Positions 1-64,000 of a stretch of DNA of 64,000 nt are shown here, piece by piece (the first letter of the stretch is position 1; the number at the start of each line of letters is the position of its first letter). The stretch comes from Dysidea avara (Eukaryota; Porifera; Demospongiae; Dictyoceratida; Dysideidae), in the NCBI RefSeq assembly GCF_963678975.1, contig NC_089280.1, positions 20,079,863 through 20,143,862 of the forward strand, written 5' to 3'. A model generated the notes under the pieces. The model was not told where the DNA came from and ran no database searches. It saw nothing but the letters and a program-made list of their open reading frames with translations. Both the position numbers and the translations under genes were made by a program.

Positions 1-1021
1 CTCTTTCCAAAGAATCTGAGGTATCTCTCACGTGTCGTGCCTTTTATTACATCCCCCTGAAACACCCAATGCACAATGTATGGTCGGTTTAGGCCATTTT
101 GACATGCCAAAAATTTCATTAATTGGACTTCTTCTGGCATCATTCTACTCACAGAATTGCTCTACATGTATCACACCCATAAAATTGCTATGAGGTAGTA
201 ATTAATTAAGGTTTTTCAATCAAAATGTTTTGCATGCCTGTTCCAGCTGGAATATTGCCATGAACAAAAGTATAACAAATGTCCACAAACTTCTTGATAT
301 GGCTACTTCCACTAACAATGATCCAGCATGAAAAACTGGATGACTCTCTATCTATGCTGTAGTCAAGCTCATCTCAAGCGAAACATCAGGTGAACAGAAT
401 GAGATGACTGGCTACCATGTATGTAGTTAAAATTTGATATCTTAACTTCACTAGTAAGGCTAAGTTACGAGAAGCCATATGTCGGTACATGTAAGTGTTG
501 CCATTAATGTCAAAATATTCTCACCCAGAACAGTATAGCTGTTACACTTTACAATAAGAACTGCACCACTGGAAAGCTATAAACTGATAGCTAATGTGTG
601 TATAACAATGATCTTGGTAACTAATCAAAACACCAAGTAATCTGGACAAGGGAGTGTATATTAAGATATTTGTGGTGCCTAATTGTCTGGGTTGTGTAAT
701 AGAGGCCACACCACCTTAGGTAACCAGATATAGTTGTGCTATATAGGAAAGTTGCATCACTTCTGTTTTCTCAGTGCTAAAAAAATCATTAGAATAATAC
801 ATCATGTAGTAGTTTAGCTATTGTAGTTTTATTTCACAGAATATACAATAATCGGATCAGTATAATCAGTATTGGCTCTTTTAGGTACAAATTAATTGGA
901 TTTCAGTACAACTGAAAAATCCTTATCGGTACACCTCTAGTAGCTACATCATCAGTTTATAGAATTGCATAGAAAGGCTTTCTATTTGTTTTTAAGGCTT
1001 TTCATTGCTGGTACTCATTTT

Positions 1022-1481
1022 TAGTGTTCCACCGATAATCGGATCGGTATCGTATCGGAGCCGATATTGGGCTTTTCGTATCGATCGGTATCGGTTATTC
1101 AGGTATTCCGATACCGATTAATAGCCACTCGCGCCAATCGTCATAACCATAACTATCATCATAAATCCTATGCTAGCAAAACGTGAGGTATAACAAGTTG
1201 GAAATAGTGTTGAGTATTATTCTAGCATAAAAGGTGCAGGAATTGCTTTGCTAAACATCAAGCAACTGCTACTTACTATGTTTGTATGAAAAAGATCGAA
1301 ATACTCTAATAGAACAGTCACTACACAATAATATATTCTACTAGAACAGTCACACATAGCCAGCTTGAGATGATTGTAAATTGTATAGCAATTATCGGTA
1401 TCGGTATCTGTATCGGTGAAAATTTGCTTCTATGTATCAGTATCGGATCGGTAGTTATTTTTCTGTATCGGTGGAACCCTA
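1022..1481. mobile_element. hAT-type MITE with perfect 8-bp target duplication
   Basis: The element begins TAGTGTTCCACCGATA and ends with its near-perfect inverse, TATCGGTGGAACCCTA. It is flanked on both sides by the identical 8-mer CTCATTTT (1014-1021 and 1482-1489). An 8-bp duplication with TAG-type ends is the hallmark of hAT transposons. The interior is rich in sub-terminal 'GGTATCGGTATCGG' repeats and has no transposase frame, so this is a non-autonomous copy. It carries an ACTCTAATAGAACAGTCA module near 1301-1320 that recurs in other elements of the window. Confidence 0.85.
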
Positions 1482-3704
1482 CTCATTTTGCCATGCAAAT
1501 TACTTGGTTCACAGAGTGTTTGTAGAGACTGATAAAGATTCCTCATCCTTCATTACTAGTGTCTGCCATCCTTACTAGCACCTTCGATGTTTCGAATCAC
1601 TAAATTGTCTTGAACAAATTCAAATCGAATACGAATTCGAATATTTGGTATATTCGTTTTAACCCTAGTGAGAATAGTGTAAATTACTTGCAGAGCTAAT
1701 TCAAAGTACATAACAGTGATGTAGCGAGGGTTAATAGGTATCAAGACTTAGGGATGCCATGAGAGTATTCCCTTCCAAACATCTATCATTCAATTCACAA
1801 TATAATAAGAAAGTGATTTTCAGTTCAAACGATGCACTTAAAATTTCCTCTGATTTCCTCTGATTTCCTCTGTTATAACTTATTTGAATCACAATTCATT
1901 GCACTTTCCAAATCTGGTCCGATATCTATCACGTTCCACAGGATATTATGCCATTTATTATATGGCCTGAAACATCCAATACAAAATGTATAGCAAACTT
2001 GCTGTATTGGGTTTATTTACATATAGGTCATTTTGATGCACCGAACTTTCTGTGATGGATTCTTCTAGCATCATTGTACTCACAGAGTTTCTCTACACAT
2101 GACACACCAAGAAAATTACTTAATGGACACAAAGTAGGCAGTGCACACTAATTAATTTCATTTTTAATAGTTTTTCGATAGAAATGTAGCAAATGTCTGC
2201 AAACTTCTTATACGTTTGTACACAAAGTACAGGAAATGAGGCAACTGTATTTATCATTGCTTGGCTACCTTTGTTCTACAAGAAGGATCTGACTGAACAG
2301 TACCACCTTGTGGCCTCGTTTCCTATATTCCACCAGTGGTTGCAAAACCGATGTAGCAATAGCAGCTTTGAACTTGGCTACCATGTTCACTCTGCTTTGC
2401 CTGATTCACAGTGCATATATAGATGAAAGGGATTGTTGGGTTACAATAACTATGTTCATTGGGGTGAATAACTCTACCATTGATAAAGGTACCCTGTCAC
2501 CTTCCTCTAGCATGGATATCAGCTCAGGCTTCATCTTGTTTGATAGCAGTTGCTTTTAGAATTGTATTTCCTATCGATATACTTGCAGAGGTGGTTTGAT
2601 AACTGTTATTATAACAAGCTGCACTCTGCTGTAATGTCTCTCAGTTTGTTATGAATGAACAAGGTAATGTCACCATACAAGTCTGTTATGAATGATTCCC
2701 TGCAAGTACAAGCTAGCCCAGCCAGCCATGTTTATAGTAGATGCATTATGAAATTCTCGTTAAGAAGTTAGATGAGTGATGTCATCTAAGTGCTGAAGTG
2801 CACAGTTTAACGTTTGTAGATTGGTGAATATGCTCATTTGCTATAACCCAGTGCAATGAACGTGCGAAAGCACTGTGATGTTTTTTTTGTTGTTGTCTTG
2901 TCTTGTCTGTTTTTTTTTTGTTTTTTTTTTTTTTTGCTTTTACAATGTTAACCACAGACATTTATTTCTCCACACTACTTGTTACTGTTATGATAGATAT
3001 ACGACATGTAGCTTTTACTTCATAATAATTTTGTGCCTTATCAAAACTAACACAAAGTTGCAATCATACAGTACGATATAGTACTGTATGGTATTGCGGA
3101 TCATGACGATTTTGGGTTTTTTTGGCACCCAAAAACCAGCCTCACAATACCTTCATGATGTCTTGGCGGTATTGGTTAGGTATAACCAAACCCAAAAGTG
3201 TCTACAGAGCGGCCAAAAATACTTCTAATAAAGTACTATGGTTTTAAAAATATATATATTTAGCAGAATTTTCTACTGACCGACTTAGTAACTGCCTACT
3301 TGCCTGATGCCTTCAGACAAACATAATTCAACAACTGCTAAGGCTACAGGCCTGATTTTTTCACTCCTGTTTATCTTCACTGGCAGCAAAAGGTGTCAAT
3401 TTGTGGATAGCACAGCGTGATGGCTTCCCTACGTAACAGAAATTGTTCCAAGTTTTCCATTGTGACTGGATTGATTGCAGAGGTCCTTCATGTAGTGTTC
3501 TTCATTTATAACGCTGTGTATCAGGCTGAACATGGCTGAAAATGAAGCATAATGGCAATTTGCTTTCAGTAATAATTGATAGTTGGGACACGCACTCAGA
3601 TGCAAAATTATTTTAATGACATACCTGGTGTCATTCTTCCTTTTGATACAGTATACGTGGGTATGCATGGGTTCATTATGTTATTAAAAAGTTTTTTATT
3701 AAGT

Positions 3705-3901
3705 AGTAGAAGGAAATATTAGGAATTTTCAGTCTGATTAGAGAAAGTAGTGAAACAAGTGAGGTCACCTACACCTACAGATATACTAGTGGACATTTAT
3801 AAAGTAGGGATTAAATGTCCACTAGTATATCTGCAGGTGTCCCTTGTTTCATACTTTTTATGACTGTGATCCTAATCACACTGTAATTTTTCCTTCTACT
3901 T
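3705..3901. mobile_element. Hairpin MITE (copy 1 of 3)
   Basis: The ends carry an AGTAGAAGGAAA inverted repeat. The centre contains a strong stem, GATATACTAGTGGACATTTA pairing with its complement about 20 bases further on. Related hairpins with the same ACTAGTGGACATT / TGTCCACTAGTATATC core lie in the two ABCF1 duplicates at about 16640-16822 and 31370-31580. No coding capacity. Confidence 0.65.
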
Positions 3902-4035
3902 GTCATGTTAACAGTCGTCCATCTACAGTCAGGTAACTATGTAAGTTACACAGTGCTGAGTATGGAGTAGTATTAGTAACAGAGAATTATCACGTGCTGT
4001 TCTTTTGTATCACTAGAGGTTGTTGAGTTGATACA

Positions 4036-4473
4036 ATGTCAAGACCACATTCACAACACCATTATGGTGTGTCAAGAACATCCTACAATGAAAGATCACA
4101 CCCATCAACTCATACTACCAGGTCACCTCAGGACCACACACAAACTACTTATGATCAGTTTCTAATCAAGAAGTCAGCAAAGTCAAGTAAATCTAAACAT
4201 CATTGGGGGCTATTCAAGAAGGCCACTCCCCAAGAAACATCACATGAACAAAGACCTGTCACCAAACATGCAATTACAAAATCTAGTAAATGGGATAAAA
4301 CAGTTTACTGCAAAGCATTATATGACTTTCATGGTGACATGCCCTGTGATTTATACTTCAAGAAGGGACAGAGAATTGCTATTGTCACTCGGACAGAAAC
4401 TCAAGATGATTGGTGGGAAGGAACAGTGAATGGAAAAACTGGTATATTCCCTGCCAATTATGTGTCTTTGTAA
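4036..4473 (+). CDS. SH3-domain adaptor-like protein (145 aa, single exon)
   Basis: The frame opens with ATG at 4036 and reads 145 codons without an intron. Residues 1 to about 85 are rich in Ser, Thr, His and Lys and look disordered. The C-terminal 55 residues form a complete SH3 domain, with ALYDF near residue 94, a WW-E-G pair in the middle and a terminal G-IFPANYV. These are the residues that line the proline-peptide groove in SH3 domains. The SH3 domain ends three residues before the stop. A likely role is a cytoplasmic adaptor binding PxxP ligands. The family cannot be narrowed from one SH3 domain. A polyadenylation signal lies about 150 bases downstream. An upstream untranslated exon is possible because an ACTAG acceptor-like site precedes the start. 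Confidence 0.8.
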   Translation: MSRPHSQHHYGVSRTSYNERSHPSTHTTRSPQDHTQTTYDQFLIKKSAKSSKSKHHWGLFKKATPQETSHEQRPVTKHAITKSSKWDKTVYCKALYDFHGDMPCDLYFKKGQRIAIVTRTETQDDWWEGTVNGKTGIFPANYVSL

Positions 4474-7400
4474 TGTTGCTGTGCGTAGTGTGGTTGCGTT
4501 TGTAAATGTTATACGTAGCAGTACTAAGGCCATTTTTACTTATAGACAAAGTTGGACTATATATTTGAAAATGCTACCTAGAAATGGTTTGAACACTAAA
4601 GTCCCAGTGCATGTATACCCTACAATAAAACTTTTAAAGATTTTAAAAATGTATACGTACGTATCAGTATTTCACAGGTGCTGTTTTGCAGTGTTATGAT
4701 ATGATGACCAAATTACTCGTGTTTTAAGCAGTATGATTCAATTCTAAATCAAGCAGTTTGTTTTTGAAAAACATGCAGTAGTACCAGTGTAATAAGTTGT
4801 GATTTTTGCATAAGCTAGCAAATTCACTTGGACAAAAACCTGAATTGATTGCATGCAAGAATGATTGATGAGTAAATGGAAAGATAAGGTACAAACTCTG
4901 GTTACCATTGCAGCAATTCTTATGCAGTCTAGATCATGTGTTTTTGAAACCACATCTATGCATGAGCTATATTTTACACCAGTGGTGTTAATGGAGTTTC
5001 ACCAGTGGATGGTATGTACCGATATACCATTTGTCAAAAACCACATGCATGTTCTGATTTTTGGTAGCATTAACCACACATACACAACTATTACACCAGC
5101 TATTTAAGGAGATCTTAGAAAAAAATGTACTTCATAGGATTGCTGGGCAGTGGTTTACATAAAACTTCAAACCACATTCCTATTTAATAAAAAATGAATA
5201 AATTACACATACATTATTTCAGAAGAATCACGTCAACAGACATGTATATCTTGATAGCTATATATCCTTGGTAAAGTAAAAGCCACGATATCCTGAATGG
5301 GCCTCATTGTAATGGGGGAACCAGGGAAGGCTTCACTCTACAATTTGTTCACTATACAATTATGTAGTAGTGATATTACAGGTACAAAGAATTCACAATT
5401 ACTGCAGGATGTCAACTTTACATCATACAAAGCATTGCCAAACTGATAGTAATTGTCATGTGATGTATATAGAAATTCCATTATGGACTACACTAATATG
5501 CTTTGTAAAGTTTCCACAAAACGTGGTGCAGTTTTTATCAAATGTTTATTTATAAGTGTAGGAAAGAGTACATTGTAATGCTACATGATGCATATGATGG
5601 CAGCTAGATAAAAGCTTGTAGGAGGTATTTGGTTTACAAAATGGATGAAGCTCAAGTAATACAAATGTGTACATTCAGAGGACTCTAATAGTGCTGTGTT
5701 AATAATATTAACAGCAGTTAGTGAAGCAATAGTGAAACACCAATCTGTATTAATTTTATATGATTGCCTGGTGATTTCACTTTGATTTCACTTTGATTTC
5801 ATTTTCCACTACAACATTATATGGTATGCGTACAGGTAGACTGCATGGTCAACGCAATTGTATAGGTACACACATGCACACACACTACATAAATGTAACT
5901 ACAGATACACCAGAGTGTACTGAAGTGCCAATATTTAGTGAAGGAGAAATTCTCTAACGATACATGCACTGATGGATCATAAGCTGATTAATCAAAAATT
6001 TTGGAGCTTTTATGTTTATAAATTTACAGCATATTTTATGGATTCATAAACCATTTAATACATCTCATCGGATAGCTATGGCATGCATTTGAAACGTTAT
6101 CATATGACATGTTGCTTCTCCAAGGAAACTTCAATGGTTGCTCTATTAAAGTAGTTGGCTGCAGATGGTCATGTCAAGTAGAACTAAAGAGTGTACTCCA
6201 TGACCTCACTAATAAGACTTATCCACCTTGCTATAATATTATACTATATCATCAAGAGTAAACTATCATCAGAAGGCCTTATTTGAATGGCTCTTCACTT
6301 TAATCATCACCAAAAGGCATATCTGGCTTTTGATGCTATCACTAATACATGAATGTATCCTCAATTCAGAGAGTCCTTTATGAGAGGTTCCACTAGCTAG
6401 GTAATCTCTGTCAGTAGAGAAAAGAAAAGACTATGGTAACTCTTGTAATTTATAGTTTGACTTCGCCACAAACTAGAAGGCATTCCAATCACATGGGCCA
6501 CTATCTAAACATCTCACACTTCTATAATTGATGTAGTAATTACCTTGATTCTGTTCACAGGTTGTTTATAATCACCCACGGAAGAATTCTATAGCACTGC
6601 ATGTAATACTTGTAATAAGTTCTGATGAGCATTACTGGCCCAAACATACCAATAATTTGGATATTGAGTGATGTGCTGGTTGTAAGCCAGGCACTCATAG
6701 TTAGTTTGCTAATATGAATAGAGCATACAAAAAAATCATTTTTTAGTGTTACAGTATCACAACACATCTTAACTGACTAACAAGACAACTGTCGTTAGAA
6801 TGACAATTCAGTAAATGGCTTTTCGGCCTCCAGGTCTCATTGTGTATGAGCATGATGTACTAGTCTGTATTAGCAGAGTCTTCCTAGCCAGCTGGTAGTT
6901 TTTTTTTAAAAATGAGCCAGTTGCCACTGTGTTTTACTGTATACATACATCACAATTTCATGGTAGATATTTACTGCATGTTTGATAAAGAAACTTTGAA
7001 AACACTAGCTTCCACTTTTAACTGATTCACATTTCAAATACTTTAATAGAAGGACAGCCGGCGATTTCATACTCAATGGTAAACTTATTAATTTTGTTGA
7101 TAGAAATAAATACTATGTGATATGTAGGCTCGTACATACATTTGCATGTGCGTCAATGATGGCACGTGGCATATAGCTACACCCACCGAGTCACACACAT
7201 GCACATACATATGCACGCACACACACAGGCCTGACACACACACACACATACATACATAGAGGGGAAAATTCCGCAGTTACAGCTGTGATGACAAAACAAA
7301 ACAAGGGCTATCCTCTCCAACTTGACCAGGCTGCAAGTAGAATTCAATAACTCTAATAAAGTAGTCGATGAACATAATAGTGTATTCAAGTCAGTTACTA

Positions 7401-7689
7401 TTCAACTAAATCTTTACAATTAACACTGACACTGAACACTCAGATGCAATAAATGCCATTGGATGTCATGGATGTGTCCCTGGCCTCCCCTTGCCAGCTC
7501 CCTGCACTCACGCACACGTACCGTGCAGTCTCCTGAGTCTCTCTAGACAACTAAAACAAGACCTCATTCAAGACTTACTTCTCTTATGCGCTTGTATTAG
7601 AGACTCGGCAGTTATGCTGTGGGGAACTCCCATCGAACAGCATCAAGTCTACGGTGAATATCAAAAGTATCCGGAGTATAATTTTAGTG
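4474..7689. other. Intergenic, no gene seen
   Basis: Beyond the 3' end of the SH3 gene this stretch is AT-rich with only short random ORFs. A CA/CACG-rich microsatellite-like tract lies near 7185-7255, just upstream of the mitochondrial S2 gene. I see no RNA gene and no clear transposon ends. Confidence 0.5.
4624..4629 (+). terminator. Polyadenylation signal AATAAA for the SH3 gene
   Basis: A canonical AATAAA sits about 150 bases after the stop codon on the coding strand, followed by T-rich sequence. Confidence 0.5.
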
Positions 7690-8522
7690 ATGCAGCGGAC
7701 GCTACGTGTCATCCGAGGGTCTATAGCAAGTTTAGTAAGATATTATCATGTGGAACCTACAGCGAGTACAGGTAATATGGGATTTAGATACTTCAATAGT
7801 AGTGTTCCTATGCATCGAGGTGCGCGTTATTTAAACTTTCTCTTACAGGTCAAGTGGTGTCATTAAAGGAAAAGCCCGCATCAAATATAGACTTTGGTGT
7901 TGACAAACTAACTTCACTACGGGAATTGTTTGAAGCCAGGGTACACATTGGCCACAAAACTAGCATGTGGAACCCCAGCATGCTCCCTTACCTGTATGGA
8001 CACAGAGCAGGGATACACATCATTGACCTGGACAAGACTTGGCAGTGTTTGCAATTAGCTCTTAAGGTCACCAGCAACATAGCATACCAGAAGGGAGTAA
8101 TCCTCTTTGTCAATGAAAGGTCTCAATTTGAACGACTCAACCAGAAAGCAGCTCGTGATAGTAACCAATATTTTGTCACACAATGGACAGAAGGCACACT
8201 AACTAATATGTATGGATTACTTGGCTCCACAAATTATCCAGACCTCATAATCTTCACTAGTGTACCACCGAATGAATCAGCAGTGAAGGAAGCAGCGATG
8301 TGTTGCGTCCCTTCCATAGGAATAGTGGATAGTGATTGTGACCCGCAATGGATTACCTACCCTGTACCTGGTAATGATGACACCCCATCAGCACTACAGT
8401 TGTATTTTAGGATATTTTCTGATGCCATTAAGATGGCTATGATGATGAGGAAAGAGATGGATACTTTAGAACAGGGAACAGTAAAATCTGGAAATGTAAC
8501 AACTGAAGTTCTGCATAGTTGA
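7690..8522 (+). CDS. MRPS2: Mitochondrial small ribosomal subunit protein uS2m (MRPS2)
   Basis: Two exons, 7690-7771 and 7849-8522, join across a 77-bp GT-AG intron to give 251 residues. The first about 25 residues are Arg-rich with no acidic residues until the end (MQRTLRVIRGSIASL...), as expected for a mitochondrial import presequence. From about residue 50 the uS2 signature is clear: LFEARVHIGHKTSMWNP, then YLYGHRAGIHIIDLDKT, and later PDLIIFTSVPPNESAVKEA and a C-terminal CVPSIGIVDSDCDP. Human MRPS2 is somewhat longer (about 296 residues), so this one is compact but complete. The protein would sit in the head/body junction of the mitoribosomal small subunit. The first ATG in frame with the presequence was chosen as start; a plus-strand frame runs further upstream but has no family resemblance. 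Confidence 0.92.
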
Positions 8523-9580
8523 TGCATACTTATACAAATATGAATTGCACAGTGTTTTCTAGTTATGTGCTGAGGTATTGCCGAAAGTTAGTAATGGTAT
8601 ATCCAATCTATACTACAACTGGTGTTTTCATCTATAGTCATCATCTCACCTGGTAGTCCAATTAAGTATTCCCATCTGAAACACGCAATGTCTACCTCCA
8701 GTGATATTGTTGAAGTAATGTGGGAACACTGCAATAATTGACAGTCTGATATACTGAATGATGTGTCTTGAGATGAAACAAATTCATTTCCTTGCACGTA
8801 TGCATGTTTAGCAGAAGCATTCTTATTGTAAGTGCTATCCCAATAGTGACCCCTGAGAATGCTAAAACCTGTTATTATGGGAAGTCAGAATTTGAAACTA
8901 TTCTTTAGGCTAATAATTATGGCTATAGCTTGCTGAACTACTCATGACTGTCACTTATCCTTACACAATTCTTGGTCAATGTAGTCCTCTTAGAAAGCAG
9001 ATCTTTCCATAAATTTTTAGTCCTGAAACATAACAGCTTTAGCTGGGGGGCCCAGATCCCCTGCTCCATAGTTCACCCCCTCGATCTATTATTATTATTG
9101 GTAATACTGTGCAGACCTCTACTAGAGTATAGTGCACAGGTCACAACATATACATACAAGTATACAAATTAAATAATTGCTAGCTCCTGTATACTGGACT
9201 GTCTGATGTGTCCTTGTTTATGAGTTGTTTTCTGTAGTGTTCCTTATTCTGAGAAGAGTTTGCTGAGAGTTTGTTGTACAAGAGTACATAATAAAAATAG
9301 GGAGGGTACTCTTGATATTACCCATGTGAGTCATGATGTGACCATTCCACACTGCAATTATTTGATTCATGCTTTGAGTACACAAAGTACCATACGTACA
9401 TGGTCATCACAGTGTGAATGTAATAACTGATTACATTAATACGCATACTTTCTGAGCCCTGTCTACAAATCCACAATGACCTCAGCTACATGACACTTCT
9501 TTTGCCATAGCGGCTTGATGTATGGGTCATCACTTATAGCTTTCGCTCTTTGTGACATCATCTACATTGAATACCATGTT

Positions 9581-9610
9581 ATCATAGATCCTTTACACAG
9601 GATCTATGAT
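9581..9610. repeat. Perfect 11-bp stem hairpin
   Basis: ATCATAGATCC is followed by an 8-base loop and its exact complement GGATCTATGAT. The flanks do not show a longer inverted repeat, so this may be a remnant of a MITE or a stand-alone palindrome. Confidence 0.6.
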
Positions 9611-10130
9611 ATTATATAGGCGCGAACATTCAACAACCCACAGACCATGAATCGGATGATCGGACAGACCATGAATCGCTCAAATCCTTGAGAATGACAA
9701 TGAATCTTTAGGATTTACACGGTCTTCCACCAGGAACACGTTGCACAAGATACACTGTGGGCAAGGTGACTGTGGGGTATCGTAATCTGATATTTCATTG
9801 TGACAAAAGTGTCGATCAGGTGAAATGACCACCTCATCAAAGATGATTATTTTATATACATGATCGTCAACCTCCTCCTTTAGTTCTTATCGTAAGGGTG
9901 GCCAGTGGACACCGACATAAATAATTTAATAACTAGATAGCTACATATACACCCTATATAGTCTCGCCCCCATGGGGGACTAGCTACACCCATAGATATT
10001 ACATCCCGAGGGGCCCCGACACCAACTGGAACGAGCCCTGTTACCATGTAAACTTTCCATTTGAGTTCACGTCGTCGGTAGAGCCGGTGGGTTTATTATC
10101 TATGGTGGAGCAGAGTGTAGCTTACTAGAA

Positions 10131-10528
10131 CCACAATCGAATCATGTCATCGCTGGTTACGTTATAATTACTATTTGCAAACCTTTGAAAACGGACCAAG
10201 AGGAGTGGTTCGCACCACACCCGCGGTCCATTCATCCGATCGGGTTGCTTACAATGTTGATCGATGAGACGTACTACCAAAAAGTAGTTGGAACTCCCAA
10301 ATTTGCTAGGAAAAATCGGCACTTTGAAAGTGCCATCCCAAGCAAGAGGAGGTAGTGTGCTTGGAGGTAGTGTGCTTAGGAGCATCACTCCTTCTCCTTT
10401 GTAATAGTGTGCTTCGGAGCATCACTCCTTCTCTTATGTAATTTGGTTTACCAGTTAGGGAGATCGTTATCAAATTGTACAAGTTTTCTATCTCTTTTGT
10501 AATAGTTTAGCACTTAGCTATATCGTTA
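10131..10528. repeat. Dispersed repeat, copy A (abuts duplication edge)
   Basis: The repeat opens CCACAATCGAATCATGTCAT and contains several GTGTGCTT(A/C)GGAGCATCACT blocks and a final ATCGTTATTAAATTG. A second copy is at 22681-22952. Its last bases run directly into the ABCF1 segmental duplication at 10531, so it is a candidate for having been involved in that rearrangement. Confidence 0.6.
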
Positions 10529-11107
10529 TTAAATTGGAAGCCCCTTCTCACTAGTTCTGAAGAATGGGTAGTAGAGGAAAAGTGGCAAGTTATTGGCACT
10601 CCTGGTGGTGTTGACCCATCAAGCATATAATCCATAGAGCACAAGCTTGATTACACATCCAGACAATTACCAAGTGAGTGAGTCTGGGACATAAATAAAT
10701 TAACAAGACAAAAGGAATGCTGCTGACAACAGTAGGATCACATACCACCAGGCAAAGAAAACAACTGCTACTCGAGAGTGCCAGTCACTGCACATTTCAG
10801 CAAACTAGGTAGAAAAATTGAGCTAACAAATAAGCTGGCCAGCCATGGAGAACAAGAAAAAAATAGTTTGACAGACCATGACAGCTAAGCAGCATACCAC
10901 GCATGTAGCTGTGACTTAGGAATACAGCTTCGGATACTTTTTGTTTAAGCATAGATAATATATACCTCCTATGGTTTAAGTAAAGGAGCAAAGAGCAAAT
11001 TACATTTCCCAAGTAATGGTAGCCATTCATAGTAATCTGTATTGTAATCCCCACCTCAGCATTCTCCTTACAACTAATGCAGTCTAGGAAAATAACCATA
11101 TTGGGGA

Positions 11108-11500
11108 CTAAGATAACAAGTCCTTATTAAAGCTCACTGATCTCGTCTTGCTACCAATTACATACCAGCAAGACAAGTTTATGAGAGGCAATGTGCCAAT
11201 GGTATACATTACCATGGCCAGGGGATCACTTTGGGTTGTACCCTCACAAGAAATGATTGTCCGGCCATCTGTGAACAAGAATGCATCAATGCAATAAGTG
11301 ATCAAGATAGGAGAAGAGATGGACACTAAACTTCAACATTGCTTAGAGTGGCTTGTTAAATGCATTACTTGCATCCGCTAAGAAGACACCATCAACCTCT
11401 GACAGTGCAAAGATTTGTTTCATTGCATATACAGCTGCCTCACATCCTCCAATCTGTCCTGCACATAGCTGAGATGATCCAGCAGCCTGCAGCTACTAGA
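11108..11500 (-). pseudogene. Degenerate LINE reverse transcriptase, duplicated with ABCF1 3' flank (distal)
   Basis: On the minus strand, frames here recall reverse transcriptase of a non-LTR element. A block [17 protein letters not shown] is followed by [11 protein letters not shown] (the catalytic motif A aspartate) and then a stop. In another frame comes [14 protein letters not shown], a decayed form of the [11 protein letters not shown] motif. No YADD box was found and stops and frameshifts interrupt it. The same remnant, with QGDP intact, lies at 24841-25260 in the other unit, so it predates the duplication. Confidence 0.75.
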
Positions 11501-11595
11501 ACCAGCTCTTTTGGTATTGAGCATCCATACTCACTTTCAATTGTGTTGTATCAGTGGCATATGTAAAGTATCAATACTTTTAGTACTGCATTGCC

Positions 11596-11788
11596 TACAG
11601 TCGAACCTCTTTATTATGGACATTTCGGAATCAAGAATTTTTGGCCACTTTTTGCTGCAATATAGAGGTTTTCCTCTTTCGGAGATGCTAGATCTGTTGG
11701 GACCAAAATTTTTTTTTATCCTAATTATGAAGGTTTTTTTATTGGTCCTTAATTTGGGGAGTCTGTTATTAAGAGAGGTTCCACTGTA
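11596..11788. mobile_element. Mariner-like MITE, TA-flanked (distal copy)
   Basis: The ends are TACAGTCGAACCTCT and the inverse GAGGTTCCACTGTA, about 190 bp apart, with TA at both tips as in Tc1/mariner insertions. The proximal unit has the same element at about 25315-25482, so it was present before the duplication. Confidence 0.7.
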
Positions 11789-13925
11789 TTCCTAGTGCTT
11801 GTGGTGACTGCCTCAATTGGAGATATGCAGATACAAGTATTAATAATAATAATACCCATCTGCTATATATAGGAGGTCTCTAATCATTAGAAGACCTCAT
11901 TATCTCCCAAACATCAAAGTGTTTTATGCATATTTCTAAATATTCTGTTATATAATTAAATATAGAAATTGATGAATAAGTACATTTAAGGATCGTGTTA
12001 ATGCTGCAGCACATCTTCTCCTAGTGCCTCCAGTACTTCCTTCCTGTAATCTTCAAAGTCTCCATCAATCTCATTGATCCCACTGTCCTCAATCACCCAC
12101 AATGTGCAGCTTGTCTCTATCAACCGAGCATCGTGACTGACCAGTACCACACCTGTGAACAGTAACCACACATAGTATTACAACAGTACAGATTATCAAT
12201 ACAGTACGATTCATGCAGACAGACACGTAGTAATTCAAGTACAGGCTGTACATCAAATCAGATGAACATTTGGACAATCAATTGGTTACTTAGTACTAAC
12301 ATGGTCTAAACATACAAGTTATACATAATCCAGTGTATGTTCTATTAGAATAGTTTAGCAAACCAGCCAAATAATTAAATCACAAATCACCCACACAGTA
12401 TTCCTACCTCCTTTATATTCATTCATGGCATCAGCCAGTGCATCAATAGACTCAATATCCAAATTATTGGTAGGTTCATCCTATTGTAGTCCAGTACAAC
12501 AGTACAATAACTAGTACAATAACTAGTACAAGAGCCACTCACCATTATAATGACATCTGGTTCTCGGAGTGATAGTTCGGCAAATACCACTCTGGCTTTC
12601 TGGCCTCCTGACAAGTCTCGTATTTTGATTGTGTGGGCGTGACTTGCTAATCCATATCAACCAAGAGTCTTCCTAGCTAGCTGGTAGTTGACATCAAATA
12701 ATCTCTGAAGAGCAAGATCATGAGTTAGTTACATCATGCCATGATTAGTTGTATGTTATATTAGAGTATTTGTAACAGTTCAAATATTTTTGAAAATATA
12801 CCCGAACCCGTCCACACAATCTGATGTGCAACTGCAAACACTGGCAAACAATTAACAGGTGTATGTACTAGAGTCCCACCAAACAAAAAAGGCATTGAAG
12901 GTGGCACCACACAAACTACTCTATTAGAACAAACACCAAAAGTGTGGTGATGATTGTAATACCGAGTCACATAAGTGTCACAAGGTAACAACAAGAGTTA
13001 ATAGGGTCTTACTACTATATAGTGTGGCAGGAAGAATTCAGTACATGAACAACAATTTGTCAAACTAGACTGCTTCAACCAACACAAGTGTTTATTGCTA
13101 ACAATTGTTGCAACTAAATCGGCAAGGTTTACAACCTCCACTTACCCACACTTAATTTTTCTAAACCTAACTTTCTGAGTAGACTTTTTAGCCACTGCTT
13201 CTGAGACTAGTGTTGCAACAATATGAGATTTTGCCAATATCCCAATAGCTGATACTTTCAAACTAATAAATGACGTCATGATGACGATCTGACATGAACA
13301 AATGTTTAATATTTTCAGCTTATAAGTGCCGAAGGTGCTGATATTCTAAAGGGCCAAATTTAACACACTTATAGTGACAATATATACATTGCATGTTGCT
13401 GCAGCAATACTTCATTTTAAATGTAGGAGAATGCATGCACAAACTTAGTGAGGTAAAAACAAGGTTGCATTTTGTACATATGTATTAACTGTATCTGCTG
13501 CATTTTTTGGTCTCATGGTACTGATCTGATACTGATACACAATAATACAGTATATACAGCCAATATAATATTATGGTCTTTCTGATAACACTACTGCAGT
13601 CCTCTATCTGCATCTCAAATAAAAGATATTTGAGAACATTACATATGGCACATACTGTAGGACTAGTGAACCATTGTTGATATCTGATAAACCTCACCTG
13701 AAGATATTCTACAGGTGTCTCCCTCAGTTCCAACTGATCAGCAGCATGTTGGTTATATACACCAAGTCTCTGTTGAAGATAAAGGGGGTACACTAGGGAC
13801 ATGAATGGAACACACACCACTTACCACTCTATGATTCTTCCTTACTTCACCATTCACCTACACAAAAACACAACATAGCTGTAGGGAGCTGTTGGACAGG
13901 CAGTTAAGCATGCATGTGTAAATGT

Positions 13926-14243
13926 TTGTAATGTGTTGTACCCTGTTCTGTGTAATGTGTTATGCTCTGTTCTATGTAATGTGTCGTGTTCTGTAATGTG
14001 TTGTGCTCTATTCTGTGTAATGTGTTGTGCTCTGTTCTGTGTAATGTGTTGTGTTCTGTTCTGTGTAATGTGTTGTACTCTGTTCTGTGTAATGTGTTAT
14101 ACTCTGTTCTGTGTAATGTGTTGTGCTCTGTTCTGTGTAATGTGTCGTGTTCTGTTCTGTGTAGCTAATGTGTTATGTTCTGTTCTGTGTAATGTGTTGT
14201 GCTCTGCTCTGTGTAATGTGTTATGCGCTGTTCTGTGTGTGCA
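13926..14243. repeat. 24-bp minisatellite, about 13 units
   Basis: The unit is close to TGTAATGTGTTGTGCTCTG plus TTCTG and is repeated about 13 times within an intron of the duplicate. The equivalent intron of the proximal unit (27577-27624) has only two units, so the array expanded in the distal copy. Because 24 is a multiple of three, a frame stays open through the array and gives a Cys/Val/Leu-rich pseudo-peptide that is not a gene. Confidence 0.9.
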
Positions 14244-14457
14244 TGAGTGAGGTAAATACACATATATGTACTACATTTCTGGTAGTAGAAAACACTCTAC
14301 CAATTAGTGTATACTTCGTAAATATGCATTTGTAATGCCCTAGCACCTCCCAGGGGACAATGAGTAACCCACTTACAACAAAACTCTTTAATGGCCCATT
14401 AAGTAAACTTTTGCCCCCACAATGAAAACATCAGCAGCACAGCATGCATACATCAAT

Positions 14458-14796
14458 TAGTGCTGAAATGATTATTCGGTTATTTGACTATTCGGTCAGC
14501 ATGACACTATCCGATTCATTAAACACACTATTCGAATAATCGTTATCATTTTGTACACTGTATTCAGATGGAAAAGCCAGCCTTGAAACTTAAGATTGTG
14601 AATGAAGTGATGTATCTATGCTATAAAAATTCTATTTTAGAAAAGACAGAAATAGCTGTTAGGCTTTACCTTGCTCTATAACAAAAGGTTTCAGTACTTG
14701 TTCAATAGAAGTATAAGCATTAAAGAATAATCGAATATTTGGTCGTTTTGTTCACAACTATTCGAATAGTAAAAATTTCTATTCGTTTCAGCACAA
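14458..14796. mobile_element. MITE with TAGTGCTGAAA ends, private to distal unit
   Basis: The left end TAGTGCTGAAATGA is mirrored by TTTCAGCAC at the right. The interior has inverted ATTCGAATA repeats. The proximal unit lacks this segment between the same flanks, so it inserted after the duplication. The TAG-type ends and an imperfect 8-bp flank repeat (ACATCAAT / ACACCAAA) suggest hAT, with less certainty than for the elements at 1022 and 27726. Confidence 0.65.
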
Positions 14797-16639
14797 ACAC
14801 CAAACACACAAACATACACACCACACACTGGTGTCACTAATCCAAACAGCAGGTTTAGCAAGGTTGTCTTCCCCACACCATTGGGGCCCACAATAGCAAC
14901 TACAGAAATAAACTAACACACTAAAATACAACAACTGTGACACACTTCTTGAGTCCATATCAACTCCAAAGTTCAGCTCCTTAAACAGCACTGGACGACC
15001 AGGGTAGCCAAAATCAACATCTAAAATTGTTCAGATTCAAATATACACTGTACCATTGACATACAGAGACAGTACACACAATATGTATACATGTAAGTAC
15101 AACAGTGTAGCCAGAAGTCAATTATGTTAAGAACCTTATTGGCCTCAATGGTAGCTACATTACTGAAGTCTAACTATGAAAGTTATTGCAGCACACTATA
15201 TTCGACGTACAACAAAAGCAAAGTGTTGCTTAGCCAGTGAAGAACTGGGACTACTCAGGGTTAAAGTGTAGACAAATTCTCCACACCATAAGCTCCTAAA
15301 ATAAGAGGGTTGAGAGGAGGAGGATCAGGGAATGAAAATTTCACTTGATATTCACGTGGCTTCTCTAGCAACTGCTGCGGCTCATCATCGTCATCCTGAA
15401 GATGATAAATGTTGTATATATACACGGTCACCAGTGACCACAATACAGTACACACTACACATGCATATAGCATATAGTGGGGTTTCTTTGAGGTGAAAAC
15501 ATTTTGTGGATCGCCACCATCCAAAATCTCGAGGGGGAAAATTTCACTTCTTCAGGATCTTTTATGCTAATTTGATTGAGTTGCAAATTTCGAGGAGAAA
15601 ATTTTCACGGACAGCAGATAATCTGTTCAAACATTTTCCTCAGAAAAAGCCGCTATACAGTACTTATACATCCATACATGTACATACATAGTGACTACAC
15701 CATACTGCATGCTAACATGTATTGTGTACATACGTACACAGACTACACAAGTACCCACCTCCTGTACTTTCTGTTTGCCTTTCGCTGATTTTGACTTCAT
15801 TGCTGCTGATTTCTTCACACCTTCCTCCTAATGAAGCAAAATGTATTAGTGAAACATGAGGGAATGTAAAATGGGCAATAAAGTCCACAATAGCATATAG
15901 CTACAAATTGGTTTAGTGATACTAAATTAGTTACATAGTTTGCCAGACTTAATTGCCAAAAAAAAAATAATCGGAACTTTCGGAAACACAGTTCAGTTAA
16001 GCCATGGGAATGAATTATCATAAAATTCTAATAAACCATTGTCCACCAAATGACTTACTAACTCACTTACTGTGTGGGCCCTGGATCATAACCTCACCTT
16101 GTACATTTCCTGACTTATTGCAGTGACGTTACTAGTGACAGCACAAACTAACCCACTTGTACAGACAGTGGGACACTAATTTGTTGGTTGGTTTGTTTCC
16201 TAACTACCCATTCTACAGCCATTTACCCACAAGAATTGCTTCTCTTGGTTCAGTACCTTCAACAAACAGAGGAACTGTCACCCACTCATTCACATACACA
16301 CTGACTCCATGGACAACGTAATAATAATATTGATAATAAGATTTAGTAATTTTATGCACAGACAAATCATCATTACCAGACTACATTTTTGATATCTTGC
16401 CAACCCTATGTACAGTTCATTTGATAAATATATCATTACAATGATTTTCTTTCCCATTGCCATGTGGCTATCAAATAACTACTGTTGCAGTGTATAGCCA
16501 GTTTATCACCAAGTATGCTACTATAGACACAACACCAATAACTTTTACAGGGGCTTTTCTGATACATACTGTGAGAAGTTAGTTGGCATTTATTAGATCC
16601 TCAATGGTTGGAGTATTGTACAAAGAAAACATTTCATAT

Positions 16640-16822
16640 GCAAGTAAAATGAAACTTAGGAATTTCAATTTGGATTAGGAAAAAAAGTAACCTATAATGT
16701 AGATATACTAGTGGACATTAATCCATAAGATTAAGTGTCCACTAGTATATCTACAGGTACAGGCAACCTTCCTTGTTTCACTACTTTTTGTTTTCTTTGA
16801 TCCCTAATCCTATTCTACTTGT
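16640..16822. mobile_element. Hairpin MITE (copy 2 of 3), distal unit
   Basis: CAAGTAAAATGAAA at the left is mirrored by TATTCTACTTG at the right, with the central GTAGATATACTAGTGGACAT stem shared with copies near 3705 and 31370. Confidence 0.65.
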
Positions 16823-16854
16823 TTGTTGATAAAATGAACCAGCATATAAGAACA

Positions 16855-17347
16855 CAGTGGCGGATCTAGATGGGTTTCTGGGGTTTCGAAACCCCCTTTA
16901 AATTTAGCTCAGTGGAAGTCTAAATACATAAAAATTGTTGTACTGGCAATTTGTCACATCAAACAACTATATACCATTGTATTTCAGTAGCATGCATGCA
17001 GCTGCACTTAACAGACACCATTTATAGCTATAAAACCCTCAGCAACACTTCACTTTTCATATCTCACTGCAATAAAAACGATCGAGATACTCTAATAGAG
17101 CAGTCAAGTAACTACTCTAATAGAGCAATCAAAGCCACATACAGCTTATAGTCACCATCTTTGCCCTATATAGTTAGCTATAGTATTTATAGTTTAAAGG
17201 ATTTGTAATTGCTAACTAAAAGTAGCCTAAAATCCAATCTCAGGGCTTCTAAAATCTCAAAATTTTCTGGAGAAATGTCACCAGATGCCTTATTCAGCTA
17301 TACCAACTTTCAGAAACCCACTTTTAAAAATCCTAGATCCGCCACTG
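16855..17347. mobile_element. MITE with CAGTGGCGGATC ends and GAACA direct repeats
   Basis: The element starts CAGTGGCGGATCTAGATGGG and ends with the inverse GATCCGCCACTG. GAACA flanks both sides (16850-16854 and 17348-17352). The homologous place in the proximal unit has a single GAACA and no insert, so this is a clean insertion younger than the duplication. It carries two ACTCTAATAGAGCA(G/A)TCA modules near 17088-17133. Confidence 0.8.
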
Positions 17348-18412
17348 GAACAGCACTAGGAATGCCATAAAAGTAATTTTGCATCTGAATACGTGGCACA
17401 ACAACTAATTATGTACCCTGTAACGAAAGGGAGGTGGCCATTACCCTTTGTTTTCAGCTATGCTTCACCAGTTACAACACAGTGTTATAAACTATACAGT
17501 ATGGGAAAAAATATGGGTGATAAGCCTGAAAGCCAACATAGCCACAGGGAAACCGCATCGTGCTATCATACATTGATACCTTGTGTTGTCATCGAAAGAA
17601 AGTTCTGGAACACAAAAGAGGACAAAGGCAAGTCCATGATGTATATTGTATGTACTGTGGTTGGTGAAATTGCACATTCCAGGACGAAGTGACTTCGAAC
17701 AGTGAAGAAATCAACCCTGTAGCCTTATCCATTGCTGAGTTACACTTGGATGGAGGCATCAGTTCAGTCAGTCAGCATAGAATTTTTTTAAAATCCATAG
17801 AAACTTTTTTGGAAGGGTTTGGAAGACATTTCTGGGCTTGGTTGTGCTGTTGCGAAGGGAAATTGAGGCTGGTTTTAGGGTGATAATTTTGGCCCATTCT
17901 TCATGATCCTATAAGGCTGACATTGACAACAACTGGAGTGACTACTGGAACCACAACCTAGCTGAGTCATACTCACTGTCTGCAGTGACCTCATCATTGC
18001 AAAACTTGCAAAAACCTGTATTATCGTGTACACTAAAAATGATGACTCATTCTCACCAACTTGGAAATGACTAAGGCACATTAACCCAGGGTATTTCCTG
18101 ACCACAGAAGACACTAGAGGAAGTGGTGCTATGGTGGTCATAACCACCAGCCACATGTGGTACAAACAAGCATATAATATGAAGTACTAACACAACATAC
18201 TTTGATGGTACCTATATAACTGTGTCACGTCATAATTTATGTGAAAATGTGCACCTTATAATTTCTTTTGGAAAGCACTCACTAAAAATTTGAGAACACT
18301 ATGACAGTCTACAGCAAGTAAACTGGATAACAAGACACAGATTCTAATAGAATGCCTCCCTGGAAGGAGTGGCATTACTGCAATGTATGTATGTACTGTA
18401 CTAAATGTTTTA

Positions 18413-19170
18413 TTATTATATTTGTTACTGTGCAGAAATCAAAAAGATTGTTGTGCACAGGTGTGATCATAATGAATGTTCAGGTTAGTACAAAACTCAT
18501 CTAAGGTAGGGGAGTGAATTACAAAGGGGGGGGGGTGTGTTCCAGAGTCTGATTGTAGAAGGGAAAAAGGAAAATTTATAAGAATCAATCATAGTGTCAA
18601 GCTGTTTATAATAACCTTCCCTTGATGGACGATGATTAGGTATTAGATCATTTGTGGGTATACTTAGATTGCCATTAATTATCTTATACATTGTAGTTAT
18701 CTTAGACTTGTTTCTTCTTTCTTCGAGGGTAGGTAAATTTAATGATGACATCATTCTTGTTACACTACTAAATCCAGAAAAATCATTGTAGCAAAATCTA
18801 GCTGCTCTCCTTTGGATAGACTCAAGTTGGTTTATGTTGGTGTGGGTGTGGGGGGCCCAGACAGAAGATGCATATTCAACAATGGGACGGACCATCATCT
18901 TATAACAATTGCTCTTAACAGAAACAGGGCATTGGTGAAGGTTACGGCGCAAGAATCCATTAACCTGGTTTGCTTTGTTAGTGACTCTTTGAATGTGTTC
19001 ATTCCATGATAGTTTCTGGTCAATGGTGAACCCGAGATATTTCGTGTGAGGAACCTCAGAGATGATAGAATTCTCCAGATGATAGCTATGAACGATGGGA
19101 TTTCTTTTATTGGTAATTCTCAAGTGTTCGCATTTCTTAATGTTAAATTCCATCAGCCAAGTATGAGCCT
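18413..19170 (-). mobile_element. 5'-truncated LINE (CR1/jockey-like RT C-terminus), private to distal unit
   Basis: A minus-strand frame of about 218 codons (18497-19153) is the C-terminal part of a non-LTR reverse transcriptase. It reads HTKYLGFTIDQKLSWNEHI, then a YGAA-like segment VRPIVEYASSVWAPHT, QLESIQRRAARFC and a terminal RLWNTPP. The frame is open, so the copy is fairly young. The proximal unit lacks this segment between the shared flanks. The element's 3' end is an ATT/AAT-rich tail at about 18411-18430. RT motifs upstream of this are missing, as expected from 5' truncation. Confidence 0.85.
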
Positions 19171-20613
19171 AGATTAGCAATTCTGTCAATAAATCATATT
19201 GGTGTCTTTTTAAATCTGGAAAATGGGTTTATGGAACATTGGAGAAATGGCAAATTATGTGGACACTAAAATAGCAACTAAAATCATACATATAGTATTG
19301 AATAACAAGTGTTATTGCTTACACAAAATCACGACCTATGCCTTGTAGCAAATAACAAGTAAACAAAACAAGTACATGGTCACTACATGTGTAGTGTTTG
19401 CACTTACTGCAGGCTAGAAGCTTTTTTAGCTTTTATCTCCTTCACTTGTTTCTCATAAGCTTTTTCTTGTTCCTTGTGTTTCTGTTTGTACATCTTCTTG
19501 AACGTGTCTGTGTGTACAGAATCAATGCTGAACCATGCAGTAACAAGTAGCAATAATTAAACTAAATCTATTGGATTTAACTAAATCTATTGGATTTACA
19601 ACATGATTTTTCTGTTATTTTGTTTTGGGGTAAGGGTATTTAACAGAATAGGAGGGAGAAATTTTCAATTCTCATTAACTTAAGAGTGGAAATTCCATGA
19701 CAAACCCACTGGTAAAACTCCCACACACTATAACTCTGCATGATACGAAATGATGCACACAGATCAAATGTTCACATAATCCATGTAGGTTATTGTGTGG
19801 TGTACTCACTAGTGTAACAGTTGATGTTGGATCAAGAGCACTATCATATAGCTATGTGAATTATTGACTTCAAAAACTAAATGTCTTGTAGTAGTTTTAT
19901 TGTATGCAATGCATTAAACAGAGATGATGAAATTTGAAGAGTTAGGTATAGCTATCTATGGTGCCACTGATAACTTGTAAGGGTAGCTAGTTTCAGCATG
20001 GCAAGTTGCAAGCTTCAATTTGAGAAAGCGTTCCGTTCTGTGGTTTAGTACATCACTATTCCGTTCCGTTTCGTCCGTAGAATAGACCCCACCAAATCTT
20101 GGTTTTTTTTTGTTGTTTTTTTTAATCTTAGTATTTCAGATTCGAGCTGGGTGGAGCTGCTGGTGGTACGTACATGCATCATAATTATGAAATCACAGAA
20201 ACACTACCAACTGCTACTACTAGCAAACGTTTTTAACCATCATTTATCATTATTTTAAACAAAATTACGTGACCAGTGTGGCATCAAAAGATATAGGCCT
20301 ACTTTATTCTACGGACTGGACTGGACTCGCGGACTGGACTGGACTGGTGGACTGAACTGGAAACAGATTTATTTATTTATTTATTTAAAACTTTATGGTG
20401 TAAACACACCAAAGGCCTGAAGGTAACTTGTACCAACAGCCTTGTACATTACCCTATGTTACTTATTTACATATTTATTTACATACATACATACATACAT
20501 ACGTACAGTTGCTAAGGAGAGTTTAGATTGAAGGTGGGTGGCTGTAACTGATAAATTCTTGAGAAAGAAGTTAAGTAACATGTACAGTTGCTCTTATCGT
20601 CAAAGTTAATAAC

Positions 20614-20895
20614 TTAATGATCATTGGTAGTAATAGGAGTCATTACATATGATTCTGTGCTGCTGGACCTTTCAATTGTGCCAAAGAGACTCTTGTTGAC
20701 ATAAATGTTGTTTCCTCTTAGCTTGACAAAATTCTTGTCAGTGCCATTCTGAGCTAATTGCCACCTTGTTCTCAGATAGACTGCTTCGATTGCTCTTTCT
20801 TCTCTGGTCATGACAGGTTTGATTAGAATTGGTCTTGGTACTGAGGATCTTTTAGATAAGACAGATGTTGCATCAAAAGTGCGAAGAAATTTAAT
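20614..20895 (-). pseudogene. Retroelement ORF1-like C-terminal fragment
   Basis: A minus-strand frame reads through a segment RPILIKPVMTREERAIEAV, then LRTRWQLAQNGTDKNFVKLR and GNNIYVN before a stop at 20614. This pattern (TxEER, then R-W-L-x-Q-x-G, then K-L/I-R-G-x-x-I-Y-V) recalls the C-terminal region of LINE ORF1-type proteins. It has no start and is short. The identification rests on pattern memory only. Confidence 0.4.
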
Positions 20896-20950
20896 TAATA
20901 TAGGTCTGGTCTGGTCTGGGTAATATAGGTCAGGATAATGCCTGGATTAT

Positions 20951-21507
20951 TTAACAATAATCCAGGCATTATCCATCCCTTGAAACACTGGAGACACTAC
21001 TATCGAGCTATAACTGCTGGTACTGCTCTTCCTTACAAGTCAGATGACACTAGCGCATGCACTAATCAATTAGAATACACTTACGATACACGTGTACTCG
21101 CAGTGATAAAGCGTGACAGAGGCTATTGCTCTAGCGTACATGTTTTCCTTTGTTGCTTCAGTACTTAACACTAGCGTTAGGGTTGTAGTGATGAGCCAGA
21201 TTATTTGCATAGCCCCAGCACCTCGCTCCGTGGTGCCACCTCACTACCTGTTAAGAATAATTACTGGCTCATCTCTACAGCTGTAACACTAGTGCTAAAA
21301 CAACAAAGGAAAACATCTACGCTACAAGAATAGCCTTTTTCACGCTGTATCACTGCTAGTACGGCATGTATCATAAGTGTATTCTAATTAATTAGTGCAG
21401 GCGCTAGTGTCTTGATTTGTGCGGAAGAGCCAGCAGCAGCAGTTGTAGCTCGATAGTGGTGTATCCAATGTTGCAAGAGATGGATAATTCCTGGATTATT
21501 GTTTAAA
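20951..21507. mobile_element. Foldback element, about 250-bp arms
   Basis: The arm at 20951-21200, opening AATAATCCAGGCATTATCCA, is the inverse complement of 21245-21507, which closes TGGATAATTCCTGGATTATT. The spacer is about 45 bp. Long stretches match, for example CACTACTATCGAGCTATAAC against its complement near 21440. A transcript across it would form a long near-perfect hairpin. Confidence 0.8.
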
Positions 21508-21770
21508 AGCTGTTTCCAGCTCAGTCCAGTCCGTGGAACAAAGTAGGCCCATCAGAAGTATTGGAAAGGACTTTGGCACCATTGAGACTGGAAATCCCGT
21601 GCCGTGATGGGTGAGAAGCCTCAGATCCTTTCCAGACTAACAACATAGACAGACTATGCATCCAACCTTATCATGATCACGTCACTATGAGGAAGAGTTA
21701 GCTCAGTTTTCTTGTCTTAGCTGGTAGGGCAGTTTAAATTCGAGTTCCGTTTTCTGCTTTTTGAAAGAAA

Positions 21771-22330
21771 GCAACCCTGTGCCAGGAACCCATGCAGTGA
21801 ATCATTTGTTTATTACTGTGCGTACTACAAATACCTATTGTGATGTTGTATGGGTGCCTACTAGTGTTGGCCATCTTAAGAGACTGGAAAGACTTCATTC
21901 ACGGTTTTCATCATATGACTCTGCCAAATCTTCTGCATTTAATCTTACTTTAGTTGAACGTCGCAGATTCCATACTGCCATACAAGTATACAAGATCTTA
22001 AAAAGGCTATCACCCTCCTACTTACTTTCCACATTCAGGTCTGCTTTATCCGTCACAGGTCATGCAGGGCACAATGTCCATCGTTTTTATGTACCTGCTG
22101 TGCGATTAAACTATGGCAAATGAAGTCTATATTATCGTGGCACAACTATATGGAACAGCCTGCCTACCTCAATCACCGAGATGAACTCATTAAATCATTA
22201 CCAAAAATACATGATCATGGGACATGTGTATACAGAGTTGTTTGGTAATGATAGCTTTAAGCTAGCTTATTTACTTTAGTTAATTGTGTGTATATATGTA
22301 CCTATATTGTTTTGTATGCTTGTTCAGGGC
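21771..22330 (+). pseudogene. LINE reverse-transcriptase C-terminal remnant
   Basis: The plus-strand frame includes HLKRLERLHSRF, then ERRRFHTAIQVYKILKRLSP. After a TGA at 22122 the same frame continues with YRGTTIWNSLP. This is the typical end of CR1/L2-like LINE ORF2 products. The in-frame stop and missing upstream motifs mark it as dead. An A-rich tail with AATAAAAAAT-type sequence follows near 22385-22405. Confidence 0.65.
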
Positions 22331-22680
22331 ACAGCTGAAAAACAGCTTTTGCTGATCGATGCTGTCTCCCTGTTTAAATAACATTAAAAAATATAATAAA
22401 AAATAATACCTTTAGACTCAAAATATCTAGCTAAGTAACAAGTTTTATCCTGTTCTTTGTGCGGAGCACGAAATTTTAAAACTGAATAATTTTTGCATAT
22501 CATGCAGTCTCACGAAATACTAAAATCGATATAGCTGTGAAGACAACAACCGTACGAGTACCTCCAGATTCATGGTGGATCTAGTAATGGGGTACTAAAA
22601 TGAACACCCCACAATGGTAGGGGGATCGATTTGTAAAAGTTGATTTTTTGGATTGCAAACCCCAGTATAGCCTACAAAAA

Positions 22681-22952
22681 CCACAATCGAATTATGTCAT
22701 CGCTGGTTACGTTATAAATACTATTTGCAAACCTTAAACAATGGGGCGAAATTTAGAGGACCGATGGAAAATTCCCCCACTACTACCAAAGTAGCTCAAC
22801 TTTTATGGCACTGCTAGTGCAGAATAGAAGAGGAGGTGCATTGCTAGTGCACAATTGAAGAGGAGGTGCATTGCTAGTGCAAAATTGAAGAGGAGGTGGT
22901 GTGCTTAGGAGCATCACTCCTTCTCTTTTGTAATGGTTAGTTAGCAGTTATA
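22681..22952. repeat. Dispersed repeat, copy B
   Basis: Starts CCACAATCGAATTATGTCAT and contains GTGTGCTTAGGAGCATCACT and a closing ATCATTATCAAATTG, matching copy A at 10131-10528. Between them it has three tandem GAAGAGGAGGTG-type blocks. Confidence 0.6.
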
Positions 22953-24018
22953 TCATTATCAAATTGTTTTATGCAATTAGTTTTTTTATAAATAATATGA
23001 AACAAGAAAAATTACCCACTTCTGACACCATGTGGTATTCACAAGAGTTTAACTTTAATGTAGCCTTCTGCGACCTGCATGCAGCCTCAACAACTAGGCA
23101 GCACAAGTTGGATTGGGTACCACATATGCACATTAATTGCAGACCGCAACAAAGAAAAACTTAACTTGCATTAAATCCACTCCATCAGTACACTGTAAGG
23201 AAGGCCTGTGCATGGCATCTTGTAGGTTGGCCAACCCGTACGAGTGGTTGAATTCCCCATACCTCCCGCTGTAGTAAAAATCAGATGTGTGAAATGAGAC
23301 CATTCGTTGTCTCTAATTCTCCATTCATATTCCTTTCTCTTCTTCAGTCTTGATCATAGGCAGACTGGACAGGTTGGCTTGAAGAAGCACTTGGGTTTTA
23401 AAATTACAAACATCAAAAGAAGACCTCTCAAACCCCCTCCTTCTCTCCCCATCCAGAGCAATATCAAGTCCTGCACCAGAATCATAATTAACAGTTCTAA
23501 AGTAAAGATGGGTGAAGAAAAGACGAGATATTCAGTCTCTATGTCTTTTCAATATATAGATGTTTTACTCCATGATCAAAAACTCTCATCACTAGAGGTC
23601 ACAACAAAAGATTCAGTACAATATCATTGACAGTTGATAGCTACAAGTTTAGCTTTTTCCACGAATAATTCCTCAATGGAATGTTTTGCCAAGTACTACT
23701 GTGAGTGCACCGACTCTAGAACTATTTTCAGCACTCATACACCAGTGTCTGTCCAGTGATCACTTTACTTAACTACTTACTTATTTCCTTATCTATACAT
23801 ACTTACACTCAAGCATATATATGAGTTTTACAATTATAATATAGCTAATAATGAGGATACAACTTCAACATTATTGCAAATTTCATTCATCATGCTAGCT
23901 GTGAAGTCACAAACTCTATTGAAATGCATTGTAAAGATGGAAAACCATGTTCAGCTGTGGAAGAATGTCCACAAGCACATGAGGTGGGAGTCCAGTGATG
24001 ACATACTGGTAGTATGGG

Positions 24019-24594
24019 TCTCAAAATCAGTCAAAAATCACAGTACTTAAACTCCAGCCACAGATTTATAAACACTGCTACAGATTTAATAAAATACTGC
24101 TACAGAATTAATAAACACTGCACCAGATATATAAATCCTGCTACAGATAAATAAATACTGCACTAGATCAGATATATAACAGCAATTTTGACCAATCAAA
24201 TTACTTCTTGGTAAACTTCAATGTATGAAGGTTCCAAAGACATCACAGAGATGAGAACTCCAATGTGCAGTGATTGTGCAACAACAGTTATTGAAACAGG
24301 CATCACATACATGCAGAAGTCATGGTCAATGATTTGACCAATTGAATCACTTCTTTTCAAAGTATGACTATGTGTATGTAATTTTCTGTTTAGTGTTTTC
24401 ACACAACAACTATTTGAACCACTGTAGCTTACCAAGAAGTGATATGATTAGTCAAAATTGGTATGATTACATAATATCATTCTGCATGTGCGGTATTTAT
24501 ATATCTGGAGCAGGAATTATTAAATCAAATTAGTAGCAGTGTTTATAAATCTGCAGTTGGTGATTAAATACTGTGATTTTGACTAATTTTGAGA
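24019..24594. mobile_element. Inverted-repeat element, TCTCAAAAT ends
   Basis: The left arm TCTCAAAATCAGTCAAAAAT ... CACAGATTTATAAACACTGC is mirrored by GCAGTGTTTATAAATCTGCA ... GACTAATTTTGAGA on the right. The arms are about 60 bp and there is no coding frame. Repeated 'CTGCTACAGAT(A/T)ATAAA' blocks near the left arm look like local tandem duplication. Confidence 0.65.
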
Positions 24595-24840
24595 CAAATG
24601 GCACCCTATAACACAGGGCAACAGCATCATGGAATACAGAGCAAAATTGTGACGTTTTAGAGGAAGAAAATTGGAAGCCCCTTCTCACTAGTTCTGAAGA
24701 ATGGGTAGTAGAGTTATTGACACTCCTGGTGGTGTTGACCCGTCAAGCATATAGCTAATCTATAGAGCGCAAGCTTGATTACACATCCAGACAATTACCA
24801 AGTGAGTAAGTCTGAGACATAATTAAGTTAACAAGAAGAA

Positions 24841-25260
24841 TCAATCTTCAAAGGAATGTTGCTGATATTGAGGACTCAGACAGCAACAAGTTCTTGTAAA
24901 GTTCACTGATCTTGCCAATAATTTACCAGCAAGACAAGTTATGAGAGGCAATGTGCCATTGGTATACATTACCATGGCCAGGGGATCACCTTGGGTTGTA
25001 CCCTCGTAAGAAAAGATTGTCTGGCCACCTGTGAACAAAAATGCAACAATACAATAAGTGATCGAGATAGGAGCAAGAGATGGACACAACACAAAACTTC
25101 AACATAGCTTCAGAGTGGCTCGTTGGATCAATTAAATGTATTACTTGCATCCACCAAGAAGACACCATCAACCTCTGTCAGAGCAAAGATCTGTTTCATT
25201 GCATGTGCAGCACCTCACATCCTCCAATATAGCTGAGATGATCCAGTAGCCTGCTAGAAT
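24841..25260 (-). pseudogene. Degenerate LINE reverse transcriptase in ABCF1 3' flank (proximal)
   Basis: The minus strand encodes [21 protein letters not shown], the conserved box after RT motif A. Upstream is a decayed DASN-type block near 25140-25200. Frames are interrupted and no YADD was seen. It is the sister of the remnant at 11108-11500. Confidence 0.75.
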
Positions 25261-25314
25261 TGGTATTGAGCATCAGGTATTAGTACCTTTAATATTGTAT
25301 TGTCTACAGTGGAA

Positions 25315-25482
25315 CCTCTTTATTGCAGACATTTTGGGACCTTTTTGCTGCAATAGAGGTTTTCCGCTTTCAGAGGTAAAAAATGTATTAGCTAGACCTG
25401 TTGGAACCAAACTTTTGTCTTTATTATGGAGGTTTTTTCTATTGTGTCCTTAATTCAGGGAGTTTAAGAGAGGTTCCACTAT
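25315..25482. mobile_element. Mariner-like MITE (proximal copy)
   Basis: TACAGTGGAACCTCT at the left and GAGGTTCCACTATA at the right, about 165 bp apart, orthologous to 11596-11788. Confidence 0.65.
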
Positions 25483-25641
25483 ATTCCTAGTGTTTGTGGT
25501 GACTCCTTCAACTGGAGATATGTAGATAACCATCTGCTGGAGGTCTCTAATCATTAGAAGACCTCATTATCTCCTAAAGATCAAAGTGATTTATGTATAC
25601 CACTTTCTGTTATATATATAGAAATTGATGAATAAGTACAT

Positions 25642-28600
25642 TTAAGGATCGTGTTTATGTTGTAGCACTTCTTCTCCTAGAGCCTCCAGTACTTCCTTCC
25701 TGTATTCTTCAAAGTCTCCATCAATCTCATTGATCCCACTGTCCTCAATCACCCACAATGTGCAGTTTGTCTCTTGTATCAACCGAGCATCGTGACTGAC
25801 CAGTACCACACCTGTGAACAGTAACCCACACATAGTATTACAACAGTATAGCTTATCAATACAGTATGATTCATGCAGACAGACATGTAGTAATTCAAGT
25901 ACAGTCAGCAAAAAGGTTGTACATCAAATCAGATGAACATTTGGACAATCAGAAAGATAACACAAATTCTTCCACAATTGGTTACTTAGTACTAACACGG
26001 TCTAAACATACAAGTTATACATAATGCAGTGTACATTCTATTAGAATAGTTTAGCAAACCAGCCAAATAATTAAACCTCACAAATCACCCATACAGTATT
26101 CCTACCTCCTTTATATTCATTCATGGCATCAGCCAGTGCATCGATGGACTCAATATCCAAATTATTGGTAGGTTCATCCTATTGAAGTCCAGTACAACAG
26201 TACAATAACTAGTATAAGAGCCACTCACCATTATAATGACATCTGGTTCTCGGAGTGATAGTTCGGCAAATACGACTCTGGCTTTCTGACCTCCTGACAA
26301 GTCTCGTATTTTGATTGTGTGGGCGTGACTTGCTAATCCATATCGACCAAGAGTCTTCCTAGCTAGCTGGTAGTTGACATCAAATAACCTCTGAAGAGGA
26401 AGGTCATGAGTTAGTTACATCATGCTATGATTAGTTGTATGTTATATTAGAGTATTTGTAACAGTTTAGATATTTTTGAAAATATGCCCACATAATCTGA
26501 TGTGCAAATGCAAACACTGGTGAACAATTAACAAGTGTATGTACTAGAGTCCCCCAGTTTGTACACCAAACAAATAAGGCATCAAGGGTGGTAACGCACA
26601 AACTACTCTATTAGAACAAACACCAAAAGTGTGATGATTGTAATACCGAGTCTCATAAGTATCATAAGGTAACAAGAGTTAATTCAATACATGAACTACA
26701 ATTTGTCAGTGTTTCAACCCAACACAAAGTGTTTATTGCTGACAATTGTTGCAACTAAATTGGTAAGATTTATAACCTCCACTTTCCCACACTTAATTTT
26801 TCTAAACCTAACTTTCTGAGCAGATATTTTAGCCACTGCTTCTGAGACTAGTGTTGCAACAATATATGAGATTTTGCCAATATTCCAATATATAGCTGAT
26901 ATTTTCAAACTAATAAATGACATCATGACGATGATCTGATATGAACAATGGTTAATATTTTCAGGAACTTATAAGTGCTGAAGGCGCTGATATTCTAAAG
27001 GGCCAAATTTAACACACTTATAGTGACAATATATACATTGCATGGTGCTGCAGCAATACTTCATTTTAAATGTAGGAGAATGCATGCACAAACTTAGTGA
27101 GGTAAAAACAAGCTTGCATTTTGTACATATGTATTAATTGTATCTGCTGCATTTTTTGGTCTCATGGTACTGATCTGATACTGATACACAATATACAGTA
27201 TATACAGCCAATATAATATTATGGTCTTTCTGATAACACTACTGCAGTCCTCTATCTGCATCTCAAATAAAAGATAATTTGAGAACACTACATATGGCAC
27301 AATAGGACTAGTGAACCACCGGTGATATCTGCTAAACCTCACCCGAAGGTATTCTACAGGTGTCTCCCTCAGTTCCAACTGATCAGAAGCATGTTGGTTA
27401 TATACACCAAGTCTCTGTAGAAGATGATGGGGTACACTAGGGACATGAACGGAACACACACCACTTACCAGTCTATGATTCCTCTTTACTTCACCTTTCA
27501 CCTACACAAAACACAACATAGCTGTAGGGAGCTGTTGGACAGGCAGTTAAGATGCTATCCTGTATGTGTAAATGTCTGTAATGTGTTGTACTCTGTTCTG
27601 TGTAATGTGTTGAGATCTACTCTGTGTGTGCATGTGTGAGGTAAATACACATATATGTACTATATTTCTGGTAGTAGAAAACACTCTACCAAATAGTGTA
27701 TACTTCATAAATATGCATTTGTAATTAGTGTTGTACCGATATGGGATTTTGTCGATATTCCGATAACCGATATTGGATAATATTTTCAAGCCGATAAATG
27801 TAGCCGATCCGATATAGCACAGCATGCCTATCTTGTAGCAATTTTTACTAGAAATTTGATTATGAAGGGTCAATTTAGCTTGTTTATAGCAGCAGTATTG
27901 CTACAACAACGGCTGACAGTACAATGAAGCAGTAATAACAACATTTAAATCAGGGGCGGTGGAGCAGGCCAAAGAGGGGGGGGGGGGCAAGCCAGCTGTG
28001 AGTTGAAGACCAAAGAAAAAAAAATCACAGTCTGCTAACAATAGCTGCTCTTCACAAATTATATCTCCTTATTTATAACTACACATACATAGCTAAGTAA
28101 TTTGCTACACTGCTTCTCTGAATGTGACTGCTCTATTAGAGTATTCAGATCCTGACTGTTCTATTAGAGTATCTCAATCTTTTCTTGCAAACAGTGTCCC
28201 AAAAAAGTGGGGGGGCCATGGCCCCCTCCCCCCCCCGTCTCCACCGCCTATGGTTTTAATGCAGGAAAAGGCAACTCGATACATTTGTAAACATGACAAG
28301 CATTGTATTTCTAAATACATACATAATATCTGTATCTGCTGCTTTTTTCATCATGGCGCCGATCCGATACCGATATACAAAAAAAGAGTCGATACATGGT
28401 TTTTCCGATAACTGATCCAAATATCGGTGCAACACTATTTGTAATGCTGGGCCTCCCAGGGGACAATGAGTAACCCACTTACAACAAAACTGTTTAATGG
28501 CCAGGTAAGTAAACTTCAGGCCTCGGTCATCGAGAACACTTGTATGTGCAGCCTTGTATGTGCAGCCTTGTAGTTGGCTGGTAAAGAAAATCCCTAGTCT

Positions 28601-31600
28601 CCACCACACAGTCAGGGACAGAGGTACTACCATTACCAACAAGTGGTGTGTTACTAGGCCCACAATGAAAACATCACCATACATATACCAAACACACATA
28701 CTACATACCGGTGTCACTAATCCAAGCAGCAGGTTTAGCAAGGTTGTCTTCCCCACACCATTGGGGCCCACAATAGCAACTACAGAAATAAACTAACACA
28801 CTAAAAATACAACAACTGTGACACACTTCTTGAGTCCATGTCCACTCCAAAGTTTAGCTCCTTAAACAGCACTGGGCGACCAGGGTAGCCAAAATCAACA
28901 TCTAAAATTGTTAAGATTCAAATATACACTGTACCATTGACATACAGAGACAGTACACACAATATGTATACATGTAAGTACAACAGTGTAGCCAGAAAAG
29001 TTGATTAAGTTAAGCACACATGACTGTTCTATTAGAGTATCTCAATCTTCAGCAGTACCAGATTCTTTTTTAAAGGCAGCAGCTGTCTTATTGGCCTCAA
29101 TGGTAGCAGCTACATTACTAAAGTGTAACTATGAAAGTTATTGCAGCACACTATATTCCACTTACAACAACAAAAGCAAAGTGTTGCTTAGCCAGTGAAG
29201 AACTGGGACTACTCAGGGTTGAAGTGCAAACAAATTCTCCGCACTTACCATAAGCTCCTAAAATAGGAGGGTTAAGAGGAGGAGGATCGGGAAATGAAAA
29301 CTTCACTTGATATTCACGTGGCTTCTCCAGCAACTGCTGTGGCTCATCATCATCATCCTGAAGATGATAAATGCTGTATACATACACCAGTGACCACAAT
29401 ACAGTACACACTACACAAATACATACATACTGTATATAGCAGGGTTTCTTTGAGGTGAAAACATTTTGTGGATCGCCATCATCCAAAATTTCAAGGGAAA
29501 AACATTTATAATACTTAAACAATGCCAATTTGATTGAGCTGCAAACTTTGAGGAGAAAATTTTCATGGACAGCAGACAATCCGCTCAAAAATTCTCCTCG
29601 GAAAAGGCCGCTATACAGTACTTACATTCATACATGTACATACATAGTGACTACACCATACTGCATGCTATAACAAAAAACATACAACATGTATTGTGTA
29701 CATACATACACAGACTACACAAGTACCCACCTCCTGTACTTTCTGTTTGCCTTTCGCTGATTTTGACTTCATTACTGCTGACTTCTTCACACTTTCCTCC
29801 TAATGTATTAGTGAAACATGAGGGAATGTAAAATGGGCAAAAAGTCACAAAACTGTATACTGTAGCTACAAATTGATTTAGCCTTTTTTTTTTGTTTTCC
29901 CGGGCTAGATGGACTGCCCTTGCCACCACCCCCAGCACTAGGTGTTGAAGTGCTGGACAGCTGGAAATACCAGCAATCAAACAAGGCCACCTGACTCCAA
30001 GCGGCCCTCGGAGTAGGCCAGATCAAAATTAGTGGTTGATAGACGGCCAACTGAAAAGCGATGACCCCTCAAACACATCACTGCAGATCTTAACAATGAA
30101 AAGCAAAGCCTACATCGCAGCCAGAATAAGCACTTGCTGTAATGAATGCTACGCTTCTCAGCCAACATTGAAGCAAGCTTCCTGAAAACCGTTGTAGCAG
30201 TGGGCCCCATGCCACCAGTAGCTGCAAACACCAATGGTGAAAAGCAAGCTCTCTCAACCTCTCTAACACGCTCATCATATGCCCGTCTTTTTTCACGTTC
30301 ATGAAGCTGGTAACATCTAGACAATTGGGAGGGAAAATAAGAGCGTGCAAAAGGGTTGAAAACCCTGACATCGAAAAATGCACACTGCCTATTTCGACTC
30401 CAAAAATCCCTGGCAACAACATCAAGATGGGCACCATCTTCACTATTGGCAGTAGTAAATTGCAATGGCTCACCATCAAGAGGCTGGAGAGCAGGCTCAA
30501 GACCAACATCACTGCACACTTCACTTAACAGACTTGCAGTTAAATCCCTGACTTCATTGTGGTGGATAGATGGAAACCCGCCATAGGGACAAGTAAAGGC
30601 CTGCTCCACATAAAAGGGTTTACCACAAACACACGACAAATTGGTTTAGTGATACTAAATTAGTTACATAGCTTGCCAGACTTAATTACCAAAAAAATAA
30701 TCGGAAGCGCAGTTCAGTTAGGTCATGGGTATGAATTATCATAAAATTCTAATAAACCATTGTCCACCAAATGACTTACTAACTCACTCACTGAGTGGGC
30801 CCTGGATCATAACCTCACCTTGTACATTTCCTGACTTATTGCAGTGATGTTACTAGCGACAGCACAAACTAACCCACTTGTACAGACAGTGGGATTTGTA
30901 CACCCACTAGTTTGCTGGTTAGTTTGCTTCCTAACTACAGTGTCATTCTACAGCCATTTCACCCACAAGAATCGCTTCCCTTGGTTCAGCACTTCAACAA
31001 ACAGAGGAACTGTCACCCACCCATTCACATACACACTCCATAGACAACGTAATAATATTAATAATAAGAATTAGTAATTTTATGCACAGACAAATCATCA
31101 TTACCAGACTACAGTTTTGATATCTTGCCAACCCTATGTACAGTTCATTTCATAAATACACCATTACGATGGTTTTCTTTCTCATTGCCTTGTGGCTATC
31201 AAGTGACTACTGCTGCAGTGTATAGCCAGTTTATCTCCAAGTATGCTACTATAGACACGACACCAATAACTTCTATGAGGGCTTTTCTGATACATACTGT
31301 GAGAAGTTAGTTGGCATTTATTAGATCCTCAATGGCTGAAGTATTGTACAAAGAAAACATTTCATATACAAGTAGAATGAAAAATTGGGAATCTTAATTT
31401 AGATTAGGAAAAAAAAGTAACCTATAACTGTAGATATACTAGCAGACATTAAATCCCTAAGATTAAGTGTCCACTAGCATAACTGCAGGTACAGGCAACC
31501 TTCCTTGTTTCACTACTTTTTGTTTTCTTTGATCCCTAATCCAACTTAAAATCCTAGTTTTCATTCTTCTTGTTTGTTTACTTTTATGATAAAATGAACC

Positions 31601-34600
31601 AGCACATAAGAAAGAACAGCGCCAGCAAGAATACATAATAATAAAAAGAAGATTTTATATATTATGTACTCTTGGCACCAGGAATGCCATAAAAGTAATT
31701 TTGCATCTGAACGCATGCCACAACAATCAATTATGTACCCTGTAACTAAAGGGAGGAGGCCATTATGCTTTGTTTTCAGCTATGCTTCGCCAGTTACAAC
31801 ACAGTGTTATAAACTATGAACAGTATGAGAAAAATACGGGTGATAAGCCTGAAAGCCAACACAGCCACAGGGAAACTGCATCGTGCTATCATGAATTGAT
31901 ACCTTGCATTGTCAGCGAAAAGAACTGGAACACGAAAGAGGACAAAGGCAAGTCCATGAAGTGTGTATTGTATGTACTACGGTTGGTGAAATGGCACATT
32001 CCAGGATGAAGTGACTTCTAACAGTGAAGAAATCAACCCTGTAGCCTTATCTGGAGGCATCAGTTCAGTCAGTCAGCATAAGGTTCTGTTAAATAGAAAA
32101 TTTTAAAAATCCATAGAAACATTTTTGGAAGGATTTGGGGGTGAAGACATATTTGGACTTGGTTGTGCTGCTGCCAAGCTGTCTTGAAGGGAAATTGAGG
32201 CTGGTTTTAGGGTAATAATTTTGGCCCATTCTTCATGATCCCTAATACTATTGCACTGTATGATAAGGCTGACAATGACAACAACTGGAGTGACTACTGG
32301 AACCACGACCTAGCTGAGTCATACTCACTGTCTGCAGTGACCTCATCATTGCAAAACCTGCAAGAACTTGTATTATCGTGTACACTAAAAATGATGACTC
32401 ATTCTCACCAACTTGGAAATGACTAAGGCACATTAATCCAGGGTATTTCCTGACCACTGGAGACACTAGAGGAAGTGGTGTTACGGTGGTCATAACCACC
32501 AGCCACATGTGGTACAAACAAGCATATTATATGAAGTACCAACACAACACACTTTTTGATGGTACCTAACTGTGCCATGTCATAATTTATGTGCCACAAA
32601 ATGTACACCTTGGAATTTCTTTTGGAAAGCACTCACTAAAAATTCGAGAACAGTTTATTCCTGAAAAGAAACTAGTTTCTGAATATGATGGACCACAAAA
32701 GTACTGCCATGACAGTCTACAGCAAGTAAACCGGATAACAAGACACAGATTCTAATAGAATGACTCCCTGGAAGGAGTGGCATTACTGCAAATGTGTGTA
32801 TGTACTGTACTAAATGTTTTACAGATTAGCAATTCTGTCAATAAATCATTTTGGTGTCTTTTTATATCTGGAAAATGGGTTTATGGAACATTGGAGTAAT
32901 GGCAGATACTGTGGACACTAAAATAGTGACTAAAATCATACATACATATAGTATTGAAAAACAAGTGTTATTGCTTACACAAAATCACGACCTACGTCTT
33001 GTAGCAAATAACAAGTAAACAAAACAAGTACATGGTCACTACATGTGTAGTGTTTGCACTTACTGCACTCTTCTTGGACTGGCCAGAAGCTTTTTTAGCT
33101 TTTATCTCCTTCACTTGTTTCTCATAAGCTTTTTCTTGTTCCTTGTGTTTCTGTTTGTACATCTTCTTGAACGTGTCTGTGTGTACAGAATCAATGTTGA
33201 ACCATGCAGTAACAAGTAGCAATAATTAAACTAAATCTATTGGATTTAACTAAATCTATTGGATTTACAACTTTTCTGTTGTTTTGTTTTTGGGTATTTA
33301 ACAGAATAGGAGGGAGGATTTTTCAATTCTCATTAAAGTGGAATTCCATGACAAACCCACTGGTAAGGACTCTCACATACTTAAACTCTGCATGATATTG
33401 CATTACAAATTGATGCACACAGATCAAATGTTCACATACGCCATGTTGGTTATTGTGTGACGTATTCACTAGTGTAACAGTTGATGCTGGATCTTTTCAA
33501 GATCACTATCATATACGTGAATTATGGTACTTCAAAAACTAAATGTCTTGCAGTGTACACAATACATTAAACAGAGATGGTGAAATTTTACCTTGTCAAA
33601 TGATTTAAACAGCAATTGAGCAACACTATTTTGAGCAACCACAAAAAATACTAAATGATAGTATACTAGAGATCATGAAGGTGTATACTTTGACAAAAAA
33701 AAACAAAAAAAACATTGACCAGAAATCAACCTCACAATTACCTTCCTTCATGGTGCCTTGGCAGCATTGGTTAGGTACCTTCAGTGTGAGTTCTGATAGG
33801 TTGCTATGACATTTTTAAAATTCTGGAATTTCTACTGGTTAACTACCATATAACCTAAATATTTCGAGGGGGAAAATTTTTCACTGATTTCGCGGTTTTG
33901 GGTGTTATCAGCGAAAATTTTACCCTTGAAATATTTAGACCTCCATATAGTCTAATACATTTTGGGAGTGTTTGCAAATCCGCGAAAACTTTATTTTTAG
34001 CAACATTACTCAACCTCGAAATATTTGCCCCTCGAAATATTTAGGCTATACGGTAACTGTAACTGCCTTCAGACAAGCATAACTCAATAATAACTAATTC
34101 TCAGGTATGCATATCTTCTACTGAACCATGCAGTTATAACACCATTTGCAAGACAGCTTTGATTACTCTTTTAGAGCTTCGGCCATTCAATTAACTCTTG
34201 TTAATGTCCTCAATTTAATAAGGGCTTAATTGAACCCTGACAATGATAATTCTAAACAATGTCTTGTACTACATAACAAGCACTCAGTGTTGTGGTACAA
34301 ACCTCGACTACAACTAATGAATGGTTGTGGCTGGTCAAAACGACATTAATGGCAGTTGCTACATGGTTTGCATTAGCCCCTCAAGCAAAATAGAAACATG
34401 TTTTCAAAAATATCTGCACTGCACCTTGTATGGTAACCTGTCTAATGCTGCCACTAAAAGTGAACACCCAGACATTGTGTTAAGGACCCCAGTTTAGTGC
34501 ATAAACTGACCACAAAATCAGGACACCATCATAGTGCTAGAAATGAAGATTAAAAACCAGTTGACCATTGTTTTTTTTGTTGTTTTTTTTTGTATGTAGA

Positions 34601-37600
34601 TGATTGATACCTTATCCCCTTTGTTACTGTACAGTAAATTGTCTAACCATAAAAGGATCAAATGTTGTGAAATAATTTTGAAAATAACCAATGGCCAACT
34701 GTTATTTCCATCACTACAACTTGTCTATATCATTAAGGTTCCCATTATACATACACACACAAGTAAACTTACTGTAGTTTCCACGATAGTAGTAGAGTTT
34801 TTGCTGATCTGGAAGAGAATTAAATAATATAGGAGGATTTCATGACAATAAGTTATTTCATACGTAAATGAATGATGTCAGTGCACACACTGTCCAGAAA
34901 GTTTTGATCGTGGGAAACTACCAAAAGCGTCTTCTTCCATGTCTGTAGGTAGCTGAAATGTAGAACAAGTGGACATGACACTGTTAATGTACACACATGT
35001 GCTACACATATGATCATGGTGCTAAAAGCCTGAGAAAGCAGGACAATGTCTTGCAAGTGATGGATAGATATCAATAGTCCCACCAGGACCTCAATCAATA
35101 TATAAACATGGCCAGTTCGCTGGGTCCCCATTAATACAGCTGGAGCAATGTTTCTTGTTCAAACAACAAAAAATGAGCACCACTGGGCACTGAACCCTGG
35201 GATATACTGATTACTTCACACAGACGCACATTACATATGATATATGTACACACGTACTTGTCAAGCCAAATAACAGCATTGAGGTCCAGGTGATTAGTTG
35301 GTTCATCCAGTAATAGTAAAGTAGGCTCCAAGAACAATGCCCTGGAAACAGACGAAACAATAACACATAAACAAAAGGTAAATTTATAACCACATTAATC
35401 TAGTTATCAATGTACACACACACACACAACACACACACAACACACACACACCTTGCTAGGGAGACTCTCATTCTCCATCCACCAGAGAATTTCTTGGTTT
35501 GCCGCTGCTGCATTTCTTGATTAAACCCAAGACCCTATACAATAGTACATACATCAAACCATACTGTTTATAACAATGTACAGACAGTGACCTACTTACC
35601 GCTAATATCCTCCTGGCTCTAGCTTCAGCCGAGTGAGCACCAATAGCTTCCAATTCAGTGTAGATCTCTTCAAGATGTTCATTCTGGCTGTCGTCACCTT
35701 TTGCTATCAGCTCTTGTACTTTCTTCTCCTGCAATAATAAACAAAAAAAGTGTCAGGTTGAGTACGCAACGAGTAAAATGGGTTGACCATTTGGGTAAAA
35801 TTATTTCAGTGACACTCCATTACAATTACACCCAATTTTCTTTTAATTGTATGAGCCTGGAGAGACATACATACAAGTGGTATAGAGGGAATATAGCTGC
35901 TGTAGAGCGGCTATGAGAAACCTCTCAAATAGAGAATACTCTCTAGTTACAATGGCCACAATGGCTGTTAGGCCTCTATGTTTTGCTCTCAACTATACAT
36001 CTATTATTGTGTCGTTCCATATGCCCTGATAACACCAGTGGTACATGCACTATAGCAATAGCACTAAAATGCCACTTTAACAATAAATGGGACTCCTCAA
36101 AAAAAGATACCCTGAAATGTATCCAAACGAAGTGTCATTTGTATAAGGATTCAAGAGTATACTGTAGACCACTGTAGTGAGGACACCTGGAACAGTGAGA
36201 TTTCACTGTACATGTGAGTACAGGATGTACAGGGAGTAATTGAGGTCTTACCTCTTCTAACAGTTCAAGTCTTTTGGTATCTGCTTTGAGTACAGCATCA
36301 ACAGCAGGTGTGTCATCAGCTACCACCTCTGTAAGGAGTACAATAAGCAATTAGTGTTGCAAAATTAGAATGAATAGTGTGTGCACACACACACTACACA
36401 CACACACACACACACACCGACATATACACACACAACACACGTACAACACACATGCATACACCCACACACCTTGTTCACACAACAGCACATCAATATGAGG
36501 AGGGATAGCCAATTGCTTGTTAGCAATGTGATTTAACAATGTTGTTTTCCCATGCCTTAAGAACAGAAGAACATTCATTATGTAGTAACACACTTGATAA
36601 AAGTTGACAACCCTCAGCTTACCCATTGGGACCAACCAGTCCATATTTCCTACCAAAAGTAACGTGTAACTCAGCATTAACAAATAAATCCTTCCCACGA
36701 GCTGATATAGAAAACTTATCAATCTAAACACAAGTAGTCAGAAAGTAAGATAATATTCCTTAGAGTCAGCATTGTACCTTAATGTCTTGTGCATTCTCCA
36801 GCAAGGCCTGGTGTTTGGTTTGCTCTCGTTGTGAGACAGAGAACTGCTCACCAGCAACATCATCGATTTTCTGTTGAAGTTCCTCCTGAAATGTAAAATA
36901 ACAAGAATTGCATTAGCATTAGTGTTTAACTTAGATAGGACTTCAGTCTTCAAGTAAAAGTGTTTAAGTTCATTGGATTGTACAACATTAGCATGCAGTA
37001 GACTACAGGCAAAAGTAGCAAAGAAGTGTAATAGTACATGGCCAGCTCTACAAGTGTAAAAAACTTTTCCTTGCACTCGTCTACAAAAATATAAAAAAGG
37101 GGACACAAAGAAGGATAAAAGTGCACACATTGAACCAAGGAACTTGTAACTGTGAAAAATCAAGTATGTAATTAAAATAATAAATGCTTGCCATTGCTAC
37201 GCTATATTTCGTCTGAAGGTATTAATTACTTATCTAGTTAGTCAGTAGAAAATTCCATCCATGGTAAAATAAGATAAATTCTGGTTCACTTTGAAGGGAG
37301 GTTTGAGCTTGACTGTCCAGCCAGCTAGGTACTGTGAAATTAATGTTTTTGGCAAGGGGGGAGCTAACCCTTGCTCCCTAGTTACTATAATAATTGATAA
37401 CCTTTTAGTTTTCATTATTCAGAAAACTCCCCATATAAAGGATCCTTAGCTACAACCACCCATCCCAGTCCTGACTGTCTTTTAAGCAATAATCCCAAGT
37501 GTCTTTTGTCCCAAGACACAAGGGATTGTCTCAAGAATATCTCTTAGAATGTAGTAAGTGGGGGCAAGAGAAAATGTGTGACTCTGTCTCTTTACACAAG

Positions 37601-40339
37601 GGAATGTCATGCAGGTATGCACTATACTACTGTAGGACATGTCAAACACTATTAGTGGCACTAAGTCACAGGTCAAGAGGAAATTTTGAACAGGTCAAGG
37701 CTTTGACTGCATGCGCAAATAGAGCTGGGGGATAGTAATTGGAATATTGGGATGGTATCCCTATTAGTATCACTTGTAATTATTGTTCTTTTAGACAGTG
37801 CAGACATAAACACAAAATTAGTCTTTAAAAGAAACAGATTGTTCATTAGTCTGCAAATACATCACTCTTTAAGAGAGGCCTTCATCTAGGAAAATTAATG
37901 GGTTGGGGGTGGTGGTAACAGTGTTAACATACCCATGCTTACTGTGCACAACACCTAGGGGCCGTGTCCACTAGACTCTCAGATTACTTCTGGTGCATTC
38001 TCAGGTATAGTATCTGGGAATAACGTGCCACTACAGAAAATTTTTTGCATTTTAGAATCTCATAGATTGCCTCTGGTGCATTTTCAGGTACTGAAAATGT
38101 GACATGCCGCTCCAGAAATTTTTGTATTTTCTCTCTTAGATTGCTCCTGGTGTATTCTGAGGTACTTGAGAATAACATGCTGTTCCAGGAAAAAAATTGC
38201 ATTTTAGACTCTCGTAGATTGCTTTTGGTGCATTCTCAGGTACCTGAAGATGTGATATGCCGCTCAAGAAATCTTTGGATTTTAGACTCTTTTAGATTTT
38301 CTAGATTGCTTCTGTTGCATCCTGAAGCACTTTCATTTAAACTATTGTTTAAAATTTAGGGGGAGAGAGGATGCCCCCCCACTGTATATGAAACCCTGTC
38401 TTCGTACAGACACTTTCCTACTATTCCAAAGTGAAAAACGTGCTCACATGACCATTAACCCTTTATTACTGAATGGCTAATATATTGCCAAAAAATGCAT
38501 GTTACGGATGCCCTTTATAAATGGACCCATAACTCCTTCATCCTAAGGGCTACGAAGTTGAAATAATCACCAATTGGTTGAATAGGCCCAGGCGTTTCTA
38601 ATAAAGTTGAACACGAAGTGATAAGAACGAGTATGGGGAACTATCAACACTTATAAACACACAAAAACACATCAAAAACAATTGTACCTGTTTAAATTTT
38701 GATAACTTTTGCTCTGAGCATCACGGTGCGTTTTACTAAGAATAGAACTGTTCCTCACGTGATAAGGATTCTAAAAATATACAGTATGATGTACCCGGGG
38801 GTTATAACAAGATGGTGGTGCCCATCTGTCGCTGCTATGGTTAAGAATAGCAACATACCTTTCTTCACTTCAAAGCGCGTGAGTTGTGTTTTCTTGTAAG
38901 GTTTTTAGATGTTTGGGTATAAGGGGAAAAGGGCTTTCATACGGTATATAGCATTCTGTGTAAATTAATGGGTGGGGTCCTCACGTATCGCTCAAAAGAT
39001 CACACAAGCCATAAAAGTTCATTTCCTGAAGTTTTTCTGCAGTTTTACAAAATAACTTCGGCAAGAAAGGGTTAAATAATAAGGATACAAAGTATTTGCA
39101 GCACTGCGAACTTGTGGATTATCCAGCTAGCACATTTACAGAATACCCTTTACATTGCAAGTTGTTGTAAAGCGTCAGTATACAATCACTACTGCTATAC
39201 AATTGCATGCTGTGAACTACTGAAAAATCACAGTGAAAAATATTTATACCTTTTGTCTGTAAATCTTCATCCTTGACCACTGGCTTGGCAAAAATGTAGT
39301 TGTCTTAAGTACTGACTTTTGAGCTTAACCACATACAGTTACATACCATGAATTTACATCAAGATATCACTACAAATAGGAGGGGTAGGACAAGAGCACA
39401 TGAATGTGTAATAGTGTTGCTCAAGTACTGAAAGTATGTCATGTGAGCTGAACAGCCTCTGTACAAAAAGTAGATGAAGGGGCTCGATACATATTTTAGC
39501 CCATTTTGCTTGTTGTTTGCAATGGTGTGATTCACGATTAGGAAAACACTGCCATTATGGAGTAGGAGGCAGTCATGACTTTCACGTCATACTTTCAACA
39601 GGTAGTATAACTACATTTAATAATATTTTTGTAGTGCACATGCAAGGGGGTGTCACTCCAATAAGCACTGTACTACGATCTGCGACCGCGGTCAAAGCTG
39701 GTCAAGATCGATTTTTGATTTTGATCGTTGACTTTCATCGAATTTTTATCTTGACCATGGACCTGGTTCCGTTTATTTTCGCTATATTTTCGTGCACTAC
39801 TTACTCGCGAAGCTTTGACCGTGCTGGGAAAACAGTTTGACCGTTGTTCTTTGTGAAAAATCGGCCTTGTTCATTGACCTTTAGCTTTGACCGCGGTCGC
39901 AGATCGTAGTACAGTGTATATTGGAGTGACACCCCCTTGCACATGGTCTTGTCCCCCCCAGCTACAAACATCTCACCTTCTTTTTCATCTTCTTCAATTC
40001 TTTCCTAGTCATCTTCTTTTCAACTGGCGGGTTAGCTACAGCCCCATTTTCTTCAACTACATCATCATCTGCCTTTGGGTTATCAGCTAAATCTGAATCA
40101 TTTTGTACTGAAGCAAGTTTCTCTGTTTGTTTGCTTTTTACTGAAATCTCTGGTATTTCAGCAGCGACCTCAGTAACTTCGTCCTCAGAATCAACTGCAT
40201 CATTATCGTCTTCTAAGTCTAAATCGTCCAAATCATTGTCTAAAGTGTCTTCAGGCTTTTGGGTTGCTTTAGCTGTTGGTTTACTGGCTTGACCAGTAGT
40301 AGTCTGCTTTTTCTTACCCTTCCCTTTGCCTTTTCCCAT
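25642..40339 (-). CDS. ABCF1: ABCF1, ribosome-associated ABC ATPase (700 aa, 20 exons)
   Basis: My splice model has 20 exons with consistent phases: 40339-39977, 36885-36778, 36723-36623, 36555-36470, 36328-36252, 35728-35600, 35534-35452, 35341-35258, 34952-34864, 34808-34773, 33176-33064, 29799-29731, 29357-29249, 28901-28827, 28779-28709, 27501-27469, 27414-27343, 26390-26229, 26178-26106, 25811-25642. The first exon encodes a Lys-rich start and an acidic tract, the eIF2/ribosome-binding type of tail, shorter than in human ABCF1 (845 aa). ABC1 has [25 protein letters not shown] and [15 protein letters not shown]2 has [34 protein letters not shown] and SHDARL. There are no membrane segments. 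The family acts in translation initiation. Both ATP sites look complete. The gene starts head to head with TMEM203. Its 3' half is duplicated downstream as a pseudogene. Confidence 0.93.
27726..28437. mobile_element. hAT-type MITE in ABCF1 intron, 8-bp target duplication
   Basis: TAGTGTTGTACCGATATGGG at the left pairs with ATATCGGTGCAACACTA at the right. TTTGTAAT flanks both sides (27718-27725 and 28438-28445). The distal duplication unit has one uninterrupted TTTGTAAT at this point, so the insertion is younger than the duplication. The ends match the hAT MITE at 1022-1481 in type. A second element is nested inside at about 27953-28248. Confidence 0.88.
27953..28248. mobile_element. Nested G/C-tract MITE inside the hAT MITE
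   Basis: AGGGGCGGTGGAGC followed by a run of G is mirrored by a run of C and GTCTCCACCGCCT. The unusual poly-G/poly-C arms stand out in AT-rich DNA. It carries two copies of the TGACTG(C/T)TCTATTAGAGTAT module near 28122-28173. Confidence 0.7.
29882..30635 (-). mobile_element. 5'-truncated LINE with poly(A) and 14-bp target duplication
   Basis: The insert is flanked by ACAAATTGATTTAG (29868-29881) and ACAAATTGGTTTAG (30636-30649), 13 of 14 identical. The distal unit has a single copy, the empty site. Read on the minus strand it ends in an A-rich tail (about 29883-29900). Its open frame (30639-29977, 220 codons) begins with a Cys/His cluster (SCVCGKPF...CPYGGFP, then HHNEVRDL). It continues with an acidic LDVVARDFW ... 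FFDVRVFNP segment resembling the nuclease-like tail found after reverse transcriptase in some cnidarian and sponge LINEs. The RT itself is missing. The element family is probably the same as the QGDP-type remnants near 11108 and 24841. Confidence 0.88.
31370..31580. mobile_element. Hairpin MITE (copy 3 of 3), proximal unit
   Basis: Same position and core as the element at 16640-16822, so it predates the duplication. The central stem GATATACTAGCAGACATTAA has decayed relative to the other two copies. Confidence 0.6.
33849..34050. mobile_element. MITE with TATA(A/G)CCTAAATATTTCG ends, ABCF1 intron
   Basis: TATAACCTAAATATTTCG at the left and the inverse CGAAATATTTAGGCTATA at the right. The interior has two CGCG(A/G)-TTTT-type inverted blocks and AAAATTTT tracts. 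The TA-rich tips suggest TA target insertion. Confidence 0.75.
35408..35451. repeat. CA microsatellite in ABCF1 intron
   Basis: A nearly pure CA tract lies directly next to the exon 7 donor, so the GTGTGTG donor context itself is part of the microsatellite. A second CA/CACG tract lies at about 36380-36440 beside the exon 4 donor. Confidence 0.8.
37973..38345. repeat. Tandem repeat of about 77-bp units in ABCF1 intron 1
   Basis: Between four and five diverged units share the order 'TAGATTGC(C/T)T(C/T)TGGTGCATTC', 'TCAGGTAC', 'CCGCTC(C/A)AGAAA' and 'TTGCATTTTAG'. It is non-coding; the ORFs across it owe their length to the repetition. Confidence 0.75.
39643..39939. mobile_element. MITE with about 60-bp inverted ends in ABCF1 intron 1
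   Basis: CAAGGGGGTGTCACTCCAAT at the left continues into GATCTGCGACCGCGGTCAAA, and the right end carries the inverse of both. CACATG flanks each side (39637-39642 and 39940-39945). The long near-perfect arms and lack of a frame mark a non-autonomous DNA transposon. It lies only about 30 bp from the exon 1 donor. Confidence 0.82.
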
Positions 40340-40579
40340 TTCCCTCGTAGTTCGAGTGTAGCGCTTTAATTAGAGTAGTAGTATTGCGACATTTTTGTAG
40401 ATCCGGTGACATCGATTACAAATGAAGAGTGTATTGAAATCGTAAGTAAAAGAAAACGTGATATACTGATCAATCAAACCAAAAAGAAGTGGATTAAAAA
40501 AGAAAATCGAAAGCTGTGTCAAGGAATTCTATTTGTTGCGCACTCTTGAGAAAATTCTTTGATGAAAAGGGTGTAAACA
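40340..40579. promoter_or_regulatory. Divergent promoter of ABCF1 and TMEM203
   Basis: Only 240 bp separate the two start codons, which face away from each other. No TATA box is evident. A short upstream ATG frame (40421-40444, seven codons) and an ATC|GTAAGT splice-donor-like site near 40441 lie in the TMEM203 leader, so a leader intron or an upstream ORF is possible. Confidence 0.5.
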
Positions 40580-41023
40580 ATGTTGATGTCCATGAAAGAA
40601 GTAGTGGCATGGACTGGGACAGGTCCTTTTGAGATATCATTTCATGCCATGTCATGGCTTTGGTTTACCATCCTACTAATGCTAAAAGTTGAAGATGTAT
40701 GGGACATTTCCTACTATCATGTTTTTATTCCTTTATTTGCTGCAGTTGGAATACATCTCTTCTTTTTAACTATCCTTATAACCAAGTTTGTTCTTTCAGG
40801 GCATAAAACACATGCCGTAACCTACATTACTTTATTGTTACTCGTTCTACCATTATTATCGATGTTGCTACTTGCTGAGGTGCAAATAAGTCAATATTTG
40901 GAGAATGGTGATGATGATGATAATCTTGAAGGATTTACCATTGCAACATCAATATTTATTTCTCTACTATTTCTATCAATATTTGTCATGTTTAGAACAA
41001 CACAGAGTGATGATGATGATTGA
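40580..41023 (+). CDS. TMEM203: TMEM203-like ER membrane protein (147 aa, intronless)
   Basis: The protein is one exon with four hydrophobic segments (about residues 20-38, 48-72, 79-102 and 118-138). It starts MLMSMKEVVAWTGTGPFEI, then contains a WLWFTILLMLKVE segment and YYHVFIPLFAAVGIHLFF. This order of residues matches TMEM203 (136 aa in human, from memory), including the short first helix and the VF(I/V)PFFAA core. TMEM203 is an ER protein linked to calcium handling, spermiogenesis and STING signalling in mammals. The C-terminus here adds an acidic run (SDDDD) not recalled from the vertebrate protein. It shares a promoter with ABCF1, and its stop is 59 bp from the end of the next gene on the opposite strand. 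Confidence 0.82.
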   Translation: MLMSMKEVVAWTGTGPFEISFHAMSWLWFTILLMLKVEDVWDISYYHVFIPLFAAVGIHLFFLTILITKFVLSGHKTHAVTYITLLLLVLPLLSMLLLAEVQISQYLENGDDDDNLEGFTIATSIFISLLFLSIFVMFRTTQSDDDD

Positions 41024-41082
41024 ATTTGTATGTATGTACACGCATTTGTACTATTGGAAATATTTTTACTTGTATTCATGTT

Positions 41083-41391
41083 TTATAACACTAAGCAGAT
41101 TTTTGATTGTACAGAATTATCATTTAAAACTGGATTTTGTGATTGTTCCAAGATATATGGTTCACCAATTGCCCTTTCTTTTAGCGTTGAATCGTTAGAC
41201 GAAGGCTTTGTAGTAGTGGAGCCTGGTCCCTCGCTGTCAACCCAAGCCTTTTGGACGTCTTTGGTAGGTAGCTCGCTGACAGCAGCGCCCTTGCCTTTTA
41301 ATTGACGGTAAATTACGACAGCCGCATCCTTGTATCGTTGTTCGGTAAACACTTCTAATTCTGTTTTGATTCTTGCCTTTCCTTTAAACAT
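41083..41391 (-). CDS. Unrecognised small protein (102 aa)
   Basis: I do not recognise the family. The first about 50 residues (MFKGKARIKTELEVFTEQRY...) are charged and helix-like with regular hydrophobics. The second half is Ser/Thr/Pro-rich and probably disordered. No signal peptide or membrane segment is seen. The same frame stays open upstream of the ATG to about 41450 without another ATG. Context supports a real gene: it fills the gap between the TMEM203 stop (59 bp away, convergent) and the GH16 start (187 bp away, divergent) in a gene-dense block, and its N-terminal half has protein-like composition. It could also be one exon of a longer gene. Confidence 0.5.
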   Translation of the reverse strand: MFKGKARIKTELEVFTEQRYKDAAVVIYRQLKGKGAAVSELPTKDVQKAWVDSEGPGSTTTKPSSNDSTLKERAIGEPYILEQSQNPVLNDNSVQSKICLVL

Positions 41392-41578
41392 ATCATTGCA
41401 CTCATCCGCAAAACGTCTATTGCCATAGAAACTTAAGTAACAAACTGTCGAACCAAAATATTAGGATCAAATCCCATAATCGAATGTGTTTGCACGTGAA
41501 ATTAATTTGCTCCACCCTTTACTAGCAAGGTCAGCTGACTCTCCAGTGTCTGGGAAAGACAAGAGTTGCATTTCCAAG

Positions 41579-42772
41579 ATGGCGAAGTATAGACTCCTTG
41601 AAGATCGCAGATTTGCAAGGTCGATTGTTATAGCAGGGATTAGTTCTGCCTCACTCCATCTAATTACAACTGCTTGTCTATTGTACGTGTGGTGGTATGT
41701 TGCGGACGTTTCTTCGGAGGTAGATGACCTTAAGGCCGACCACAGCTGTGCTCAAGCTGGCCGACCAACGCCAGGACCAAAGCTGATGTTTGATGATGAA
41801 TTTGACACTTTCAACCTCACAATGTGGAAGCATGAGATCACATTAGGAGGAGGTGGAAATTGGGAATTCGAATATTATGATAATAACAGGTCCAATAGTT
41901 ATGTAAAAGATGGAGTGCTTTATCTCAAGCCGACTTTCTTAGCAGATGACATTGGTGAAGCTAACTTACAGAACGGCTACATCATGGACATATGGGGCTC
42001 CGAGCCTGCAGCTCTTTGTACTGGTCCACAGTTTTATGGTTGTTTCAGGCAGAGCGGTGGAGGTGGAAACTATCTGAATCCAATACGATCTGCATGAATC
42101 CGTACTGCAGAATCCTTCAACTTCAAATATGGCAGAGTTGAAGTAAAAGCCAAACTTCCAAAGGGTGACTGGATATGGCCAGCAATATGGTTGTTGCCTA
42201 CTATTAACCAATATGGCAACTGGCCAGCCAGTGGGGAAATTGATATTATGGAATCACGTGGAAACGATGCTAGTTATTCTTCTGGAGGAGTTGATACGTT
42301 TGGTAGCACGTTGCATTGGGGGCCGTTCTTCAGTGAAAACCAATATTTGAAAACTCATGCTACCAAGAAGGCTGCCAGTGGTGACTTTGCTCAAGATTTT
42401 CACACATTCGGACTCATTTGGAATGAAACGTACATCGGTACTTACTTGGATGATCCTGCAAACACTGTTCTGTCCGTCCCAATTACCGAATCCTTCTGGC
42501 AGCTTGGTGGCTGGACTAACAGTGCCTTCAATGACCCTTGGGTCAACGGTGGTATGAACGCTCCTTTTGATCAAGAATATTTCTTGATACTAAATGTAGC
42601 AGTCGGCGGTACAAATGGCTACTTCCCTGATGGGGTTGGTGGGAAGCCATGGAGTGATAAAGATGCCCATGCTGCCAACAATTTTTGGAATTCACGCTCA
42701 CGATGGCAGTCAACTTGGAGTGGTGAGGACACTGCGATGAAAATTGACTCTGTAAAAGTTTGGTCAAAGTGA
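41579..42772 (+). CDS. Membrane-anchored GH16 beta-glucanase-like protein with one in-frame stop
   Basis: A single frame of 398 codons starts at the ATG in AAGATGGCG context. Residues about 16-44 form one hydrophobic segment after basic residues, fitting a type II anchor. The GH16 fold follows: LMFDDEFDTFNLTMWKHE, then YGRVEVKAKLPKGDWIWPAI, then the catalytic motif SGEIDIMESRG with both acidic residues of E-x-D-x-x-E. Conserved W, N and G residues continue to the end. Both catalytic Glu are kept, so the encoded domain looks like an active endo-beta-1,3-glucanase, unlike insect GNBPs that lost them. TGA at 42095-42097 interrupts the frame just where the family has Arg in NPIRSA(R)IRT, one CGA-to-TGA change. 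The frame is otherwise intact on both sides, so this is a very recent null allele, a sequencing error or unusual decoding. Confidence 0.8.
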
Positions 42773-42784
42773 AGCATTTCAGCT

Positions 42785-42890
42785 AGATCAGCATAATGAG
42801 TGTGTCAAAACTATAGGTGCAGTTCTAGGAGTGTCATAGATCAGCATAATGAGTGTCAAAACTATAGGTGCACTTTTAGGAGTGTCATAG
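42785..42890. repeat. Two-copy tandem repeat in GH16 3' region
   Basis: A unit of about 50 bp (ATCAGCATAATGAGTGT ... AGGAGTGTCATAG) occurs twice in direct order right after the GH16 stop. A polyadenylation signal AATAAA is at 42961-42966. Confidence 0.8.
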
Positions 42891-42960
42891 TGATGTACTA
42901 AACTTTCGACGTTACATTTTTGTAAGCGTGTACAGTAATTTAATTTAATTATCAAGCGCT

Positions 42961-42966
42961 AATAAA
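42961..42966 (+). terminator. Polyadenylation signal of the GH16 gene
   Basis: Canonical AATAAA about 190 bp past the GH16 stop, with a second AATAAA ten bases later. Confidence 0.5.
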
Positions 42967-45339
42967 ATTTAAAATAAATCGTGTCAAGTGGGCGTGTCAG
43001 GATGTTATTTGTATGATCAGTGCAAAAGTAACTCTCCCTACACTATAGGTTAACCGTAACCCGATCACTTATGGAAAATTTCAAGGTTCGTTTACTTTTT
43101 AATGCGCTAATTCGACTATGTGCCGCACCCTTCTATAGGTGTTGCAAAAACTCGGCCGTGGTTCGCAGGGCTCTGTTTTTTTGGTACAAGACAAGCGAGA
43201 CGATGTGAAATACGTCCTTAAAAAGGTTCAAACATTGCATTCATTGTTATAGTTCGGTCGCCTCATTCATCTGAACGCACACTAAAGGCTCGGTCACAAT
43301 AAAATATTTCAGTTACGCTAGCTGTCCATGTCATTGCATAAGCTTATTCACACACTAGTTACCTAAACACATAATATCTTCCATGTTTCAGTGATGCTGT
43401 AATACTAAAGTCATTTGCTTTGTTACTCAGAATATAAAGGTTAATGTACCTGCCCCACCCCACAAGCATTTCTAGTAGTGAAAACGTGTGTAGTATGGTA
43501 CAAGTGTGGGTAGTACTACAGGTGTGAAGTTATCAATTCTAGTTGTGTATTTAGTAGAGAAGTGTGTTTGCAATTAAGAATAACAAATGATCTGATGGTA
43601 TAACAGTTCATAACATGTAATGGGTTTGGTGCTGGTTGAATGTATGACCACTAGAAGGATATACTTTTTCCATTAGCACCCACATATCAAAACATTTGTC
43701 AACTTTTACCATACATTATAAAAATCCATAACATAAAATATATGCGGAAACAACACCATCTATTAAATACGGTGCCATAACTTCCGCATACTTTAATTTA
43801 CGGAGATATGGTATGGCTCAGCAGAACCCTTGATCAATGGTGAATCGAGTGATATATAGGAGTTTGTGAAATTACGAAGAGAAAAGGCATGATAGAGCCT
43901 TGTATTGCCAAATTACGTATTCAGATGCGTAATAAAAAAAAAACAGCAGGAAACCCTGTTTTATCGTATGTTTTATAATGTAACTCGGTATAATAATTGG
44001 TTAGGCAGTTACTTCAGGTAGATTCTTAATCAGCAAGTGTTGACATGTAGAATGATACCAAGTTTAGCGAATTTGGTTGAGGGTAACATGTTGCTTTTTG
44101 GGGGTTTTCCTACCCGAGTAATTAAATTCTCCAATATAAATTGCATGGGGGCGCGTACTATGTTGTAATCAATAGTAAATAAATGTTACTATGGTAATGC
44201 TAGAACTTTACTTCGGGCGGAATTGTGTAGAGCAATTTAAGGGCTTGATTTTTTTTGTATAATGTCCTGTAGAGATTATGGATGCTAATGATTGCTTTTT
44301 TGCATTTTTTGTATTTAGTACAAAATGCATGTATTTACATAGGGCAAGAAATAATGGCTGTCAACAAGGTTTTTCAACTTACTGGTTTGACTAAGCTAAG
44401 ACTACCAAAATGACATGGAGTTGATTTTTAGACATAATTCATAAGAACTAATAGTAAAATGTGATGTTATGTAAAATTTTATTTTGACCACTTCAGTTTA
44501 CAATTCCCAATAGCAAGTTTTGACATGTTTTTACATTTTAGCTATGTATGTGATGCATGTCAATGAAGCATGCTGCTTGCATCATACCACAATTGGCCTC
44601 ATGAAGTTGAGCCCTTAGCTGCCTGTTCAGGTTTCATTTTTACTACCATGTAGTGACCCACCTTCACTGATAATCTGATGAGTTGTGTACTTGAGTACAT
44701 TATTGAAAAGTACCTTATGATAGGAATATTTGACAGAAGAAAAAGGTTGACGAATGTGATGAATTTAGATCTATAATTTCATCTGATTTTTATCAACATT
44801 AGATTTGTCAGGTGAGTCAACTTTTCCTTCCATCAAAATTTTCCTGTAGCTGTTGTATGGCATAGTGCAAACCTTACAGATACCTTATTGTCCCATTTGC
44901 AGAAATATTGCTTTTATGAAGCCAGACAATTTCACTAAGCTTTATAGCCACATAGCTAGTTGTCTACTAGAGAAAGCTACTCACAAGAAGCCACAGATGA
45001 AAAACATGACTTTAACACAGAGTGGCCTTATATACCGGCAGCTAATTTGTATAAACTGTATTTCCGCTAAATGACAACTGTTGAAATTCATGGTTTCTTT
45101 GAAGATACGTTAGGCTGTGTGCTGGTTTATCTAATAACTAAATAGTAATTAAATAGAATTAATTAAGGATTAGATGATAGGACTGAGGACATTCCGTCGC
45201 TATACATTAGATGGGATTCATTATCAATAGTTTACACTGCAGCATAAACTGCGGCTTGTATTCTGCATATGGTTAATGCAAATTATCATTGAATTGTACA
45301 GAGAAATGGTTGGAACAATTCAATGGAAACCCATAGCTA

Positions 45340-45591
45340 CACTGTAAAAAATTAGTAGTGAATTGCTCTGACACAATACTCACTACTTTTGAGTAGTGAC
45401 GTTCACTACTTTTTGTAGTGAACGTCACTACTTTTTGCAGTGAACGTCACTACTTGGTGGTCAATGTAGTGACGTTCACTACAAAATTAGTAATGAACGT
45501 CACTACACAAAAATAGTGAGTATTGTGGCAGACATTAGTAGTGACGTTCACTACATTTAGTAGTGACGTTCACTAGTTTGTTTTTACTGTG
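45340..45591. mobile_element. CACTG-ended element made of TAGTGACGTTCACTA palindromes
   Basis: The element starts CACTGTAAAAAATTAGTAGT and ends with the inverse TTTTTACTGTG, with TA on both sides. The inside consists of about eight alternating copies of TAGTGACGTTCACTA and its reverse, and outer arms with (A)CTCACTATTTTTG-type sequence. The CACTG/CACAG ends recall CACTA/Chapaev-type DNA transposons. Each copy contains TGACGT, the core of a CREB/ATF site. Confidence 0.7.
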
Positions 45592-45737
45592 TATGTACAT
45601 ACAAGCATTCCTCCTGATAAGAAGTCTGAAAATGGCTGCTTTATGCTGAAATCATGCCAGTTGCTATAGGGATTCTAGACTCATTGATGATTGGATTATA
45701 TAGGTACATGGCAATCATGTTATGTATCTATGCAGCA

Positions 45738-45803
45738 TGTACATAGCCAAGTGGCTATTGTCCTGGTAATCGAAAGGTTCCAGGTTTGATGCCTGGTTAT
45801 GCC
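45738..45803 (+). repeat. tRNA-derived SINE head
   Basis: TAGCCAAGTGG fits an RNA polymerase III A box, and GGTTTGATGCC fits a B box inside a perfect CCAGG/CCTGG T-arm, about 30 bases apart. The acceptor stem pairs over about four positions only, so it is not a functional tRNA. A GTT microsatellite follows at once. The 3' extent is unclear, perhaps to about 46110. Confidence 0.5.
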
Positions 45804-48800
45804 AATTTGGTTTTGTTGTTGTTGTTGTTTCCTTGAGTAAGAAACTTTATTCACATTGCTTTATTCACGTTGTTGTTTTCTTTACCTGGTGTTTACTGGG
45901 AGAGCAAATGCCCAACTGTCCTTGTTTTGTTTAATGATCGGGTTGTTGTGGAACTTCGGGTTCTGCGACCTCTCTCAGTAATGTCTGGACAGTTCTCCTG
46001 TGGGTTACTAGCCCTGCCCCAGGAAGATTTTTTCCTGAAGTACCTGAGTGGTGCACAAGCATCCCAGTGCTGGTTTGCTGGGCAGCAGTAGCTGTATTTG
46101 CCTTGCTTTGCTTTGCTACTGCATGCACTTTATTTATACTAAATGTATTCATTTGTATATTTATTTGTATTTATTCATATCGGTGATGGTACAGCCATAA
46201 CCAATACTTGTAGTCTCACTGCTGACTCAATATATAATGTAAACAATGAGGAGGGAGATCAACAGTAATGTTGTTACAGTGAAACCTGTATTAGTGCATG
46301 CATGGCTACTGGAGTACTGGTATATAAGTATGGGAGACCACCTCTAAAATACCATATGCAACTTAATTTCTTTAAGTGAAAAGTTTAATGTGCTAATTAT
46401 AATCCATGCACCAGCCACCTGCTCAGCTTAATAATTTAGCTATAGACAAAGTTTCTAATCCTCTAAAGTGGCTATAATGATGCGAACTATTACATGAGCT
46501 CTGTGTACAGTCATTTTTGCATGTAGAATCTTTTCTTATGGAAATATACGTGAGCTCTCTGGTTATGGAGTTTTATGTCAAGAAGGTTTCAAGTCATTAA
46601 AAAAACATACAGAACATGCTACATATTGCTCATTTGAAGAAATGCACCTGTTACAGTTAGTTACGTGTTACTCCAGGTACTGCAGATGTTCTGACTGTTT
46701 GAACGTTTTGTATGCAAACTACATACATATTTGTGTATAACTCACATGGTATGTAGTATAATACGCAACGTTCACATGGGCAGAAAATGCACAATACCAA
46801 GTATTTTACTTGCAAAGCAGTAATTAGTAATGATCCTACATAGTAATTTAATTGTTGCATAATAAATCTGCCTGCTAATTATAAGCCATTTGTTCCCAGC
46901 CTATAATATTATAGCTACATGTCCAAGTGCAAGTGACTCGTGTACTGTACGCTACAATAACAAACTTTGTTGTTGTATATCTTGACTCCAAGTGTAGGTA
47001 GTCTTTATAGATCTTCCCTCTTTGTTCTTTTACTCTGTGCCTAGTAACACTGTCTCCAGTTGTAGTGTAGTCTAACCCAATTAAGGTACAGATGAACAAC
47101 ATGCTAAAGTAATAAGTGTTAATATCCTCTAGCTAATGTTACATTTTACATAATGGTACAATGTTATTCCCATGAAATTACCAAATGATGCATGTGGAAG
47201 CAGTAAAACACAACCTGCTGGCATTTCACAGGCTTTAATCACAGCTTGTAAATTTAGATCACTAACAGTTTCATTGGTTGTATTGGACCTACGTATTGGA
47301 CCTTTGGACCTATTTATAGTAACATTTTATATGAAACATTAAACTTCCTGCTGATATCCATTCTACATTTTGTTGCACTGAATTTTAGTTTATGATCTAT
47401 ATAGGCTATGGGAGCATTCACAGCTGCAGGTTTTCCTCACCATTCATTTGACTATATCCTGTAGTATGCTTATAGAGAATAAGAGAAGGAATTGTGCAAT
47501 CATCAAGCAAACTGAGGTTATAGTGAAAACAACAGATTAAAATGTACTGCTGAAGCATTTTAGCATGTCAGTACCCTTTTGTTGAGATGTATTATGAATT
47601 ATATTTTTGTTTAGCAGTTCATGTCTAATCATATAAAATAAAGCTATTGCACCATGTTAAAAAAAAAAAATTAAAAGCCTGGTTATCTGGGGAGTTGGAA
47701 TTAATTTCCACAGCCTTATCATAGTATTTTATAAGCATAGTTGGATTGTAAGCTTTAGTTTCCTACACTGGAGAGGAAGGACTGCACTGATTTATAGTGG
47801 AACCTTTTTTCAGCATAAAATACATTATAAGATGATCCCAAAAGATCCACCTCCATGTGTATATGCAGGTTTAAGGAGAAGGCATGGCATTGTATTGCAT
47901 CATTTTTGCATAACACAATCCGGATTTGTGTAGGACAAAAAAGATGGGTAAAATCAATGCAGGCAAACATTTTTTCAAAATATTTTTGCTCACTGTATTA
48001 CTGCAACAAAACCTTGTAGTTGTACTTTATCAACTCTCGGGCTTTGCTGAAAAAGAATAACAGGGTAACTCCTCCCAAAACTTACTTTTAGCATCCACAC
48101 AAGGTGTATTTTTATGACCGCTCCTCTTTGTTCAACACATCTATACATTGTCGTCTCCTAGACTGTATTGTATTATTTCTTACAGGAAGAACTGTAATTG
48201 TGACAACTCAGTCTGTGCTTCTGTGTTGGTAGCCTCTTTTCATGTACATTGTGTAACTGTAATACAATTTTATTAATGAAATGTGACGCTGTTGTCATTG
48301 TATAAACCAATTATGTACAATGTTAGGACTAAGGGATGCCTTATTAATTCTAAAGACATAGCTGAAAATTTATACGCCTTTCTGTCCATAGAAATTGTTA
48401 CTCCAAATTTTTTTTGTTACAATTTTTTAACTCTTAAAAATACCGTTAAATACCGTAGAGTTTATTACCATAGTTCATAGAATTGATGTGGTAACTATTC
48501 AATTTTGACCACCAGTCGATGTTCAAAACCGATGTTGAAACCCTTATTTTCAAAATCAATCGTGGTACCACTCACTATTGAAGGTACGACATTTAGCCAA
48601 GTAAATACGGTAGTTGTATGAACCCAAGAAGTGACACATATATGTTTTGTGTATGTGCGTGTGCTATAAGTATCTGGTATGACTTCAAGTTAAAACTGTG
48701 GTGATATTTGACATTCAATTGTACATGAATACCCGTCAAGAGTCCATAATAGACAATACTTATAGATTATTTATAGGAAGCTTTTCTGTTAACACAATTA

Positions 48801-49282
48801 TGCAATGAAAACAACTTGATGTTACACCTAAGACCACAGTTCACTCCAACATTGGCTACTGCCTGTCTGTCTCTGATGTGTCTTGCATTGTCTCTTCATG
48901 TGCTTGTCACATGGAATTTGTCTTACCAATAACTTCCCCTAGATTTGATAATCAATGTTATTGTTTACAAAAGTAATTGCTGCTTGTAAGTAAACATTGT
49001 GGTTTGGTAGCAACAGTTATGATAATACTCAGTCATGTTTTCCACTTCATTAATGAAGGCAATTGCATTAGTTGAAGTGGACAATCAAAAAAAGTGTAGT
49101 AATAATTGCATTCCTTGTTTAATGGGCTGATCAGTAATTAGTGTATCTTTCCAATCTAATTTTGTCATTCTTGTTGTATGTTTTATGTAATCTGTGTCGT
49201 CAATGTAATTATACAACTAACTTGTCATATGTTTTCTATCCATATTTGTAATTACATCCCATCTTATTAAATCACTTTGCAG

Positions 49283-52200
49283 GTCGAGTGCACAGATGAG
49301 ACTCAAGCAAACAAAGCATTTAAAGAAGTAACTTTTGTGGACATTTTTTGTCTGTATGTATTTATTATGTGTTAGGCCAATGCGCTACAAACACTGCAGC
49401 ATCCTTATGTTTGTGGGTATAAAGAGTTTTTTGTCAACTGGGATAGAGAGGTAAATATAACAAATGTAAATGTTTTTGCAGCATGTGCCCTCGCTTACAC
49501 ACAGATTTACCACACAGGAAATATTTATCAACTTAACAGATCAATACTCCAGACCAAACACCTAACAATACATTGAATTTTACGGTGTGGTCCCAATCGC
49601 ATGTACAACACTTTCTAAATATAGAACAATGCTTGCTTTTACTGATTTAATGCTCATCTTACCTTGTTTGTTAGTGTTATGTCATTTTGCCTATTCGATA
49701 TCACACCTGGCATGCACCACTTGTAGGGTATCGTGTGAATACCCGATAGTATGGCTCCATATATGTTCATCATTGTGTAGATTACCAGCTTTGATGTACA
49801 CGGTAGTCACACGCCTGGTAAATGACATCATGAAGTGCACAACAACCGTGCAAACAAGATATTATTTCACTTGGCATGCAAAGAAGCTTACACAATCTTT
49901 CATTTCTCCGTGGCAATGGTATTACCTTGTAACTATGTACATACCAATACGTTTGTGTTGGTGGCAAAAACATGTTGACATGAATATTGTTATTAAATTT
50001 TGGTTCTTGTCTATAGGAATCTGCCATGTATGTGTGCATTATAATGGAGTATTACAAGCTGGGAGATATGGACCGTGTTTTAAAACAGAAACGTCGATCT
50101 AAAGAACATATTGAAGAGTTGGTAAGATGGGTAGTGATGTAATAGAGTTTGACCAGGAAGTTGATGTTTGCAAACTCAGCATTAATTATGCTGACTCAAT
50201 GAGCATATTGTTTACTTTTTATAGCTATTAAAGAAATGGCTCGGACAAATGGTGGAAGCATTGTGCTTTGTACATGACCGAAAAGTGATTCATAGAGACT
50301 TGAAGCCTAGCAACATCTTCATGAAAGATGATCTCTCCATTTCGATAGGTTAAAAATATAAGTAAAAACACTAGATTGGTTTTCATCATTTGGATTGCAA
50401 CCATTTTAGGTGATTTTGGAGTTGCAACAGTTATGGGAGATATAAGAACTATGACACGAACTGCAGTTGGTAAGAATGGCAATATATTCCATTGCCAGTT
50501 GCTAAGGCACTAGTGTTTACACTGTGACTGTTGCTTGGGTACTATCTTGAATTGATACTGTTTCTGGTGTCAAACAATGGATTGAATCACTAAAACCAAC
50601 TCTGATATTGATTCTGTCTGTGCCTAACTCATAGGAGTACAATATCTCAACCTATCATGTGTCACTGTTTCATAATAATCTGAAAAAATGAAGTCCAGGC
50701 ATTAACTACACAAATATGAGGGTTAAATTACACATTTTATTATTTGTACCCAATTCAGTGCTGTGGTTTAAAGTTTATCTTATTCATTTCACATGTGTGA
50801 AGTTCATGTTAAAGATACAATTGTTACACAGGAACAATGAACTGGATGGCGCCTGAAATACTGGAAGCCACCTCACCACAGTATCCCTATAAATCATTAC
50901 AGTATTTTGTTTTGATTTTTGTTTCCTTGACAATGTGTGTACCAGGTATGATGAGAGATCTGATGTTTGGTCTTTGGGCTGCATCATCTTAGAAATGGCA
51001 ACGTGTGGCTTTATGGATGTAGGTGACAACTACATTCCAAGATAAATAACTTTGTTTACTTTACAACTCTCACATAGCAAGCTGAAATGTCAACCATCCT
51101 GTTTCAGCTAAAGGGTTCCCCTCAAATAGTAGAAGATGTCCTTGAAAATGTCTCCAAGGTAATTGTGTGTAGCTGTATTAGTAGCTAATTAGATGTACAA
51201 ATTTTACAGCATTACTCTGCTGACTTGTGTCAACTAATTCGAGTGATGCTACGAAGGGCTTTTCATCAGCGGCCAACTTGCAAGTATTGTTGACTTAATT
51301 TACCATGTAAATATCTAATACCACATTCATATAGGGATCTATTGCTTTATCCTTATGTTCAAGAATGTCTTGGGCTAACTAATTCCCCATTGTTTAAAGG
51401 AGCTAAAGATTCTGGTGAGAGCTAATTAACACAATAAAAATGACACTAATAACGTGTAATTACTTTATTAGGTGAAAAGTCTAATGCAGGTAAGTTATGA
51501 GCTATCTACAAGAATATACATTACCATTTTGTATAGCTAAACCACTACCAACTGCTGAAGGAGTTTCTGGTGTTTTAAGTATGTGTCAGATGTGAAAGTA
51601 TTTTGTACTAATTAAACTTTGCTAATAGAATACATGAAGCAAAATATCAGCGTACACGAATGCCAGGTACAACTATTGCACTTAACACTTTCTAGAAGTG
51701 TAGAGTTTATTTCTTATAGACACAATCGTTACAATACTTTGTTGAACAAACTAAAAACCATGGTAAATACTTCCTAGATAGTATTGTGTGTAAGAGATTT
51801 ATGTACGTAGACCAAGCATTAAAAGATGATGTTAAGAAAGCTGTGATGGATACGATGAAAGTACATATGACTTCTGTAGAGATACAGACTCTGGCTTGTC
51901 ATGTTCTAGGCAATGCTGCCGTAATAGGTAACCAGACGTGTGTTACTTTGATGTGGTGTTTCAGTCTATGCTACTACAGCTTCTGAGGGAGATATTTTAT
52001 TTTCTAAACAGTTTATCTCACCAGTGTGTTTAGCCATGCGAGTAAGTCAATTATATTGTAAATGGAAAGAAATCTATCGATGACTGTTGTTAGTCACACG
52101 CTGGTTCTCCAGAATTACAATGTGCGGCAACTGCTTTTCTGATGACTCTGTCTTCTGATGGTACGTTAAAATGGTTTCTGTATTTAAAGTACAGATGTTC

Positions 52201-53186
52201 GTAATGCTTTATTGGGGTTAGTTATGTAATATATTGTAACTGTAAACAGGGAGTGTCATGCTGGGAATACTTTGTGCATGAGAAATCTGTACTTCCGCAT
52301 ACCGTATCTTTCATGAAAGATGATCAAGTTTCTAAAACTTAATTATGCAATTCAGCTATATGGAAATATTTCAGATACACAGACAGACATGTGTTAGTTT
52401 GTTGTGCTTTGTTGTTAATTCTGCTAACAGTCTAACCTTGAAACAATTCCTTATTCAATTTGACATGTGCTATTTTGTTAATGGAGTCTGGAATTTGCTA
52501 CAACATTTGTTCTGTTTGTCAAGCAATCTTTTGTTCCTCCAACTTTAACACAAATGTGTGATAAGACAATTTTCAATTTATAGAAGAAGCAGCTGAAGTG
52601 ATCGGTGCTGAAGGAGGAATACAAGACATCCTTGCAGCAATGAGAACTTTTCCAAAAGAACTAGAACTGGTTTCAAACTGTTGTATTGCTCTATGGAGTC
52701 TGTCAGTTGTAGGTAATATGTGCATACATCAGTTACGTAAAATGATGTTCTCTTACTTCTCAATATTATTTCATTCTCATGTAGAAATTTGTACACAGGT
52801 GACCATACCATGGTTGATTACGTGGCTATGATGATTGTAGTTATATAGTCAGATTGTTAACATTTTAGTGTAGCTCGAATGTCGGAATTTGTAACTTAAT
52901 GCTTCTCAGATATCTGTTATCATCTTATTTGTGTGTACTTTATGATTTCCATGTATTTAACATACCAGTATATACACTTGCTATGTGTTTATGGAACGTG
53001 TTTTTGTACATTGGTTGAATTCTTTGTTTGTTTTGTAGAGAAAAACACTCAGATTATTACTGAAGAAAGAGGCTTGCAAGACATTTTAATTGCTTTGGAT
53101 AATCATGGGCAGTGTAAAGACTTATGTGAAGCAGCTTGCTCAGCACTCTGGTCACTTTCAATGGAAGGTATCATAAGCCTTAGGCG

Positions 53187-53274
<88 letters not shown>

Positions 53275-56200
53275 CATCTTAAGTCTTAGACCAGCAGTAT
53301 TTTACATTATAATGTGGCTAGCTAAAATGCACTATATGAATTCATTTAGATAATGGTGTGAAGATACTTGAGCCTGTGAAGGTACAGGGAGGTTAATGGA
53401 TAAATTAGATTCATTAAGAGTTAACAATGTAACTAATGGTTGAAGAATGTGAAACCTTACACCTTCCTACATTTGAGTCATTATATGGGCTTCATTTTCT
53501 TTTACAATTATGATTGCTGCAAAGTTTTAAATTTATTTAGATTTGACCAAAAGTATGTATGCTAATGGATTGTGGTGTAATTGAGACACTGTTAGTATTA
53601 CAACGTTGTGTTTTGGAGTGTGCTGGCAATTAATTGCGGTGTGTCGGTCAACCCTAAATCCCACTGGAAATAATGTAGGAAGCATGTTACTCCTTTAAGA
53701 CTTAAGCAGAATTATAGCTCACTCCTCTCCTTCCTACTAAAATGAATATCGAATAATCATTTACAGACCAGAACATAAATTATATGGCCGATGGAAATGC
53801 CGCTGAGTTAGTGCTGCAATCACTGAAAACACATATTATGGTAAAGGGAAAATTTTCAGTGGTAACAAATGATGTTATTTTATTCTCTTTACAGGAAGTA
53901 GGAGTAGTAAAGTATGCCTTTGCTGCATTGTCCTCAATGGCTGAATCTGAAGGTAAATTGAATTATATGTAGTCTGGTGGTTTGTATGTATTCATAGTAA
54001 CATTATGTCATTTAGGTGTAAGAGGTCTTTTGTTACTATGGGTGAGGGTAAATGCCTTTGATGTACACACACGTGCCTTTAGTGACACCACTCTACATTT
54101 ACGCATGCAATAATGGGCTATTGTTTTAACCTTTTGCTTTGTAAAGATCAGGGTTTATAGAATCCATAAACATGGCTGTCTGAAACAGCAGCTAACCAAG
54201 CTACATGAACACAATGGTGTAACATTGTTACGCACTTGGTTAACAAACTGTGTATATTTCGTGGATTTAATACTGGCAAAAAATGGTAGTATTGTGAATA
54301 AGTCTTTTTTATTATTTACAATGCCCACCATGGACCTAGCTACCTACGGTCAGGCACTCTATTTATCTGCTAGAAAGCTGCAAATTTTGTACAATGACAT
54401 AATTTTATGTGCCTGGCAGCCTATTCATACAGGAAGCTCAAAGGATGTTTTTTGAGCTTCACCAAACCCAAGTGGTTTTTACCCGGCTAGGGTGTAGTCT
54501 TGAGTGGATGGTTTATCTAGCCACTAATCTGTTAAATGGCTTGAGTTGGAATTTAGGAGTGTGCCCATTGTGTAAGCCAGGGTAGTGCTACAATAACACA
54601 GTTAATTGGTTAGCTGATAGCTATCTTTGTCCCTCATCACGTAATGCAGAAATACATGATAATCTGTCTCCACTCTGTGTGTGTGTGAGTTTGGTGATTT
54701 TTATAATGGAGGTGTAATTTTATCCGAAAACATCACTTTTCAAAAAAGTCTATTGCTTCGCTGGTAATTATAGTAATCACATATGATGGACTACACGGTG
54801 ATCTGTCTCCATCATGCTAGTCCATTTGGTGATTACTGCAATACCTTGAAACAGAGGAGTAATCTTATACCAAAACATTGTGCAATCACTTTATACACCT
54901 AATTGATTTATGCGACACTAGTAGTAATTTAATAATTATAAGATGTCTCTACTTGCAACAAAGTGAACAGACTGTGTTCTTTGTACTGTTTCAATTATAG
55001 AAATTCTTGCCTTCCAAATTGCCAACACTGACTCTGGTTTGCAGGGCATACCGATTATTATGGAGGCGCTTAAGTGAGTTGTAACAATAATATTTGCTTT
55101 GTGGTCAAACTGCTACATTCACAGAAAACACCCAGATAATTCAGAGCTGGTAGAAAACGCTGCAACATTGCTAATGGAATTAGCGAACTACCGTAAGTCT
55201 ATAATGCATGCATTAAGAAAGCCATTTAATTTTGTAAATAAGATTAGCAGCTTCATATTACCAATTAACAATGGCAAATAGAGGTTAAGAATTTTAGGCG
55301 GAGCAGACTGTATATACTTAGCTTGTGTAACTGTTCTTTCATTGTAAGTTTCTGATTACAAAGTGTTGGGCTTCCGGACAGCTGCACTGAAGTCCTTTAA
55401 AGAGATAATTACCCTTTATTTATGTGACCATGTCTATGAAAACCAGAGTTGTAGCCAATTGCCTACATTTTATAAGTTGTAATTTTACTTCTGTACAATA
55501 TATTAATAGGAGATTTGGTGATGTTAAGGCCACCACCTATCACTATATTCCTGTGAAATCTCAAGATGATTAGTCAATTACATATCAAGTTATGAGTTGA
55601 AAACTTGGAAATTGTATAATACTTAAGACTGCATAACCGAGATTGCTTCAATACATACTCTATGAATTCATTATCACACTGTACATAAACGCTCACTGTT
55701 GAATACTGGATTATTCCACTGTAGCTGACATCTGTGCTGAGCTGTTATCCCAGAAGGTAGTTGAGACAATGACAAACCTTAAAGTGCAGCATATTTCCAA
55801 TGAGGTAAGGTTGACTTGCTGATTCCATCATAGTTAGTAATGTACAGTTACACTACAATATCTTATTACGAAATGCCACCACGTTCTATAGTAGTTGGTT
55901 TTCCATATGAGAATGCAGTACGTATAGCCGCCAAGTACATCTATAAGGCCTGGACTATTAAAAGTTAATGGGTTGAACAATGTTGTTATGATTGCGGCAC
56001 ATTAAAATTCATATTTCAGCTTTGCCACTATAGGTTATCTCATTAAATGCACGATTAAGCTATGGTTGTGATAGTTCGATTAATTTTTAAGCAGCTAAAA
56101 TAAATCAGAGTTTATCTGTCTTTCATGTGTGAGGGTTATGTGTGGGGTAAAATATTCACATTAGTTTAAAACATGTTGTCCGTTAGCTAAAGAATTTTTA

Positions 56201-56353
56201 AAATCAACTACATGTACATGTTTTGTGTTGCAGGACGTTTCAGTTGCTCTAAATAGCGCTTTGGTGATAATCTCAGGTGGTAAACTAGGGCAATCTAGAC
56301 CGATCTCTTCACGAGCTAGAGCTGGTTCAGCTTCAGTCATACGCAAACACTAA
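49283..56353 (+). CDS. STKLD1: STKLD1/SgK071-like protein kinase with armadillo-type repeats (N-terminus missing)
   Basis: The first exon found (49283-49327) encodes VECTDETQANKAFKE, close to the SgK071/STKLD1 segment after the ATP-site lysine. Kinase exons follow: 49376-49450, 50017-50121, 50225-50348 with HRDLKPSN, 50410-50469 with DFG, 50832-50880 with WMAPE, 50946-51018 with SDVWSLGC, 51078-51158, 51210-51283 and 51335-51414. After short linkers (51472-51489, 51537-51578, 51629-51666) come helical-repeat exons: 51720-51927, 51965-52041, 52094-52160, 52584-52712, 53039-53167, about 53350-53391, 53767-53840, 53895-53952, 55001-55073, 55125-55192, 55725-55804 and 56234-56353 (stop TAA). Exons 52584 and 53039 are both 129 nt, one ARM-like unit each (GGIQDILAAM / RGLQDILIAL). 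Catalytic Asp and DFG are intact. The end of the exon at 53350 is uncertain; the glycine-loop exon was not found. Confidence 0.82.
53193..53274. repeat. TA/TG microsatellite in kinase intron
   Basis: A short (TA)n passes into a pure (TG)n of roughly 33 units. It lies 25 bp past an ARM-exon donor. The Cys-Val repeat ORF across it is an artefact. Confidence 0.95.
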
Positions 56354-56810
56354 CATAATCTGTTATCACATCTCTCCAAGAGACTAACGGTAGACAATTA
56401 TCATAGGCAACTAGTTGTGTTATGTAGGATTTTTTTGTGTTATATGTATACAGTACAGTCATTTATCAGTATGCAACCACTTCAATGTATTAATTGTATT
56501 TTAAAGAATAGCGTCTATATCAAACATTGTGTACACACATTTTATGTACATATATGGTTATTACACATTAATATTGTACTGTAAGGAACATAAGGATACA
56601 TTTTTTATTGGTCATTCCAATGCACTTTCTGATAATCACTGCTTATAGCAGTTATACAATATATATCGTATAGCTATGCTGCTAAATATACAGTATAACA
56701 CAAAAATCAAATAAATTACTACATATATTTAATACTAAAAAAATGAGCATACTTAATTGTGATTTTAAATCATCATGTATAGCAAATAGCTTTATATAGG
56801 GGCTTTTGTA
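56354..56810. other. Shared 3' region of the convergent kinase and TGF-beta genes
   Basis: 457 bp separate the two stop codons. The stretch is AT-rich with AATAAA-type signals near 56709 on the plus strand. No additional gene. Confidence 0.5.
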
Positions 56811-58126
56811 TCATCGGCAATAGCAATCTTTCACTCTCATTTCGTGATACATTTTTTGTTTAACAGATGCACCGCCAGCAGTTTGTATCAGTAACATGAC
56901 TGGTTCGTACTCTCCAGGACTACAACATATTGTTAACTCTCTCTCATTTCTTCTAAGAGCCTGTGCAGCTAATAGTTTGGCATAGTTGTTTGTTTTGTGT
57001 GACTGTCCGATAGCTGTAAAGTTAACTAGGTGTGAGGTTTCACAATAGCCATCACACTTCCCCGCATTAAACTCGGTCGGTGCTATTATATATCCCATTT
57101 TTAGTTCTGTAAAACTGACTATGTGGTCAACCTTTCGGCACTTCTTAGATTCCGAGTCAACCTTTCCTTCTGCATTTCGTTTTTGTCTACCTGATCGATT
57201 ATCATCCATTGGTATTTTTAATGTTTCATCAATTGGCACTGCGGACATTGGCTTGGGTCCCTTTCTTGCCAAACCTTCCACAGCTTCATTGCTAATGTAC
57301 ATACACATAACAGGCTGTTCCACATACAATTTTCTTCGTAACTTTAACTTTTTAATAGATTTCAAGTCTTGTAGCTTTATTGGGAGACTGTTATCTTCAC
57401 ATTCACTCTTCAGAATAACAGTTACATATACCTCATGACCCCCTTCAGGTATGGGCCACAGTGACTTAAACGGTTCAGTCAAATCAAGTTCTTCCCAATT
57501 CCTACCATTTGACATGTTAACATGAATTTTTCTGCCAGTTATTTCCATTTCTCCACTGTTATGTTTGCAAAAGACTTTAGTTTGTAATGTGGCTTTGGAG
57601 CACTCTTCTGTAGAGCTAGCATCCTTGTAAACTCGTAGAACAACTTTAGTTAGATTTGCATAACTGTCAACTGCATCTTTCCTTAATTCAACCCAGTCAA
57701 ACACATTTATTAAAGTTTGGGTCCCTTTAGGAGAATTCACGTCCGTGTGAGTAGGATGTCTAATTTCTTTGACCAAGTCTGTTGAACAAAAAACAGTGAA
57801 CAAATAAGTACACAAGTTTACACAGTAAAGTTAATCAGGTGCGGTAACGGTTTAACCACATGCACAAAATGCTTACCTATGTCGAAAAAGCTCCAAATTG
57901 TGATGGGATCGTCTCCCAAGTTACCCGTGATAAGCGAGCCGTTTTCGTCTGAGATACTCTCGTACAGCTGCTTAATGTATGGGTGATAGAAACCGGTGTG
58001 ATGGTGCTGATGGCCTTCTTCGTTGTCCACAGATGATCGCCTTGTTACTGGCTGTTTGCTCGACAAAGGGAGGCTGGAAACTCCAAGTAAATACGCCACA
58101 CTAAACGCTAGCATTAGTCGCAACAT
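56811..58126 (-). CDS. TGF-beta superfamily ligand precursor (405 aa, two exons)
   Basis: Exons 58126-57877 and 57778-56811 join across a 98-bp intron (phase 1). Residues 1-19 are a signal peptide (MLRLMLAFSVAYLLGVSSLP). The prodomain follows, with VYVTVILK-type strands and a furin site RSGRQKR near residue 285. The mature domain shows the seven-cysteine pattern: KKC, then YIIAPTEFNAGKCDGYC, then NFTAIGQSH..., then CCSP and a terminal KDCYCR. The free Cys for the inter-subunit bond is in the CC pair. The II-AP-x-x-F/Y-x-A-x-x-C-x-G-x-C spacing is typical of BMP/activin-type ligands, but the sequence is too diverged to assign BMP, activin or TGF-beta sensu stricto. It would be secreted as a disulfide-linked dimer acting on receptor Ser/Thr kinases. 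It is divergent from SLC9C over 273 bp. Confidence 0.93.
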
Positions 58127-58399
58127 CTTATTAGCTAACTAACTCGAACTATCTGCACTCAATGTTTAGCTTACACACTGAAGTAAAAACTTAACCAATG
58201 CAGACTATATAGTGAGCTGTCAGTCTGCCTTGAGTGGCTTCCGGCATAATTTGTCGGCATAAGGCTGGGCCTTTTTGGTGGGTGTGTCCGGAAGCCACAT
58301 AAAAGCTTACTTACGTTGGGTAGCAACGCAATGTTTAAAATTATTATAGAGTGGGCGAGCTACTGTTGGGGTAGCGCTATGAAAGTTTAGACGTGTACA
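58127..58399. promoter_or_regulatory. Divergent promoter of TGF-beta ligand and SLC9C
   Basis: 273 bp lie between opposing start codons. A palindromic CTATATAG at 58205-58212 is placed so that it could act as a TATA box for the minus-strand ligand, about 80 bp before its ATG. Nothing comparable is seen on the SLC9C side. Confidence 0.4.
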
Positions 58400-61300
58400 A
58401 TGGCAAATGCCACAGAAGAGCACCATGAGGAAGCCGAACGAGCAAGAAAGGGAATCTTCTTTGTATTCATATCTCTGACTGCTGGACGTAAGCATTTACA
58501 GAGCCCAAAGAGACACTGGCTAGTTCAATTTACATATAATAGCTATATAGCTAAACTAATTTCCCCATGTCTATCATGTGCTTGTGTTAGATAGAAAAAT
58601 GAAAATTTTATTTTTTGCAGTGTTACTCCGACAGTTTTTCCGTCGTTTCCCAGTTCCCTACACTGTGGTGCTAATAACATTTGGCATGGCTATTGGAGCA
58701 ATTTTTAGTAGTGATGATTTTGAAGATTATACAGCACTATCCAGGATTGATCCTCACCTATTACTGCTAATATTTCTTCCAATTCTAATCTTTGAATCAG
58801 CTTTCACTATGGATGTGCACACGTTCTATAAAAATGCTGGTCAAATTTTAACTCTAGCTGCACCTGGGTTGCTAATCAGCACAGTTTTGACTTCATGCAT
58901 TGCTCGATATGTTTTCAATTACAACTGGTCATGGGCACTGTCATTGACGTTTGGTGCTGTTTTGAGTGCTACTGATCCAATAGCTGTCGTGGCTATTTTA
59001 AAGGAGTTAGGTATGCTCGCACACAGCTGTGCTGTGTGTAATGCATGTAAAATATGCTGTTTTTAGGTGCACCAAAGCAACTAGGGACAATCATTGAAGG
59101 AGAGTCATTGTTGAATGATGGTGCTGCAATTGTGATATTTAACGTACTATTGGGGGAAGTCACTGGCGAGGGCCGAAATGGTAACAAGTTTATCCAACTA
59201 CAGATACGTACAATACATGTTCGTACTTTATTCCGCAGCTGGAGAAATTGTCTTATACTTTGTACGTGTGGTTATTGGTGGTCCACTGTTTGGCTGGATT
59301 GCAGGAAAAATTGTCATCTTTTGGCTTTCACATGTATTTAATGACTACCTGGTGGAAATTATGATTACACTAGTATCAACTTACCTCACCTACTATATTG
59401 GTGAAGAAATTCTTGAAGTATCTGGAGTATTGGCAGTCGTCACAATGGGAGTTGAGATAAATACAAAGAGAACAGTTATTGAACCTGAAGTTGAAGAATT
59501 CTTACACAGGCTAGCCATCTTTGAAAATGTGCATATAAGGTTATTGGTTTTACACAGGTTTTGGGAGATTGCTGGCTACATTGCCAATACATTGATTTTT
59601 GTTTTAGTAGGTGTGATTATCAGTCAGGAAGCATTTTCTGGAGTCACCTACAACGACTGGCTATACTTATTTCTACTTTATGTTCTCATCAGTGTCATAA
59701 GGTTATCATAGGGAATGTACACTGGGTAAGTGGTAATAAGATGTTACAGGTTGATCAGTATTGAAGGTCTTAATCCACTTCTCACACATTTGGGATATGG
59801 TTTTTCAGGAAAAACAGTGCTGGTAATCATGTGGGGAGGATTAAGGGGAGCAGTTGGCCTGTCCTTAGCTTTGGTCATTGCTGAGAGCGTGATGGATGAT
59901 GGCCACAAGGTAAGTTAACTTATTAATTACCCTCTAGCTTGTTATAGTTTAATGTATGGGAATTGTTTTGTAGTTTTTACACGCCCTCTAATTTGGTGGG
60001 TTTGTGGTTTATATAGTGCAAGCCCTAGGGGTGGGTTAGTCAGCAATAGCCACTTGTGGTGAAATATTTACCTTTGTGTCTGTTGTATATGACAGCCTTA
60101 AGCTGTGCTTATGTGTAGAGTGATTAAAAATTTGCTGAATGTTCAATATTGGTGTGTTGATTTGACCCTTAATCACAACTCCAGTTCTAAAAGAATATTT
60201 GTGTTTAGCAAGAAGACTAATATGGAAAAAATTATCAACTCTTTTAGGTGTTGTTTCATGTTGCTGGAATTGTTGTCCTGACATTGCTCATTAATGCAAC
60301 AACCATCAAATATCTAATCAAAGGACTTGGATTTACGGATATCTCCGAGACAAGACTGCTTGCAATGACAGCTGGAATTAAGCGTATCAGAGAGGCCCAG
60401 AAAAGAGCAATAACAACGCTAAAAGCAGACAAATTTCTTGCAGATGCTCACTGGCAGGTTGTAGAACAGTTTACATATATTCATGATCCATACAAGAAGC
60501 AAGGCCCAAAAGAGGTTTGGTTACATATGTGAAAGCATGAATGCAATGTTAATGGTAAAATAAACATTTAATTGATTGCTCACACCAATTATCCCATATG
60601 TGAAACATGACTGTAGGCTATAATCATTGATTGCTTATAATAACCAAAGCTATTTCACACCTTACGTGTCAATTAAGTGTACACACTAATACATTTGCAT
60701 GTAATAAAAATATATTTGCATCAACTTTAGGTGAACAGAGGAGCTGTGACTAAAATCTTGGAGACTATAGTTGGTTATGTTAAGAGGCACACTGTAGCTC
60801 CAGTTCTTACTAAGGCACAAGAGCATGAACAACTTGAAGAAGAAATACGACAGCGTATGATTAAAGCACAGAAGATAAGCTACTGGAGACAGTTCCAACA
60901 AGGCCTTCTGGGAAGGGACGCTGCAAGAATATTGATAGCACTCGCTGATAATGTGTTAAGTGATCCTGGAAGGTATGAATACTGAAAGTGTTGACTTTTC
61001 CCATAAATAGAATTGTGTGGGTAGATTCTTGTCCATTAAAGATCTCAAATTTCATTGGGAGATACCATATGTAGCTCGAAAAGCTGTAAGTACATTCACA
61101 ATATGTGACACTGTCATAACACTTGATATGTGTATTGTATTCTATTAAATACTGGTACAGCGTTTATTGGTAGAGAAAGTCAAGTCATGGAAAACTGCTT
61201 CGTACTCAATTGCACCACCAAAATGGAACTGGGCTGTGTATTTCTACCAAGTGGCCACCCATAAAGCATTCGACTGGCTGATGATTGTAATTACGTTGGT

Positions 61301-63712
61301 CTACTGTAGCCTGATACTTGCTGATGTTATACTAAACAGCAAATACCGGGCACTAGAAATCACCATTCATTTGTTTTACCCAGTTTATATAGCTGAATTT
61401 TTGATAAAGGTATGGCACATTCCTTTTGTGAACACAATCACTAACTAAATATATTACAGAATATAGGGCTACGGAAACACTACTGGAAAAATGTTTGGGA
61501 CTTATTTGATTTTGCCTTGTTGCCGTTGACTCTAATTGACATAATCATTGTGGAGGGACTTCGGTTAGATACTTATGGGCTGCTGCAGCTAATCAGAGTT
61601 ATGAGGCTACTTCGTTTACTTAGGACATTGGGACTAATTAAGGTATCAGCAGCTGAGTATATTATGTTTATGATTTAAAGTTATGCTAACACTTAGCGCT
61701 TGGCTCCGTTCCTATTAATGTACATTGATAGACTGGTAAACCATCACCTCAGATTGGGTTATGATATTGGAAAGGGATTTTTAACTGGTGAAGAGGACAT
61801 GATGCAACAATTTGGTCGACTTGCTCTCATGGATGAAGAGCAAACTCAAGAATTAAAACAGCACTCTGATTATACCAGAATGGAAGTGATCAAAAGCCTG
61901 GGTAAGATCATACATGTAGCCATGAGTTTATTCATTGCATAAATCTAATACCATCACTAATTGACAATAGAAACTATTGTTTTAGGCCAGGTGCGGCGAA
62001 CCCATCCTGACGTTGTATTGTCAGTCAAAACGCACCAAGCGTCTCGGTCTGTTCTAAACTACCAAAAGGAAATTGTATTAAAATTACACAACCTTGGTCT
62101 AATTGAACAAGCTGATGAAGAGAAATTATTGGAAGTAAGAAATTCATGGATTATGTACATGTAATCAGATGGTGTATCTTTAAGATATTAGCTTTTAGAA
62201 TCAAACGACTACACAGCTCTTCAGCTTCAATGAGTCCTCCCGATCCTGTCAATATATTAGTTGGAGTCAACTGGCTGAGTGGACTTGATAGTGAAACAAT
62301 CTCAGATGTGATTGAGAAGGCAGATTTAATTTCATTTGATACTGGTGATGTTATTGCTGAACCAGGACAAGAGATAAGCCAACTCTATGTTGTTATCAGT
62401 GGCATTGCACAGGTGAATAGTTTTGAAATATAGTCATTGCACTCTTCTAAGCCTTACCCACACACATATCTTTCTCACAACTTTTGTAATATTCACTGTC
62501 AAAGGAATGTAGAAATATGTTTACTTGTGGTGTCAGCACTCAATTTACAGCATTCACATGGTCTAGGTTTCTACAATAATAACTGAGACAGCTGTGGTGG
62601 GAGATGATGATGAAGAATCTGATGATCTAGAGACGAATACCTTTGAAAAAAACTTGGACATTATTGGAGCTGGAAGCATCTTGAACGAAATGGCAATGCT
62701 AACTGATGAAGACTTTTACACTAATCGTATTACGTGCTACACTGATTTAGAGGTACTCTTTTAAAATGTAGTATCTGTTTACTTAGTATAGTGACGTTTA
62801 GATGTTTAGCTTTGCCAAGGAAGACATGCTTGAGTTGGTGACAGTGTATCCCGAGATTGCTGAGAAAATGTGGAAATCTTGTGGCAATCAAATTGCTATA
62901 CCACTTCTACAAGAATTACCAGAATATCAGGTGTATAATTGGAAATAAGAGATACATTTTTGAAATCTATAATGTTTGTCACCATATCATATTTTTGTAG
63001 GATTGGACTGCCACAAAACTCTTCCTACTCTTAGCACGAGCCTTTGTGGTGTCAGGGAGTGCTCTTACCAACCCTCTCCTGCCATATGAGATTACAGAAG
63101 ATCATATGCATGTCTTGCTAATATATGGAGAGGTTCGGAGACTGAGTACTAAAGAAAGACTTGTGGCTCCGTGTTTGGTACCTCGTAGTGCGAAACATCT
63201 CTTGATGAATGTGGGCAATCCACAAATAATGGTGATCCCATCAGGAGAATTTGACACTGAAGAAACTGCAGTAGTTTCTACTGATAGTAGTGCGTTGTTT
63301 CCTGAAGGACAATCAGCGTTCATAGCTTATCTGAAAAAAATACCACAACTGTGGGAAGATTGTAAGCGTACCAGTGCAGAAGCCGAAGAGAGCCAAGAAT
63401 CGATGGAAGAAATTTCAGTGATTGGCAATACAGATGATAGTATTACAAATTCCCCTGGCAACACATCGCAGGTATTAATGTGGTTAACATTAAATTCCAT
63501 TACACTGTTCCTGTCAACAGATCGGTTCAAATGACGGTCGCACAACTCCTTCACAACAAGCATTACAGACAGATAAAGTAGATGAGCAAGGTAATGTGGA
63601 TGAAAAAAATGAACAAATGGATGAGCAAGAAAATAAGGCAAGTGAACAACCTATTACCCAGAGTGAAGATGGAAGTGATAAAACTGCTAATGTTGATACA
63701 AAAGAGACTTAA
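58400..63712 (+). CDS. SLC9C1: SLC9C-type sperm Na+/H+ exchanger (about 1260 aa)
   Basis: Exons: 58400-58487, 58621-59010, 59067-59180, 59239-59701, 59750-59909, 60248-60514, 60731-60972, 61025-61085, 61161-61409, 61460-61642, 61697-61901, 61986-62154 (or -62160), 62199-62412, 62567-62752, 62802-62930, 63001-63471, 63521-63712. The exchanger core has FLPILIFESAF, LSATDPIAVVAILKELG, IIEGESLLNDGAAIVIF and WGGLRGAVGLSLAL. Next, a voltage sensor has an S4 with Arg every third residue (LIRVMRLLRLLR). Then comes a cyclic-nucleotide-binding fold with ISFDTGDVIAEPG and a phosphate cassette-like NEMAML...TNRITC that keeps the Glu and Arg. This is the full sNHE layout (sea urchin about 1325 aa), expected in the sperm flagellar membrane, raising pH on hyperpolarisation and cAMP. 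The C-terminus is acidic and Gln/Asn-rich. SLC9C1 versus SLC9C2 is not resolved; the symbol is by best resemblance. Confidence 0.92.
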
Positions 63713-63794
63713 TAACAAAATAATCATGTGTTTAAATTGTGTATATAAATTACATAACATTAAATCATATACAGAGTTTTATGACTGCAATCTG

Positions 63795-64000
63795 TTAAAA
63801 ATTTTGAGGAGGAATGGGTGGTGTTTTCTCATCAGTTTCATCAACTGAATGTCCATTGTCTTGTGAACTTACAGCAATGTTTTCTAGTGACTTTTTGACG
63901 CTCTCAACATCTGCACTAGTGCCATACATTGGATTAATGGGCCCCATTGAACTAGCAGCATATACAGGGTTACTAACGGGTTGTCTACTTGTACCACCAG
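63795..64000 (-). CDS. C-terminal tail of an unidentified minus-strand gene (partial)
   Basis: The minus-strand frame is open from the window edge to TAA at 63795-63797 and gives about 67 residues. It contains two NPxY motifs (NPVYAAS and NPMYGTS), a charged stretch and a final PPIPPQNF. NPxY pairs are typical of cytoplasmic tails of membrane receptors that bind PTB domains, so a receptor-like product is plausible but not shown. Its stop is 82 bp from the SLC9C stop, convergent. The rest of the gene lies beyond this window. Confidence 0.5.
   Translation of the reverse strand, partial: GGTSRQPVSNPVYAASSMGPINPMYGTSADVESVKKSLENIAVSSQDNGHSVDETDEKTPPIPPQNF

Follow-up and report, generated by a model that had tools for sequence, protein, structure and literature searches.

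The window, the whole stretch of 64,000 nucleotides of Dysidea avara DNA that was analysed, was found to contain an intact ABCF1 gene and, in the same orientation, a headless copy of its 3' half. The main features of the locus are the following.

25642..40339, minus strand: ABCF1 gene, one open frame of 20 exons and 700 aa (exon model)
22664..33588, minus strand: duplicated block inside the intact gene, holding exons 11-20, part of intron 10 and the 3' flank (self-BLAST plus left extension)
10114..19935, minus strand: duplicated block, headless copy, very probably a pseudogene (self-BLAST, exon alignment, left extension)
19936..22663, no strand: spacer
29882..30635, minus strand: insertion private to intron 11 of the intact gene
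18413..19170, minus strand: insertion private to the headless copy

The exon model of the intact gene (40339-25642) was drawn by eye, and the human protein served as the guide. It showed GT-AG boundaries at 19 of 19 introns and a single open frame of 700 aa, which carries two ATP-binding domains with the motifs GPNGHGKTT / FSGGW and GPNGVGKTT / LSGGQ; we take the first member of each pair to be the Walker A motif and the second to be the signature motif. The C-terminal 277 aa were compared with the solved ABC-F proteins, where the human ABCF1 structure 5zxd was the best match (E 5.3e-130), ahead of the next chain, ARB1 (6r84, E 6.2e-77), and the gene is hence named ABCF1. Intron 1 also holds a repeat of 0.62 kb (38455-39078), which has at least 39 further copies at 88-91% identity.

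Self-BLAST of the window at E 1e-10 listed 14 matches of at least 100 bp. Eight of these, with bit scores of 215-3203, linked 10531-19935 with 24668-33588 as a collinear direct repeat. The repeated part runs from within intron 10 through exons 11-20 of the 20 ABCF1 exons into the 3' flank. The unit at 24668-33588 is the upstream one because ABCF1 lies on the minus strand. The initial annotation had named the gene as ABCF1, had credited the upstream unit with all its frames and splice sites, and had described a direct repeat of ten exons and the 3' flank, that is a half-gene tandem duplication with an intact upstream gene and a headless downstream copy; all of this was confirmed by the structural match, the exon model, the self-comparison and the exon alignment. 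Its limits for the repeat also agreed with the matches, except that the block runs further to the left. The sequence at 22664-22967 matched 10114-10478, which lies to the left of the headless unit, and the match consisted of three pieces with 82-93% identity; the block therefore spans 10114-19935 and 22664-33588. A genome search with 10080-10530 (4 of 4 candidates scored) returned five matches: the probe itself, two at 22664-22967 and, at other places in the genome, two weak matches 65 and 69 bp long. The 1.7 kb at 22968-24667 are present in the copy within the intact gene and have no counterpart in the headless copy, which reflects extra sequence in one copy or loss from the other. Both copies share orientation and chromosome, only part of the gene is repeated, and they lie gap-free on a single contig with no N in the window.

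The exons of the headless copy were located by alignment with those of the intact gene. Of the 931 bases aligned, 38 were mismatched, and there were another 16 gap columns. The ten exons are listed below.

19408..19507, minus strand: exon 11', with a 13-bp deletion that causes a frameshift
15759..15827, minus strand: exon 12'
15287..15395, minus strand: exon 13', donor changed from GTAAGT to GTGTGG
14946..15020, minus strand: exon 14'
14829..14899, minus strand: exon 15', presumably carrying the Walker A motif of NBD2
13825..13857, minus strand: exon 16', with four differences, all four missense
13698..13769, minus strand: exon 17'
12543..12704, minus strand: exon 18', where CGA of the intact gene is replaced by an in-frame TGA ahead of the signature motif
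12408..12480, minus strand: exon 19', with two differences, both synonymous
11986..12152, minus strand: exon 20', with an in-frame 3-bp deletion and AAA changed to TAA four residues ahead of the ancestral end

Three of the ten exons thus carry lesions, in addition to the altered donor of exon 13'. The TGA of exon 18' was flagged as well in a search of the genome with the C-terminal protein, and exon 20' holds three further missense changes. The basic splice signals were retained (AG at 10 of 10 acceptors, GT at 9 of 9 donors). The copy has kept its introns and acquired disabling mutations, as in an unprocessed pseudogene. Intron 15 of this copy includes a minisatellite with a 24-bp unit in about 13 copies (13927-14238), which is represented by about two copies at 27577-27627 in the intact gene.

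The divergence between the copies was computed from nine collinear BLAST pieces, an off-diagonal match of 84 bp being omitted. Non-coding sequence differed at 399 of 5909 sites, or 6.75% (391 of 5858 without overlaps), and the exons gave a dS of 0.116 and a dN of 0.023. The 22 synonymous differences are close to the 19.0 expected from the intron substitution pattern. Nonsynonymous changes made up 16 of the 38 coding differences against 21.0-22.6 expected for a headless copy neutral from birth (P 0.02-0.07). With human ABCF1 as outgroup the two stops fell on the headless branch, and the missense changes were divided into three on the headless branch, six on the intact branch and five of uncertain branch. 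Yeast ARB1 disagreed with the human state at three of all these sites (152, 156 and 180). Nine headless missense changes, the upper bound, against 22.2 expected gave P 0.001 by a Poisson test and 0.017 by a binomial test conditional on synonymous changes; assignment of all 14 to the headless branch gave 0.04 and 0.10, respectively, and P for neutrality from birth accordingly ranged from 0.001 to 0.10 depending on the test and the branch assignment. The shortage of missense changes is a hint, and not proof, that part of the divergence may have arisen while both sequences were functional, perhaps as alleles. Non-coding divergence was 4-9% in 21 of the 27 windows (300 bp each) that had data, and two windows (27000 and 33000) were below 2%. 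Gene conversion was considered as the main cause of the few missense changes and was rejected, as just 2 of the 27 windows were below 2%.

Other sequence occurs in both copies and between them. The insertion in intron 11 of the intact gene lies between two copies of a 14-bp repeat that differ at one position, and it has genome copies of up to 95% identity among the matches listed (best 40 of 11379 candidates). The insertion in the headless copy contains an ORF that resembles reverse transcriptase by eye, with no flanking repeat seen around it. A Pfam search with the ORFs of the two insertions gave no match; judged by eye, both are putative retroelement pieces. The spacer was compared with both outer flanks at E 1e-3 and matched neither, the only matches being within the block. 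It holds an inverted-repeat element (about 20292-21552) with matches on both strands at many places, and a dispersed element of 0.54 kb (20368-20909) appears to split it in two. This dispersed element was perhaps recently active, because its copies are 97-99% identical among the matches listed (best 40 of 4110 candidates).

The number of copies was assessed in the genome of 550.8 Mb in 108 contigs, in which the window lies on contig C9. A 601-bp probe from the unit found only the two places in the window (2 of 2 candidates scored) and no third copy. The C-terminal ABCF1 protein gave 23 matches (140 of 167 candidates scored), 14 of them in the two window copies; the other nine lay on contigs C3 and C11 at 30-56% identity and are presumably other ABC proteins. 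The neighbouring MRPS2 had one match in the genome. A DNA search found no second 5' half of ABCF1 among the best 40 of 4043 candidates, many of the scored places being taken up by repeats.

These results argue strongly that the headless copy is a partial tandem duplicate of ABCF1 which has become a pseudogene. A tandem duplication with edges in intron 10 and some 1.3-1.9 kb behind the stop codon would have put a second set of exons 11-20 into the interval that separates the intact gene from its 3' neighbour. Such a copy would have been born without the first ten exons and presumably without a promoter. The outer flanks would both have remained where they were, so that the intact gene was not affected. 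The duplicated half would have lost its coding capacity through the frameshift, the nonsense mutation and the early stop, and other sequence would have been inserted into both copies and between them. The partial tandem duplication is supported by the direct collinear repeat, by the spacer unlike the outer flanks, by the lesions and the private insertions, and also by the lack of a third copy in the probe and C-terminal protein searches, the single MRPS2 and the agreement of observed and expected synonymous differences. We infer a single tandem event and a copy without a product. Two observations count against the simplest form of this explanation, as the missense changes are fewer than expected for a duplicate neutral from birth, and the copies do not meet at a clean head-to-tail junction but are separated by the 2.7-kb spacer.

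The missense deficit could be accommodated by unequal exchange between two diverged haplotypes, in which case most of the divergence would be allelic and would have accumulated under selection, and the headless copy would have been born recently and decayed afterwards. This origin is a real possibility that we hold tentatively: the fairly even divergence along the block is consistent with it, but the deficit is just moderately significant and the direction of the changes depends on human ABCF1, with which yeast ARB1 is partly in disagreement. The deficit would also be expected if the second copy had formerly been a full-length paralogue whose front half was lost later. This history is doubtful, as the spacer did not match 33589-64000 at E 1e-3, so that no trace of exons 1-10 or their introns was found there, and the DNA search gave no second 5' half among the best 40 of 4043 candidates.

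It is unlikely that two haplotypes of one locus were laid in a row by the assembly. A divergence history which looks partly functional, as with alleles, would fit such an artefact, and allelic divergence near the 6.75% seen in non-coding sequence is possible in some marine invertebrates. Against it, the window has no N, MRPS2 is single, the sequence to the right of the headless copy is unlike that to the right of the other unit, the sequence to the left of 22664 is unlike that to the left of 10114, and three lesions in an allele of a conserved gene seem improbable. Two haplotypes set end to end would be expected to match each other beyond the block. Alignments of these parts scored 31, 40 and 28, where the highest scores of 20 shuffles each were 33, 33 and 32; the score of 40 comes from one exact match of 20 bp. 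The flanks beyond the block are thus without a match, and in view of this and of the lesions a real duplication is the preferable interpretation.

The initial annotation had proposed that splicing past the first terminal exon could yield chimeric or extended transcripts. Joins of intact to headless exons were made by script in 110 combinations. Ten of these were in-order joins, leading from exon N to exon N+1' for N = 10 to 19. Eight of the ten stopped at 422 or 581 aa, ahead of the second signature motif, and the remaining two, 18 to 19' and 19 to 20', were in frame with a near full length of 695 aa. Some out-of-order joins continued for 74-158 residues and stopped ahead of the second signature motif, skipped that motif or repeated parts of the domain. 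Useful chimeric products lost support in view of the frameshift, the nonsense codon, the early stop and these truncations. It is very improbable that the duplicated 3' exon set was for part of its existence a second, selectable 3' half of ABCF1 that gave alternative ends, with exons 19' and 20' maybe still used. Also very improbable is the use of exons 19' and 20' as alternative 3' ends of ABCF1 by splicing beyond its first terminal exon, for which the two in-frame joins and the purely synonymous differences of exon 19' speak, and which is opposed by the deletion, early stop and three missense changes of exon 20' and would require transcription to continue beyond the first transcript end and an intron about 13.6 kb long to be spliced out.

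The partial tandem duplication can be set beside known partial duplicates. PMC3449122 gives their share as 21% for C. elegans (290 young duplicate pairs), 27% for D. melanogaster (new genes), 53% for D. pseudoobscura (pairs) and about 7% for yeast. The earlier description of a half-gene tandem as unusual is therefore weakened, since partial duplicates form a large share of young animal duplicates in these data. As in the C. elegans and Drosophila surveys reviewed there, one copy is complete and the other lacks part of the ORF and has a disrupted frame. The ABCF1 pair differs in its dS, just above the range of 0-0.1 counted for C. elegans, and in the 2.7 kb of other sequence which set its copies apart. 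Barley HvARM1, a partial duplicate of HvPUB15, is reported as functional (PMC6092874); there too part of a gene was duplicated into a separate unit, whereas the reading frame of the ABCF1 half copy is broken by a frameshift and stops. No earlier report of an ABCF1 duplication was found in the part of the literature surveyed. The half copy of ABCF1 adds a decayed example to the known class of partial duplicates, and mutational decay is an ordinary fate for such a duplicate. Should the missense deficit be confirmed, the locus would illustrate how diverged alleles can give rise to a partial duplicate. Annotation calls for caution here, as automatic gene callers may fuse both units or call a second ABCF1, and short RNA reads will map ambiguously in exons 11-20.

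Scans of the window for tRNA and Rfam families were empty, and a TGF-beta domain was noted in a neighbouring gene. A sequence of about 97 bp at 9087-9183 has at least 38 genome copies at 96-98% identity and is probably a short young repeat. On the plus strand, 41480-42769 forms a glycosyl hydrolase 16 frame (PF00722 in its second part), whose one interruption is a TGA at 42095-42097; the gene may be disabled, or the TGA may be a polymorphism or an error in the sequence.
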